The position numbers were made by a program, and so were the translations under genes. From Beroe forskalii (lineage: Eukaryota > Ctenophora > Nuda > Beroida > Beroidae), in the NCBI GenBank assembly GCA_011033025.1, contig WFMF01000294.1, positions 124,001 through 188,000 of the forward strand: a stretch of DNA of 64,000 nucleotides. The letters run 5' to 3'. Each line of letters starts with the position of its first letter. The first letter of the stretch is position 1. This document shows positions 1 through 64,000 of this stretch, piece by piece. The notes under the pieces are model-generated. The model saw only the letters and a program-made list of their open reading frames with translations, was not told the DNA's origin and made no database searches.

Positions 1-3000
1 ATCCACTCCTATCCACTCGTGGTGGATTTCTTTGTTGGGGCTGTACAGCTTGGCAGACCCGATGCAGGACCGACATCGGATGTCTGTGATCGCTATCTGG
101 AATGGAGAAGGGTGTTTTAGTCTAAATGTTGCCTCTATAATCACATTCGACGAAATAGTACCAAACGACCGGTTACCTTTTCTCAATATATCCGGTTACG
201 GTTTCGGTTCGCTAAAAACGCCGGTTAACCGGTATTTCGGTTTCGGTTCGGTTAACCGACCGATTCCACCAAACGGTTCATTGCGAAATCAAAATATTCG
301 GTTACGGTTTCGGTTTCGGTTGGCTGAAAACGCCCGGTTAACCGGTATTTCGGTTTCGGTTCGGTTAACCGGTCGTTTCCTACGAAATAGCAATGGCCTG
401 TACGGAGCCCATCAGTTTTGATTCCTTGTTCAACATGCCGTACAGCAAGGATCTACATTGAGTTCACCATGGTTATGGGATGCTGTAATATTAATTGTAT
501 TAACATACACAGTACTAAAAACAGGTGTCATATTCGCATAGGAACCAGGCATTATCCAAATTCTCTCTTTCCTTTCCTTTACTTTTCTAAGAGTTCTTGG
601 CAAGAAAGAAGCCTCTAAATATGTGAGGTACACAGCTGAATATGTAATATTTAATTCATCATGGTTGACATTATCTCGTGAGGTTGGAGGTACACTGTAC
701 ACACATGTAAACCCTGCCAAAGGCATACGCAAAACTGAATTAGTCCAAGAAATTTACCGCCTCGAGGTTGTTCTTGTACAATACTTATCAGCCGACGCGT
801 GGCACTTTAGATTCTGTTCCTACTGTTTTACGGATATCGCGTTTTGAGTTTTTGACCAAGATATTATACTATGTCACCGCCCCATTATTATCGATACAGA
901 CGAGCCGTCCGCAGTCCGTTGCGTACGTTTTCAAATAATGGAAGCAGTGAATAATTTATTCGCTCCCATGTTGATGTTTTATCATCAGCTCCGGCAGGTA
1001 AAGTAACTGTTTGAGCATTTCATTTTAGAAGTGTTCCGATAACTTTATCTTGAGCTGCAGCCCGTTTTAATTCCGAAGTTTTATGCGACGGTATCCCACC
1101 GTCTATTTTATTTCGTGCCGTATTGGACATAGTTTGGACATAATGTTATGATCGTATGACAGACATGATCGTATGATTGTGGGTGCTTGGACGAAATTGA
1201 AACTTTTTTCAAAAATTTTTAATTGTAGTTCTAATGGCGAGCAAAGTTAGGCCAAAATCAGTAATAAGATTTTTGTGGACATTTATCAAATGGCCTGGCA
1301 TTGAATGGTCGGACATACTTTGGGCGTATGCCGGACATGATTATAGTTATGAGCGCCAGGGCCCCCAGTAGCTGCGCTCATGTTGTGTTCGACCAAATAA
1401 TGTTCGACTACTACTTTTATGCTTCTAGTAGTAGCAAGCTATAGTATCTAGAACCCTCCCTTCCCTCACCTCGCCCGCTTTGCCAGCAGCACAGACCAGT
1501 CTCCCATCGTAACTCCAACTAACAGTAGTACACATCTCCGGAGTAGAGGAGGAGGAGGAGGAGTAGACCTAGGGTTATTCGTGATAATGAGTAATTGTGT
1601 GAGCAATTACTCACTCATTTTGCTTATCATAAAAGTAATAGTTGGTTAGTTTAATTACAACTCAAACTCCCAATTAAAAAAACAAGTAATTGCTAACAAT
1701 AAAAGTAATTGCTTATAATTTTCTGAGAATGATTGATTTTACGAATAACCCCTCACCTCTTTCTCTCGGAGGATGTCGTAGACCCGTACTTTGTCCTGCT
1801 CAGCAGTCACCAGCAGGTTCTCTGCCACCGGGTGGAACCGGGTCATGTGAACCTGCGGAGAGAGGGGAGTTAGGATAAGCTCATTCCCAGCCATGCTCTA
1901 AGCGTATATTAGCCAATTTTGAGGGTACTTGTAGGCGTGCAATAATAAGTAATATTGCACTCCTCACATTGGCTAATACACTAAGAGCATGGCAAATGGT
2001 CATGACGCTAATAAAATTATTGCACTCGGCTTCGCCTCGTGCAATAATTTGGTATTGTCGCACTCGGCCTGCTCCTCGTGCGACAATACAAATTATTGCA
2101 CTCGTCTTCGCCTCGTGCAATAATTTTTATTAGCGCATTCCCAGCCATGCTCTAAGCGTATATTAGCGCATTCCCAGCCATGCTCTAAGCTTATATCTTT
2201 ATATTATTGCACCTTCTCTTGGCTCAAAGTTAAATTCGATTGTAATAATTATCGAAATATTACTCCCTCATAGAACTACTGTATTTTAATCAAAAAACAC
2301 AATACAAGGTTGAAGTGATTCGATCAACTCATGTCTCTGTGTTTTTAGTTCCTCTGTGTTTTTAGTGTCTCTGTGTTTTAGTGCATAGTGGCGCAATAAC
2401 AGCAAAAAAGCATCGATTCAAATTTTATTTTATGAAGGAGCACGCGAAAACCATGGGAGTTGGCGAGCGCATATTGGTAAAGTGTGTTAATTAAGTCGGC
2501 ATTGACCAATCAGCGCACGATTTGGCCGAAGACAAGCTTTCGGGATTTCGCCTTTCGGGATCCTACGCTAATTCGCCACCAATATTAATTGCTTTCAGCT
2601 CTGATCTATCCATTAATAGCCACATGGAAACCATTGCACTCACTAAGGCACACTAAGATAATAGTTCAGATCATGTTCTGATCACGTACCAATTATTTCC
2701 TGATCACGCAAGGAGTTCTCATTTCCTATGTGTTTTAGAGACTCAAGTTTTCATTTCCCTTGTGTTTTAGAGACTAAAGTTCTCATTTCCCTTGTGTTTT
2801 ATAGACTGAAGTTCTCATTTGTGTTTTACCTGTTCGGATACGTTGAGAGTGGAGGTACAGGAGAGGGTGGAAGTGTCCCACAGCTTCACCATGCCATCCC
2901 CCGCACACGTGCACAGACAATCCCTGGGAAGAAAGCAGAGATTATTTCGGGTCTTCGAGAGCTTGGACTTTCACCCCTCCCACTGTTAGGTTCACTGTTC

Positions 3001-6000
3001 AATACTCACCATTCCTGATGCCCCCTGATGCACTACACCAGGCATTTCCGATCATTTCCAGACACGCCAGACAACACCTCAATTCCTTAGGGATCGTTCA
3101 CATATTACGTAATCAATTTTTGGGCATTTTTTACCCCCCTCCCCCCCCCCTCCGTAATCAAACGTAATCATGGCCAAACCCCCCCTCTTTTTCGGAAAAT
3201 ATTACGTAATCATGGCCCAACCCCCCCTCCTTCAGTTTTTTTGACGTCACCAAAAAACCATATTAACTGACAAAAAATTAGAACATTATCGTGTGTTTTA
3301 ATTCAATCATCAACATCATCGACTTGAAGATGACATTCAAAGCTTCATTTAGTTTTTCCTACGGAAATCTCGCCTACGACAACTCCTCTGACAATGAGAT
3401 GGACACCTCCTTTTTTTCTTCCTCCAATGCATCCTCATCTGCTCATCATCCTCCTTTACCTCCAACAGATCATCCTCCGCCTCCTCTACACCTGAGGCCC
3501 CCAGTTCCATTAAAGAGCCAGAAGTCAACGTCTTGGTCCCACCTCAACCTCCTTCAAAACCGATGGAACCAAAGTTCAGTATCCGTGTCCTGCTCATCTG
3601 CCACCAAAGCCGACGGAACCCAAGATCCAGATCAGCCCTAGCCCCTAAGTGAAAGATCAGAGTCTGGCAATTTCATAGACAACTGCAGCTTCCTACACCT
3701 TCATCAAAAAGATTGATTCCTGGATAATGGAGCTACGGATGTACGCCAAGACCTGCTCTGGCATCAACTCTAGAGCTCTAGGGAAAGAAAGGCCTCCGAA
3801 CCTCTGATCAAGCACAGAGCAGCAAACCTTATATACATAGAGGCACTGAAGTGGTTCGGAAGAGTTCAATGAATGGATTACATCCCTCCTATAAGTCCTC
3901 TACGGGCAGCACTAAATGTACTGTACATTCTGAACCATCATGTTTTAATCATAATTATGAAATTTTGACAATTTTTTCTGCAAATGGTTAATTTTTGGTA
4001 AAGAAAATTCGGGTATACTTAAAATTTTCATAAAAAATTCTTTAAATTTTCATGAAAATTCTTGAAATTTTTATGAAAATTCTTGAAATTTTCATGAAAA
4101 TTCTTGAAATTTTCATGAAAATTTGTGAAATTTTCATTAAAATCCTTGAAATTTTCATGAAAATTTAGATATTTTGATTACGTAATCATTGGCCAAACCC
4201 CCCCTCCCCCCTCGTAATCAAACGTAATCATTTGGAAACCCCCTCCCCCCCTCGGCTGATTACGTAATATGTGAACGATCCCTTACACGTACCTATTGAA
4301 AGGGCCGAACTCTAGGATTCTCACCTGTTGAAAGAGTTGAACTCCAGGCTCCTCACCTGTTGAAAGGGTTGAACCCCAGGCTCCTCACCTATTGAAAGGG
4401 TTGAACTTCTGGCTCCTCACCTATTGAAAGGGTTGAACCCCAGGCTCCTCACCCTCAACCCAGGCTCCACACCTATTGAAAGGGGTTGAGGCTCCTCACC
4501 AGGTTGAACCCAGGCCTCGCCACCTGTTGAACCTGTTGGGTTGAACCCCAGGCTCCTCACCTATTGAAAGGGTTGAGATCCAGGCCCCTCACCTGTTGAA
4601 AGGGTTGAACTCCAGGTTCCTCACCTGTTGAAAGGGTTGAACTCCAGGCTCCTCACCTGTTGAAAGGGTTGAACCCCAGGCTCCTCACCTGTTGAAAGGG
4701 TTGAACTCCAGGCCCCTCACCTGTTGAAAGGGTTGAACTCCAGGCTCCTCACCTGTTGAAAGGATTGAACTCCAGACTCCTCACCTGTTGAAAGGGTTGA
4801 TCTCTAGGCCCCTCACCTGTTGAAAGGGTTGAACTCCAGGCTCCTCACCTGTTAAAAGGGTTGAACTCCCGGCTCCTCACCTATTGAAAGGGTTGAACTC
4901 CCGGCTCCTCACCTGTTGAAAGGGTTGAACTCCAGGCTCCTCACCTGTTAAAAGGGCTCCTCACCTGTTGAAAGGGTTGAACTCCAGGCTCCTCACCTGT
5001 TGAAAGGGGTTGAACTCCAGGCTCCTCACCTGTTAAAAGGGTTGAACTCCAGGCTCCTCACCTGTTGAAAGGGTTGAACTCCAGGCTCCTCACCTGTTGA
5101 AAGGGTTGAACTCCAGGCTCCTCACCTGTTGAAAGGGTTGAACTCCAGGCTCCTCACCTGTTGAAAGGGTTGAACTCCAGGCTCCTCACCTGTTGAAAGG
5201 GTTGAACTCAGGGCTCCTCGCCTGTTGAAAGGGTTGAACTCCAGGCTCCTCACCTGTTGAAAGGGTTGAACTTCAGGCTCCTCACCTGTTGAAAGGGTTG
5301 AACTCCACGCTCCTCACCTGTTGAAAGGGTTGAACTCCAGGCTCCTCACCTGTTGAAAGGGTTGAACTCCAGGCTCCTCACCTGTTGAAAGGGTTGAACA
5401 CCAGGCTTCTCACCTGTTGAAAGGGTTGAACTCCAGGCTCCTCACCTGTTGAAAGGGTTGAACTCCAGGCTCCTCACCTGTTGAAAGGGTTGAACTCCAG
5501 GCCCCTCACCTGTTGAAAGGGTTGAACTCCAGGCTCCTCGCCTGTTGAAAGGGTTGAACTCCAGGCTCCTCACCTGTTGAAAGGGTTGAACTTCAGGCTC
5601 CTCACCTGTTGAAAGGGTTGAACTCCAGGCTCCTCACCTGTCTATTAACAGGCTCCTCGCCTGTTGAAGAGTATAACTCCAGACTCCTCATTTGTTGAAA
5701 GACTTGAACTCAAGGCTCCTCGCCTGTTGAAAGAGTTGAACTCCAGGCTCCTCACCTGTTGAAATTGTTGAACTCCAGTCTCCTCACCTGTTGAAAGGGT
5801 TGAACTCCAGGCTCCTCACCTGTTGAAAGGGTTGAACCCCAGGCTCCTCACCTGTTGAAAGAGTTGAACTCCAGGCTCCTCACCTGTTGAAATTGTTGAA
5901 CTCCAGTCTCCTCACCTGTTGAAAGGGTTGAACTCCAGGCTCCTCACCTGTTGAAAGGGTTGAACTCAAGGCTCCTCACCTGTTGAAAGGGTTGAACTCC

Positions 6001-6529
6001 AGGCTCCTCACGTATTCGTGATGTCCTCGTAGACTCCTCGGCTGCACATTTCCCAGCTCCCCTACGTCCAGTACACTCACACTAGCAGCCTCACCCGCGA
6101 AAGCAACCCTGCAGCGGGGTATTTGTGAGATAAAGTTGGGTTATTTAGGGGTATTTAGGGTTATTTAGGGTTATTCGTAAGATAGAATTACGTAGAAAAT
6201 TTATAAAATAGAGCTCATACTCTCTATTGCTGTTTGAGCAATTATACCTTCATACTAACCAAATATCTTATGAATAACAAAATGAGTGAGTGAACACAAT
6301 TACTCGCTACTAATTACTCATCATGAATCTCACCAATACCGACATAAATTTTTATTCTGCAGGGGGGGTGACCGCCCTCACCAAGGCAGAAATCGCCATA
6401 CCTGCTTTCTCCACATGCAATCGGGTCGTTCTGACACAGTTCCCCAATCCGGAACCCAAAGGCTGTGTCCTCGCGCTTTAGTTTCTTAGCGGCTGCATTC
6501 TTGTATTTGGAAGCTGTGAACCGACCCAT
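1..6529 (-). CDS. Coronin-7/POD-1-like WD-repeat protein, N-terminal part (six exons, truncated by window edge)
   Basis: Exons in transcript order: 6402-6529, 5980-6108, 2830-2923, 1757-1852, 1470-1535 and 1-96 (continuing off the window). All junction phases agree and every intron has a GT start and AG end. The ATG at 6529 gives MGRFTASKYKNAAAKK, the basic SKY/SKF-type N-terminus of coronins. Exon 2 gives RGHHEYVRSLEFNPFN, the place where coronins read V-T-D-L-x-F-S-P-F. Exon 3 has AGDGMVKLWDTST, exon 4 VHMTRFHPVAENLLVTAEQD, exon 5 TVSWSYDGRLVCAAGKAGE and exon 6 continues GEIAITDIR: successive WD-repeat blades. Family knowledge: coronins fold as a seven-blade beta-propeller and act on actin or Golgi/endosomal traffic; the long type carries two propellers. 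Whether this one does lies outside the window. Introns 1 and 4 are mostly MITE sequence, and introns 2 and 3 begin with tandem repeats derived from their own splice-donor regions. The WD/coronin call is firm; the coronin-7 subtype is inferred from the N-terminus. Confidence 0.82.
170..400. repeat. Tandem repeat rich in GGTTAACCGG and CGGTTTCGGTT
   Basis: Two diverged copies of a unit of about 118 bp lie in coronin intron 5. Each contains a GGTTAACCGG palindrome, a TTTCGGTTTCGGTTCGG tract and a second GGTTAACC. I see no coding potential. The rest of this intron (97-1469) holds nothing else I recognise. Confidence 0.7.
1572..1751. mobile_element. 180-bp MITE filling coronin intron 4
   Basis: The element starts GGGTTATTCGT and ends ACGAATAACCC, an 11-bp perfect terminal inverted repeat. 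The interior is AT-rich with repeated AGTAATTG/CAATTACT motifs. On the gene's strand the exon-4 donor GTGAG runs straight into the terminal GGGTTATTCGT. The element makes up 180 of the 221 nt of intron 4 (1536-1756). Flanks CTA and CTC could be a 3-bp target duplication with one change. A related copy sits in intron 1. Confidence 0.75.
1880..2195. repeat. Cluster of three back-to-back hairpins within an inverted repeat
   Basis: In coronin intron 3. Hairpins lie at 2014-2050 (stem AAATTATTGCAC), 2053-2088 (stem TATTGTCGCAC) and 2090-2126 (same stem as the first), with CTCG-type loops. All sit inside an outer GCTAATAAAA / TTTTATTAGC pair. The block is edged by direct copies of a motif starting ATTCCCAGCCATGCTCTAAG at about 1885, 2137 and 2168, and an inverted copy near 1975-1990. 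It looks like a composite fold-back MITE. Confidence 0.7.
2710..2829. repeat. 31-bp tandem repeat starting at the exon-3 splice donor
   Basis: Three full units and a partial one share TTTCCCTTGTGTTTTAGAGAC-type sequence (shown here on the plus strand with one break in identity between units). The innermost partial copy is the beginning of coronin intron 3 itself: the donor is GTAAAACACAAATGAG, and the outer copies read TATAAAACACAAGG or TCTAAAACACAAGG, so their GT has been lost. Another simple repeat of TCTCTGTGTTTTTAG lies at 2330-2385. Confidence 0.7.
3330..3641 (+). other. Ser/Pro-rich open frame inside the Harbinger-like element
   Basis: From an ATG at about 3330 a frame stays open to 3641. 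It starts MTFKASFSFSYGNLAYDNSS, followed by a Ser/Ala tract, a His/Pro-rich stretch and a Ser-rich tail. I recognise no domain. It may be a captured host fragment or chance; the element is otherwise non-coding. No transcription evidence is visible. Confidence 0.25.
3990..4170. repeat. AT-rich tandem repeat of AAATTTTCATGAAAATTCTTG type
   Basis: About seven imperfect units of some 21 bp, each containing the palindrome-like ATTTTCATGAAAAT, lie inside the Harbinger-like element near its right end. Non-coding. Confidence 0.75.
4286..6011. repeat. 32-bp minisatellite, about 53 units, copied from the end of coronin exon 2
   Basis: The plus-strand unit reads GTTGAAAGGGTTGAACTCCA then GGCTCCTCACCT. 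On the gene's strand each unit is the end of exon 2 (coding VRSLEFNPFN) followed by its splice donor, CAACAG then GTGAGGAG. The exon-proximal unit (5980-6011) is real coding sequence, continuous with HHEY upstream, and its AG phase joins exactly to exon 3. Units nearest 4286-4560 are most degraded; the middle is nearly homogeneous, which implies ongoing expansion or homogenisation. The unit length is not a multiple of three and reading through a donor meets TGA at once. Confidence 0.92.
6109..6401. mobile_element. MITE-rich coronin intron 1 (element about 6168-6334)
   Basis: GGGTTATTCGT at 6168-6178 matches the inverted repeat of the intron-4 element. The interior motifs CACTCACTCATTTTG, GAGTAATTGTG and TTTGGTTAG match it too, in the opposite orientation relative to the gene. 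The 3' splice region is built of repeated TAAATAACCC/TAAATACCCC units leading into GCTGCAG. The far end is worn (GAGATTCATGATGAG), so the exact boundary is uncertain. Confidence 0.6.
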
Positions 6530-9400
6530 GATAATGGCTCACTCCCTGGGTCATAAACTTTCCACTCAGTTGGGATAGCTGGGGTTGTTAATCAACGATT
6601 TACATAATCTTAATATGAAGGGTTGTATCAATGCTTTACCGTGTAAAACTGTAAAAATGCATATTAATTATTACGAAAGCATAATGCACGAATGAAACTT
6701 TGAAAAGCAAATTCGAGGAATTAGTTAAACCGAGAAAGCAGTATAAATGGCGTGATTTAAGTGGGAGCGAATCTCACATATAGTAAATCGGTTAAAAGTA
6801 TAGTTAACTTGTACAATATATATGTACAAATACAAGAGTATGATCAGAGAGCGGCTCCAGTATAATGTATGTGGTGTGCATACAACATATAAAGTTTGAG
6901 AATTGTGGGGTGACTTCATAGACGGTGTACGAATATACATGAATTAAATGAGATAATCCTAATCAAACAGTCGAGCAAAAATTAGAATTCTCCCTGATTT
7001 GAGTTATAGCATGGCATAACATGAGTTACTTAGCGAACACAGTTTAAATATCATAAGGTAGGATAGTTTAAACACTGTCACAGTGTGTACATTGCTGAGA
7101 GTTAAACATCCTAAGCTGAAAATGGGAGAGCTGACACTAGCATGTTTGATGATAAAACTACAGGCACTTCTTAACTCCAATGCATTCCTCTCGTTTTCTT
7201 TCTGTTTATTAAGCTCTGAGCAGGGTATGCAGAGGAGCGCTTTGCAATCAGAACCGAAAGACCGCCGATCGGCGCTGATAGCAAAGTACTTATTTGCCCT
7301 GCAGGGGTATGTACTTATGTATGGCATAATCTGTCAGCTGCTACGATTGTCTGGGTTCCTCAAAATGCCACGCTATTTGATACTGCAGCTCCTCTGACCT
7401 TTGTCACTATCCATCGTGTTTTACGCTTTGTTTTTTGTATTTTTTGCTTATTATATTTCAGATTTCAGGACAGTTATCTATACGGTTAAAATAGCTTGAA
7501 TGTGACAAATGATTTCCGTCACAATTTCCTAATCCTATATACTCTTATACCAACGTTCTTGAACTCATATCCAAAAAACGACTGTCATATTGTTGATCAT
7601 GTCGCCCATTCTGAAAGTTTCACATGACCATCATTAGTACGTTCGTGAAGGTCATGAGATTTCTTCTTCCATGCGAGTCATTGTTATTACGACGAATGTG
7701 ATTATACAGCCAAGATTTAGACTCACATGGAAAGGGAAAATTACGGCCTACTCATGATTGACCGTGACACATGTCGTTTGATCAAAACACATGATCAAGA
7801 GTGGACCGTGATACATGACAGTGTACCTACATGTTAACCCGGACTTGGGTGTTTGTAGTGCTCTTGTGGATTATTCTTACTTTGTTAGATTGTTTTCTTC
7901 ATCATGTTTAAACTCTTGTTTTTCATCCTCAAACGTACACGGTACACGGTACTACGGTGCCGTGCAGGCGTGCGACTTGGAAATTTCAGCTGAATAATCC
8001 TCATTCTCCCGGAGTAGCGACTTCTGCAGTATCACAGATTTTCGTTGTATTTGATCATTGATTGTACCATAGCTCCATTGGGTCGTTTTTTGACAACTAA
8101 CTATGAATACATGGACTGATCAGAGAACAGAAAATCTGTACTGTGGTTTGTAGATAAAAACAAGTCATGCTCTGGTTCAGGAGGGCTGAGCCAATTTAAA
8201 ATCTTGAGGAAAATTTATAATTTTACGATGCAATTATAGATGTTGGGTGCGATCAAAATGAGGTTAAAAACGAAATTGAAACGACAATTAAAAAAGTAGC
8301 AGAAAATTGAAAGTGGCAGGAATTGATGCAACGGACATAACAAATCTAAGAACAATATAGGAGAAAATTGACACACATTTGATCGTACCTATATAATATG
8401 AGATTGTGACAATCTGCAACATAAGCAGTTCTGTAGTAGTACGGATATTCTAAGTGCTACTGAAGTCATCCTTGAAATCATGACGCTATATAACCGCTCT
8501 GTGACACGAAAACTCCCGATTCACAACTATGATGTATGTGATATAATGTGAATCTGAGCATCAGTACTCAAATAAAAGTTACAGCGGATAGTAGATACCT
8601 GAGTAGTAGCAGCTCTTCGTCTTCAGATCAGATGACTTAATATTTGGCAGTTTTCTGTTTATTCTCGAGTTCTTGCTTACGTGAAAATCTTATATTTTCC
8701 TCCTGCTAAAAATCTTGACGACAACTTGAAACAGAGAAGTTGAAATATTTTATATCAGGGAAAATTAGGCAGAATTTAAGTTCTGTAGAATGTATAAGGG
8801 AAAAATAGGCAGAATTAAAGTTTAAAAAGGGGAAAGGAAAAAAGGGAAGAAAAAATATCTCACTCACTTACACTGGAGCGATAATGTACATTAAACATAG
8901 GCTAAGCAGATGATTTCATATTTGTTTCGTCACTAGAATATGAGAATAATACAGCAGTTGAATAAAAATAGCTTTGCGGTAAAGCGTACGACTCAACGAG
9001 ATGAAATATTCAATAAAAGTTATTAATAATTAGCATATTATTATCTTATCATGAAGTTCAGAGAATATAAACTTGAATAAAACAAAACTGAAAATAAGGA
9101 CTTAAAAGGACATACTTCAAGATGAGTTTTACTGATATGAGTAATACATGCTGATTTCTCGAAAATAATAAGTAATGTAGGTAAGTGATGATGGTGAATT
9201 GACGCTTCATTACATCACCACTTTAAATTCCGATTTATTGAGGAAAACTCCGCCCAACTATAATAATTTATAGCTATAGCTATAACATGCTTGCAACCTC
9301 GATCTAGGCAGGTACCTACAAGAAAGGATTCTTAGATAGAAAAAGAGTAGAACACAGTTGGAAGGATCAAACACAAATAACAACGAAATACGATGAGAAC
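6530..9400. other. Gene-poor stretch upstream of the coronin-like gene
   Basis: Upstream of the coronin ATG I see no TATA box or further exon I can defend. Short open frames here have no family resemblance and no matching splice sites. A non-coding 5' exon and the promoter of the coronin-like gene presumably lie here. Confidence 0.4.
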
Positions 9401-9790
9401 TTTCAGGGAGAGTCTCTGGAAACTGTACTGTACCTACTTCAGAAACTGTACTGTACTCTGGACAATAAGCACCATATATAAATACTGTGTATACTCCCCA
9501 CTTGTATAAAGTACGCTGTATACAATAAGCTGCTCTCTGCATGTCACAGGGCACAGAAGTTTGTATACTAGGCACTGTACTACTACAGTTATAGGAGTAA
9601 TCTGTATGTAATTACCTACACAGTATCTAGTTTAAGGAAGGTAGTACATAGATACTCCAATGTACAAAGAAAAGTATACAGGAGTACAAATACATACAAT
9701 TAATGTACATTGTTCAAATACACGTGATATACATTATACATTGTACATTTATATGTAAATTGTACAATGTACATTGTATGCTACGTTGTA
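9400..9790. repeat. TGTAC/GTACA-rich low-complexity tract
   Basis: Dense TGTACA, GTACAATGTAC and GTACTGTAC motifs, many self-complementary, with no fixed unit length. No gene is seen here or from 9790 to 10440. Confidence 0.5.
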
Positions 9791-10442
9791 AACCAGAAAT
9801 TAATACAAAATGTAAACAGAATTGGCTGGTCATGCATTCTGAATCAGCTGACTCCGTCCAACAAAATGAAATAAAAGTAAAACATAACCAAACAATTGTA
9901 AGCATAAAAACTGAGCAGTAGTATGGCACATAGGAACACTGAACAGCTTACCTACCGCCCTACTATATTGCACCTGGAACAGTAATAATATGAAGATATT
10001 TTACACTGTACGTGGTACGAACTGCCTCACTTTACACTGCAGTAGTGCAATAGAAATATCATCGTGATGTGACGTCATGACGACAGTTTGGAATGACAAA
10101 ATGATGACGACGAATCGCCAGCAACTCATATTAGATAGCAGAGTAAAGAAGTAAAGTAGTAAGCGCACAACGCTAACTACTTCAATAGGCAAGGTAGTAG
10201 TTATAGTACTATGCAAATAGTAATGTAATAATGTAATTACTCAATTATCTCATTAAACCATGTGCGCGCATAAAGTCACATACCTAATTGCCGTCAGGAT
10301 GGAGGATAGATTTCTTTGAATGGCCAAGAACTGGAGAATTTAACTGCAAATTACAAATCGCTGAACAAATGAAATTATATCAATTTTATATTGATGCAGC
10401 TGAACGAATCATTTTTTGGCCGATGTTAATGTTCGCATCAGA

Positions 10443-11110
10443 TTTAAGTCCACCTCAGATTTAAGTCCACTTCAGATTTAAGTCCGCCTCAGATTCAAGT
10501 CAATAAAATTTGTCTTTATTTAAAAAATTTGAACACAAAATAAAAAATTTGTCTTTATTTAAAAGGTCCATCTCCGAACGAATAAACCACAGATTCAAGT
10601 CCAACACAGATTCAAATCCACCACAGATTTAAGTCCACCTCAGATTCAAGTCCACCTCAGATTCAAGTCCACCTCAGATTCAAGTCCACCTCAGATTCAA
10701 GTCCACACGTCCATCTCAGATTCAAGTCCATCTCAGATTCAATTCCATCTCAGATTCAAGTCCATCTCAGATTCAAGTCCACCTCAGATTCAAGTCCACC
10801 TCAGATTCTAGTCCACCTCAGATTCTAGTCCACACGTCCATTTCAGATTCAAGTCCATCTCAGATTCAATTCCACCTCAGATTCAATTCCACCTCAGATT
10901 CAAGTCCACCACAGATTCAAGTACACCACAGATTCAAATCCATCTCAGATTCAAGTACACCACAGATTCAAGTACACCTCAGATTTAAGTCCAGCTCAGA
11001 TTTAAGTCCAGCTCAGATTCAAGTCCATCTCAGGTTCGAGTCCACCTCAGATTCCTGTCCACCTCAGATTCAAGTCCACCTCAGATTCAAGTCCACCTCA
11101 GATTCAAGTC
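10443..11110. repeat. 17-bp minisatellite (CAGATTCAAGTCCACCT), about 37 units
   Basis: Units vary at CAC/CAT/CAG and TTCAAG/TTTAAG, with one 90-bp interruption near 10,500-10,590 that itself repeats AAAAAATTTGTCTTTATTT. No exon boundary is recognisable beside it, unlike the arrays at 4.3-6.0 and 26.6-29.2 kb. Confidence 0.9.
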
Positions 11111-12645
11111 TTAGTTCTGCCACTCTGCCAGTGTGGGCTGAATGATTTTAAATCTAAGTTTTTGATGCAAATTTTTGTGGTGTTTTAGTGATGTTCCATT
11201 TAGCAAATTATCAAATAGTTCGTTTGTACCACTACCTAGTGTGATGAGAAAAATTATTTTTGAGGTACTCGAGTTATACCTCCCAGGTGATGATCCTTAA
11301 TCATATATCGACAGTCCCCATGAGCTCAAAGCTCATGCGTAACGGTGTAGTGGAGATGTCTCATAGAGACTCGCAGCCTTCCTGAGGGATTGGTTGGCAT
11401 GTTTCTCTCAGATCCCCCTTCCTTTTGACTGTATGTTAAATAGCTGTTATCCTACACTGCTTAGGGAGTTTTAGTTATTTTATACTTTTATTCTAAGGAA
11501 AGGAGGAATATACTTTAGACTACGTCTGAGGAGGTAAAACACTTTCAAGCGTCCGACATTCCATGTGTACATGCGAGGTGTTTTACATTTCAACAGTAGG
11601 TACTATCATTGAGTTTTTGATTGCCCTACAGTGTATAGCGTTCTTTGGAGCTTTAGCACTGTAGTTTATAGCTTAAGGTTCTGTATAAGGGTTGCGTTTT
11701 TTGTGTTAATTATTTGCGCATTTTCATGAATTGTTTTGCCCCGTTTTATGCTTTTATGGAAATAAAATCGGTTCATCAGGCTCCGTTATGTAGTACCTCC
11801 GTTTGTCGCTGAGCTCAGTGGAAAATGGGCATTGAGCCCATAACACTCAAAGTTTGAAGAAGGAGGTCATACCAAGAATTAAATCCTAACTCCGAAGGCC
11901 AAGAGGTGATTTTCAATACCCACTGGAAATTTGATTATCTTCCACCACCCCCCCCCCCTGAATCCCCCTTTATACGACAAAAGTTGGTCCTGCAACTTGA
12001 AAAAAAGGTGCAAAAATATGAAACAGCGGCCCCAAGACCCACGTTTCAAATTCAAGGAAACAAAAAACTACAGCACCAAACAAGGTGTTGATAATAAGGG
12101 AGCAAATTACAACAAAAAGTACTGATTACAATCTAAGCAAGGGGCGGAAGTACAATTAAAGCTGCAAGGTCCTGCTGCTGCTGCCGTGGTATATCAAATG
12201 TCAACAGAATCAGAAACGGTATTAAGTTCTATACTAGCAATATGTAAGCGACGATTGCTCGCATATGGTACTCGTGTATAAGTATAAGGTGTTAAAATAA
12301 TGTTATTACTAAAGGTAGAACTTACTAATATTATGTTAGAATGTAAGTAGGAATTTCAGTCAGCAGATCTTTATCGATATTAAGCTGGCATTTAGACCAT
12401 TAGAATCTAGAATCAGGTTGAGTGGGTCATGGGTACCTACCTACAGCATATAAACAGCCCCCCTCCCCTCCCCGCCCCGGGCGAACGCTTAAATAAGCAA
12501 ACATAAAGTAATCTTTGACTCTTTTAATATGTTTTTGACGACTATAACAACCATAACTAGGAACCTAGTTTATGCATGGAATTTGACACTGATCAGTCAT
12601 CAGAAAGTCGGGACATTTGAAAGTTTGAATAGTCTATTCAGATCT
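11111..12645. other. Non-coding stretch, no gene seen
   Basis: AT-rich sequence with a poly-C run near 11,947 and a C-rich patch near 12,460. Short open frames here share no motif with any family I know and lack splice context. Confidence 0.4.
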
Positions 12646-12649
12646 TAGA

Positions 12650-13215
12650 TTATAGACACTAGTCGGTTCCCGTCCTACGGACGGCGAATGATGGCAGCCG
12701 CATGAGCTAATGGCCACATGTCCCTTACAGTGATTTGACCGTGCGAGTTTGGAGGGGAAATTCGAAACTTTAATTTCTGTGAAAAAAGCTTCCACGCCCC
12801 AACGGTAACCAATATTGCCGACAATATTCTCAAAACCTTTACTCATCATAAGCAACTCCATAGAGAAGGAATTTTGAAAAAATTCGAAACTTTGATTTTT
12901 GCGAAAAAAAGGGACTGGCCTCCCACGCCCCTCAGGGTGACCCAATAATTCGGACAAAATTCTCAAAATTAGTATTCATCATAAGGAACTCGATGGCGAA
13001 GGAATTTTGAAAAAATTCGAAAGTTTAATTTTTGCGAAAAAGGGCGTGGCCTACCACGCCCCTCAGGGTATGACCCAATAATTCGGACAAAATTCTCAAA
13101 ATTTTTATTCATCATAAGCAACTCGATGGCGAAGGAATTTTGAAAAAAATTCGAAAGTTTAATTTTTGCGAAAAAAGGGCGTGGCCTCCCACGCCCCTCA
13201 GAATGGCCGAAAAAA
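12650..13215. repeat. Tandem repeat of about 133 bp, roughly four units, with GGGCGTGGCC
   Basis: Units contain TTTTTGCGAAAAAGGGCGTGG, then CCCACGCCCCTCAG, then CAATAATTCGGACAAAATTC and an ATTCATCATAAG segment. The spacing of the GGGCGTGG/GGGACTGG landmark is 131 bp (12,911 to 13,042) and 135 bp (13,042 to 13,177). The minus-strand frames across it only reflect the repeat. Confidence 0.85.
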
Positions 13216-13219
13216 TTTC

Positions 13220-15230
13220 TCATTATTTTTCTGATTTATTATAAAGTTTTTGCAACACGACTAAAAAATAATTTCGTTGCCTACTTGAATTTGCTAACGC
13301 CTGCCAACCACATATATATATTAACAACACGCATTATATATAGTAAGATGATGAGACATGACGCAATTATTTGAGCATTTGCCCCAATCAATAGATAAAT
13401 ATTCAACAAAATTGAACATATTACATAATAAATATTGACTTGCAGTCAAAATCATAGGATACTGATTACTGGGGTACCCTACCTACATATATTACTTTTT
13501 TAAACTCCATGCGGCCAAAATTCTGCCGAATCCCGGCGCAGGTCGAAGGCTTAAGACTATTCTATGGTTAGCAATCACAAGCGCTGTCATTCCAGCCCCC
13601 AAGCGGAATTTTGGTGACATCATATGTATTCTGTACAAAAAAGACACCGGATCTATAGTCCTGGCTGCAGGGCTAAAGATATTTTAAAAGGTAACGTCCG
13701 GTGCTTTAAAAGGAAGCAAGACAGCGATACATATCACAGAAAGACAGAAAACAAACCGTAAAAAATTTAAAAGGTAGGGTCAAAAGCTAGCTGAGACTGA
13801 GAAGAGAGAAGGATTATTTGTCAAAAGTAGATATGACGTGGCCCGACAATAAAGGATAAAAACTAATACCGAGACTACCATAGCCCCAAGGCTATACTGA
13901 TAACAGACTTAATTGACTCTCTTTCAGCTATCAACCTAAACATTTAAATGGTCTTTCACTTCATGACAGTCAGTACCATGAACCAGCTAACTCTAAGCAC
14001 GTGTTTGTACCACCTCACCCAGTTTGAAATCCGAGCTTTGTCCAGAAGCTGACGAAAGCTCAGATTTTATTTCATCACAGCGCATAACTAGCACCTAGTA
14101 ATTGCATACATTTTCTCACTTTATATGCTGCCTTTCGTCTCATAACATTTAAAAAGCTAGATCCTGTTCTGGCACAGGAAAATGTATCCATACGAAGTTA
14201 TATAGTTTTCGTTGCATTGCAGTGGAATTCCATAGGACTAGGAACTGAGCCTGATCTTGCTGGTCTGTTCCTGGTTCCATCGTCCCCCTCTTCTTTTTAG
14301 CAGAAAGTTAATACGATAGATGACTGACTATACCTTCAAGCCTCAAAAGTTCAAAGTATGAAACTCTTATGTTCGATTCGGACTAAACACATTCATCCAT
14401 TTTCTGACTTTCAAGCATGAATAACAACATATCTCGTAATAACTTAACAAATTAACACGAATTATTGGAACCCTATTTTCATCAAATCGAAATTAAATTT
14501 CTGACTTTCTAAGCAAACAAGTCTAAAAGTCTAAACAAACAAGTATTGTAGTATTGTAGTATTCTGAATTCTCTAACTAAGGTTTTATCTTTGTTGAGCG
14601 CTGCCCTCTTCTAAATAATCAAGGTCCTAATTTCATGATTTAACGAAATTCATCAAACAATGAAAGAATGAAGGTCGTACGCGGGACGCGCAAAGCGATT
14701 ATGAAACATTCGGAAATGGCTGATCTTGAATTTTGGCACGTGCATTTCAGCGCGCGCAAGATAATAAAATTGGTCATGTGTTCATGCGCGCGCGTTTGCA
14801 TCCATGATTCATTGTTGTTAATTTCCTTGAGTGACGCCAATAGTTTGTGCGACGTGTCTGAAAATATTCGGTGACAAAGAGTTCGACTTGCGCAAATCGG
14901 AAATTTAATTCCAGTTTTGATTAGAAAATGATCGTGGATTGCTTTAGGTTATTTAGATAGTAAATTATCATAGTACGCATATTTAATTGCGAAATTGACG
15001 CGAATTAGACCCAAAAGAAAGAGACTACTCGAATATCCGAATCATCGTTTAAATAGTCTTAAGACTTTAAGACAGAGTATTGTTAGTCCATTCTCTTCCT
15101 CTTCCGCGGCTCTTCCTCCTTATTGTCAAGCATAGTAGATACTCCTCGATTATCCGTCATCTATTTGTGGAGGAGAAATGTCAGTCCTATTTCATTTAAT
15201 CTCTTCCTCCAAAGAATCCAAGGTCTTTAA
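13220..15230. other. Non-coding stretch before the hydrolase gene
   Basis: No exon recognised. Contains a TATATATA run near 13,310 and alternating CGCG-rich bits at 14,690-14,800. The 3' untranslated region of the hydrolase probably occupies the last few hundred bases; a variant ATTAAA signal lies on the minus strand at 15195-15200. Confidence 0.4.
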
Positions 15231-15234
15231 CACT

Positions 15235-16338
15235 TTACTTGCGGAGGTACTCCTCTATAATCTTCTCCACCGCTCCCCCAAACACCTCTCCCGTCCTGAA
15301 GTCCGGGAACAGCATGGTCTCATGTCTTGCCCCCGGGAACACCACGAACTCCAGCAGTCGTCCTGCCTCCCGCAGCCTCCCCGCCATCCTGGCGTTCTCC
15401 GTCAGGAACATGTCGAACTCTCCTTCCAGCATCACAGTGGGCGGGAAGTGAGCGAGGATCTCGTCGCTGCACTTCCCCGGGAAGAGCATGGGGTCGTGGC
15501 GCTGCTTTGCCAGATCCGCCGCTACCTGGCGCCAAGTCGCCCGGATAATGGTGGCGGAGTTGCGCTCCTGCGCCGTCATGGCGAGGGGGTCGGAGAAGCT
15601 GTAGTCGGAGACCATGGCGATGCTGGTGAGCAAGAGCTTGACTCTGTGCGCCTGCTCGCAGTGCGCCATCATGGCGGCCGCCCCCAGCGCCACATATCCA
15701 CCCCCACTCTCCCCAAACACACAGATCCGGTCCTTGTCCACGCCCAGCTCTGCAGCATGCTCAGAGACGAACATGATGGCTTCGTAGAGGTCCATCACGT
15801 TGTTAGGGCACTGTGTCTCCGGAGCTATCCGGTAGTCGACATTAAACACCACCACGTTACAGGACACAGCCAGGTGGTCCAGGAAGGGCTTACTGTCCGC
15901 AGCAGACCCTGAGATGCAGCCCCCTCCGTGCGCGTAGACCACCACAGGATTCCCCTTCTTCCCCACCAGAGGTAGAGGGGTGTACACTTCCACCAAGACA
16001 TCATGCAGCCCTGCGTGCGTGGTAGGTACCCGGAACTCCGTCCTCTCGATCTGTTCTGCAGCAGCACTCAGCACAGGATGGTGCTTGATCATGGCAGACA
16101 TGCCGGCGTTGTTTGCCCGGGTTATCTCCACAAACTGGCGCCCGGAGGCCTCATCCTCCTGGACAGAGAGTTCCAGAAGCTTCTTCCAGATCTCAAGAGG
16201 AGGGCCGTTCTGTTGGATCTGATCCAGCATCGCGTTGATCCCTGCCACTTGGCCCTCTGCCAAGCCTTTGAGGGGGAAGTTGAAGAGGTTCTTAGAATCT
16301 ACTCGAGTCATGATGTAGTCCTGAGAGGGGAGGGTCAT
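15235..16338 (-). CDS. Alpha/beta hydrolase of the HSL / arylacetamide-deacetylase type
   Basis: An intronless 367-residue protein that should hydrolyse carboxylic or acyl esters. All catalytic landmarks of the hormone-sensitive-lipase branch are present: HGGG oxyanion loop at 137-140 (VVVYAHGGGCISGS), nucleophile Ser211 in GESGG (209-213), Asp309 in LEGEFDMF and His339 in GARHET, in the expected order and spacing. DYRIAPE (168-174) is another family motif. No signal peptide or anchor is evident, so it is probably cytosolic, unlike vertebrate AADAC, which has an N-terminal membrane anchor. The start is the first ATG of the frame; Met10 is an alternative. It is divergently oriented to the sulfotransferase gene with 1.39 kb between the two start codons. 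The substrate is unknown. Confidence 0.9.
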   Translation of the reverse strand: MTLPSQDYIMTRVDSKNLFNFPLKGLAEGQVAGINAMLDQIQQNGPPLEIWKKLLELSVQEDEASGRQFVEITRANNAGMSAMIKHHPVLSAAAEQIERTEFRVPTTHAGLHDVLVEVYTPLPLVGKKGNPVVVYAHGGGCISGSAADSKPFLDHLAVSCNVVVFNVDYRIAPETQCPNNVMDLYEAIMFVSEHAAELGVDKDRICVFGESGGGYVALGAAAMMAHCEQAHRVKLLLTSIAMVSDYSFSDPLAMTAQERNSATIIRATWRQVAADLAKQRHDPMLFPGKCSDEILAHFPPTVMLEGEFDMFLTENARMAGRLREAGRLLEFVVFPGARHETMLFPDFRTGEVFGGAVEKIIEEYLRK

Positions 16339-16934
16339 AAAATGGGGGTTTGGTAGAACTAGAACTGAAGATTAAAAGTCGGAGCAAATGAAACTTTTTT
16401 AGGAGAAGGAGGACGATTCAGTTGTCCCTATAAGTTGAGAACTTAGGGTGTATGTCTATGATTATCATATCAAGAGATGAAAACTCAAAAAAGATTGGAG
16501 GGATGCAAAATTGCAAAAAACTGATCTTGTTATGATACGACAAATTGGCAAGTTATGAAATGCTGTAAGATTTTTGTATCAGCCAAGCACTTAAATAGCA
16601 TTAAACTTAATCAATTGGGCATCATATTCATATCAAAGTCTTATGTGATAAGAGTTTAACAAGGTAACGATTTAATTTAATAATTGGTTTTCCTGTTAAT
16701 TTAAAGATCGGATATCAATTTATTAACGATTTAATCGTTCATTAATTGACAAAGGATTATCATATTCTGCACTGGAGTACTTGACAATTTGAGAGAATTC
16801 TAGAATCTTCTGTACATGCTGCAGGTGCAAAGTCCATGAGATAAAACCCAATTCTCTCCCCCCTCCATTACAATTCTGAAAGGTTGCTGGAATTCCACTT
16901 CATTTCTGGTTTTCTGGCAATATTCGGTGAAATC

Positions 16935-17125
16935 GGGGAACGGACATTTCATCTCAGGACACTTCATCTCAGGACACTTTATCTCGCAATATGTCAGCTC
17001 AACGCAAAGGTAAGGGTGTGGGTTAGGGTCGGGGTTAGGGTTAGGGTTAGGGTCTGGGTTAGGGTTTGGACAGGGAGATGAAGTGTCCTGAGATGAAATG
17101 TCGTGAGATGTGATGTCGCCCACCC
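16935..17125. repeat. Telomere-like GGGTTAGGGT tract flanked by inverted CATCTCAGGACACTTC motifs
   Basis: Repeats of CATTTCATCTCAGGACACTT (16,947-16,985) face inverted GAAGTGTCCTGAGATGAAAT (17,080-17,100). Between them lies a GGGTTAGGG-type tract at about 17,009-17,068. The same arrangement recurs in part inside the sulfotransferase intron (18,750-18,842). It looks like a small dispersed element, sitting in the shared upstream region of the hydrolase and sulfotransferase genes. Confidence 0.6.
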
Positions 17126-17624
17126 CTGAAATCTACTACTATTCTCACTAGTCACTTGAAAACTTTATGATGGAAATGTGATTGAAATAGGGATTATTCT
17201 CCAAGTCTTATAAATATGGGTGTATAATACCTATCATATTCGATTTTAATTTACTCCTGCTTTTATAGCATAATTTAGCGAGCTCAGGTAAATGCAATGT
17301 ATTTCTGTATTCGTCACCTTGTATTGCTCATACTCATAGTGTTTGAGGTTGTACATATTATAGAAGTAGCTGTTGACACATTAGAGCTTTTGGTTAGCTG
17401 TACGTAGCTACTGTAGAATGAAGGTCCACAAACGAAAAGCTGTATGTGCTTGTGTAATGTGTATAGTATTCGAAGATTTAGTTGACGATTTTACCAATTT
17501 TGTTGGTCTTTCTCGAGCATCAGCCATGATATCGAATAAAATTTATTAAAACGCTTTTTTTAATTCAATTGACGAATATAGGAATTTTTACTTATAACTA
17601 AATTGACAATTTAACCTTTTCCAG

Positions 17625-17638
17625 GATGCCATGACAAC
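17625..17638 (+). promoter_or_regulatory. X-box-like motif upstream of the sulfotransferase
   Basis: GATGCCATGACAAC lies 88 bp upstream of the ATG. It matches the RFX-family X-box (GTTGCCATGRCAAC) except at one left-half position. RFX factors drive ciliary and other genes in animals. Regulation here is inference from one motif. Confidence 0.3.
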
Positions 17639-17725
17639 GGGTTTTCATTGTCAATGTGATACCTAACCACGACAAGGCAGTGCCCCGAGACCTAGCTGAG
17701 ACCCATATTATAAATCCCTGCTGTC

Positions 17726-19977
17726 ATGATTCCAATAAAACCCAAACAATTGAAGTATTTTGGGGTGACTGCGCTGTCTCTCACTCTGATATTCGTACTT
17801 CACTACATCACCCAGACACCTGTCTCATCAGAAACATCCTTTGTCTCCTCACATGGGTCTCCAGAAGACTTTCAAGCAACTTCAGAGGACCTTGCCTCTA
17901 CTCCTGAAGACATTGTCTCTACTCCTGAAGACAGTGACACCCCATCTTCACATGAGGACAACCATGAATCATCAGAGGGTGAGGTAGAAGCATCTAAGGA
18001 AGCATCAGATAGTAAAGAGGAGATAGAGGCATCTCAGGAAACATCAGATAGTAAACAGGTAGCGGCATCTCAGGATAGCGGTGCAGAGGAAGGTTCTTTC
18101 CAGACTAAACAGAACCTGATGTTCGTGAAGACACACAAGTGTGGCACCTCCACTCTGGTTAACGTGTTCTACCTGTTAGGTGTCAGGAGGAGACTTAACT
18201 TCGTCATCAACCCTTACACTCACAAAGTCAACGTTAATGGGTAATTAGGGTTGAGATTCAAACCTTTTATTGGTATTTCGAAGCATTTAAACCTTTTATC
18301 CGTAAAACATTTTAGTCCTGAACTCAGAATTTAGGAACTAAACTCACTGACGAATCCCTCAATTCAGTTTACATAATTGTGTAAACTGAAATCGATGAGA
18401 ACGTCAGAGGGTTCTACTTCTATTTCTAATTTACTCTCCAACTGTTACAATCCCCCTGTTAAACACTTCCCCCTCAGAAGACTGCTCCCACCGCGGCCAG
18501 GGGGTCAGTACAACATCCAGTGTCAGCACGGAACCTTCCGTCCGGGCAAAGAGCATGAGATCCTCCCCAAGGAAACGTCCCTTTACGTCACCATCCTGCG
18601 CTCACCCGTCAGCCACTTCACCTCGGCTTTCAACTTCTTCGGGGCGGCCAATATGATGAAGAAGGTGGTGCATATTGTGACGAAAAAATTCCTCCGAGAT
18701 TGCAATTTTAATGTAATCCATATTCCATGGACAGAGGGGGGTGGGGGTACGACATTCATCTCGCGAATTTCATCTCAGGTTACTTCATCTCCGGCTCCCT
18801 GTCCTGACCCTAACTTTAACCCTAACCCACCATTGGCACACTGACCAGTATGTCAGTATATTAGTCAGTAAACCTCCCCACTTCATTTCAGAAATACGGA
18901 GAGCAGGAGCTTGATGTTCTGGTGGGGAAGTACCTCTCCGAAAGAGAAGAACCCGACAAACCGCCCGTCATAAACATGGAAGTGAACTCTGCTGCAAGGG
19001 ATCTGGGGTACAAAACCTTTGCCCAAGCGCTGCCATCGTAAGTAGTCTGCCAATAAATCTTACAATATAAGCAATTTTCAAATTAAGTCACTCGGCTGCC
19101 GATCAACATGAAATCGATTTTTCGGCACTTTCTCCGCGTAGTATACAGTTCTGGAAATTTCTGAAAATTGCAAGATCGATTTTTCGTGTCAAAAATTATC
19201 GAAAATAGCCAAAGTGTGCTGATTCACAGCACATCAGCACATGATATTTATATAATCCGGAATTTAACCTATTGTTTGAAAGTTTGAATGAAACTTTTAT
19301 TTTGAAAATGAAATCAATTTATCCGTTTTTTAACTTCCTGGAGAACGTATAGTATCCTCGCGTTCAATGTGACATTTCACTATTTCAGGGACATGAGTCT
19401 TGAGGATAAGATAAGCTCCTTCGTCTCTCACATCGACAAGGAGCTAGACTACGTCATGATCACCGAACGCATGGACGAGTCTCTGGTTATTCTAAAGGAG
19501 TACTTGGGCTGGGAGCTCTCAGACCTGTTCTACCTCAACAGAATGGTGAGCAGCAAGCCTAAAGCGGTGCTGTCAGAGCAAACACAGCACCGGGTGTTGG
19601 AGATAGACGCCATTGATAGGCAGTTGTACGAGCACTTTAACCGGACTTTTGAGCAGCATATCGAGAGGGTTGGGAGGGAAAAGGTGCAGATTCTGGTGGA
19701 GGAGTTCAGGAGAATGAGGAATGAATTCGAGGACAAATGCTTTGATAAGACAAGAGAAGTACAACGTGGGCCGTATGGGTCCGCATCGTGGGCATTGAGT
19801 GACTACGGGGAAAATAAAAACCAGGCATGTTCATTCCTTCAAGAGGGAGATGTGCTTCTTACCACTGCCATAACGGACCTTCAGATATCATACGATTATA
19901 AGAACATAAACGCGTGTAAAAGTGCGGGTAATTGCATCATGCAAGCCACGATAAGACAAAATTCAGCAGGATTATGA
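17726..19977 (+). CDS. Galactose 3-O-sulfotransferase-like Golgi enzyme (Gal3ST family)
   Basis: Four exons: 17726-18240, 18478-18664, 18892-19037 and 19389-19977. They join in phase to 478 residues plus stop. The protein is a type II membrane protein: cytosolic MIPIKPKQLK, a hydrophobic anchor at about 12-28, then a Ser/Glu/Asp-rich stem (about 40-127). The PAPS 5'-phosphosulfate loop is FVKTHKCGTST (134-143); a KTHK-start loop is typical of Gal3ST and heparan 2-O sulfotransferases. The 3'-phosphate loop is TILRSPVSHFTSAF (210-223). Family role: transfer of sulfate from PAPS to galactose residues of glycolipids or glycans in the Golgi lumen. QYNIQCQH before the second loop supports Gal3ST. 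The intron-2 donor (GTGGTG) is weak. A polyadenylation signal lies 264 nt past the stop. Confidence 0.9.
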
Positions 19978-20240
19978 TAATAACAGGATAACGTGATGTA
20001 GAATGTATAAACTATTTTTTAATTGAAAATTCTAATTTATTTATTTCATATCATCACGAAATTAATCATATGTTTAGCTTCATTATTATGACAATTTCAC
20101 GATTGCTTTGTGATTATATGAAGTCTATCCTTGACTACGCCATGATTTCAACTTAACAAGAATCAAAAATGTTGACCCAGAATTCTGTTTGAAAATGTTC
20201 AGAACAATTGGAAATTATTTCCTTGTGTTTGAGAATAGAA

Positions 20241-20246
20241 AATAAA
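20241..20246 (+). terminator. AATAAA polyadenylation signal for the sulfotransferase
   Basis: Canonical AATAAA on the coding strand 264 nt after the stop codon; plausible length for a 3' untranslated region. No GT-rich downstream element checked. Confidence 0.45.
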
Positions 20247-20259
20247 CTTGGAAGCTCAA

Positions 20260-21310
20260 AGCTCTAAAAAAGATGATCATAATGCACCGCAGCATATGCG
20301 ACCATAATAGAAAATTGCGGGTGGCTTTTGATACGGATCAAAGTAGATCATTTAATTTGAATGTGGTAGCCGCAGCCGCCACAAGCCACAATAAATCAAA
20401 TACTGATCATGAAGCATAATTCATGTCACGCAACAATCACAGGCAGTTGTACGTCATCAACCTACCATTTTAAGACATGAACCTGACGTCATTCTACTAT
20501 AGGTCTTTGTTTCGAGCAAGGGATACAGATGCGAGTTATTTCCAACTAGACAGTGGTATTTAAATTTTAATTGATGCATAAAATTTATATTCATAAATAT
20601 AAATGTTTTGAGATTTTGATTAAATTTCTATTGCACCGCCGCTTCTGAAATTCTTAAATCACGTTTATTTCAAGCATCGACCTTTAATCTTTACCTGCAC
20701 CTTCATCAGGATTGTTGTTATTCTATTTCCAAGAAAATTTAAACTTTTTAAAGAACTAATTAATATCAAATCGTGATTGAAGTTATAATTAAATGCATAA
20801 ACAATAACAGCATACCGACCAAGACATTCTCTCTGAGAGATAATCACACCAGACATTAGCTTTTATCAAAAGCTAAAACTACAATCTCACGAAATTCAAA
20901 TAATTACATTTTACTACGGCGCCTATCTTTCGCAATCTCAATTTCAAGTTCGATCTTTCCCGAAATACCTGGACTGAAGGTCGCTTAACGTGTTTGAATT
21001 TAACATTACAGCTTTCAAACCTAAACTTTTAAAGTGTTAACTTCAAATGAGCTACTTTGAATAGCGCACACAACTGATAAAATTCAATCTGAAATTATCA
21101 AACCATTCTTATTTTATTGGGCACTGTTTGGAGCAAGACATTCAGAATTCAGATATTCATGTACCCCTAATCTTGCTACTCTAACGATCTTGATGAACCA
21201 ACTACAAATTTCCTTACTTGTTACTTTATCTGATAGATCAACGACACCTGAATAAGAATTGACATCTGTTGAGGGGCTAAAACAACCTTCACCTATCACT
21301 CGAGCATGAG
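20260..21310. other. Intergenic, no gene seen
   Basis: AT-rich sequence between two convergent genes. A short stretch near 21,280 (minus strand GAAGGTTGTTTTAGCCCC) resembles one near 25,665 (GAAGGGTTGTTTTACCCC), suggesting a dispersed repeat, not an exon. Confidence 0.4.
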
Positions 21311-21314
21311 CAAG

Positions 21315-24300
21315 TCAATGCCCCTCCAAGTCCCTGGAACAGGAGTTGTTAACCGGACCTATGAGAGGGTTCAGCTTCTGTTTGGTGGGCGGGGTGGAGA
21401 GGGGCGTGGCTAGGAACAACCCGTAACTAAACACATCCTCCGAACTCTGCTTGCTCTCGTACACATCACAGATACTCAACCCGTACATCTTCTTCTGTCG
21501 CTCCCGCCGGCCGCTCTGCGAGGCTTGGTAGCGGTCGTAGAGCGAGGCCTGTCCCATCTCGTGCGGGGACCGCTTAGCGTCCCCCGCGCTCTTCTTCCGG
21601 CTTCCCTCGCTAGCCACGCCCTTCAACGCGATGCCGCTCATCTGATCCGCAGCCGAGGGTTTATTGTTGTTCCTATTGCGCCCCCCTTTATTACCACCCC
21701 TGTTGCTGTTACCCCCTCCCTGACTGTTGTCTCTGACTACCAACTGTCTCAATCCCAGGATGTTGCCCTTGTTCACAATGACTTGCTGAGGTCGCCTCCT
21801 CCTCACGACCCCCTGCTCCTGCCCTCCTCTCTGCCGGCCTGCGGGCTTCTGTCCTGAACCACCCGTCTGATTGTTACTACTGGGCGGCACCATCGTCACA
21901 CTGTGCGGCGCAGGCGGGCCTGCGGGCGCCGCTTCGCTGGCGGCCACTGACTTCTTCTCCTTGTACGCTGACAAGTGGTTGTGCGTGCTGGCGGTGTCCG
22001 AGCTGGCGTTCTCAGCCCGGCTTCCTGCTGCAGCGGGCTGCGGCAGAGACCGGGCCGCGGCGGCGGGTTTTAGCGGGGCTGCACTGGAGTAACCCGCACT
22101 ATACTCAATGTTTGGTGGCCAATCTGAAACACGGGCGGTTCAGGAGGGTTTGATCGTCATTCACCAGATGTGACTCACAATTCAAATAGTGTTATTTTTC
22201 GTTAATTTTGAGAAATAAAATAATCACCAAGTTGAGTTTTCAGGATTTTCGCTCTACAAAAACTAAAACTCTCAAAAATAACATGAGTGAAAGAAAGCTT
22301 AATGAGCTAGGTTTATTAAGCAGCAGAAGATGCGATGATCAAAAGAGGATGATTTGATTGTTTAGTTTTCATAATATGATTGCAATGCTGTTGCTAAAAA
22401 CTTAAATAGGAAAAGGATTGCGTAATGCATAGGTTCATGAAAAGATGGAAGGTTTAGTATTTTTGTCGATAGAATACGGTCAATAATTTATTATATACTG
22501 ATATGAAGGCAGATATCTAAAATTTGATGTGTTACGAAGACTATTTATGATCTTCGAGAGGACTAGATGCAGTCAAAAACTTCCGTCTTTCATTGCAGCC
22601 ACATTCGTCAGAAAGCGCAATCACTTTACGAAGAAAATTCAAGAGGTTACGATTTCTTCATAATCATATGAAATTGCTTCAAAATGAGTGTTGTAATAAT
22701 GTATCAAGAGTAAGAGAGAGATTTCTGCTTAAAAGATAAAAAATAAAATCAAGAGTCCGAGAGATCATAAGGAATCATCTCATTATATAGAATGAGAAAG
22801 GGGTCGATATTGATATAAATTCAAGAATAAATTGAAGAAAATTCAAGAATAGTAATACTTAGGCGGGAGATCACTTTACAGCAGGGGACGTAGAATACCA
22901 GGTTCCGCTAGATTTCACCTGTCCGACAAGCGTACCCCGAGAACCACTGCACCTTTACCACTCGTGTGCAGTTTGTATGAGAGAAACTTAGGACACCGCA
23001 GTTTGATGCGCCGCGGCGGCGGCGCATCAGCGGTATTAGCCACTCTACTACGGCGGCGTGTTTCATGAGGCGGCAAACTAGGGTGGTGGCTGCGGTGGCT
23101 CGTGCTGCTGCACTCACGTTGCTGCTCGGAGGCTATAGCGAGATTGGTGCCACTCACGGGGACTGAACTCATAGAGTAGGGGCGGGCCGCCCCCCGGCGC
23201 GGCGCACCGCAGAACGCCACCCCTTTCTGAGGAGAGAGGAGTGGGAGTGGGGGAGTGGGAGTGAGGAGAGGTAGTAGGGGGAGAGGAGTGGGCAGACAGG
23301 GCAGTGCAGAGAGGCGCGGGAGAGTGGGGTGGGGAGTGGAGGGGACTGAGTAGGGGCGGTGAGCACCGCAGAACGCCACCCCTTTCTGAGGAGAGAGGAG
23401 TGGAAGTGAGAGTGAGAAGAGGTAGGAGAGGTGGGCAGTGAAGAGGAGTGGGAGAGTAGGGTGGAGGAGGGGTACTGGGTAGGGGCAGGCCGCCCGCGGC
23501 GCACCGCAAAACGCCACCCCTTTCTGAGGAGAGAGGATCGGGAGTGGGGGAGTGGGAGTGAGAAGAGGTAGTAGGGGGAGAGGAGTGGGCAGTGAAGAAA
23601 GGAGTGGGAGAGTAGGGTGGAGAGTGGAGGGTACTGAGTAGGGGCGGGCCACCCCTCGGCGCGGCGCGCCGCAGAACGCCACCCCTTTCTGAGGAGAGAG
23701 GAGTGGGAGTGGGAGTGAGAAGAGGTAGTAGGGGAGACGAGTGGGCAGTGAACTTGAAGGTGGGAGAGTGGTGTGGAGAGTGGAGGGGACTGAGTAGGGG
23801 CGGGCCGCCCCCCGGCGCGGCGCACTGCAGAACGCCACCCCTTTCTGAGGAGAGAGGATCGGGAGTGGGGGAGTGGGAGTGAGAAGAGGTAGTAGGGGGA
23901 GAGGAGTGGGCAGTGAAGAGTTGTCAGACGTTGTCTGACCCCTACGCCTTCGGCGGGCGCGGCAGTGCCAAAATAATCAGACAACGTCTGACAAGTGAAG
24001 AGAGGAGTGGGAGAGTGGGGTGGAGAGTGGAGGGTACTGAGTAGGCCGTAGGGGCAGGCCGCCCCCCGGCGCGGCACACCGCAGAACGCCACCCCTTTCT
24101 GAGGAGAGAGGAGTGGGAGTGGGGGAGTGGGAGTGAGAAGAGGTAGTAGGGGGAGAAGAGTGGGCAGTGAAGAGAGGCGCGGGAGAGTGGGGTGGAGAGT
24201 GGAGGGGACTGAGTAGGGGCGGGCCGCCCCCCGGCGCGGCGCACCGCAGAACGCCACCCCTTTCTGAGGAGAGAGGAGTGGGAATGGGGTGGGGAGTGGG

Positions 24301-27300
24301 GGTTGGAGTACAGGGGATTTGGGGATTGGGGCAAGGATCGGGAGAGTCAGAGAGGATGGGGAATGGGAGTGGGGGAGTGGGGGTGGGAGAAATTAAGAGT
24401 GGTAGTGAAGCGTGGGAGTGAGAGTGGAAGTGGGAGTGTGAGGAGAGGAGTGGGAGAGGAGTGGGCGAGGAGTGAGAACTGCGGAGCGAGGGGAGAGGAG
24501 AGGGAACTAGGGAGAAAGAGTTGGGGAAAAGTTGGAGTGGGAGAGACAGAAGTGGGGGTGGGAGTGGGGAGAGGAGTGCGAGTGGGATGAGCGGAGTGCG
24601 AGTGGGAGGAGGTGGTGTATTTTGGGACTGAAAACGGATGAGGGGATATAAAACTGAAGCGTGATCAGGGGATATTGGATGGTTCGGAATGCGCTTGAAT
24701 AATAACTTTAAGACTAAGAGTGTACTTCCGTTAAATTTTGGCAGCTTACCTACCATTCGGCATGACGGCGTTAAAATGTTAAAACTTCATAACAAACATA
24801 ATTTATGCTATTATGAGCATGGAGCATACATAATTTATGTTATTACGACCAAATAATAACAAAGCGTTATAGTGTGGGAGCAGCATGCGATTAATGTTTA
24901 CTGCAATACACCGGCCGATGATTTATTGAATCATTAGATCATTAGAAACATCCATCACTGAAACTTTAAAGAGCTTTGAAAGGCAAAAATTTAAAAAGCT
25001 CCGTATTCTATAGTCATGACACCGTCGTGAAATAATATAAATTTCAGAGAAAGAGTTTTTAAATAGAAATAAAAAGCAACTCGGATTGGAGAATTGAAAT
25101 CATGCATTGCACCAGTACGAGTGGTGAGACATTTTCTTTTTAATAAAATCTAGACTAATTTCATTTTAATTGAATATTTTAATACCTACAACTTCGATGT
25201 ATATACGTGCAGATATGAGATACGTACATAATTGGATATACGATTTTGAAATTTTAATTCATGGTCAGCGAAATTTACAGAACTATTCTTTTTAATTAAT
25301 AATTTTCAGATGCCTGTACCATGCAGAGTCTATAACTTTTTTAAAAAATATAACAATGAAATAATGAATGTCACGTGTGCATAATAAACTTTTAAAACAA
25401 ATGTGTTTCACAGCTGGGCTCGTTTTAGCTGGAAAATAGTTCAATGAAAAAAGGGATTGTCTGATCTTGACAATTTTCAGAGTATGAAAATGATAAATGA
25501 CGTAATGGGTTAAAAGGGTCCCTCATTGGATCCATCTTTTCTCTGAAACCAACAAACAGACAAAATCATGGCAATAAATGAGATGACTCTGAAACAACCT
25601 GGCGCTAAAAAATAATCAACACATTTAGAATGACATTTCTGCAATTGATAGAATGTTACCGGGGTAAAACAACCCTTCGCCGAGACAAAACCCACCAGAG
25701 AACTAATCTTGCTATGACGGCTAACAGTAACAGAGATATAGTTATGGCAAGCAAAACAGGCACCTGTTGACAGACAAAAAGAAAACAGGCACCTGCGGCA
25801 AACACAAACAAACTACAGTTAACAGACAAATTTTCTAACAGGAAATACAGACAGACAGACTACAGCATACAGACAGACTACAGCATACAGACAGACTACA
25901 GCATACAGACAGACTACAGCATACAGACAGACTACAGCATACAGACAGACTACAGCATACAGACAGACTACAGCATACAGACAGACTACAGCATACAGAC
26001 AAACGACCACACCAGACGACAGACCAGTACTCTCAGCACGAACACACCAGTACCTGATTCTTACCAGCTACTTGGAGACCCTCGATGCAGATGGAACACT
26101 TGAACTTGTCTCGGTACCTCACGTACGATCTGGCGTTGGCGTCCTCCTCGTGATCTTCCGTCAGGTCTTTGGTCTGGTCGGGGTGCGGCCGTCGACCTGT
26201 GATGCCTGGGGAGTTGTGAGTTACCTTGACAGTACACAATATAGGTATAACATTATAACACTCTATTTCACCTCTATAAACCACAGCCGGAAGTGCTGCA
26301 ATCTGATTAACACAAGAACCCATTAACCCAAAGAACAAAGAACCTGCACAGAGAAATAATCCTTAAACTCTTAAACTTAAAGCTTTTGATGCGACTCTAC
26401 TTGAGTCCTATTTCAAGATGAAACGGGATGCTGCTTCAGAGACTCTATTCCAACTCACTAACTCACCCTGTTTCCGGTAGTTCCTGTAGCTGGGCATCCT
26501 GGCCGGATGAAGCACCCCACCCCCTCTCGCGGAGGGGTGTTTAGCTGTCCTCAGCTGCTGCTCGTGCTGCTTACTGAAGAGTGGGGATTGCTATGGGGAT
26601 AAGAGGGTTGCTAGGGGACAGGAAGAGTTGCTAAGGGACAAGAGGAGTTGCTGGGGAAGAGGGGGGTTGCTATGGGGATAAGAGGGTCTGCTAGGGGACA
26701 GGAGGAGTTGCTATGGGACAAGAGGAGTTGCTATGGGACAAGAGGGGTTGCTATGGATGAAGCACCCCAACCCCTCTTACAGAGGGGTGTTTACCTGTCC
26801 TCAGTTGCTGCTCGTGTTGCTTACTGAAGAGTGGGGGTTACTATGGGGATAAGAGGGTTTAGGGGGGGGCAACCTCGAAAAAAACCCATAAACCCCGAAA
26901 AATTAAACCCTATTTGGCTTTTTTATATCAATTTGGGGTTTTGGGGATTTAAATGGGTACCATTTCAAAATAGGGCCAAAAAATCCACAACTAAAATGGT
27001 ACCATTTCAGAAAAGGGTCGAAAATCATCATCAAAAGTGGTACCATTTGAAAAAAATTCGGAAAATATTCTATAAAATGGTACTGTTTCTGAATAAATTT
27101 TCAACAAAAAATGGTACCATTTAAGAAAAGGTTCGAAAATCCTCAACAAAAGTGGGACCATTTTAGAAAAGGGTTGAAAATCCTCAAAAAAATGGTAGGT
27201 ACCATTTCAGAAAAGGGTCGAAAATCGTCGTCAAAAATGGTACCATTTCCGAAAAGTGCCAAAAATCCTCAACAAAAATGGTACCATTTCAGATTAGGGT

Positions 27301-30300
27301 CGAAAATCGTCAACAAAAATGGTACCATTTAAGAAAAGGGTCGAAAATCCTCAACAAAAATGATACCAATTCAGAAAAGTGCCCAGAAAAAAAATTCAAG
27401 CAAAAATGGTACCATTTCAGAAAAGGGTTGAAAATCCTAAACAAAAATGGTAGCATTTCAGATTAGGGTCGAAAATCCTCAACAAAAATGGTACCATTTC
27501 AGAAAAGGGCCAAAATTCCTCAACAAAAATTATGGTACTATTTCCGAAAAGTGCCAAAATCTCAACAAAAATGGTACAATTTCAGAAAAGGGTTGAAAAT
27601 CCTCAACAGAAATGAGTACCATTTCAGATACAGTCGAAAATCGTCAACGAAAATGGTACCATTTAAGAAAGGGTCGTAAATCCTCAACAAAATGGTACCA
27701 TTTCAGAAAAGTGCCCAGAAAAAATTCCAGCAAAAATGGTACCATTTCAGAAGGGTTGAAAATCCTAAACAAAATGGTGCCATTTCAGATAAGTCGAAAA
27801 TCCTCAACCAAAATGGTACCATTTCAGAAAAGGGCCAAATTCCTCAACAAAAATTATGGTACCATTTCGAAAAGTGCCAAAAATCTCAACAAAAAATGGT
27901 ACCATTTCAGAAAAGGGTTGAAAATCGTCAACAAAAATGGTACCATTTCAGAAAAGGGCCAAAATTCCTCAACAAAAATGGTACCATTTCAGAAAAGGGT
28001 CGAGTATCCTCAACAAAAATGGAACCATTTCAGAAAACTGCCAAAAATCCTCAACAAATATGGTACCATTTGAGAGAAGAGCCGAAAATCCACAACTAAA
28101 GTAGTACCATTTTGAGAAAAAAAAAGAATTTTCCGACCGAAAAACGGCTATTTTTAGCAGTTTAGCCTCCTTAAACCCTCATAAACCCCGAAAAATTAAA
28201 CCCCCATTTGCCAATTTTTATATCCACCCGGGGTTTTTCGAGGTTGCCCCCCCCGGGTTTACTAGGGGACAGGAGAGGTTGCTATGGGACAGGAGGTGTT
28301 GCTATGGGACAAGAGGGGTTGCTATGGGGATAGGAGGGGTTGCTACATGGGGATAGGAGGGGTTGCTATGGGGACAGGAGGGGTTGCTATGGGAACAGGG
28401 GGTTGCTTTGGGGATAGGAGGGGTTGCTATGGACGAAACACAGAACACTCACCCCCTCTTACAGAGGGGTGTTAAGCTGTCCTCAGCTGCTGCTCGTGCT
28501 GCTTACTGAAGAGTGTAGATTGTGTGGTTACTATGGGGATAAGAGGGGTTACTATGGGGACAGGAGGGGTTACTATGGGGATAAGAGGGGTTGCTAGGGG
28601 ACAGGAGGGGTTGCTATGGGAACAGGGGGTTGCTATGGGACAGGAGGAGTGGCTATGGACGAAACACCCAACCCCTCTTGCGGATGGGTGTTTAGCTGTC
28701 CTCAGCTGCTGCTCGTGCTGCTTACTGAAGAGTGGGGGTTACTATGGGGATAAGAGGGGTTACTATGGGGACAGAAGAGGTTGCTATGGGGACAGGAGGG
28801 GTTGCTATGGATGAAGCACCCCAACCCCTCTTACAGAAGGGTGTTAAGCTGTCCTCAGCTGCTGCTCGTGTTGCTTACTAAAAAGAGTAGAGTGGGGTTA
28901 CTATGATGATAAGAGGGGTTACTAAGGGACAGGAGGGGTTGCTATGGACGAAACACTCACCCCCTCGCGCAGAGGGGTGTTTAGCTGTCCTCAGCTGCTG
29001 CTCGTGCTGCTTACTGAAGAGTGTAGAGTGTGGTTACTAGGGGACAGAAGCGAGGAAGGGGTTGCTATGGGGATAAGAGGGGTTGCTATGGGGACGGGAG
29101 GGGTTGCTATGGGACAGGAGGGGGTACTATGGGGATAAGAGGGGTTACTATGGGGACAGGAGGGGTTACTATTCGGCGGAGAGGTTTTGGAAGAGTGACA
29201 GTATAAAGACTGACAGTAAGCTCTAACCTAGCAGTGTAGTTGGTGATATGAGAAGTAGGTCTTCTGGCAGGAACGTAGGTCACATTAGCGTCGATGCCGT
29301 ACTGTAGGTTCAAGTGGGCAGCATCGTTCTGGCTGTAAGGATAGTGGGATTTATAATGTAAATTTTACTTGGATAATCATAGCACACATGATCAGTCATT
29401 AGTCAATACCTGATTCCTGTCAAAACCTAATCCAGAGCCTAACCTTTAGAGGAGAAATATTACGAGGTTAAGTGTCGTACGGTGGATTGTTGTGCGGTGG
29501 ATTGTTGTGAGGTGGATTGTCGTGAGATGGATTGTTGTGAGGTGATGAGTTCGTAGAAAAATACGTGTTTCCCTGGCAGTCGACCTGGTTTATGGAAAAT
29601 ATTGTCCTAATTTCTAATTTATCTTCAAAAAATTAGGCCTGCAAGGAAAGGTTGTCGAAGACATTGGATTTTTGAAAGATTTCCATGTTTGAGATTCATT
29701 GGTCTGGGGCAATGAATAAGAATTTCAACAACTAAGAAAATGGAATTATTGTTATCGTTTGAGGGGCTATATCAAAAGATCAAAGTAAACCCAGTCACGT
29801 ATATCTATCACCTGTTCAATGGCTGCTATTCAAAAATTCTCTCTTAATTTACATTTTAGTGGTAATAAATAGTAATAGGATGGGAGTTTGAAAGCCGTCT
29901 AAATCTTAAGTCACCATCCATTTGTTGATGATGCTAGCACTTTGCCAAATTGGAGTACCCATTGTGTGACGGTCACGACTTTCTGACCAGTCACTTGTTG
30001 TGTTTTGTATATTCAGATGCAAAAAGCTCCCAAAGGCAACTCTACACAACTTAGACTTTTAGCTTTTTAGTGATATATAAACTGCTATCAGCGTGACTGC
30101 TTCGACAGGCATTCAGCTTCTGGGTGTTGTTATCAAGCAGAGTTATTGTTATCATCATTATATTATTCGATCAAACAAACAAGCCACTTCTTCCAGCTTA
30201 ACTGCCTTTGTACTGCCGTCACGAAATCCTGATCAATAACTTCAAGCTGACCGCATAACATCGCTCCTATTGCCTTATTGGCAGAGTTTTAGCTATAATA

Positions 30301-33300
30301 TTTTTTGAGTTGAAAAAATTATCATAAATTTATAATACCCATTGTCTTTAGTGATGGGGAGAGTTAGACGTGACTGACTATAGTCATACGTGTGCCTTTG
30401 ACAGGTATTGACTATTATGTTAGTAAATCGCTGTCATGAAGTTTTATAGTGAAGTATTGATACTTTGATATATCCTTTCAGTGACAATAGTATTGTATGA
30501 GATGAATGTTTTTTACTCTTTACCAGGGAATAGAGTTGGAATTGTTATCATAGCAAAGCAAAAGTTTTGCAATTATACTTGCGGCATTTGAATGTTTGCA
30601 TTTGCCCAGTAGAGCAGTAGAGGATAACTCATTGTCTATATTTGAACGGTTATTGTTCGCTTCAAACTGGGGCACTCTGCCGTCAATACATCTCAGGAGC
30701 TCAGGCAGGTACTATAAAAGAAGCTGCATCTTGGTGTCTCAGTTAGTTCTCATTACAGTTTAACAGTGCTGTTATTACCGAACACGATGCTGAGATCAGC
30801 GTTACTGATTGTTGCTTTCATTAGCATCGTTGCCTCTAAAGCAACCATCGATGACAAGACAAAAATGTTCCACAACACCATAGCGAAGTATGGGGTGGAA
30901 GTCAGAGACAAGAGAGACTACCACGAGAGATTCCGGAGGCTGGCACAATTCAAGGACATGGTCGATAGGACGGTGAGTGGTCTCCCGCGGCCGCTGGAAG
31001 CTCTCAACAGATTTGCTGTGAACAACGACGAGGAACACGAAACGTTGGTGAAGTTGACACGACGGAATTCCAATGAGACCCTCACTGGAATGCTGGAAAT
31101 GGAGGAAGAAATCAACAAGAGATGGCTACCCAGTGGTTCCCGCTCTGCCTACGGAGATGCACCCGATCCAGAGGAGGAGCCTGAGTTTGACTACTGGGAG
31201 AACAAGGTGGGTCTGTCCAAGGTCCAAAATCAGGGAAGTTGTGGGGCCTGCTGGTCATTCCCTAACACAGTGGCTATCGAGGCCGTCTACAAAGCCACCA
31301 CGGGGGAAGACGTGGACTTTTCTGAGCAGTACTTCGTGGACTGCAGCTACCCTTACTCTGGATGTGCCGGGGGCACAGTGAACGGTGGATTTAAAATAAC
31401 AAAGGATCGGAACTACATGATGACTGAAGAAGACTGGCCATTTACAGCTGATTACCAAGCGTGCCCCTTTACGAAGGACATCGAGGAAGGCCGAAATAAT
31501 GCAATGGCAAAAATGTGGTTAACAGAATGGTTTCCAATAAGAAACGATGAGAAAGGATTCATGGTGTCCCTCCAGTATTCTCCAGTAGCTCTCAGTTGTT
31601 TCATTAGTGAGAATTATTTTGCATATTCTAGCGGTCTATATGATGATGACTTGTGCATCACCGAGCCGAAGTCGCACGCCCAGCTCCTGGTTGGCTACAC
31701 TCCAACCTACTTGAGAGTGAGGGGGAGCTACGGAGAAGCTTGGGGGGACTGGGGCTATATCAACTACAAGAGGGGTTCCATCAATCTGCTTAACTGCAAA
31801 TTCTTTGATAATGGTTACGGCATCAACATGGATTGGGCCCAGGATATCGAATACCAGTTCTGCAACAAAGCGAAGCTCTCGACTAGGAAGGAATGCAAGG
31901 CATCCTGCGACAGTCTGAACGTGAATGGGGAGACTGGGTGGTATCTGGCGACCGTTCCAACGGTCAAACACAACACCCAGATAGTTAACATGGTAAATGC
32001 CCGATTTCCGGGAGTTAAAGCGGATGACAAGTTCAATCTGGTGTGGATCGGGCTCTCGGACATGACCCGTTCCAGGGTCTACACCTGGGACGACCCTGCG
32101 TTTCAGGTAAACTACTTCAACCACAGCAGCAGATACACCGGAACTAACAAGTTGGGACTTATCAACAAGAACGCCGGGTTTTGGGTGACGAAGAACAGCT
32201 TTACTTTCAAAGCCCGGGGACTGTGCAGCCGTGCGGTGACGTGTCCGGACATTAGCACGTTCTATCTGGGCGGGACGGTGCACTTCGACCAGGAGCGGCT
32301 GGTGGAGGGGACTGTGGGGGAGTTGGAGTGTGGAGAGGGGTGTGTTAACTCGCACCCAACTAGCCGGGTAATCTGTAGGAGTGGCGTGTGGGTGCCGGAG
32401 GAGGGGGGAGATTACCTGGCCTGCAGCTGTCCAGAGGACTAGTGACGTAGTGGATAGGAAAACACAAGGCATGGGTGTCTTGACCTTTTGTGGCCTCAAA
32501 ACTTCAAAATGTAGAGACGCTTGGGCCAAAGAATTAAGAGAGTTCCGGACTCGTGATGTAGTGGAAACATATCGTGGCATGGGACGGAAAGCCGAGAGAA
32601 GATGATTAGAATTTGTAATTATTAGTACTGAACAGAATTTGCTGTGATAATCACCAATTATTTTGATCGTGGAAACGGTTTTTCGTTTTGATGAAGGGTT
32701 TCAAATTGGGCATATTGGTTTATTTTCAGAAAATGGGGAGGGTATAAGGATAAGCATAATTTTACTTATAAAAATGAAAATTGAAAAGGAAAAATATGTT
32801 ATTAACATTTGGTTTGAGGATGAAGAGGGGCAGGAATACGGGAATTGAAATTAAAATTGAAAGAGTAAAAGGCGGACTTGACCACTATGCGCAGGCGCCT
32901 TTCATGAAGAAACGCCTCCATGCAGCCGTTCCACGAATCTATGAAAACCTTGGATGGGATGTGTGGTGAGATGAGTGGGTGAGATAAGTTGGTGAGATTA
33001 GTGGGTGAGATGTGTGGGTGAGATAAGTGGGTGAGATAAGTGGGTGAAATGAGTGGTTGAGACGATTGGGTGATATGAGTGGTTGAGATGAATGGGTGAG
33101 ATGAGTGAGTTAGATAAGTGGATAAGATGTGTGGGTGAGATAAGTGGGTGAGATAAGTGGGTGAGATTAGTGGGTGAGATAAGTGGGTGAGACGAGTGGG
33201 TGAGATAAGTGGGAGAGATAAGTGGGAGAGATTAGTGGGTGAGACGAGTGGGTGAGACGAGTGGGTGAGATGAGTGGGTGAGGTGAGTGGGTGAGATAAG

Positions 33301-35761
33301 TGGGTGAGGTTAGTGGGTGAGATAAGTGGGTGAGATGAGTGGGTGAGATGAGTGGGTGAGATAAGTGGGTGAGATTAGTGGGTGAGATGAGTGGGTGACA
33401 TGAATGGGTGAGATGAGTGGATTAAATGAATGGGTGAGATGAGTGGGTGCGATGAGTGGGTGCGATGAGTGAGTGAAATGAGTGGGTGAGATGAGTGACT
33501 GCGACTGTCAACTTACTTGAGGATGCTCCACGTTACGGGGAATTTCTCCGACAGGGTCGCCGCGTTAGCGGAGTTGATGACATCCAGGTTGGTCCCTGAC
33601 TTCTTGACAGCAGCCTGGTATCCTGCCTGGTTCTCCGGAGACTGGTGGTCCTGCTCGGGGGAGAGACCAGGCAGATCCACGGAGTTTACCACCTGGTTGG
33701 TACATTGCGCGCACTTCACACCTCGCTCACTATTATAAGAGGGCGGCGGCGGACACCGGGGCCTCCCCTGCGAAGAGACACCAGTTTACCATATATGGAT
33801 ATTTACCATGAATGGAGATTTACCATGTATGGTTATTTACCATATTTGGAAATTTATATATGGAAATTTATCATATTATATGGAAGTTTTTCGTTTAAGT
33901 TGCACATTAAGTTGTGCTATAATGTACGGAGTTTTGAATGCACATGGTAAGGAGTTTTTTCAGTGGAAACATTGGCATCACAGCACGGGGGGCCAGGGTC
34001 CGCCAGGAAATGGTGAGCGAGGTGTTTGTTAGTTATTTCATTCTAGTCAGATTCACTAAAAGTGATGGATCTGGAATTGTTCATCCACTTATGACAAAAT
34101 TACAGAAGTTGTTTGTCTAGTTTTTTTGGACAAAATCGTAGTTCTTCATACCGCTACTTTAGAAGCTGCTACGGATTGCGAGTGTGATGCTTTGCTCGGT
34201 GGATAGGATTTCTTGGTGTACAAACACTGTCCTGGTTTCTTGTCTGCCCACCTCCTAATACGTTCCTGAATATATCATGACAATAATATTAGAGGATCAT
34301 AACAAAAAACTGCTGCAGGGTATACCATAGCAACGAAAAAGTTTTTACACATTTCCATGTGAGATTTCCACACTTTTATATCATACTTGTTGGATAAACA
34401 TATAACACGTTTGCATGAGCAATAACATTAACATATTCCTATGTCCACACGTGCGCATCGTGCTGCATTGAAACATAATTTAACAGCAGTGGTTGCATAT
34501 TCAAATTCATCAAGATATGAATTTAAAGTGACGTCATCAAAATGATTAATATACCCTCATGAACCGAATAAGTATAATCGTGGGTGTCCTATTTTTATTT
34601 AACAAGCAACTATATTAGCAGTTTGTAAAGACACAGGTAAGCTTTTATTACTTTATTAGCTGGACCATAGTTTTCAATCTGCCATACATGAAATACAAAA
34701 CATAAAATCAGAACATTACGCATCGGTTTTATTTTGTGTTTAAATCTTCACAAGTCCAAAAAAGGCAAAATTCGAGAAAAAATTTGCGTATCACATGCAA
34801 CTTGAACTATCAATGGATCAATGAAATTATAATCTTTCATGATTTTTTGTTGCTTCAAATTACGACAATATATTTAGTTTAGCAAATAATTTTTCCAACA
34901 CAAGAAATTTAACCTGAAGGTGTCTTACAATCGTGGAGTTATCTACAGGGTTTGTGTATCTTCGTTTGGTGGGTCCTTTCTCCACCTGAGGGGAGAGACC
35001 GGGCTTAAATCTGAACATCTGAGGTATAAAATAAAATTTGAGAAAAGTCTGAGGTGATGGGATGAGGAGCTAATTGAGTGAGAGATGGGCAATTGAAAGG
35101 TTTGCAATCAAAAATAAATTGCAATTATCACAAAACTGAGTTGCACGATTCATACCAATTTATAAAATGTAAACCATTCATAGTTGAAACGCAAGGAAAT
35201 AACTTTTGCCTGCTTACAATTCGTTTCTCTGCGTATTTGGCGTAAGGTACGATGTTCTCCCAGCCCACAGCACTCTGCTCCATCTCCCTGCAGTACACCA
35301 AGCTGCTCCACTCTGAAGGATCGTCCTTTTCTGACAGATCTGCGGAATAATAGGTGTAAGAAAGGTGACATTTGAAGAGATGAAATTTGAGAAATGGGGC
35401 CAATTTCTGACGGAGTTTGAGTGAGACTGAGAGGTGTGAAATTGAAAGGGGTGGGGGGGGGGTGAAAAGGCGTGGGAAAATAACTATAAGTTGGGAGGGG
35501 GGGGGTAAAAAAGTCGCATACTCGTTAGAGCTCAAATACAGGCCTCACGTTCCCGCAAACATTTGGACCGGATTGAGAGTCAGACTTAGAGAGTCAGAGA
35601 AAGAAAATTATACAGAACCCACCCACAAGTCTTTCCTGAAGCCTCTTATCATGTCTCCGGGTGGTAAAGGTACAATTGGGATTCTTCTGGGGGGCCAGAG
35701 TATCCCTGATGTCATCCAAGATAAGGTCTACTTCCTGTTCATGGGCATTCTTCTTCTTCAT
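21315..35761 (-). CDS. Unrecognised 607-residue protein, nine exons
   Basis: Exons in transcript order: 35623-35761, 35218-35339, 34929-34985, 34173-34265, 33517-33767, 29228-29332, 26467-26573, 26065-26205 and 21315-22123. All introns read GT..AG and every phase agrees; the total is 1824 nt, exactly 608 codons. The first exon starts MKKKNAHEQEVDLILDD, with an A at -3; an upstream exon is possible because the frame is open before this ATG. The N-terminal two-thirds is charged, with WENIVPYAKYAEKR, a CPPPPSYNSERGVKCAQC segment, ARMPSYRNYRKQ and YRDKFKCSICIEGLQ. The Cys pairs (CAQC, CSIC) could bind zinc but no finger is formed. The last exon is disordered: Ala/Pro-rich, then Gln/Arg/Asn/Gly-rich RGGNKGGRNRNNNK, then GLSICDVYESKQSSEDVF. 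No signal peptide. I do not recognise the family. A cysteine-protease gene lies in the fifth intron on the other strand. Confidence 0.7.
22910..23117 (-). other. Possible extra exon of the 21-36 kb gene
   Basis: Minus-strand sequence here stays open and ends in a plausible donor (CGGACAG then GTGAAA). One frame (ending WFSGYACRT) would join the last exon in phase, but the neighbouring exon at 26065-26205 already joins the last exon in phase without it. A GC-rich perfect hairpin (TGATGCGCCGC stem) sits at about 23,006-23,032. It may be an alternative exon or noise. Confidence 0.2.
23160..24300. repeat. GC-rich tandem array, seven units of about 160 bp
   Basis: The landmark AACGCCACCCCTTTCTGAGG occurs near 23213, 23372, 23510, 23675, 23831, 24085 and 24250 (spacing 138-165 bp; the 254-bp gap contains a 74-bp insertion). 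On the minus strand each unit has a pyrimidine tract, CTCCTCAG and then GGGGTGGCGTTCTGCGG, an acceptor-like start. Long minus-strand frames repeating GVAFCGAPRRGAARP are a product of the repeat. It lies in the last intron of the 21-36 kb gene. Confidence 0.85.
23921..23994. mobile_element. 74-bp hAT-like micro-MITE with 8-bp target duplication
   Basis: Starts TTGTCAGACGTTGTCTGA and ends TCAGACAACGTCTGACAA, an 18-bp perfect inverted repeat around a GC-rich loop. GTGAAGAG flanks it on both sides (23913-23920 and 23995-24002). The neighbouring units of the host array lack it, showing the empty site. An 8-bp duplication is the mark of hAT transposition. A second copy lies at 41854-41916. Confidence 0.85.
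24300..24620. repeat. Purine-rich GAGTGGGAGTGGGGG simple repeat
   Basis: Almost pure G/A on the plus strand with many GGG and GGGG runs; it continues the spacer of the 160-bp array. Could form G-quadruplex or triplex DNA. Long frames on either strand are compositional. Confidence 0.75.
24620..25840. other. Intronic AT-rich sequence, no exon seen
   Basis: Lies within the last intron of the 21-36 kb gene. No splice-bounded frame or motif was recognised. Confidence 0.4.
25849..26001. repeat. 18-bp tandem repeat (TACAGCATACAGACAGAC), about 8.5 units
   Basis: Nearly perfect units. The 18-bp period leaves an open minus-strand frame repeating VVCLYA, which is an artefact. It starts about 60 bp inside the intron from the donor at 26064. 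Confidence 0.92.
26574..29175. repeat. Mosaic array: GGGTTGCTATGGGGATAAGAG units and five copies of a downstream exon start
   Basis: Two components alternate. One is a ~21-bp unit (GGGTTGCTATGGGGACAGGAG and variants) at 26,580-26,760, 28,255-28,435, 28,515-28,660, 28,735-28,810, 28,890-28,950 and 29,040-29,170. The other, at about 26,776-26,830, 28,452-28,513, 28,675-28,733, 28,830-28,885 and 28,960-29,025, copies the acceptor and first part of the exon at 26467-26573 (CTTCAG then TAAGCAGCACGAGCAG). The array fills the intron upstream of that exon and is interrupted by the element at 26862-28254. Confidence 0.8.
26862..28254. mobile_element. Terminal-inverted-repeat element carrying a ~41-bp minisatellite
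   Basis: Begins GGGGGGGGCAACCTCG and ends CGAGGTTGCCCCCCCC. GGGTTTA flanks both ends (26855-26861 and 28255-28261). Just inside each end is CCCATAAACCCCGAAAAATT-like sequence. The centre (about 26,950-28,110) holds about 27 units of ATGGTACCATTTCAGAAAAG, each followed by GGTCGAAAATCCTCAACAAAA. Each unit carries the palindrome GGTACC. A second copy lies at 40415-41141. No transposase, so non-autonomous; the superfamily is unclear. Confidence 0.78.
29180..30700. other. Intronic and upstream region of the protease gene
   Basis: Apart from the exon at 29228-29332 of the minus-strand gene I see only a short GGTGGATTGTTGTGA repeat (about 29,480-29,540) and AT-rich sequence. Regulatory DNA for the nested protease gene probably lies at the right end. 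Confidence 0.4.
30713..30720 (+). promoter_or_regulatory. TATA box of the cysteine protease gene
   Basis: TATAAAAG, 74 nt before the ATG. An initiator-like CTCAGTT with its A at 30741 lies 28 nt downstream of the first T, the standard TATA-to-start spacing, predicting a 46-nt 5' leader. Confidence 0.65.
30787..32442 (+). CDS. Secreted papain-like (C1) cysteine protease with C-type-lectin-like and sushi-like domains
   Basis: Intronless, 551 residues. Signal peptide at 1-18 (MLRSALLIVAFISIVASK). A charged propeptide of about 20-130 has a KMFHN...ERFRRLAQF pattern as in I29 inhibitor domains. The peptidase spans about 135-345: Gln149 and Cys155 in NQGSCGACWSF and His297 in SHAQLLVGY. The third catalytic position, Asn in the usual K-N-S-W-G, reads RGSYG, with Gly313 and Tyr315 replacing Asn and Trp. 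Residues 360-481 look like a C-type lectin-like domain (LATVPTVKHN, LVWIGLSD, FWVTKN, final C480). Residues 486-551 look like a sushi module (Cys 486, 515, 519, 530, 546, 548). Likely secreted, glycan-binding, digestive or immune; activity may be reduced. The ATG at 30787 is preceded by no other ATG in frame. It lies inside an intron of a minus-strand gene. Confidence 0.88.
   Translation: MLRSALLIVAFISIVASKATIDDKTKMFHNTIAKYGVEVRDKRDYHERFRRLAQFKDMVDRTVSGLPRPLEALNRFAVNNDEEHETLVKLTRRNSNETLTGMLEMEEEINKRWLPSGSRSAYGDAPDPEEEPEFDYWENKVGLSKVQNQGSCGACWSFPNTVAIEAVYKATTGEDVDFSEQYFVDCSYPYSGCAGGTVNGGFKITKDRNYMMTEEDWPFTADYQACPFTKDIEEGRNNAMAKMWLTEWFPIRNDEKGFMVSLQYSPVALSCFISENYFAYSSGLYDDDLCITEPKSHAQLLVGYTPTYLRVRGSYGEAWGDWGYINYKRGSINLLNCKFFDNGYGINMDWAQDIEYQFCNKAKLSTRKECKASCDSLNVNGETGWYLATVPTVKHNTQIVNMVNARFPGVKADDKFNLVWIGLSDMTRSRVYTWDDPAFQVNYFNHSSRYTGTNKLGLINKNAGFWVTKNSFTFKARGLCSRAVTCPDISTFYLGGTVHFDQERLVEGTVGELECGEGCVNSHPTSRVICRSGVWVPEEGGDYLACSCPED
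32610..33000. other. 3' flank of the protease gene
   Basis: A/G-rich non-coding sequence; an ATTAAA lies near 32,851 on the plus strand and could serve in polyadenylation. No exon seen. Confidence 0.35.
32965..33495. repeat. 13-bp minisatellite (GAGATAAGTGGGT), about 40 units
   Basis: Units differ mainly at GATAAG/GATGAG/GACGAG/GATTAG. The array starts about 20 bp inside the intron from the donor at 33516, on the exon side of the large intron that holds the protease gene. Confidence 0.92.
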
Positions 35762-35769
35762 CTTCCGAC

Positions 35770-37270
35770 GTTTGGTGATGGTGAAAGAGAGATATGACTA
35801 TACCATATATGGTAGTATGGGTGTGGTGGTGTGTGTTACCATGTCAACGCATGGCACACGTGATGTGTGTCTGTCTGCAGGTCTCTTAGTGTCTTCTTGG
35901 AGTACGTGTCTTTGCAAGTGAACCTACCTCAAATTTGCAAAAGTTAGAGTTAGACTCACTATGGCAAATTGAGAAAATGCAGGAAATTGGGCAGGGTGAT
36001 TAATACCAATTGTATCAATATCATATGCCACTGGATGCAAGGATTTGGAAAGTTGGAATGGAAGGAAAATGTTCATGGATGGTATTCAGTAAACCACAAA
36101 ACCAGAAACAACCCAAAGAGCGCTTCCTATTTTGAAAACCTCTACATATAATACAAACTACCTGCTGTATAACCTCAAGTGGTTACTGCCACCAGATTTA
36201 TATGAAATTCAAAACCACGTTACAGAAACTCAATAAAGTACAGAAAATGTGAGCATTATACGTCACTAAGCCACTGGCATGGGCAGAATATGGCAGTTGC
36301 AGTCTCACGAGCCAACAAATCTCATCAGTTTCCGTAATTGGATTTTGTTTAAAAACAAATGAGTGGTACGTAACATGGAGTTGCAGACCCGAGTTCGAGT
36401 GTCATGGTATTTCATAGTGCATTCGGTAAAGAGAGCTGTATTTTCCAGCAACAAGCAAAGGTAGAAAAGAATGAAATAGCTACTTATAAAATAAACGTTT
36501 TGTCTGATCCACATAAAACCAGTCTGAACCATATGCATAATAATCCACTCTAATCTTTTTGAAAAGCGAAACAGCATCGCTATATGATCAAACTATAAAC
36601 TTCAGGTTGAAGTTTGGTTCTGAGAAATGCTGCTCAACCGATTAATCGACTGAGGAGTGATTACGTGTAAAATACCTAACCCTCGGCTTATATTTATAAA
36701 AGAGAGGCCAAAGGCGAGGAGTGATTTTATCATGTTTATGGCCCATATCTTCATCAAAAACAGAGGCTGTAGCCGAGTACCCTCGGTCGATCCTTGATTG
36801 CAAAAGATGAAAAAGAGACTCCCCGATATATCATCATCATGACCCACACGGCAACACAGCATACAAATGTATCAACTGTTTTATAAGCAAAAAGCAAGAA
36901 GTGCAACTAAGGATAAGTTTAAGTTTACATGTTAAGAATGACAAGCAACTCAAACACGAAATACAGCCGTAGTATATCAATATATGAGAGTTGGAGTAGA
37001 TGATATATAGTTATACAACTGCGCGTGCAATAACATGGACCATCGGGAATATTGGGAGTAACAGAGATATCACGGGGTGGCACGGTTTTTAAAACCAAGA
37101 TTATGTCATCTGGAGTCCAGGTGGATTGTACGGTGGAACATCCGTCTAGGCGTCTAAGACTAACTCTGTCTGTTATTTCAAAAGAAAAAAAAGCTAAAAT
37201 TCGTAGCAACTGGTCTGAAGTCAATTATGCCGTACGGATCCATTACGAAATTCTGAAAAGATCACTATGG
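35770..37270. other. Upstream region of the unrecognised gene, no exon seen
   Basis: Should contain the promoter and perhaps 5' exons of the minus-strand gene. I see a CCATATATGG palindrome at 35803-35812 but no TATA box or splice-bounded frame that I trust. Confidence 0.35.
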
Positions 37271-37308
37271 TCTATAGTAAGGGAATCATTTTGATATAGA
37301 TAAGGTAT

Positions 37309-40059
37309 CTGCAAAAAAATTCATAACAAAGGTTTTAGTGGTTCAATCGACTCCAATAGGTGCCTAGAGCCACCAAAAAAATTGATTCAAATTTTCGACT
37401 TCCGGAAACCTCAGGGTGGCCACGCCCTTTTTTGACCGTGGGAACTTTTATGAAAAATTGCTAATCATTGATTCAAAAGCAACTAGAGCATGATTATACT
37501 CTAACCCCATGTTTTTTGGCACGAGAAATCGTTTAGAACCAATATCTATGTCCTAAGACCAATATTTTGGCCATTATGGGCCACGCCCACTTTTTGTCAT
37601 CAAAATTATGGCCGAAAATTTGAAGTTTTCCTATGGTTCCAACTAGAGTATGATTATACTCGAATCCTAGGTATTTTGGCACGAGAAATCGTTTAGAACC
37701 AATATCTGAGTCCTAAAACCAATATTTTGGCCATTACGGGCCACGCCTACTTTTTGGCATATGAATTATGGTTGAAAATCTGAAGTTTTCATATGGTTTC
37801 AAATAGGGCATGATTATACTCGAATCATAGGTATTTTGGCACGAAAAATCGATTAAAGCAACTTTCAAAACGCTAAAACCAATATTTTGGACATTTTGGA
37901 CCACGCCCACCATTTGTCATTAAAATTATGGCCGAAAATCTAAAGTTTTAATATGGTTCTAACAAGGGCATGATTTTACTCTAACCCGATGTTATTTGGC
38001 ACGATAAATCGTATAGAACCAATGTCTTAGTTCTAAAACCAATAACCTGGCCATTTTGGGCCACGCCCACTTTTTGCCATCACAATAATGGCCGAAAATC
38101 TGAAGTTATATTAGGATTATATAGCTAAATTTTTCTGTAGGTTTCTATTTATTAAGTCCTAGATGTAGCCATTTAGTGCGTTAGCTGAAAAGTCCGAACT
38201 GCGGACAATATAGCTAAATCTGACCTTACTGTTCCTCAGTATAGGTAATGCGTTCCTCGGTATGGTAATGTGCTACGCTTTGCCATAGTGGATAAAACCG
38301 TGTGTTCCATCTATAATCAGAGCACATGATCGCGTGTTGGTGTAGCCAATCGCAAGTTAACAAGATGACCACTGTGTTGTCGTGATACGCTTTATCACCT
38401 GATCAGAGTTCATCACTGTAATGTTGCGATACCATGTTTCACTGGTAACTGTATTGTAGCAACACGATTTTACACCCTATCAGAGTCATCAATGCCATCA
38501 TGACGATACGATGCTACACCTATCGGTTATCAGAGTACTTCACCGATTTGGTGTTACATCTCGTCCCATTCAGAGTGCATCATGCCATCATGTAAATAAG
38601 TAACAAAATGATATCTGCACTGTGACATATCAAACTAGAAACCATATACTGAACAGTATGCAGTGTCGTCTTCCTCTTAGCTACGCCCCCATGGCTTCAA
38701 AATATACACGAAGAACGGTTACCGCAACAACAACACCTACTACAGAAGGAACAGAAGACATGCGAGGCTAGGATCACCTTCATAGACGGAGCCCTCACCA
38801 GTCCCCTTTTTAAGAAAAAGGCTTCCTCCACGGACCTCACCACCAAGTGCATCATTACTGACACTGTTGGTTCCTTCAAGATTTCGAAGCTGGTGCCAAA
38901 CTGAACTGCCACATCTTTTTCCCTCTACGGGCTGGGCAGACGAGCGAGACAAGTCCAGCACTGCCCCACACCATCAAGCTCCTTGGAGACCAATGAATTG
39001 AATTGGGATGGAGGGACAGCTATGATACAGATTCAGCTAAATAGTCGGAATCGAGGACTTTACTGGAAGGGGAGGAGGGACAGCTGGGAAAATTTAACTA
39101 AATAGTCCAAACTACGAACGATCATAAAGTCACATAATATAGTTAAGATTTTTATTTTAGAGTGAAGATAATAGATTAAATCGATTTTTATTTTTAATGT
39201 CAAAAACACAGGTTTAGAGTATAATGATCCTCTTTTTAACCCTTTTTTGGTAATTTTGGATATAAATTTTCTGCCAAACTCCAGGACAAAATTGATAATA
39301 ATCCAAAATGCTAAAAATACCAATAATAATGCTTTTAGTTTACAAAATTGCTTTTATCGACTTCTTAGTCAAAAACTAAAATTCTAGTATAATCATGCCC
39401 TAGTTGAAACCATATATGAAAACTTTAGATTTTCGGCCATAATTTTAATGACAAATGGTGGGCGTGGTCCAAAATGTCCAAAATATTGGTTTTAGCGTTT
39501 TGAAAGTTGCTTTAATCGATTTTTCGTGCCAAATTACCTATGATTCGAGTATAATCATGCCCTATTTGAAACCATATGAAAACTTCAGATTTTCAACCAT
39601 AATTCATATGCCAAAAAGTAGGCGTGGCCCGTAGTGGCCAAAATATTGGTTTAAGGACTCAGATATTGGTTCTAAACGATTTCTCGTGCCAAAATACCTA
39701 GGATTCGAGTATAATCATGCTCTAGTTGGAACCATAGGAAAACTTCAAATTTTCGGCCATAATTTTGATGACAAAAAGTGGGCGTGGCCCATAATGGCCA
39801 AAATATTGGTCTTAGGACATGGATATTGGTTCTAAACGATTTCTCGTGCCAAAAAACATGGGGTTAGAGTATAATCATGCCCTAGTTGCTTTTGAATCAA
39901 TGTTTAGCAATTTTTCATAAAAGTTCCCACGGTCAAAAAAGGGCGTGGCCACCCTGAGGTTTCCGGAAGTCGAAAATTTGAATCAATTTTTTTGGTGGCT
40001 CTAGGCACCTATTGGAGTCGATTGAACCACTAAAACCTTTGTTATGAATTTTTTTGCAG
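37309..40059. mobile_element. Fold-back element 1, long arms of 160-bp tandem units
   Basis: Begins CTGCAAAAAAATTCATAACA and ends with its inverse. Arms run about 37,309-38,110 and 39,360-40,059. The left arm is a strict tandem array: CCACGCCC/CCACGCCT recurs at 37,420, 37,581, 37,741, 37,901 and 38,061, a 160-bp period. Units carry TTTTGGCACGAGAAATCG. An inverted 13-mer TAGTAAGGGAATC lies just outside both ends (37,275 and 40,071), so the true element may be slightly larger. No transposase is seen in the 1.25-kb centre. Confidence 0.85.
38699..38904 (+). other. Protein-like open frame in the centre of fold-back element 1
   Basis: A plus-strand frame without its own ATG reads ...KTCEARITFIDGALTSPL, continuing through a Lys/Ser/Thr-rich stretch and DTVGSFKISKLVPN to a stop at 38,902. 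The residue mix looks like real protein, but I recognise no family. It may be a captured exon or transposon remnant. Confidence 0.3.
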
Positions 40060-40414
40060 GCACTCCGAACGATTCCCTTACTACTAGGGCATTGCGGATC
40101 CTATGAACTTGAAGGAATGAAATTGAAAGCAGTAGATCAAATGGACAAGGAGTTAAATGACCTCAAATGGACAAAAAGGTGTGGACTAGCCCAGTGGACT
40201 GGGGATACTTTTGGTTTAAATCCAATAGACAGTGGGCCAAATCCAATATGATAGTGAACATTGGATATATTATATACTGAACAGTGAACACATTGGAGGC
40301 AATGTAATATTCCAATGGACTCAGTGCCAAAAATCAGAATCAAAAACGATATCATTTCAAGTGCAAAAACAATAAACTGAAATGATACTATTTTTTAGGG
40401 TGTCAATAAATCAG

Positions 40415-41141
40415 AGGGGGGCAACCCTAATAGTAATAAACCCCCAAAAATTTAACCCCCATTTGCCTTTTTCGACATCGACTTGGAGATTTAATTTTCC
40501 AAGTACCACTTCCAAAAAGAACAAAGTTTCAAACGAAATGGCTCAATTGTCTGTAACTCTTGCGATCCTCGCTTAATTTCAAAGCCAGAGAGGAAAAAAT
40601 AATACAATTTCAGAAAAGGGTCGAAAATCTTCAACAAAATATGGTACCGTTTCAGAAAAAGGTCGAAAGTCCGCAACGAAAAATGGTACCATTTCAGAAA
40701 AGGGTCAAAAATCCTCAGCAAAAAATGGTACCTACCATCTCAAAAAGCGCCAAAAATTGTCAACAAAAAATGGTACCATTTCAGAAAAGGGAGAAAAATC
40801 TTCAAGAAAAATGGTACCATTTCAGATAAAGGCCAAAAATGGCGCCGTTTCAGAAAAGGATCGAAAATACGCAACAAAAAGGTGCCAGTTCAGAAAAGGG
40901 TTAAAAATCACCTACAAAAAATGGTGCCATTCCAGAAAAAGGGTCGAAAATCCTTAACAAAAATGGTACCATTTCAGAGAAGGGCCAAAAATCGTCAACA
41001 AAAAAGCCAAAAATCGTCAACAAAATCAATCACTAAACAGAGTAATTTAACTAAATATTAAATAAGGCCGCGAATCCCCATAAACCCCCAAAATTAAGCC
41101 CCCATTTGCCATTTCGATATCCACCGGGGGTTGCCCCCCTC
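40415..41141. mobile_element. Second copy of the minisatellite-bearing inverted-repeat element
   Basis: Ends are GAGGGGGGCAACCC and GGGTTGCCCCCCTC, matching the element at 26862-28254. The sub-terminal AACCCCCAAAAATTTAACCCC and the inner ATGGTACCATTTCAGAAAAG array (about ten units) match too. I cannot define a target duplication. Older, more diverged units of the same kind flank it at 40,325-40,395 and 41,150-41,570, so it may have inserted into a relative. Confidence 0.75.
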
Positions 41142-41754
41142 ACAAACATGTGAAAATCACAATCAAAAAGGTACCATTCCAAAAGGGCACGACAAACCAG
41201 AAACAAAAGTGGTTCCTTTTGACTTTGAGATAAGTACCAAAAATCACAAACAAAAAACGTACCATTTCAGGAAGAATTTAAAAAAATGGTAACGAATGGG
41301 GTACAATTTCCAAAGGTGTGGGTGCTTGAAAAATCAGCAACAAAAAAGTTAAAAAGATACCATTTCATTTTTTGCATCTTTTTCAAAATTTGAAATTACG
41401 ATGCAAAAAATCAAAAACAAAATGGCACCGTTTCAATTAGGCACAAAAATTAAAAACGGTACCATTTTAAAAATCAGAATCAAATTCAAAAACGGTATCA
41501 ATATCATTTCAAAAAGGTGTAAGAAATAAAGAACAGAAGTGGTAATGCAATGGTTGAGAAAAAATGTCCCTTAAAGTTAGTTAACTTTGGTTATGAATTA
41601 AGCCCCCTCAAACCCCCGCAATTGGCGATTCGTAACCCGTCAAATTCGATTATAATATAGTTCACATGAATTAATTACTAAAAATCCAATTATTATAAGC
41701 CATACTTCCGATTTCGTTCTCATGTATCCTTCCTTATCCTACCAATTACCATAA

Positions 41755-42083
41755 GGGAGCCGTCTCATATTACGTCATCATTCTTCGGCCATTTTAACCC
41801 CCTCTCTCCCTTACCCTATACATATACTGACGCGACGTCCGCATTAACAAACCTTGTCACTGTCAGTCGTTGTCTGACCCCCAGCGGGCGCGTCCGCTGA
41901 AGACAACGTCTGACAAAACAAGCCCCCTCGTTAACGATGTAAAAAGCTATGAAATTATAATTTTTTTGAGTGCATTATTTGCTGACTTCATTATCATAAA
42001 AGTCCGTACCCCTCCCTCCCCTCTGTCATCATCTGGAACCCCCCCTCCCCCTAGGCTGATGACGTAATATGTGATAGCTTCCA
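41755..42083. mobile_element. Harbinger-like MITE, imperfect inverted repeats
   Basis: Left end GGGAGCCGTCTCATATTACG, right end the inverse of GGAAGCTATCACATATTACG, both followed by TCATCA and C-rich tracts. This is the architecture of the element at 3090-4282 but only about 330 bp. No clear 3-bp duplication remains. A hAT micro-MITE is nested in it. Confidence 0.6.
41854..41916. mobile_element. 63-bp hAT-like micro-MITE, second copy
   Basis: Starts TTGTCACTGTCAGTCGTTGT and ends GACAACGTCTGACAA, around a GCGGGCGCG core shared with the copy at 23921-23994. Flanks AACAAACC and AACAAGCC match at 7 of 8 positions, a decayed 8-bp target duplication. Confidence 0.75.
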
Positions 42084-42551
42084 TTATCCACTCGATGAGA
42101 AGTAAAACGCCTGGATATAAGCTGAACTACATTTACAGCCGTACTGACAATCAATACACAGTTTTAAAGCAAGAGCTAACAAGGCTTCATATATTCACAA
42201 AATCAAACATTACAACATGTAGACAACTTCGGATGTCAACTTCATCCAACCAAGTGTGCCGTGCACGAAAAATAGGAGCGGAAACGTCAATTCACCATTC
42301 TAAACCATGATAATGACGTCATCAATTCACCATTCTGAATCATGACAATGACGTAATCGCCTATTCTTCGTGCAAGTTTTAGGTAGGATTCAGTAACCAA
42401 TAAATTAGTGCCCTTTCCCGAATGGCTTTTAGTAATTGGCGTGCACTGTAGTGTAAATACTCCACTTCTTCCCTACTATTGTGTTCAGTGGCTCTGTGCT
42501 GTTCAGCTTTCAATCATCGATCACCTCCGGAAACAAAAGGATTTTAACGCG

Positions 42552-42680
42552 TCAATCGAGTGCTCGATTGACGGAGGGTTCTGTAAAGACGCGCAATTTT
42601 GCTGTACTTTTGATAGAATTCATAAAGTTGACGAACAGACGGTAAAATTGCGCGTCTTTATCGAGCCCTCCGTCAATCGA
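42552..42680. repeat. Long hairpin with a smaller palindrome at its foot
   Basis: The 37-nt arms at 42564-42600 and 42644-42680 (TCGATTGACGGAGGG and AAAGACGCGCAATTTT paired with their inverses) enclose a 43-nt loop, with a few mismatches. The left arm foot also pairs with CGTCAATCGAG at 42,550, giving an alternative 11-bp hairpin. Could be a MITE or a transcribed hairpin. Confidence 0.7.
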
Positions 42681-42689
42681 GCGATCTAC

Positions 42690-45090
42690 ACAAATACGCA
42701 AGAGATTGCTTGCTACTTGCTTCGGACCAGGTATTTTCAAATTTCAGCTAGAATTATAAATTTCATCTCCAATCAAATAGCAGACAGGAACAGTGAACAC
42801 TGAACTTCACAGTGAGTACCGATTGCATAGTCTCCTTTTTCCAGATACATGACAGAATGGCAGGTATGGCATATATAATCAATAACTCTCAAATATTCAA
42901 TATATTATATCCGACCAATATCGCTAGTATTCAATATGTTATTTACAATTACAAAGTGCGACACACTAAATAATATGTGGGAGCCCGGAAACAATTCAAT
43001 TTTCAAATACTTCACACGAAATATTATTCGAAAGAACTAGCAAGAGTGACGTCACGAAACTTCCATATATGGAAGTATTTTGTTCATTTTCCTCCATATA
43101 TGGTAACTCGAGATGACACGACTATTAACTAAAACATTGAGAGTGACCTTTGATTATATCAAATATATTTGCCATACATTTTAGCAGCTGCGTTGTAAGA
43201 TATTATGATGATAAAATATCAATAGTAAATTCTAAAGAACCCCGTTTAATAAAAGAAACACCGTAATCGCGAATAAAGGACGATCAGCAGTACCTTGCGA
43301 GACATTTTCAAGTGGAGCGAAATTTGGGGCTTTTACGGTGAAAAGCAACCCCATTTTTAAATATGAAGTCTTAATAGTAGGTAACATTGAAAATAATCTC
43401 TCTATTTTCGATCTCACAAGTTTTAATCCCCAGAATTATAATGGACACCATATAAAGATGTCTCGTAAAGTACATCGTAGTAACGTCGCGCCCATCATTC
43501 GCGAATGGCGTAGTACATCAGTGATGCGATATATGATTTCAGGACTACGATTTCATCCAACCCTATGATTTCTAATGTATCAAATATTCTATACCGATTA
43601 AGTATCAATAAATCCCTAAAGTACCACAAATCACCCAGCGAAATAGAGATTATTTACATCCAGTGCAAATACATGTATAGTATAGGATATTATAATACTG
43701 ACAATTTATTAGACTGTAGCTGTGACATTGCTCTTCATGGAACGTTTATTGGCCAATGTTTCGGGTTGTTATGAAGGGTCAATGTTTTACTTAGGTATGT
43801 GTACATCAGCTATCACCCCTCTTACAGATACCAAAGCGATGGTGGTTGTAACCACTCCATTATGGAGCCAAAGTGGCAATTACCATACCCCAAGAAGCGG
43901 TCTCCCTGGAACAAAAGGCAGTTTGACATGATCAGTTAGCCACTAAGCACCATGATAATGACATCGCCGACAGATCGCAAGATATCCGCAATGCCACAGA
44001 CAGTAATTCGTGAATACCATTATATAACTATTATAACTTTACATAATTAATAAAGGCCACGACGACTGAGTTCACTGGGTTGCAACATACCGTGTGTGAC
44101 GTAAAAATAATGACGCTGACTGTATGATATATGAATTACTCGAAAACTATAATCTAAGGAACAATCAATATATTATAAGTATGTCGAAAGCCAGTCACAG
44201 GCGACTATAGTGACTACACTATAGAATTTGAATCCATGATACACTCGAGTCAATCTGAGTCGCCCATCAGTGGAGTACGATTATACATAGGAGGTACCAT
44301 TACACAATCCCAAGAGAATTGGATGAAAGAGTTACTGAATGATCGACAGGAACCAGGGTTTTCATGAATACGTAAAATTGAATACTATAATATTTAAATG
44401 ATGAATAAGGAAAATTGTTGAAAAATTCAAATAGCAACTGCATCGTTTTCTTTTTTTCTTCTTTCCATTAAAATTTTCAGCACATTCAAAAAATGAAAGT
44501 AATATATAATTAGGCGCCCTAATTACATATATATCCAATCAGTACCAAAGATATATATTGTTAATACTACATCAACACATGAAAAGGGTATATATTATAT
44601 TTAATTCAGATTTACAATCACAATTCTACTAAGGCCAAACTGCTCTGAAACACGCTCTCTCTTTTTCTCAGTCAAGATATGATATAAATCAGGAAGGCCT
44701 TGTTCAGCTATATATAAATATATCGAACGACAGTAAAGTTTTTGGACCTAAAGTTCCATTATACGTATCGCTGGGCAAAATCATAGCATCATATGACAAA
44801 TTATATATTACATAGTGCCCGCGAAACTGGTGTAAACTTTCGGTGATAAATCTGCACGTGTCGCGCGTGACACAGAACATGCACGTGTGTGTGTGAGTGC
44901 GCGCAGTGTAACCATGACGACGCGTGAGATAGTCACGTGACGCGTGACGAAGTCACGTGTGATGATGACACACCACGTGATCATCATCAGAGAACACAGA
45001 GATAGGGGAGAGCACGGGGAACATTTAACACACCGTTATTTTACATAGTGCACCACGTGCTCTCACGTGCTGGGTTCCACCTGAAACGGA
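42690..45090. other. Non-coding stretch, no gene seen
   Basis: AT-rich; includes two CCATATATGG palindromes (43063, 43094) and a CACGTG/GCGTGA-rich patch at 44,880-45,000. Presumably the 3' flank of the PP2A gene, whose last coding exon I could not find below 45,524. Confidence 0.35.
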
Positions 45091-45094
45091 CGAT

Positions 45095-45378
45095 TGGGTT
45101 AGAAGACGAGTGGGTAAGAATACGAGTGGGTTAGAAGACGAGTGGGTTAGAAGACCGGTGGGTTAGAGTACGAGTGGGTAAGAATACGATTGGGTTAGAA
45201 GACCGGTGGGTTAGAAGACCGGTGGGTTAGAAGACGAGTGGGTTAGAAGACGAGTGGGTTAGAAGACGAGTGGGTTAGAAGACGAGTGGGTTAGAAGACG
45301 AGTGGGTTAGAATACGAGTGGGTTACAGTACGAGTGGGTTAGAGTACGAGTGGGTTAGAGTACGAGTGGGTAAGAATG
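45095..45378. repeat. 16-bp minisatellite (GTGGGTTAGAAGACGA), about 17 units
   Basis: Nearly homogeneous units with AAGACGA/ATACGA/AAGACCG variants. It lies in the intron that follows the last recognised PP2A B56 exon (donor at 45523). Confidence 0.92.
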
Positions 45379-45523
45379 ATGATGGCTCAAAAGCAAAGAA
45401 ATTGTCAGAATATATCGTCCTTAAACCTGAATTCAACACTATCCAAATCGGATAGTCCTCCAAAAACTGTTTTGCATTTGAACTCCCTAAACTTAACAGT
45501 AGTAGGAGAAGTGAGGCTAGTAC

Positions 45524-47226
45524 CTTATGCTGGTGGTGTTGTAGGAGCGCTTTCCTAGTCTCGAAGTCCACGGGAAGGAAGGACTTCCTCCGGGTCAGGT
45601 CCCTTTGTACGGCAGCATCCACTGGCTCCTCGTCCTCTGCTGGCGCACCCTTGTCAGGCTGAGGATATACCATGGTTAAACTTTAAAGGTGCGAAAAGAG
45701 GGAAGAGAATTCATCGAAATGAACAAAACGGTATATCTTTGAACTGTTGTTCCATGAAAGTTTGTCACTTTGGCATTGGTGCACCAAAAATATGAAAGGG
45801 CAAAACAAGCCATTTTTTCACTCACGAGCGCGTTGATGGTGTCAGCCAGGGTCGTTGGGTCAATCCCATCCTCCTCTTCCTCATTATCTGCGATGGGTGA
45901 GGAGAACTGGCTGTTTCCCGTGGAGGGGTGTATCAAGTCGATGGCGTTCCCTGACTTGGTCTTGTCCGCGTTCTGAATGGCAGCCTGTTCGAGGGCTACC
46001 CACGCCTCCTCACGCTCCTTGATCTTCTGCCGTTCCCGTTGCCGTTCGTCTTTGTACCGAACTGTGCACTCGTCGAAAAGACGCTGGTTCATTTCCATGA
46101 AGAGTTTCAGAGCGTTGTAGATCAAACCGTGAATCGTCTTGTAAAATAAAGACGGTTAAACGATAATACGTGGTAAAATGAAACCTTTACAGATAAAGAT
46201 CACGAAGCGTGAAGTTTTAGAATTACTATCGAGCCCACATGATTGAAGAAAAAACTAACTTGTTCCAATGGGATTTAGAGTTTTTGTAGAGGGCACCGAA
46301 CATGATAGGTAGAATAACGTCGGCATTGTCGCTGATCAGGGTCATGATGTAGTCGTTGTTCCAGAAGTACAGAGCTCTCTCGGCCACCTGAACAGATTGT
46401 AGAGTGGTATGGTAGGGGGATAAATGGAGAAAAGAGAATGTAAAATGCAGAGTGGTATGGGGTGAATGGAGACGAGCAGTGTTTAATATATGGAGTAGAA
46501 TGAATGAGGAATATATGGAGATTCTATAGTACAGACAGATGGATCAGTCATTAGACTGTATATATTATCATAGAACAGTCATGTGGGCATATACCGAGGG
46601 TAGTAAAGTGTGATGTGTAATAATAGGGTGGAATTAGCTCACTGTTCACACCACGTACAAGAGTTGATGACCAGTAGGAAGAGTGGAATTAATCACGTGA
46701 TATCTTTTTTTGGTGAAGAAGTTTGGCACAAACACAGAACTTCTCAATACCTGAAAGTGGGGGCTGGAGACGCATCGGGCAAGTTGCTGGAACAGCGGTC
46801 GCATGATCTTTCGGAACTCGTGTGGCTCGATAACGTCCAGAATCTCCTCCAACTCGTTGAGAAACATGACCTGTCGGGAGGAAGGTGTTGTCAAAGGGGT
46901 GGCAACACGACAGGCTGTCAACTAATTATCTGTTTACAATGGTAATTAATTAATTTGATTATTTTAACATTTTGGATAGCAATATCGATATTGCATTTTG
47001 TATGACTTTAGACCGTGCGCTGCTAGTACTAAAAGCGCAATATGCATTTATGTCCCACTGCGCGCGCTGTCGCTATTTTGGAAGCGGTGCATAGAAGCAG
47101 ACGCCTATTAAATCCAGCTACCTCTTTCGGGCTGTGGGTCTTGGGCCAAAACTTGAGTAGTCCCTTTATCACAACTTCAGTCAAAACAGAGTCCTTTTCC
47201 AAGAACTGTACCACACAGTATGCTAG
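45524..47226 (-). CDS. PPP2R5: PP2A regulatory subunit B56 (B'), C-terminal half, five exons
   Basis: Exons in transcript order: 47122-47226, 46751-46870, 46260-46387, 45826-46138 and 45524-45658, together about 267 residues. Near-verbatim B56 stretches: [94 protein letters not shown], and the tail RRKSFLPVD for the usual RRKSELP. Family role: B56 is a HEAT-repeat subunit that directs the PP2A core enzyme to LxxIxE-motif substrates. An acidic stretch ending EEEEDGIDP lies in the variable C-terminal region. Upstream exons (HEAT repeats 1-4) and the final exon after HHQHK are not found, although 17 kb of window remains upstream. One intron (46138-46259) has non-standard ends. The isoform cannot be assigned. 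Confidence 0.88.
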
Positions 47227-47229
47227 CTG

Positions 47230-50200
47230 AAATATTGGTTACAATTATTAGAAAGCATCTAATTGCGAACTGTAACGCAATAGTTATATATGTATATCGA
47301 CATAAATGTAGCGCTGTGTGTGAACAACAAATTAATTCGGTATCGCTGCAGTCTGAAGACTGCTAAAGAAACTTATTAAACGCACTTAACTAATTAATAA
47401 CCTAAAGAGAACTGCAGTAGCATGTCTGATGTGAGAGAGATAGAAGGGAGTACATACATACATACATACATTGGTACGTCACGTGTATACATCCGAGTAT
47501 ATCGGACCACCTACGGAGCGAATAAGGTAGATGTCCACAGAAAATATACTGTACAGTTAAAAGAGCTATGCAATTAAACCATCGCTTGTATATACCGGTA
47601 TTTCATAAAGAGTAGTGCTAGTGGGCACCTATATATAATATAACCTATTTCTGATTAAGTTGACACACTTCTGATTATGTTCCTTGGAAATTTGTAACAA
47701 TCTATTACAAAATTCATTATATATGAAGGCTCCTCCGAGCCCAAATGATTAAATAATGATGCCATTCCTCAATGATTTCGCTGGATTTTTAATAAAGGGT
47801 AGCCGCAACTCATATATTAAAAGAAATCTCGTCGAGAGTGCGAAACATTCAAAATAATTCTCTTCTGCCCAGGCTCTGCTTTGCAATGACATCAAATGAC
47901 ATCAAGCAACGCCTAAAGTGACGTTTCATTATATGCAAAAATCAAAATTTACTGCTGCAACCAGTTGATTTTCTTTACGAACCCCTAGTGAAAGGTTCAT
48001 GTAAAATACTTTCATCAAAAATAGAATAATCACAAGATATGAGATTTTGTAATGCACTTCATTTACGAATGACGATACTCAATCAAATACGAGGCAAGGA
48101 GGGACCCGCCTTCATTGTCACATAAGATACTGCAGAGTGCAGAAGTTTACGAATTTCTATTCTTGCTCAAAGCAAAGAAAATTAAGGTTCTCTTCAATTA
48201 ATCCAAGGGTAGGAAGGATCGGTATCAAGTTTTTTAGGGATTACGAAATGTGGCGCGTCTTTACAGATTTACAGATACTGTACGAACATTTTGATGTTAA
48301 AGTACAAAAATTTAAGATCTATTCAATACTATTTATACTGTGAAATGAAAGCAGCGGCCAGCGTCAAGGATTTCTTTAAAACCAAGCAGGGTCCCACATA
48401 TAGCTGATAAAAAGCCCACAGAAGAAATTCAGAGATATGAAAAACGTGAGAGACCGAAAAGACTGGAGATGCAAGAAAACTGAGAAGAAGTAATTATAAA
48501 TTAATCAGAATATCATCATCTCTAACAGATATAGAGTAAAGACCTGCTTTATACACCAAACTATACTAATGAGGGAAGAGTTACACTCAGATGCACTAAC
48601 AACTTGAGGTTCCATTAAGTGATGGTGACCATTGGTGACGTCATTATCATGGTTTACAGTGGAGCATTGATATGATACTAAACCACGTCAATAAATTTGT
48701 CGTTAGACCTTTATTTAAGCTTACAGTGGAGGTAACATGGCGAGGTTTCAATCGAGGAACAACTATACTTACACTATTGAAGTATTGACAATATCTATAT
48801 TGACGGGTGTCCCAGAGACCAGGGCAATCTCAGAGATAAACTCAATTCATGATCTACCATGTTGTTAAAATGCCTGATTTGAGCGTTATACCGAGTAAAA
48901 ACACTTCTCGATAAAACGGATATTTTTGGAAGACGGTTCAGTAGATATTATACGTGTACGGTGCTTGTTGAGGCTGAGTGAGAGTAACAAGCAGTGAGTA
49001 CATAACGTGGCTATTTCCTGCTACCTCTAACACGGGATGGCATTTTGACAAATATCACTTTATCTACTATCACTTACCAACTAACTTTAAATCACTTACC
49101 AGTTACCAGTGAAGAAGATCACTTGTCATACCGACTATCTATCACTTATAATCACTTATCACTAACATCGGTACTTCCAGCTACCTCTAACACTGGATGG
49201 CATTATGACAACTTTCACTATATCGACTAAATTATCACTTGTTCAATGTTCACTTCAGTCACTTGTTCACTAATATCACTTACCAGTGAAAGAAGATCAC
49301 ATATATCACTTATCCAGTAAGAGCTGTCACATTGATGGACCGAGGAGTGATTTCTTCACCGAAGCCGAGTCCTCATTCGATCATCACTCGGTTACCAACC
49401 AGGTGTGGCTGTAGACTGCCAAGTTTTCTGAACGAGACAACTTCTTACTTCACATTCGGACACGTTCAGAAATAACTGCTATGACTGGCCAGTTGAAAGG
49501 CCACGATACCAAAATCACAGTAGTATCAGTTCTTGGCCCTGATAGAACTAGGCCCATATAAAGGTCGATACAAGAGCAACAACCACTTCAAAATATCCCC
49601 TCTGGAAGTATTTATAGGTGACGATAGTCGATAACATATAAATATTGTAAATTCAATATCCTCGAATAGAATTAAATTTAAAGGGTTACATTGTAGATTA
49701 TTTTGAAGGTTCCCTAATTCGGCATTGACCGTGTCGCGTTAGATTATAATTTTGACAAGCTTCAACCGTGTCAGACTGTCAGACTGACACTGTTCATCAA
49801 GTATTACTGTGCATAGAAAGACATTCATAATTTGACGAATTATATACAACAAAACATGGTTGTGTAACCTTCGTAAATATATATACAGTATATAGTACAG
49901 TACAGTATTGTATTGATTTAAATCTTAAAAGCAATGAGAGCCTATAATATAATATGTTATTCTATGAGCTATATCAAATGATAATCATGTGTGATGGTGC
50001 CAATACGGCTTTTAACACTTCGTGTCATATGACACTTTATAAACAGGAGCACTTGTTTGTTTGTAAGCAGCAGCGGTTTGATGCTTTGTATGAGAACGGA
50101 GGGATCTTCAAGCAGTCAAAAACCCCACAAAATCAAACCCCTATTTGTAAAATTTGGCTTCCAAAATATATGGTGATTAACTTGTAAGTCAGTTTACCAG

Positions 50201-53200
50201 TATGTCAATCAACGTTGCGTATTAAATTCAATATTTGCCACTGACTGTGTCAGTGCGTGAGATGGTCTTATAGCCGGCAAGTCAGTGAGTAACTGATAAT
50301 TGGGCTTTATAATAAGTATTTGATATATCTGCGAGAGTTTAACTGCCTGATAGGTGTTAAGTTTATTATAATACACTGCGATAATACCTTCTAATAAAAT
50401 ATATTAGCTTGTAAATATATACCCGCCTAAGGGAATTTATATACGGAGTGGCGTCATCGATTTAACATCACTCAGGTTAATAATGATGTCACTTTCAAAT
50501 TTATGATTTATCAGCGACCTTAGGGATGTGGTTATATTATATACCATGAAATAATATAATACGGTTATAAACTTAAGATTTACAGCGAGGCATGGTGGAA
50601 TGGTTGCTGTGTAGATCTGTATCAAACAGAGTAATTTTATGATAACCTTATATTGCAGTAAGTCTATCATAGTACTACAGTTCATATATAATCCAAGGCA
50701 TTACCATGACATTTCTTAACTTCTAACGTTCAATCTTTACGGCATTTTGTGTCCAGCGGTCGCTTGTTCTCAGAAGCACCGAAGTCATCATAAAGGCTTT
50801 CTTTCCGACGAACACACATGAGACAGTGGGCTGGAACACCACTATTTCATGGAAGCACCATGTATGAAGAAGAAACAGTGGTGTCATGATATATAGCTCT
50901 AACTTTGACTTCAATTCTCATACATTGGAGAGTTTTGATTCTAATAATCTGATGTTAAGTTTGACTCTAAGAGAATGATTCTCATATTATGTAGAAAGAG
51001 TTCCGATTATATGGGAACTGGAGTTGTTCAATTCTCATGATATATTCAAACATTTTCCATTCTAATTACATCTGTTGGATTCCAATAATGTTGGGACATA
51101 TCTTGCAAAGTAGACTGTTTAATTGCACACCAATTCTAGGAATCACTTGTATCAGATACACCATTGATTTAAAACTTAAGGTTTTTGGTCAATTAGTTCA
51201 TGCATCTACAGATCTACACACAGCGAGATTCTAACAGCCCTACCACACACATGGCACCAAATATACTGCTGTGGAAGTTACTCCATGAAATCCATCCGAT
51301 ATTACATGGAACAATCAATCAGCAGCAGGGGGAGTCAAATATTGGCAAATTTCACAGGTACACACCAGAGCTCTCCATTCTCTCTGTAACTTGGAAATTA
51401 GAAGACTGCCAATATAATATATCATAATTATAATTGACTTTCAAGGCACACACACATTTTGCAAATTACAAAGCTCTACAAAATCTCTAACAATATCTGA
51501 GCACATCTCGGGCGGTTAACTCCAAACGTTTTATATAAAAAACTCTGGTCTGGGGATATATATTAACTTGTAGTGTTATTCCGGTACTATTCCCAATTCA
51601 TGAAGCAGTACAAGGCCTACATTTCTCCGTGTATATTAGAGCCTTGAAATACATAACATGTACAGAATGTGTTAGAGTTACGTTCATCGTTCAGCATGGA
51701 AGGGGAATGCGCATCGTATGGATGAATGGAGATGGTACAACACTTGTGCGTTTTAAAAAACTAAATATTACACAATTTACAGAAGCTGTATTTGCTTCAC
51801 TCTTATGTAGGAAACCCCTCCATCCATCTACCTTGCTCGAGTAAAATATGTGAAAATCGCTAATGTCGAGAATTTATGTAGTTAATGTAATGTAATGGGG
51901 AAATGTACAGCATTTTTATTGGAAGGGAATGTAGCTGTCAAAATTAAAATTTCGTAATATTCCCATGATTCTGACATGCTACTATTATAATGCCTCGCGA
52001 ACTGTCTTTTTATTGGAATGCGCCAAAAATAGCCAGTCAACCAAGTTCTATTTTCAATCGAATGATCTCGTTAAAACCTTGAAAATAATTTCGTTTTAAA
52101 ACTTCAATGCTTATTAACACCCCCACCAAAACCTTCTGAATTATGTACAAGTAATCTAAGAAGTGCGTGCTCGCTTCATAACCAGATTGAAAGTCCTGAC
52201 TTATACATACACTTGCATCCACACTTACATCCACACGATACTTATAAATATATCCCTGCATACACATACATAGGTACATAGGACCCTGGTTACGGCTTCT
52301 ACATAACCGGAGTAACTTGTATCAAATGTCTTGGTGTGACTGTGCTGGTTAACTTCTAATTTCATGTTCTGGTTGTCAAGCTAAGAGTAGGCGGGTGAAA
52401 TGACGTCATTATCATACGTTTAACATGATGAATTGATGGCATGGAAGCGCCTATTTCCCACCCAGGGCATTTAACATGTGTATCAAGTGACATGACACAC
52501 GTACATACAGTGCGTGTTGTCGATATATAGGGAGATAATTTAAGGGAGAGTGTGTTGTAATTATGTGGGATATGTGTGAAGCTCAAGGCAGTGTGCCCAA
52601 TGTGCCGACTCTATGGGAGCAGAAACTTGAAATCTCCAAGAGCAGACTCTCTCGTCTATAAGAAAAGACTCTCAAGAACCTACTCTATTGAACCACAGTG
52701 CATCGGCTTTTGAACGTTTTTTTGTTTTTCTGGGACACCGGTTGAGATTTGAGCCATGACCAACATTTCTTGCACAGAGGACTTCTCAGTTCTCTCTGAA
52801 AGATCCGGATAATGAATAATCATCCCACTATGGTCCGAAAAAACCGGAATCGGTGTTTCAATATCCGTTAAAAATACCCAAATATGAAACCGGCGAGTTT
52901 GGGCAACGTGAGAGACTCCTTTTCTGGCAGAATGATACGATTCCGGTTTATTTTTAGAAACCAGACCGGGTTCATCCCCATTAGATAGGTAAGTCCTTCA
53001 TTAATACCGTTCCGTAATCTGGAGACATGAACTGATCAAATTGCAGCAATTCTGAGCACTGTGGTTTGTGGATGAAATATGCTGCATAACTCTCTTATAT
53101 TCATTCCTAAGAGCCTACTCTCGTATCCAGGCAGAGTTTAAACTGGTGTCTACATACTGAGTGACGCTAACACACGATAAATGGTCAATAATGACGTCAT

Positions 53201-54396
53201 TTTTATGTTCTAAACTACACAATAAGGGGCATCACACCGTCTAACATTGCCGTGCCTTTCATATTATATAATGAAGCATATTGAATGCCATGCAACTTTC
53301 AACGGGCACCATAGTATGCGAAGTGCCAGATTCATTATGAGATGCTAGTAAGGCGTCTAGTGGCGTCATCAATTTACCTTATTTGGATAAAATACACCGA
53401 AAAGTGCCCTAATATGGTCAATTTGGTCATTACATATGTTCCTTATGTTTTCTATAATAGACTTCTGTTTATGATATTCCGTTTTCTTTATTTCTGAAAA
53501 GGATGTAGCAGCGTGTACGTACACTTAAACCGGCATTTTCAGGTTGCTATAAATAACAGTGAACAGAGTCTGTGTGGGTATTTCGGTAAAATCCAGGAAA
53601 AACGCTTTCCGGAATCGACCGCACCATATTTGGGAATATCTACAACGCTATGTGTAGTTAACTGAAAAAAACGTACCGTAATTATACTTTTTAAAAGTTA
53701 GGTAGTTCGTACATTGATAGAACGTACCGTAATTCTGCGAAATTAGTAGCGGAATCCGGCAAAGTCAGAATATATTTCAACCGTAGTACACTTCACCTTG
53801 CTATACTTTCTCATTTCAGAATTACCATCGACATTTGGGCAATGCCTTCCTGAATCCCAATATATATCTAGCCCTGAGTGAAATATCAAATATGTGTGGA
53901 GATCATGTATGATTGCATTCATCGAATAGTTGATCACAACAACCATTCCTTACTCCTCGTTTTCTGCCATGTTTTATTCACCACTCATACACCCGAAAGA
54001 TTCAATTCCATAGTCCATACAACGCACGTATGGTTCTGCTACACCGACATTTACATAACTTGCACACTATGTCAGGTTACAAGTTAGCGATGTAATTATA
54101 CCTCCAAATCATGAGATAGGGAAGTATCATACAAAGGTCGCTCATTTATGAAGTATCGGAAATTGAGAGTGACGTCATTATCAGGGCTCAGGGTAGTGAG
54201 TTGATGACGTCATACTGGCTTTTAACCAAGCACGGCAAACTATTCTCTTCTATCATGAGTCATGAAGTGGTCGTGTAGGAGGACGGGTTTTCCTGATTTT
54301 CCCAGGGCAAGTTAAGTGTAATTATTTACATATTATTACATCGCATCTCTTCTCCATAGTCTGTGTGAGCAGTGCAACACTTATACATCGTACTAT
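47230..54396. other. Gene-poor, AT-rich region
   Basis: No further PP2A exon or other gene recognised. Contains a degenerate ACTATCACTTACCA repeat at about 49,055-49,330 and several TGACGTCA-centred motifs (48,636; 52,401; 53,192; 54,170; 54,205). It may be one long intron of PPP2R5. Confidence 0.4.
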
Positions 54397-54404
54397 GTGT
54401 CCGG

Positions 54405-54849
54405 CAGGCCCGTAAACAGAGGGGGGGGGGGCTAGGGGGGCTGCAGCCCCCCTCGGAAGAAAAAGTACCATTTCAAAAAATAGTTAGAATAAAAGTTTTT
54501 TGACTGATAGTCATAATTATATACTTTGGCTTGGTTAAATAGTGGCAGTTTACTAGTTTAATCTTATTCTGACTGTTATAGCTCGTTTATATTTGATTGT
54601 ATACTTTTTCGATGCTCTAATTTTGACAAATATCGTCCTGTACATTTCCTGTACATTTCTTTATTGTAAAATTCATCCTGCAGCACCCCAATTTCCCTAA
54701 AATTGTTCGGGGGCTCCGCCCCTAACCCCTTGGCAGGGGCTCGCCCCTGAACCCCGGTGGGGGCTGCGCCCCAGACCCCTGCCGCAGCTTGCTCGATTCG
54801 CTCGCAGCGCAAGGGCCCCTCCCGGAAAAGAATCCTGGCTACGGGCCTG
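54405..54849. mobile_element. 445-bp hAT-like MITE
   Basis: Ends CAGGCCCGTA and TACGGGCCTG, with CAGGCCCGTAGCCAGGATTC-like continuation as in many animal hAT elements. Flanks GTGTCCGG (54397-54404) and GTTTCCGG (54850-54857) are an 8-bp target duplication with one change. It contains a G run near the left end and a region of GGGGCTCCGCCCCTAACCCC type near the right. No transposase. Confidence 0.85.
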
Positions 54850-54859
54850 GTTTCCGGCT

Positions 54860-56230
54860 GCTAAGAGTAGCACTGTAGAGCGTTATACCCCCTCGGAGTC
54901 CCCGGCCCCAATAGATCATATTATACCTCACGAGATAAGTTTATGTGGAACGAAATTTGGAGATTTTACGAAAAAATTCCCATAAATATGTCTCGTGAGT
55001 TGCCGGGACAATTAATCAAGACTCCATATTCCATACAGCGAGTAATCGTAACATTTCAAAATATCTCATGATGTCAAGCCTAATAGAAAATCATTTTTGC
55101 AAATCAAAAACCCAATGGGTCATTACGAAATGAATTTAACTTTCTTTGAGTCGTTAATGATTCTTTAGAATTGCACCAAATCTTAGAGCAGCTCAGGATG
55201 CATTTAGCGCCATAATGCATTACGTAAGATACTGGTAAACACAATGCTCTATTACTCCTGTATTATTACTTAAAGTGTTGATAACCAAACGCACAATGTC
55301 GTCTACGACAAGTAGAGTTTGTTTACGTCATCTAACCACCCATTCAAATCCATTCTACTACCATCACTCGTAAAGTCGTAACGGTGTAAATCTGCGTTAA
55401 ATTCTACACATGACGGAAGCGGTCGAGGAAATGGACATTTTCTGCATGAAACAACGCTCATATTATGACGTCTTCTGAACTATAATAAATAAATAAAATA
55501 AAATTCATTCGACACACCAGACTGGTACTGGTAGCTTTGTTAAGGGCAATGTTGATTGTTTTTGCCCTTTGGTGTCTGTATGAAACATATAAGATTCTTG
55601 TTTCTGTTTCTGGCTATTGAAAGCTAGGAAGCTAGGAGATGACATCGGATCAGTAAAACAACAGAGACAAATAATAATTCCAAGTAGGAAGTGAGAATCT
55701 GAATCCCGCAATCGTCTTGACACTGACCGATCGGCGCGCAAGTTTACGACCAATTCGCGTTGAATGGTCAATTTCAACTTCTGTACCCGTGGGCGTGCCA
55801 ATTTACGCTGTCGTTGGTAGAATGGACTAGAGCTGTGACGCAGCCAAAGGGTTTTCAGACTTTGGTTAGAAAATATCGAATCGTAGCTGAGCACTGAGCG
55901 GTAGTATTAATTTTCCTGTCTATTGTGAAAATCTACATACAGATATATGGAAATATATTTCGTATTTTTGCATACCCTGATCGCAAAGTGCATACCCTGG
56001 CTACAGGAGTAGCCAATGGCGGGCTGCAACGGCCACCTTTCCCCGCGCAGGGAGAGCTTTAGCCGCCGTTCTGCAGTTCAAGAAGTACACTTACAAGACT
56101 TACCATACACTAGACTTACACGTGCTACTTACACGCTAGACTTACCAAGCGTAAAAACGTGTGCGTATATAGCTAATGATATGTTTTATACACCGCACTG
56201 TTATAAGGTAAAAAACGGCAAAAAATGCCA
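54860..56230. other. Non-coding stretch between mobile elements
   Basis: No gene recognised. A minus-strand frame at about 55,505-55,890 lacks an ATG and any known motif. Short TTACA(A/C)ACTAGACTTAC-like repeats lie near 56,090-56,150. Confidence 0.35.
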
Positions 56231-57228
56231 CGATCTGTGCAAAAATTATTTACAAAGGTTTTATTGTTGGAATGTGTTCTAATAGGTCCCATGAAGGTCT
56301 CCAAAGAGTGTTAAGGTGCTACCTTGAAGGGAAAAAGTCAGGAGGCCACGCCCTTTTTTCGACCGTGGGAAATTTTGAGGGAAAATGAAAATTCAGTTTT
56401 AATATGATATATGACATGTGGGTACCCTAAACCTATGTTTTTTGGGACGGGGAATCGATTCCAAACACTTTCAAAGTCGTATCTACCTTCATTGACCCAA
56501 ACCGGCCACGCCCATTTTTGCGCAAGGCATTTTTTGAGGTCTAAAAGCTATTTTTCAGATTAATGCGATATATGGCATGTAGGTACTCTAAACCCATGTT
56601 TTTTGGGACGAGAAATCGATTCCGCACATTATCAAAGTCGTATCTACCTTCTTTGCCCCAAAACCGGCCACGCCCACTTTTTGTGTATGGGATTTTTTGA
56701 CCGCCACAAAGGTATTTTTCAGTGAAGTGCGATGTACGGCATGTAGGTACTCTAAACCTATGTTTTTTGGGACGAGAAATCGATTCCACGCATTATAAGA
56801 GTCGTATCTACCTTCCTTGACTCAAAATTGGCCACGCCCAATTTTGCGCAAGACATTTTGAGGTAGAAAAGCTATTTTTCAGATTAATGCGATGTATGGC
56901 ATGTAGGTACTCTAAACCCATGTTTTTTGGGACGAGAAATCGATTCCACACATTATAAAAGTCGTCTCGACCTTCCTTGAACCAATATCAGCCAAGCCCA
57001 CTTTTTGCGTATGGGATTTTTGCCCACCGGCACCATAAAGTTATTTTTCAGTTATCTATATTAATAATTTCAGAGTGTTCGTGCATCTGTCTGTCTGTCT
57101 GTGTAAAATGACTATTTAAGAAGTGCATTTGATATTTTTGATCGTTTTTTTCGGGAAAATCTGGTATGTGTCCCATATAACCCCGGCTGAGTGACGTCAC
57201 AGACCTAAAGGTCAATTTTTCTGTATCC

Positions 57229-57320
57229 TAAACCTAACCATGACCCTAACCATGACCCTAACCTTAATCCTGACCCTAACCCTAACAAATCCTGACCCTA
57301 ATCGTGACCCTAACCCAAGT
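57229..57320. repeat. Telomere-like CCCTAA / TGACCCTAAC tract
   Basis: Degenerate repeats of ACCCTAACC and TGACCCTAACC inside the centre of fold-back element 2. Too diverged and internal to be a chromosome end. Confidence 0.7.
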
Positions 57321-57713
57321 CCTTAAAGCGCTAGGTGTGCTTAACTATATTTTTCTGACTGACGTCATTATCATATATAATGAAGAGCCCAGAGTTATAT
57401 GGGGCACTAGCCGAAAATCTTCTCCCAATTAAGGGGCTTATTACTATTTAAGGAAAATTTGAATTGGACCATCCGTTGATTATTTATTTGCATAATAAAT
57501 ATCATGCGTTGACTAATGCTAATATATGCTATGGAAAGGCAATACTATATAGGTGATCTCAAATTACAAAGTATGTTGTGCGGTGCATTTCCGCGAATAT
57601 CTGTAATCCTCGGTAAGCGGTAATGGTGATCCAATTACTTAACAAATTCCAAGATGAGGTCATGAAGCAAGTAGCTGTTGGCTGCTAGATACAAGACGAA
57701 CCAAAGGTATCAG

Positions 57714-58428
57714 GGGATCCTCCACGAACGGAGATAAGTGTACTTAAGAAATACTTATGATCGATTTTAAGAGTGCTCATAAATATTCTGTTCACGAAAC
57801 GTGAGTTAAGAAGATATTTCGCACTTATATTTTTCTTCTTAGGAACTTCCTAAATATTTAAGAAGACCTTCCATAAACCCTTCTTAAGTCTGCGTTACCC
57901 TCCATATTTGATGCGTGAGTCAAACGTGAGCTTAATTGGGGTCTTCCTAACTCACTAAGTACTTAACTTTCTTCTTAACTTCACTATATTTAGGTGCATC
58001 ACTAAGAGCGGTTTTATCCTTCTTAACGTCTTCTTAGCGTGATCCTAACTCAGGAATGGGATTCAATTTCAATCAAATAATTATTATATCGCCCCACATT
58101 ATTGAGTTAGAACAGTTTATTGGAAATGTTTCATAGCAGCGATAGGAAATACTACCTTAATTAGCTTATGCTTGGCGTGACACAAAATCAATTATCCTTT
58201 CTTGGCCTCTGATTGGCTTGTGCACCATGCATGTGATCTGCGTTAGCTTATTCACGTGACACATCCTACAACACTTAAGAAGGGTTTCGTGGACAAGAAA
58301 ATCCATCTTAAGGACAATATTGGTTAAGAAGGAAAGTTTCATGAACAGTCATAACTCGCGTTCCTAAATATGAAAAGTGTTCTTAACTTTATGATCACTT
58401 TTAAGAAGGAAGTTTCGTGGAGGAGCTC
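57714..58428. mobile_element. 715-bp Harbinger-like MITE nested in fold-back element 2
   Basis: Ends GGGATCCTCCACGAA and the inverse of GAGCTCCTCCACGAA, flanked by CAG on both sides (57711-57713, 58429-58431). CAG is a CWG-type 3-bp target, as used by PIF/Harbinger transposases. The interior has many AACTTAAGAAG/CTTCTTAAC motifs in both orientations. Confidence 0.7.
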
Positions 58429-61400
58429 CAGGTTGATTGTTTCCGCGAATCTTCGCGGGCAAACGCTAGTATACGATATTTAGGATGTTGGTACCCCAAC
58501 CCATGTGTTTGAACAAAGAAATAGAATCGATTCCACACATTATCAAAGTCGTACTGAACTTCCTTGATCCGTTTGTGGCCACGGCTACTTTTTTGTGCAG
58601 AGTATTTTTGACCAGTCTAAAATATATTGCTCAGTCACATAAGATATAAGGCATGTTGGTACTCTAAACATGTTATTATCAATTGATTATTGATTTTCTG
58701 AGTATCTGGTCAAACTAGCTGCAGTTTAGGTTAGTCATTCGAGGTATAACACTTGTTGATGTTCTTCCCACATAAAAGTACATTGGTCTGCTATGGTCGG
58801 CCTCTACTGGTGATAGACAAAATTCTGGAAAAAAACCAGCCCCGAAATCAAGGAGGCGCGGCAGTCAACTAATGTCTAACCTATGAAAACGGGTGATGTA
58901 TCCCTATTCCTCCCAGCACACTACAAGGAATGAAATTTATTGAGGTGTTTTTCTGCTCCTGCCCGACCATTTCCTTTCCGACTGCTACTGTCATAACTTT
59001 CTCCTCTTCTCTGTTTGTTGTGTGCTCTGCTAGATCGAGGCTCTGCTGTTATTGAGGTGAAGTGTTTATCAATCCTCACTCACTGGCTTTGAATTGTTCT
59101 CTCCGTCTTTCACTGGGGTCGATAAATTCATTAAAATGTCAGACATTCGCTCCTCCTTTCCATCCTGGATAGAAAGGATAAAATATGGACATCCACTTAT
59201 ATGTTAATATCAATTCAATGCCCAGCTGCCCTTCAAGATTTCTATGGCAGTGTATTTGTCTGAATACTTCCTTGTCAGCTATCCCTGTAGGCATCCGCTT
59301 GATCCCCATTCTTCAATGACATGCCCAACCTTAAAACCTAACCTCTTGTTTTCTGCTCGGCCATTCTGTTAACCTGAGCACAGCGGGTTTTCTCTTGTCC
59401 TGCTTATCATTTCAGCCGTGCCCATCTCTTTAACCCGGAGCAGATTCGTTGTGTCCGAGTGTCCTGCCAATCACGAAGCCATTGCCAAACGACCTCTGGA
59501 ACCCTATTTTCTCGGCGAAATATCACTTTCAATGCTTCATTGGCAAAATTCCTGTTGTAGTAGAATTTTGAAATTAATTGCGATAGCAGCCAGAAGCCCT
59601 GATCAGCCGAGAAGAGAGTTCCTCACAATTGGTCTTTTTCTGGTACCCCACATGTACAAATCTAATTACCATCCATATCAAGATATCACAGTGATCCCGT
59701 TATGGCTTGGAAATCTTTCCATGGTAAGATGGTAGAGATTGGATGTATCTCTACAATTTATCCTGGATTTAGAGTACATACCTAAATGGGTGACTTATCA
59801 CGTTTGGTCGCTGGGAAAGGAAACATGACTTTCAAGCTTGCTTACGTTAGGTGATCAAACATTTATCTGGTAAAATCACTTTCTTGGAATAGAGCCAAAT
59901 TCGGGTGGGTTCAGTGTTTGCTGGTTCTGCTGCACAACCAATACTCCTAGGCAAACTGCTCAACCTTTGGCTTTATCCCTGGAGAAGAACCCTCCACCCT
60001 TGCACACCATGTCCTGTCTATCCCATGTATGCATTATGTATGTACACCTTGGTAGGTGCTGGATGCCGTGGCAAGACCCTTCACAAGCGACTGAGGGGTG
60101 GCGACCACATCAGGGGAAAGCAAGTGCAAATCCAAAAGAGGATTATCTGCCAATAAATACGCAAAAAGTGGGCGTGGCTGGTATTGGGTCAAGGAAGGTC
60201 GACACGACTTTGATAATGTGCGGAATCAGTTTCTCGTCCCAAAAAACATGGGTTTAGAGTACCTACATGCCATATATCGCATTAATCTGAAAAATAGCGT
60301 TTCTACCTCAAAAAATGACTTGCACAAAAATGGGCGTGGCCGGTTTTGAGTCAAGGAAGGTAGATACGACTTTATAATGCGTGGAATCGATTCTCGTCCC
60401 AGAAAACATGGGTTTAGAGTACCTACATGCCATACATCGAACTTCACTGAAAATACCTTCTTAGTGGCGGTCAAAAAATCCCATACGCAAAAAGTGGGCG
60501 GCCGGTTTTGGGGCAAAGAAGGTAGATACGACTTTGATAATGTGCGGAATCAATTTCTCGTCCCAAAAAACATGGGTTTAGAGTACTTATATGGCATATA
60601 TCGCATTAATCTGAAAATAGCTTTTGGACCTCAAAAATGTCTTTGCGCAAAATGGGCGTGGCTGGTTTTGGGTCAAGGAAAAGATAGATACGACTTTGAA
60701 AGTGTTTGAATCGATTCCCCGTCCCAAAAAAACATAGGTTTAGGGTACCCACATGCCATATCATATTAAAACTGAATTTTCATTTTTCTCTCATACTTCC
60801 CACGGTCGAAAAAGGGCGTGGCCTCCTGACTTTTCCCTTCAAGGTAGCACCTTAACACTCTTTGGAGACCTTCAAGGGAATCCATTTGAACACATTCCAA
60901 CAATAAAACCTTTGTAAATAATTTTTGCACAGATGGTTTCATTTTTTCTCTTATAACTGTGTTCTTTGGTCTAGTTTTCGATGGGAAGTGTGAGAGTTGA
61001 ATTTGCAATATCAATATTGTAAAATATTCAAGCTCTAAAACGCGCCTCTTTACCGCTCATACGGAGCCCTAAGTCGCCTGCAATAATACACATTTTAGCA
61101 TCATCAGTTCCACACTATGACGCATGATTTTGACGTCATACTCTAACAGCCATCACTTCAGCCTCACCCTCCGCTAGATACAACATGAAGACAACATTAC
61201 CACGCACCACCTTGTCTGCTTGCAATTTATGTTAAGTACAAGTTTTTACATACAATTGCTATACACATATACTCATATGTAGCGCGAAGCAGTCTAATAT
61301 AATCTCTACAAGAAGTTTGATTAATTTTCACTAATTTTTGCGCTCAGCCATATATAGATTTAATGACGGTCACTTTAGAAACCACGTATGTATAGGTAGC

Positions 61401-61439
61401 GAACAGAGCCGTCATAGCAAGGGTTTTAGAGGTGAATTA

Positions 61440-61660
61440 ACGATGCCGTGATACGTTGCCATGACAACGTGTCTTAATTACCTGGGGATGGTGCCAGGTA
61501 TACGTAATAATACATTGCCATGACAACATGTCTTATTTTCTTACCTGTGATAGGTTCACATAATGACACGTTGCCATGACAGCATGTCTTATTTTCTTAC
61601 CTGTGGATGGTAGACGTTGCCATGACAATATGTCTTATTTTCTTACCTGTGGATGGTTCA
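61440..61660. repeat. Tandem repeat of about 55 bp carrying X-box-like sites
   Basis: GTTGCCATGACAAC at 61455, ATTGCCATGACAAC at 61514, GTTGCCATGACAGC at 61570 and GTTGCCATGACAAT at 61616, each followed by a TGTCTTATTTTCTTACCTGT-like spacer. The first is a full RFX-type X-box. No gene start is visible nearby. Confidence 0.8.
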
Positions 61661-61799
61661 CATAGTAATACACTGGGAAACCGTTCATTATAAACTCAAA
61701 CACAAGGAAATACTTTTTATCTATAATCCACCCAATTTTTGCAAAAATTCCAGCTTACCTGGAAATTTTTTATAACAATTCATTTACTATTTCAGGGGC

Positions 61800-64000
61800 T
61801 AGTACTGGGTCCCAGGAGCCCAGAAAAAAAAGTTTACCAACCTACCCCATGGGGGCGGTGGTTTTTGGGCCACGCCTTTTTATATTTATACGCTATGTCG
61901 TTTTTCATAACTCGGCTTAGGAAAGTCGTAGAGACTTCATTTTGGGCGCAAACGAATCGCAATGACCACGTTTTTATACAATTGTTGACACCAATATGCT
62001 GTAGAACCGTCAGGGAAGAAGTTATGGGCCAAAATCCATTTTCGGAGTATTCCGCGAACCATTATTTGGGCTATATTGGTATCTTGGCTCAGGAAGGTCG
62101 TAGAGGCTTTATCTTGGGCTCAAACGAATCGCAATGACCACGTTTTTATACAATTGTTGACACCAATATGCTGTAGAACCCTCAGGGAAGAAGTTATGGG
62201 CCAAAAACCATTTTCGGAGTAGTCCGCAAACCATTATTTGGGCTATATTGGTATCTTGGCTCAGGAGGGTCGTAGAGGCTTTATCTTGGGCGCAAAAGAA
62301 TCGCAACAGCCGTGTTTTTATACAATTGTTGACTCCAATATGCCGTAGAACTTTCAGGGAAGAAGTTATGGGCCAAAAACCATTTTTGGAGTAGTCTGCG
62401 AACCATAATTTGGGCTATATTGGTATCTTGGCTCAGAAAGGTCGTAGAGGCTTTATCTTTGGCGCAAATGAATCGAAAGGACCATGTTTTTATTTGGATG
62501 TCGTCACAAATATACTCGAAAACTCTCAGAAGAGAAGTTATGGGCCAAAAACCACTTTTCAGGGTACTTGCAACCCATTCTTTGGGCTATAGTGGAATCT
62601 TGGCGGAGGAAGCTCATAGAACTCAAGAAGCCTCATTTTGAACTGAAATGAATCACAATGGCAATGTTTTTATTTGACTGCTGCCACAGATATGCTTGAA
62701 ACCCTCAGGAAAGAAGTTATGGATCAAAACCATGATTCTAGCTACCTATGACCCATTGCTCGGGATATATTGGTATTTCGACTCATGACCTCAGGTGGGC
62801 TCAGGTAGTTCCTAGAGACCCAAAACACATGATTTTATGGAGCTTTTGTAGTTTTGTATGTAGGTAAGTAGGTATTCACTCACTGTCCTACAGCTTTAAG
62901 TCTAGGACATTATCCTACAGCTAGGACATTATCCTACAGCTTCTGACCAATCATGTTCTTGTTTGACATGGTAGAAATCCAGAACTTAATAATACCATGA
63001 TATAAGCATCTGCACTCTTTTCCCTTCACTTCAGATTCTGTTCATTCCTCAACAACTAACAAAGTTTTACACAAACATAAATTTTAGCATACTTACTTTA
63101 AGCTTTGGAGCTTAAATGGTTGAAATTTGTAGTCACCTTATAATCAAGACATTTGGTGTCTCTATGAAAGAAAATAGATGCACTTGCCTGTCACTGACAA
63201 GCTGACACGTCTTGTTCATCCAGCTGCCGACACCAGCTGCTTCACAGCTGGAGTGAGCAGGCCTAGCAGCACTAGGCAAATAAGCACCAACAGAATATAT
63301 GAATACTTCACATCAAGAATGGGTTGCGGGTACCCTGAAAAATGGTTTGTGGCCGCTATGAAATAAAATCGCGTTTTTTGTCTATAGGAACTGCCTGAGT
63401 TCATGAGTCGAAATACCAATTTAAAATCCCGAGCAATGGGTTATGGGTAGCCAAAAACATGGTTTTGATCCGTACCTTCTTTCTTGAGGGTTTTAAAGCA
63501 TATCTGTGGCAACAGTCAAATAAAAACATTGCCAAATTTGCGAGCAACTTCATTTTAAGATAAATCTTCCACGAGCTTCCCCAGCCAAGATACCACTATA
63601 ACCCAAAGAATGGGTTGCAAGTACCCTGAAAAGTGGTTTTTGGCCCATAACTTCTTCCCTGAGAGTTCTACGGCATATTCAAGTCAACAATCGTATAAAA
63701 ACATGGCTGTTGCGATTCTTTTGGGCCCAAAATAAAGCCTCTACGACCTTCCTGAGCCAAGATACCAATATAGCCCAAATAATGGTTCACGGACTACTCC
63801 GAAAATGGTTTTTGGCCCATAACTTCTTCCATGAGGGTTCTACAGCATATTGGTGTCAACAATTGTATAAAAACGTGGTCATTGCGATTCGTTTGCGCCC
63901 AAGATAAAGCCTCTACGACCTTCCTGAGTCAAGCTACCAATATAGCCCAAATAATGGTTCGCGGACTACTCCGAAAATGGTTTTTGGCCCATAACTTCTT
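61800..64000. mobile_element. Fold-back element 3, cut by the window edge
   Basis: The left arm (about 61,860-62,790) is a tandem array of about 171-bp units: the landmark GAATCGCAATGACCACG and its variants lies near 61,953, 62,125, 62,296 and 62,467. The right arm from about 63,405 is its inverse and continues past 64,000. The 600-bp centre (62,790-63,405) has no frame I recognise. The left boundary is uncertain. Unit landmarks include ATTTGGGCTATATTGGTATC and GTTATGGGCCAAAAACCA. Confidence 0.8.

Follow-up and report, generated by a model that had tools for sequence, protein, structure and literature searches.

A minisatellite from the tail of a coding exon has probably replaced a splice donor in a coronin-like gene of Beroe forskalii

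In the ctenophore Beroe forskalii, the second intron of a coronin-like gene starts with a minisatellite of 53 units, most of which open with a splice donor motif and whose unit is identical to the coding tail of the preceding exon. We propose that a presumably neutral minisatellite, grown out of this exon tail, probably replaced the old donor of the intron and was tolerated through use of the first donor. All positions refer to the window, i.e. the whole stretch of 64,000 nt that was analysed (assembly GCA_011033025.1, contig WFMF01000294.1, positions 124,001 to 188,000). In sequence motifs, a slash marks the exon-intron border.

Gene model

The gene model, on the minus strand, combines DUF1899 with WD40 and comprises five exons that form one open frame with GT and AG at the intron borders:

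6402..6529, minus strand: exon 1 (coding part), protein start MGRFTASKYKN...
5980..6108, minus strand: exon 2, 129 nt, C-terminal end VRSLEFNPFN-R, joined in frame to exon 3
2830..2923, minus strand: exon 3 (RDCLCTCAGDGMVKLWD...)
1757..1852, minus strand: exon 4
1470..1568, minus strand: exon 5, the last one recognised

Since the WD40 propeller is incomplete, the gene appears to run past the start of the window. Only three of the 23 Pfam families listed reached their cut-offs, namely DUF1899 (residues 3-57, exons 1 and 2; 22.1 bits versus a cut-off of 20.7), WD40 (40.2 bits versus 27) and ANAPC4_WD40 (23.0 versus 22.9). The model thereby has what we take to define a coronin, an N-terminal DUF1899 followed by WD40 repeats. 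A phmmer search against PDB placed generic WD40 proteins on top, with no coronin among the best 60 of 495 matches; the N-terminal 89 residues found no coronin among their three PDB matches (phmmer), and an NCBIfam search with the protein gave no match. With a marginal DUF1899 match and generic WD40 matches, we call the gene coronin-like. A Pfam WD40 repeat that is almost complete (profile positions 5-39 of 39) runs across the join of exons 2 and 3, which supports the view, already taken in a sequence-only reading of this DNA, that the exon is the source of the repeats and not their product.

Anatomy of the repeat array

Intron 2 is 3056 nt long and has the array at its start:

4293..5979, minus strand: intronic array, 53 units of ~32 nt, head to tail (TRF and minimum-edit segmentation)
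5980..6011, minus strand: copy 0, the final 32 nt of exon 2, with 0 edits relative to the array consensus

TRF reported a period of 32 and 54.2 copies at 4291-6016, and minimum-edit segmentation split 6011-4293 into 54 segments, of which 6011-5980 is exonic and the other 53 (5979-4293) are intronic. The approximately 53 copies counted in the sequence-only reading are thus borne out, but the span of 4286-6108 given there has to be narrowed to 4293-5979, as 5980-6108 is exon 2. Exactly 32 nt were found in 47 of the 54 segments, and 19 segments (18 intronic ones and the exonic one) are exact copies of the consensus, from which 35 of the 53 intronic units differ; segment 4490-4453, with 24 edits, is poorly parsed. 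Of the 23 occurrences of a 24-mer core in the window, 22 fall in the array and one at the end of the exon; 100 shuffles yielded none. An exact 24-mer of the unit had no match in viral or prokaryote contig collections, as expected for an animal gene.

All 32 nt of the unit (GTGAGGAG...AACAG) are coding tail of exon 2 (VRSLEFNPFN-R), which starts with GTGAGGAG (codons V-R-S) and terminates in CAG. The unit had previously been described as 20 nt of exon followed by CAG and a splice site, a composition that has to be dropped: these parts sum to 31 nt, and in copy 0 the full 32 nt are exonic. A coding repeat was ruled out as well, the unit containing TGA and 32 not being divisible by three. The longest stop-free minus-strand stretch listed in the array spans 63 amino acids (about six units), and the 22 ORFs of at least 120 amino acids, taken over both strands, all lie outside the array.

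Splice donors and reading frame

The motif AG/GTRAG is present in 45 of the 53 intronic units, where it takes the identical form CAG/GTGAGG in 39, and four more units have AG/GCGAG. Tandem donors do open the intron, as had been noted, but number 45 by this test and not about 53; with the first donor counted, they are all the AG/GTRAG sites of intron 2, every one lying within the array. The first donor is located as follows:

5974..5979, minus strand: D1, GTGAGG behind ACAG, frame-keeping, U1 duplex -12.1 kcal/mol

Duplexes were scored with a U1 5' end that we assume from general knowledge and that may differ in this species. GTGAGG is exon coding sequence and becomes a strong donor only once it stands behind the terminal CAG of the exon: its U1 duplex is -5.2 behind TAC (in the exon, at 6011) versus -12.1 behind CAG. 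The remaining four donors in the gene model are weaker than D1 (-7.9 to -10.2), and so is a distal site just past the array (-8.5). Of the 75 TRF rows in the window, four contain, on a single strand, at least three GT sites whose U1 duplex reaches -10 or better; three of these rows describe the coronin array (45 sites), and the fourth is located at 61507-61664 (3 sites).

D1 keeps the five-exon frame open, whereas later donors led to a stop at codon 87 in 7 of 7 cases tested among the 52 later units, in agreement with the earlier proposal that only the first donor preserves the frame. As the TGA sits at the junction between exon and first unit, this stop should hold for every later donor. Choice of a later donor would thus result in an early stop and probably in mRNA decay, and splicing most likely takes place at the exon-adjacent first donor, in line with what is reported for intron 7 of human F7. 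It is only the reading frame that favours use of the most upstream donor here. A strict most-upstream rule is strained, because a strong donor-like site within exon 2, CGG/GTGAGG at 6094 (U1 duplex -11.1, 14 nt past the acceptor), must be skipped. Masking of donors by RNA structure found no support, exon 2 plus about four units folding worse than 200 of 200 shuffles (z +2.7).

Proposed origin by donor replacement

At its distal end the array is followed by two features:

4287..4292, minus strand: probable ancestral donor AG/GTACGT, context CAATAG/GTACGTG, just past the array, U1 duplex -8.5
3087..4285, no strand assigned: MITE-like insert (element ~3090-4282) with 26-bp perfect terminal inverted repeats and flanking TTA direct repeats

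When the array and the insert of ~1.2 kb are subtracted, an intron of 173 nt is left that starts with GTACGTG and ends with CTTCCCAG; the other introns of the gene model measure 188, 293 and 977 nt, and the reconstructed length is near the first two. Judged by the array boundary and this reconstruction, the distal AG/GTACGTG is probably the ancestral donor, and the 173-nt length suggests that intron 2 predates the duplication.

According to our proposal, the minisatellite would have been seeded within the coding sequence of exon 2, the exon tail being duplicated in tandem directly upstream of the old donor AG/GTACGTG. This would have set GTGAGG right behind CAG and so created a stronger donor, CAG/GTGAGG, at the precise old exon end, with the consequence that use of the first donor would leave the protein as it was. 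Slippage or unequal exchange may then have expanded the array to 53 units, displacing the old donor 1.7 kb downstream. The repeat is exon-derived, as in intron gain by tandem duplication, copy 0 being WD40 coding sequence of exon 2. Variants are common to units 3/7 and 4/8, and variant sharing peaks at lag 4, where 11 pairs have a mean Jaccard of 0.195 (at most 0.133 at the other lags from 1 to 12; 53 of 54 segments, unit 4592-4561 omitted), which is the mark of multi-unit duplication.

Alternative explanations

It is conceivable, if unlikely, that the array is recursive and dual-specific, each CCCTTTCAACAG/GTGAGG junction serving as acceptor and donor. A splice from D1 to a later unit would restore an identical donor, and the block of n units left by a late donor would itself run from GT to AG and could be removed in a second round, so that errors would be self-corrected. 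There are 48 YAG/GT sites at 5948-4291 (distal TAG/GTACGT counted), and splicing through tandem dual-specific sites has been reported for human UBC (PMC10809524). Ten pyrimidines at -20 to -5 are reached by 37 of the 48 sites, the acceptors of the gene model (n=4) having 8 to 14, but also by 27.7% of 1619 background minus-strand YAG sites, so this measure does not discriminate. In most animals an intron of a single 32-nt unit would be too short, which counts against this reading, and its end product would be normal mRNA and hence invisible to short reads of mature mRNA. Since 45 of 53 units start at an AG/GTRAG junction, a splice between two such junctions would yield a shorter copy of the array, which would thus be nearly closed under splicing. 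We regard it as rather unlikely that the gene in this way tolerates open-ended growth of an out-of-frame exon copy and that its array is routinely spliced recursively during maturation. Recursive splicing would be compatible with donor replacement.

A functional role, in which the fraction of late-donor stop transcripts, and with it coronin dosage via NMD, would depend on the length of the array, seems quite improbable to us. The codon-87 stop of the later donors tested would fit, as would the variable repeat number of F7 (PMC6627357); however, the donor positions are without significant excess conservation. Substitutions amount to 11 of 414 at the nine donor positions (2.7%) versus 44 of 1058 at the 23 others (4.2%), giving no significant sign that donor positions were kept or purged by selection (Fisher p 0.22, column permutation p 0.21) among the 46 of 53 intronic units that have exactly 32 nt and at most six edits, a set that excludes seven units of other lengths, including the most damaged.

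Duplication across the border, which the earlier unit description implied and which would have joined 24 nt of exon to 8 nt of a GTGAGGAG intron, is very improbable. The internal junctions do resemble an exon end plus donor, but WD40 coding sequence in the exon carries GTGAGGAG exactly 32 nt before the exon end, and GTACGTG stands at the distal border, neither of which is predicted by such a duplication. An assembly artefact in array size, or a pseudogene, can hardly be credited: arrays this long are hard for short reads and a short-read assembly may misjudge copy number, but 35 of 53 intronic units are off consensus with variants common to groups of units, and the five exons keep a single open frame with GT and AG borders.

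Related arrangements

In human F7 (coagulation factor VII), the repeat of intron 7 is present in about 5 to 8 copies. It is described as a variable number of 37-bp repeats, the first of which holds the authentic 5' splice site, and the most upstream site alone is reported to be used (PMC6627357). The coronin array likewise starts at the exon border and consists of highly homologous units that carry donors, the downstream copies being potential splice sites; it differs in residing in an unrelated gene, in its 53 units in one sequence, in its 32-nt unit and in a copy 0 that is wholly exonic. First-donor-only use is reported for F7, whereas for the coronin-like gene we infer it. The accessible part of PMC3778950 on F7 does not mention the repeats; a scanning mechanism is cited among other models in PMC2423196.

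In fission yeasts, tandem 24-nt repeats were reported at gained introns (PMC3629103), with AGGC as proto splice site, which is AGGT according to PMC4974935; the in vivo intron of the first gene is called unsettled in these tandem-duplication cases (PMC3629103, PMC4974935). As there, splice sites in the coronin-like gene are provided by tandemly repeated exon sequence. The introns of PMC4974935 were gained across four and two copies, whereas the coronin intron seems pre-existing, with the donor alone replaced. With the exon-duplication case in PMC4974935 the array shares that splice signals were created and the protein was left unchanged; that case is one of intron gain, whereas here an intron that probably existed already gained a donor, and AGGT arises at the copy junction only.

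According to PMC10809524, human UBC contains an array of dual-specific splice sites, its homologues have up to 46 units, and introns with dual-specific sites are 8.4-fold enriched in tandem repeats. The UBC and VCX3A arrays resemble the coronin array in having AG/GT at unit borders, and the UBC homologues are comparable in scale; UBC units code for protein and have a length divisible by three, whereas coronin units are intronic, 32 nt long and stop-containing. In view of the F7, fission yeast and UBC reports, the remark in the sequence-only reading that it knew of no described case this large is mistaken as to kind: related arrangements are known. An exon-end donor array this large was not found in our literature search, which covered few subscription journals.

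The array shows the F7-type arrangement in an unrelated gene and at a larger size, and it seems to record how a tandem duplication of coding sequence can swap a working donor and leave the protein intact. Nature has also set up an experiment on donor choice here: 39 donors are identical over 9 nt, and because their surroundings are largely repeated too, they differ mainly in position, which separates effects of position from those of sequence strength.

A coronin-like gene with an expanded donor array

The gene model comprises five minus-strand exons with GT/AG borders, whose joined open frame spans 182 codons. Its N-terminus matches DUF1899, which we take to be the N-terminal domain of coronin (22.1 bits versus a Pfam cut-off of 20.7), and a WD40 repeat at amino acids 67-102 extends across the exon 2/exon 3 join (40.2 bits versus 27). 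Three of the 23 listed Pfam families reached their own cut-off (DUF1899, WD40 and ANAPC4_WD40). Since coronin appeared neither in the best 60 of 495 PDB matches nor in any of the three PDB matches of the N-terminal 89 amino acids, "coronin-like" is the safe name. The remainder of the gene seems to lie beyond the window.

The tandem array at the start of intron 2, noticed in the sequence-only reading, was confirmed: TRF reported a period-32 array at 4291-6016 with 54.2 copies, and minimum-edit segmentation gave one exonic and 53 intronic units. The exact consensus GTGAGGAGCCTGGAGTTCAACCCTTTCAACAG is present in 19 of the 54 units, the exonic one included. The window contains 23 occurrences of the core 24-mer, of which one is at the exon end and 22 belong to the array; 100 shuffles produced none.

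The same reading had described the unit as an exon end joined to its donor, which proved wrong: the whole unit is the terminal 32-nt stretch of exon 2 (6011-5980), which encodes V-R-S-L-E-F-N-P-F-N-R and matches the consensus at every position. GTGAGG, the donor hexamer, thus belongs to the coding sequence of the exon. Inside exon 2, where TAC precedes it, the hexamer is a poor partner for U1 (-5.2 kcal/mol; all such energies assume a U1 5' end that may differ in this species), and at most copy junctions it is preceded by CAG and pairs very well (-12.1 kcal/mol, 39 sites). All 45 AG|GTRAG sites of intron 2 fall within the array, 39 of them being identical CAG|GTGAGG; four array units carry AG|GCGAG. 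Of 7239 GT sites on both strands of the window, 42 pair with U1 at -12 kcal/mol or better, 39 inside the array and three elsewhere.

Distal border and proposed history

Beyond its last unit, the array gives way to AG|GTACGTG, the probable ancestral donor, and a 1.2-kb insert comes next.

Feature of intron 2
3087-4285: MITE-like insert, a few bases past the distal array end, its terminal inverted repeats perfect over 26 bp and flanked by TTA direct repeats

Without the 1687 nt of the array and the 1196 nt of the insert (a count that takes in one TTA), an intron of 173 nt remains that starts with GTACGTG and ends with CTTCCCAG; the remaining introns of the gene model measure 188, 293 and 977 nt. 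We propose that the exon tail was copied in tandem immediately upstream of the pre-existing donor, which would have created a stronger donor at an unchanged exon end, displaced the old one and left the protein unaltered. The array would later have grown by multi-unit duplication, as suggested by variants common to units 3/7 and 4/8 and by variant sharing that peaks at lag 4.

Donor choice

That only the first donor keeps the frame, as had been claimed, was borne out by a stop at codon 87 from seven of seven other donors tested; it should apply to all later donors, because this stop sits at the exon/first-unit junction. Donor strength cannot decide the choice, since most donor sites are identical. 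For the F7 intron 7 repeats, the most upstream donor alone is reported to be used (PMC6627357, citing Borensztajn 2006), and by analogy this is the likely mode in the coronin-like gene. It cannot be the whole rule, because exon 2 itself contains a strong donor-like CGG|GTGAGG at 6094 (minus strand, 14 nt past the acceptor, U1 -11.1), which the spliceosome must pass over. The start of the array does not seem to be hidden by RNA structure.

Other features of the window

A second array with 32-bp period (2714-2820, minus strand, 3.3 copies) starts about 9 nt inside intron 3 of the coronin-like gene (intron start 2829); inspection by eye shows no GT donor recurring from copy to copy, and the equal period may be coincidence. 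A third array close to a donor is a 13-bp minisatellite (32965-33497, 41 copies): by eye, what looks like a minus-strand donor, CTCAA|GTAAGT, lies at 33516, and the minisatellite begins some 19 nt downstream of it. In a 46-bp tandem repeat (61507-61664, minus strand, about three copies), CAG|GTAAGA is present in each copy (U1 -11.5); no exon was recognised beside it by eye. Several more tandem arrays, at 37480-38107, 39381-39888, 56399-57021, 60160-60761, 61914-62620 and 63560-64000, are built of units of 160-172 bp; some contain a GGGCGTGGCC-like motif.

Further genes and gene pieces (Pfam)
15235-16338, minus: Abhydrolase_3 gene
17726-18244, plus: galactose-3-O-sulfotransferase-like piece, below cut-off
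19369-19977, plus: galactose-3-O-sulfotransferase-like piece
30766-32442, plus: papain-family cysteine protease gene

Known parallels and significance

The sequence-only reading knew of no described case, yet related kinds exist. They include F7 intron 7 (PMC6627357), tandem repeats in fission yeast, where the authors call one of two introns unsettled in vivo (PMC3629103), internal tandem repeats at exon-intron borders of human paralogues (PMC2812944), the dual-specific arrays of UBC, with as many as 46 units reported for its homologues (PMC10809524), and the Rogers model (PMC4974935). Repeat number alone therefore has a parallel. The combination does seem new: the unit is out of frame and wholly exonic, a single intron opens with 45 donors, and a donor was probably replaced. 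Among the papers listed by searches of the mainly open literature, no such case appeared.

Substitutions, compared in 46 of the 53 intronic units, affect 11 of 414 donor positions versus 44 of 1058 other positions (p 0.22, not significant), and thus give no clear indication of donors being either retained or purged. This pattern agrees with the array being a neutral passenger; it lends no support to tuning, which is unlikely but conceivable. Because most units run GT...AG, the majority of junctions could serve as dual-specific sites of the kind described for UBC (PMC10809524); most of their acceptor tracts fall within the span set by the acceptors in the gene model itself, yet such tracts are common in the background too. 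The authors of that study suggest that repeats with dual-specific sites expand with little harm, being removable by splicing. By analogy, the coronin-like gene would extend such low-harm expansion to an out-of-frame repeat.
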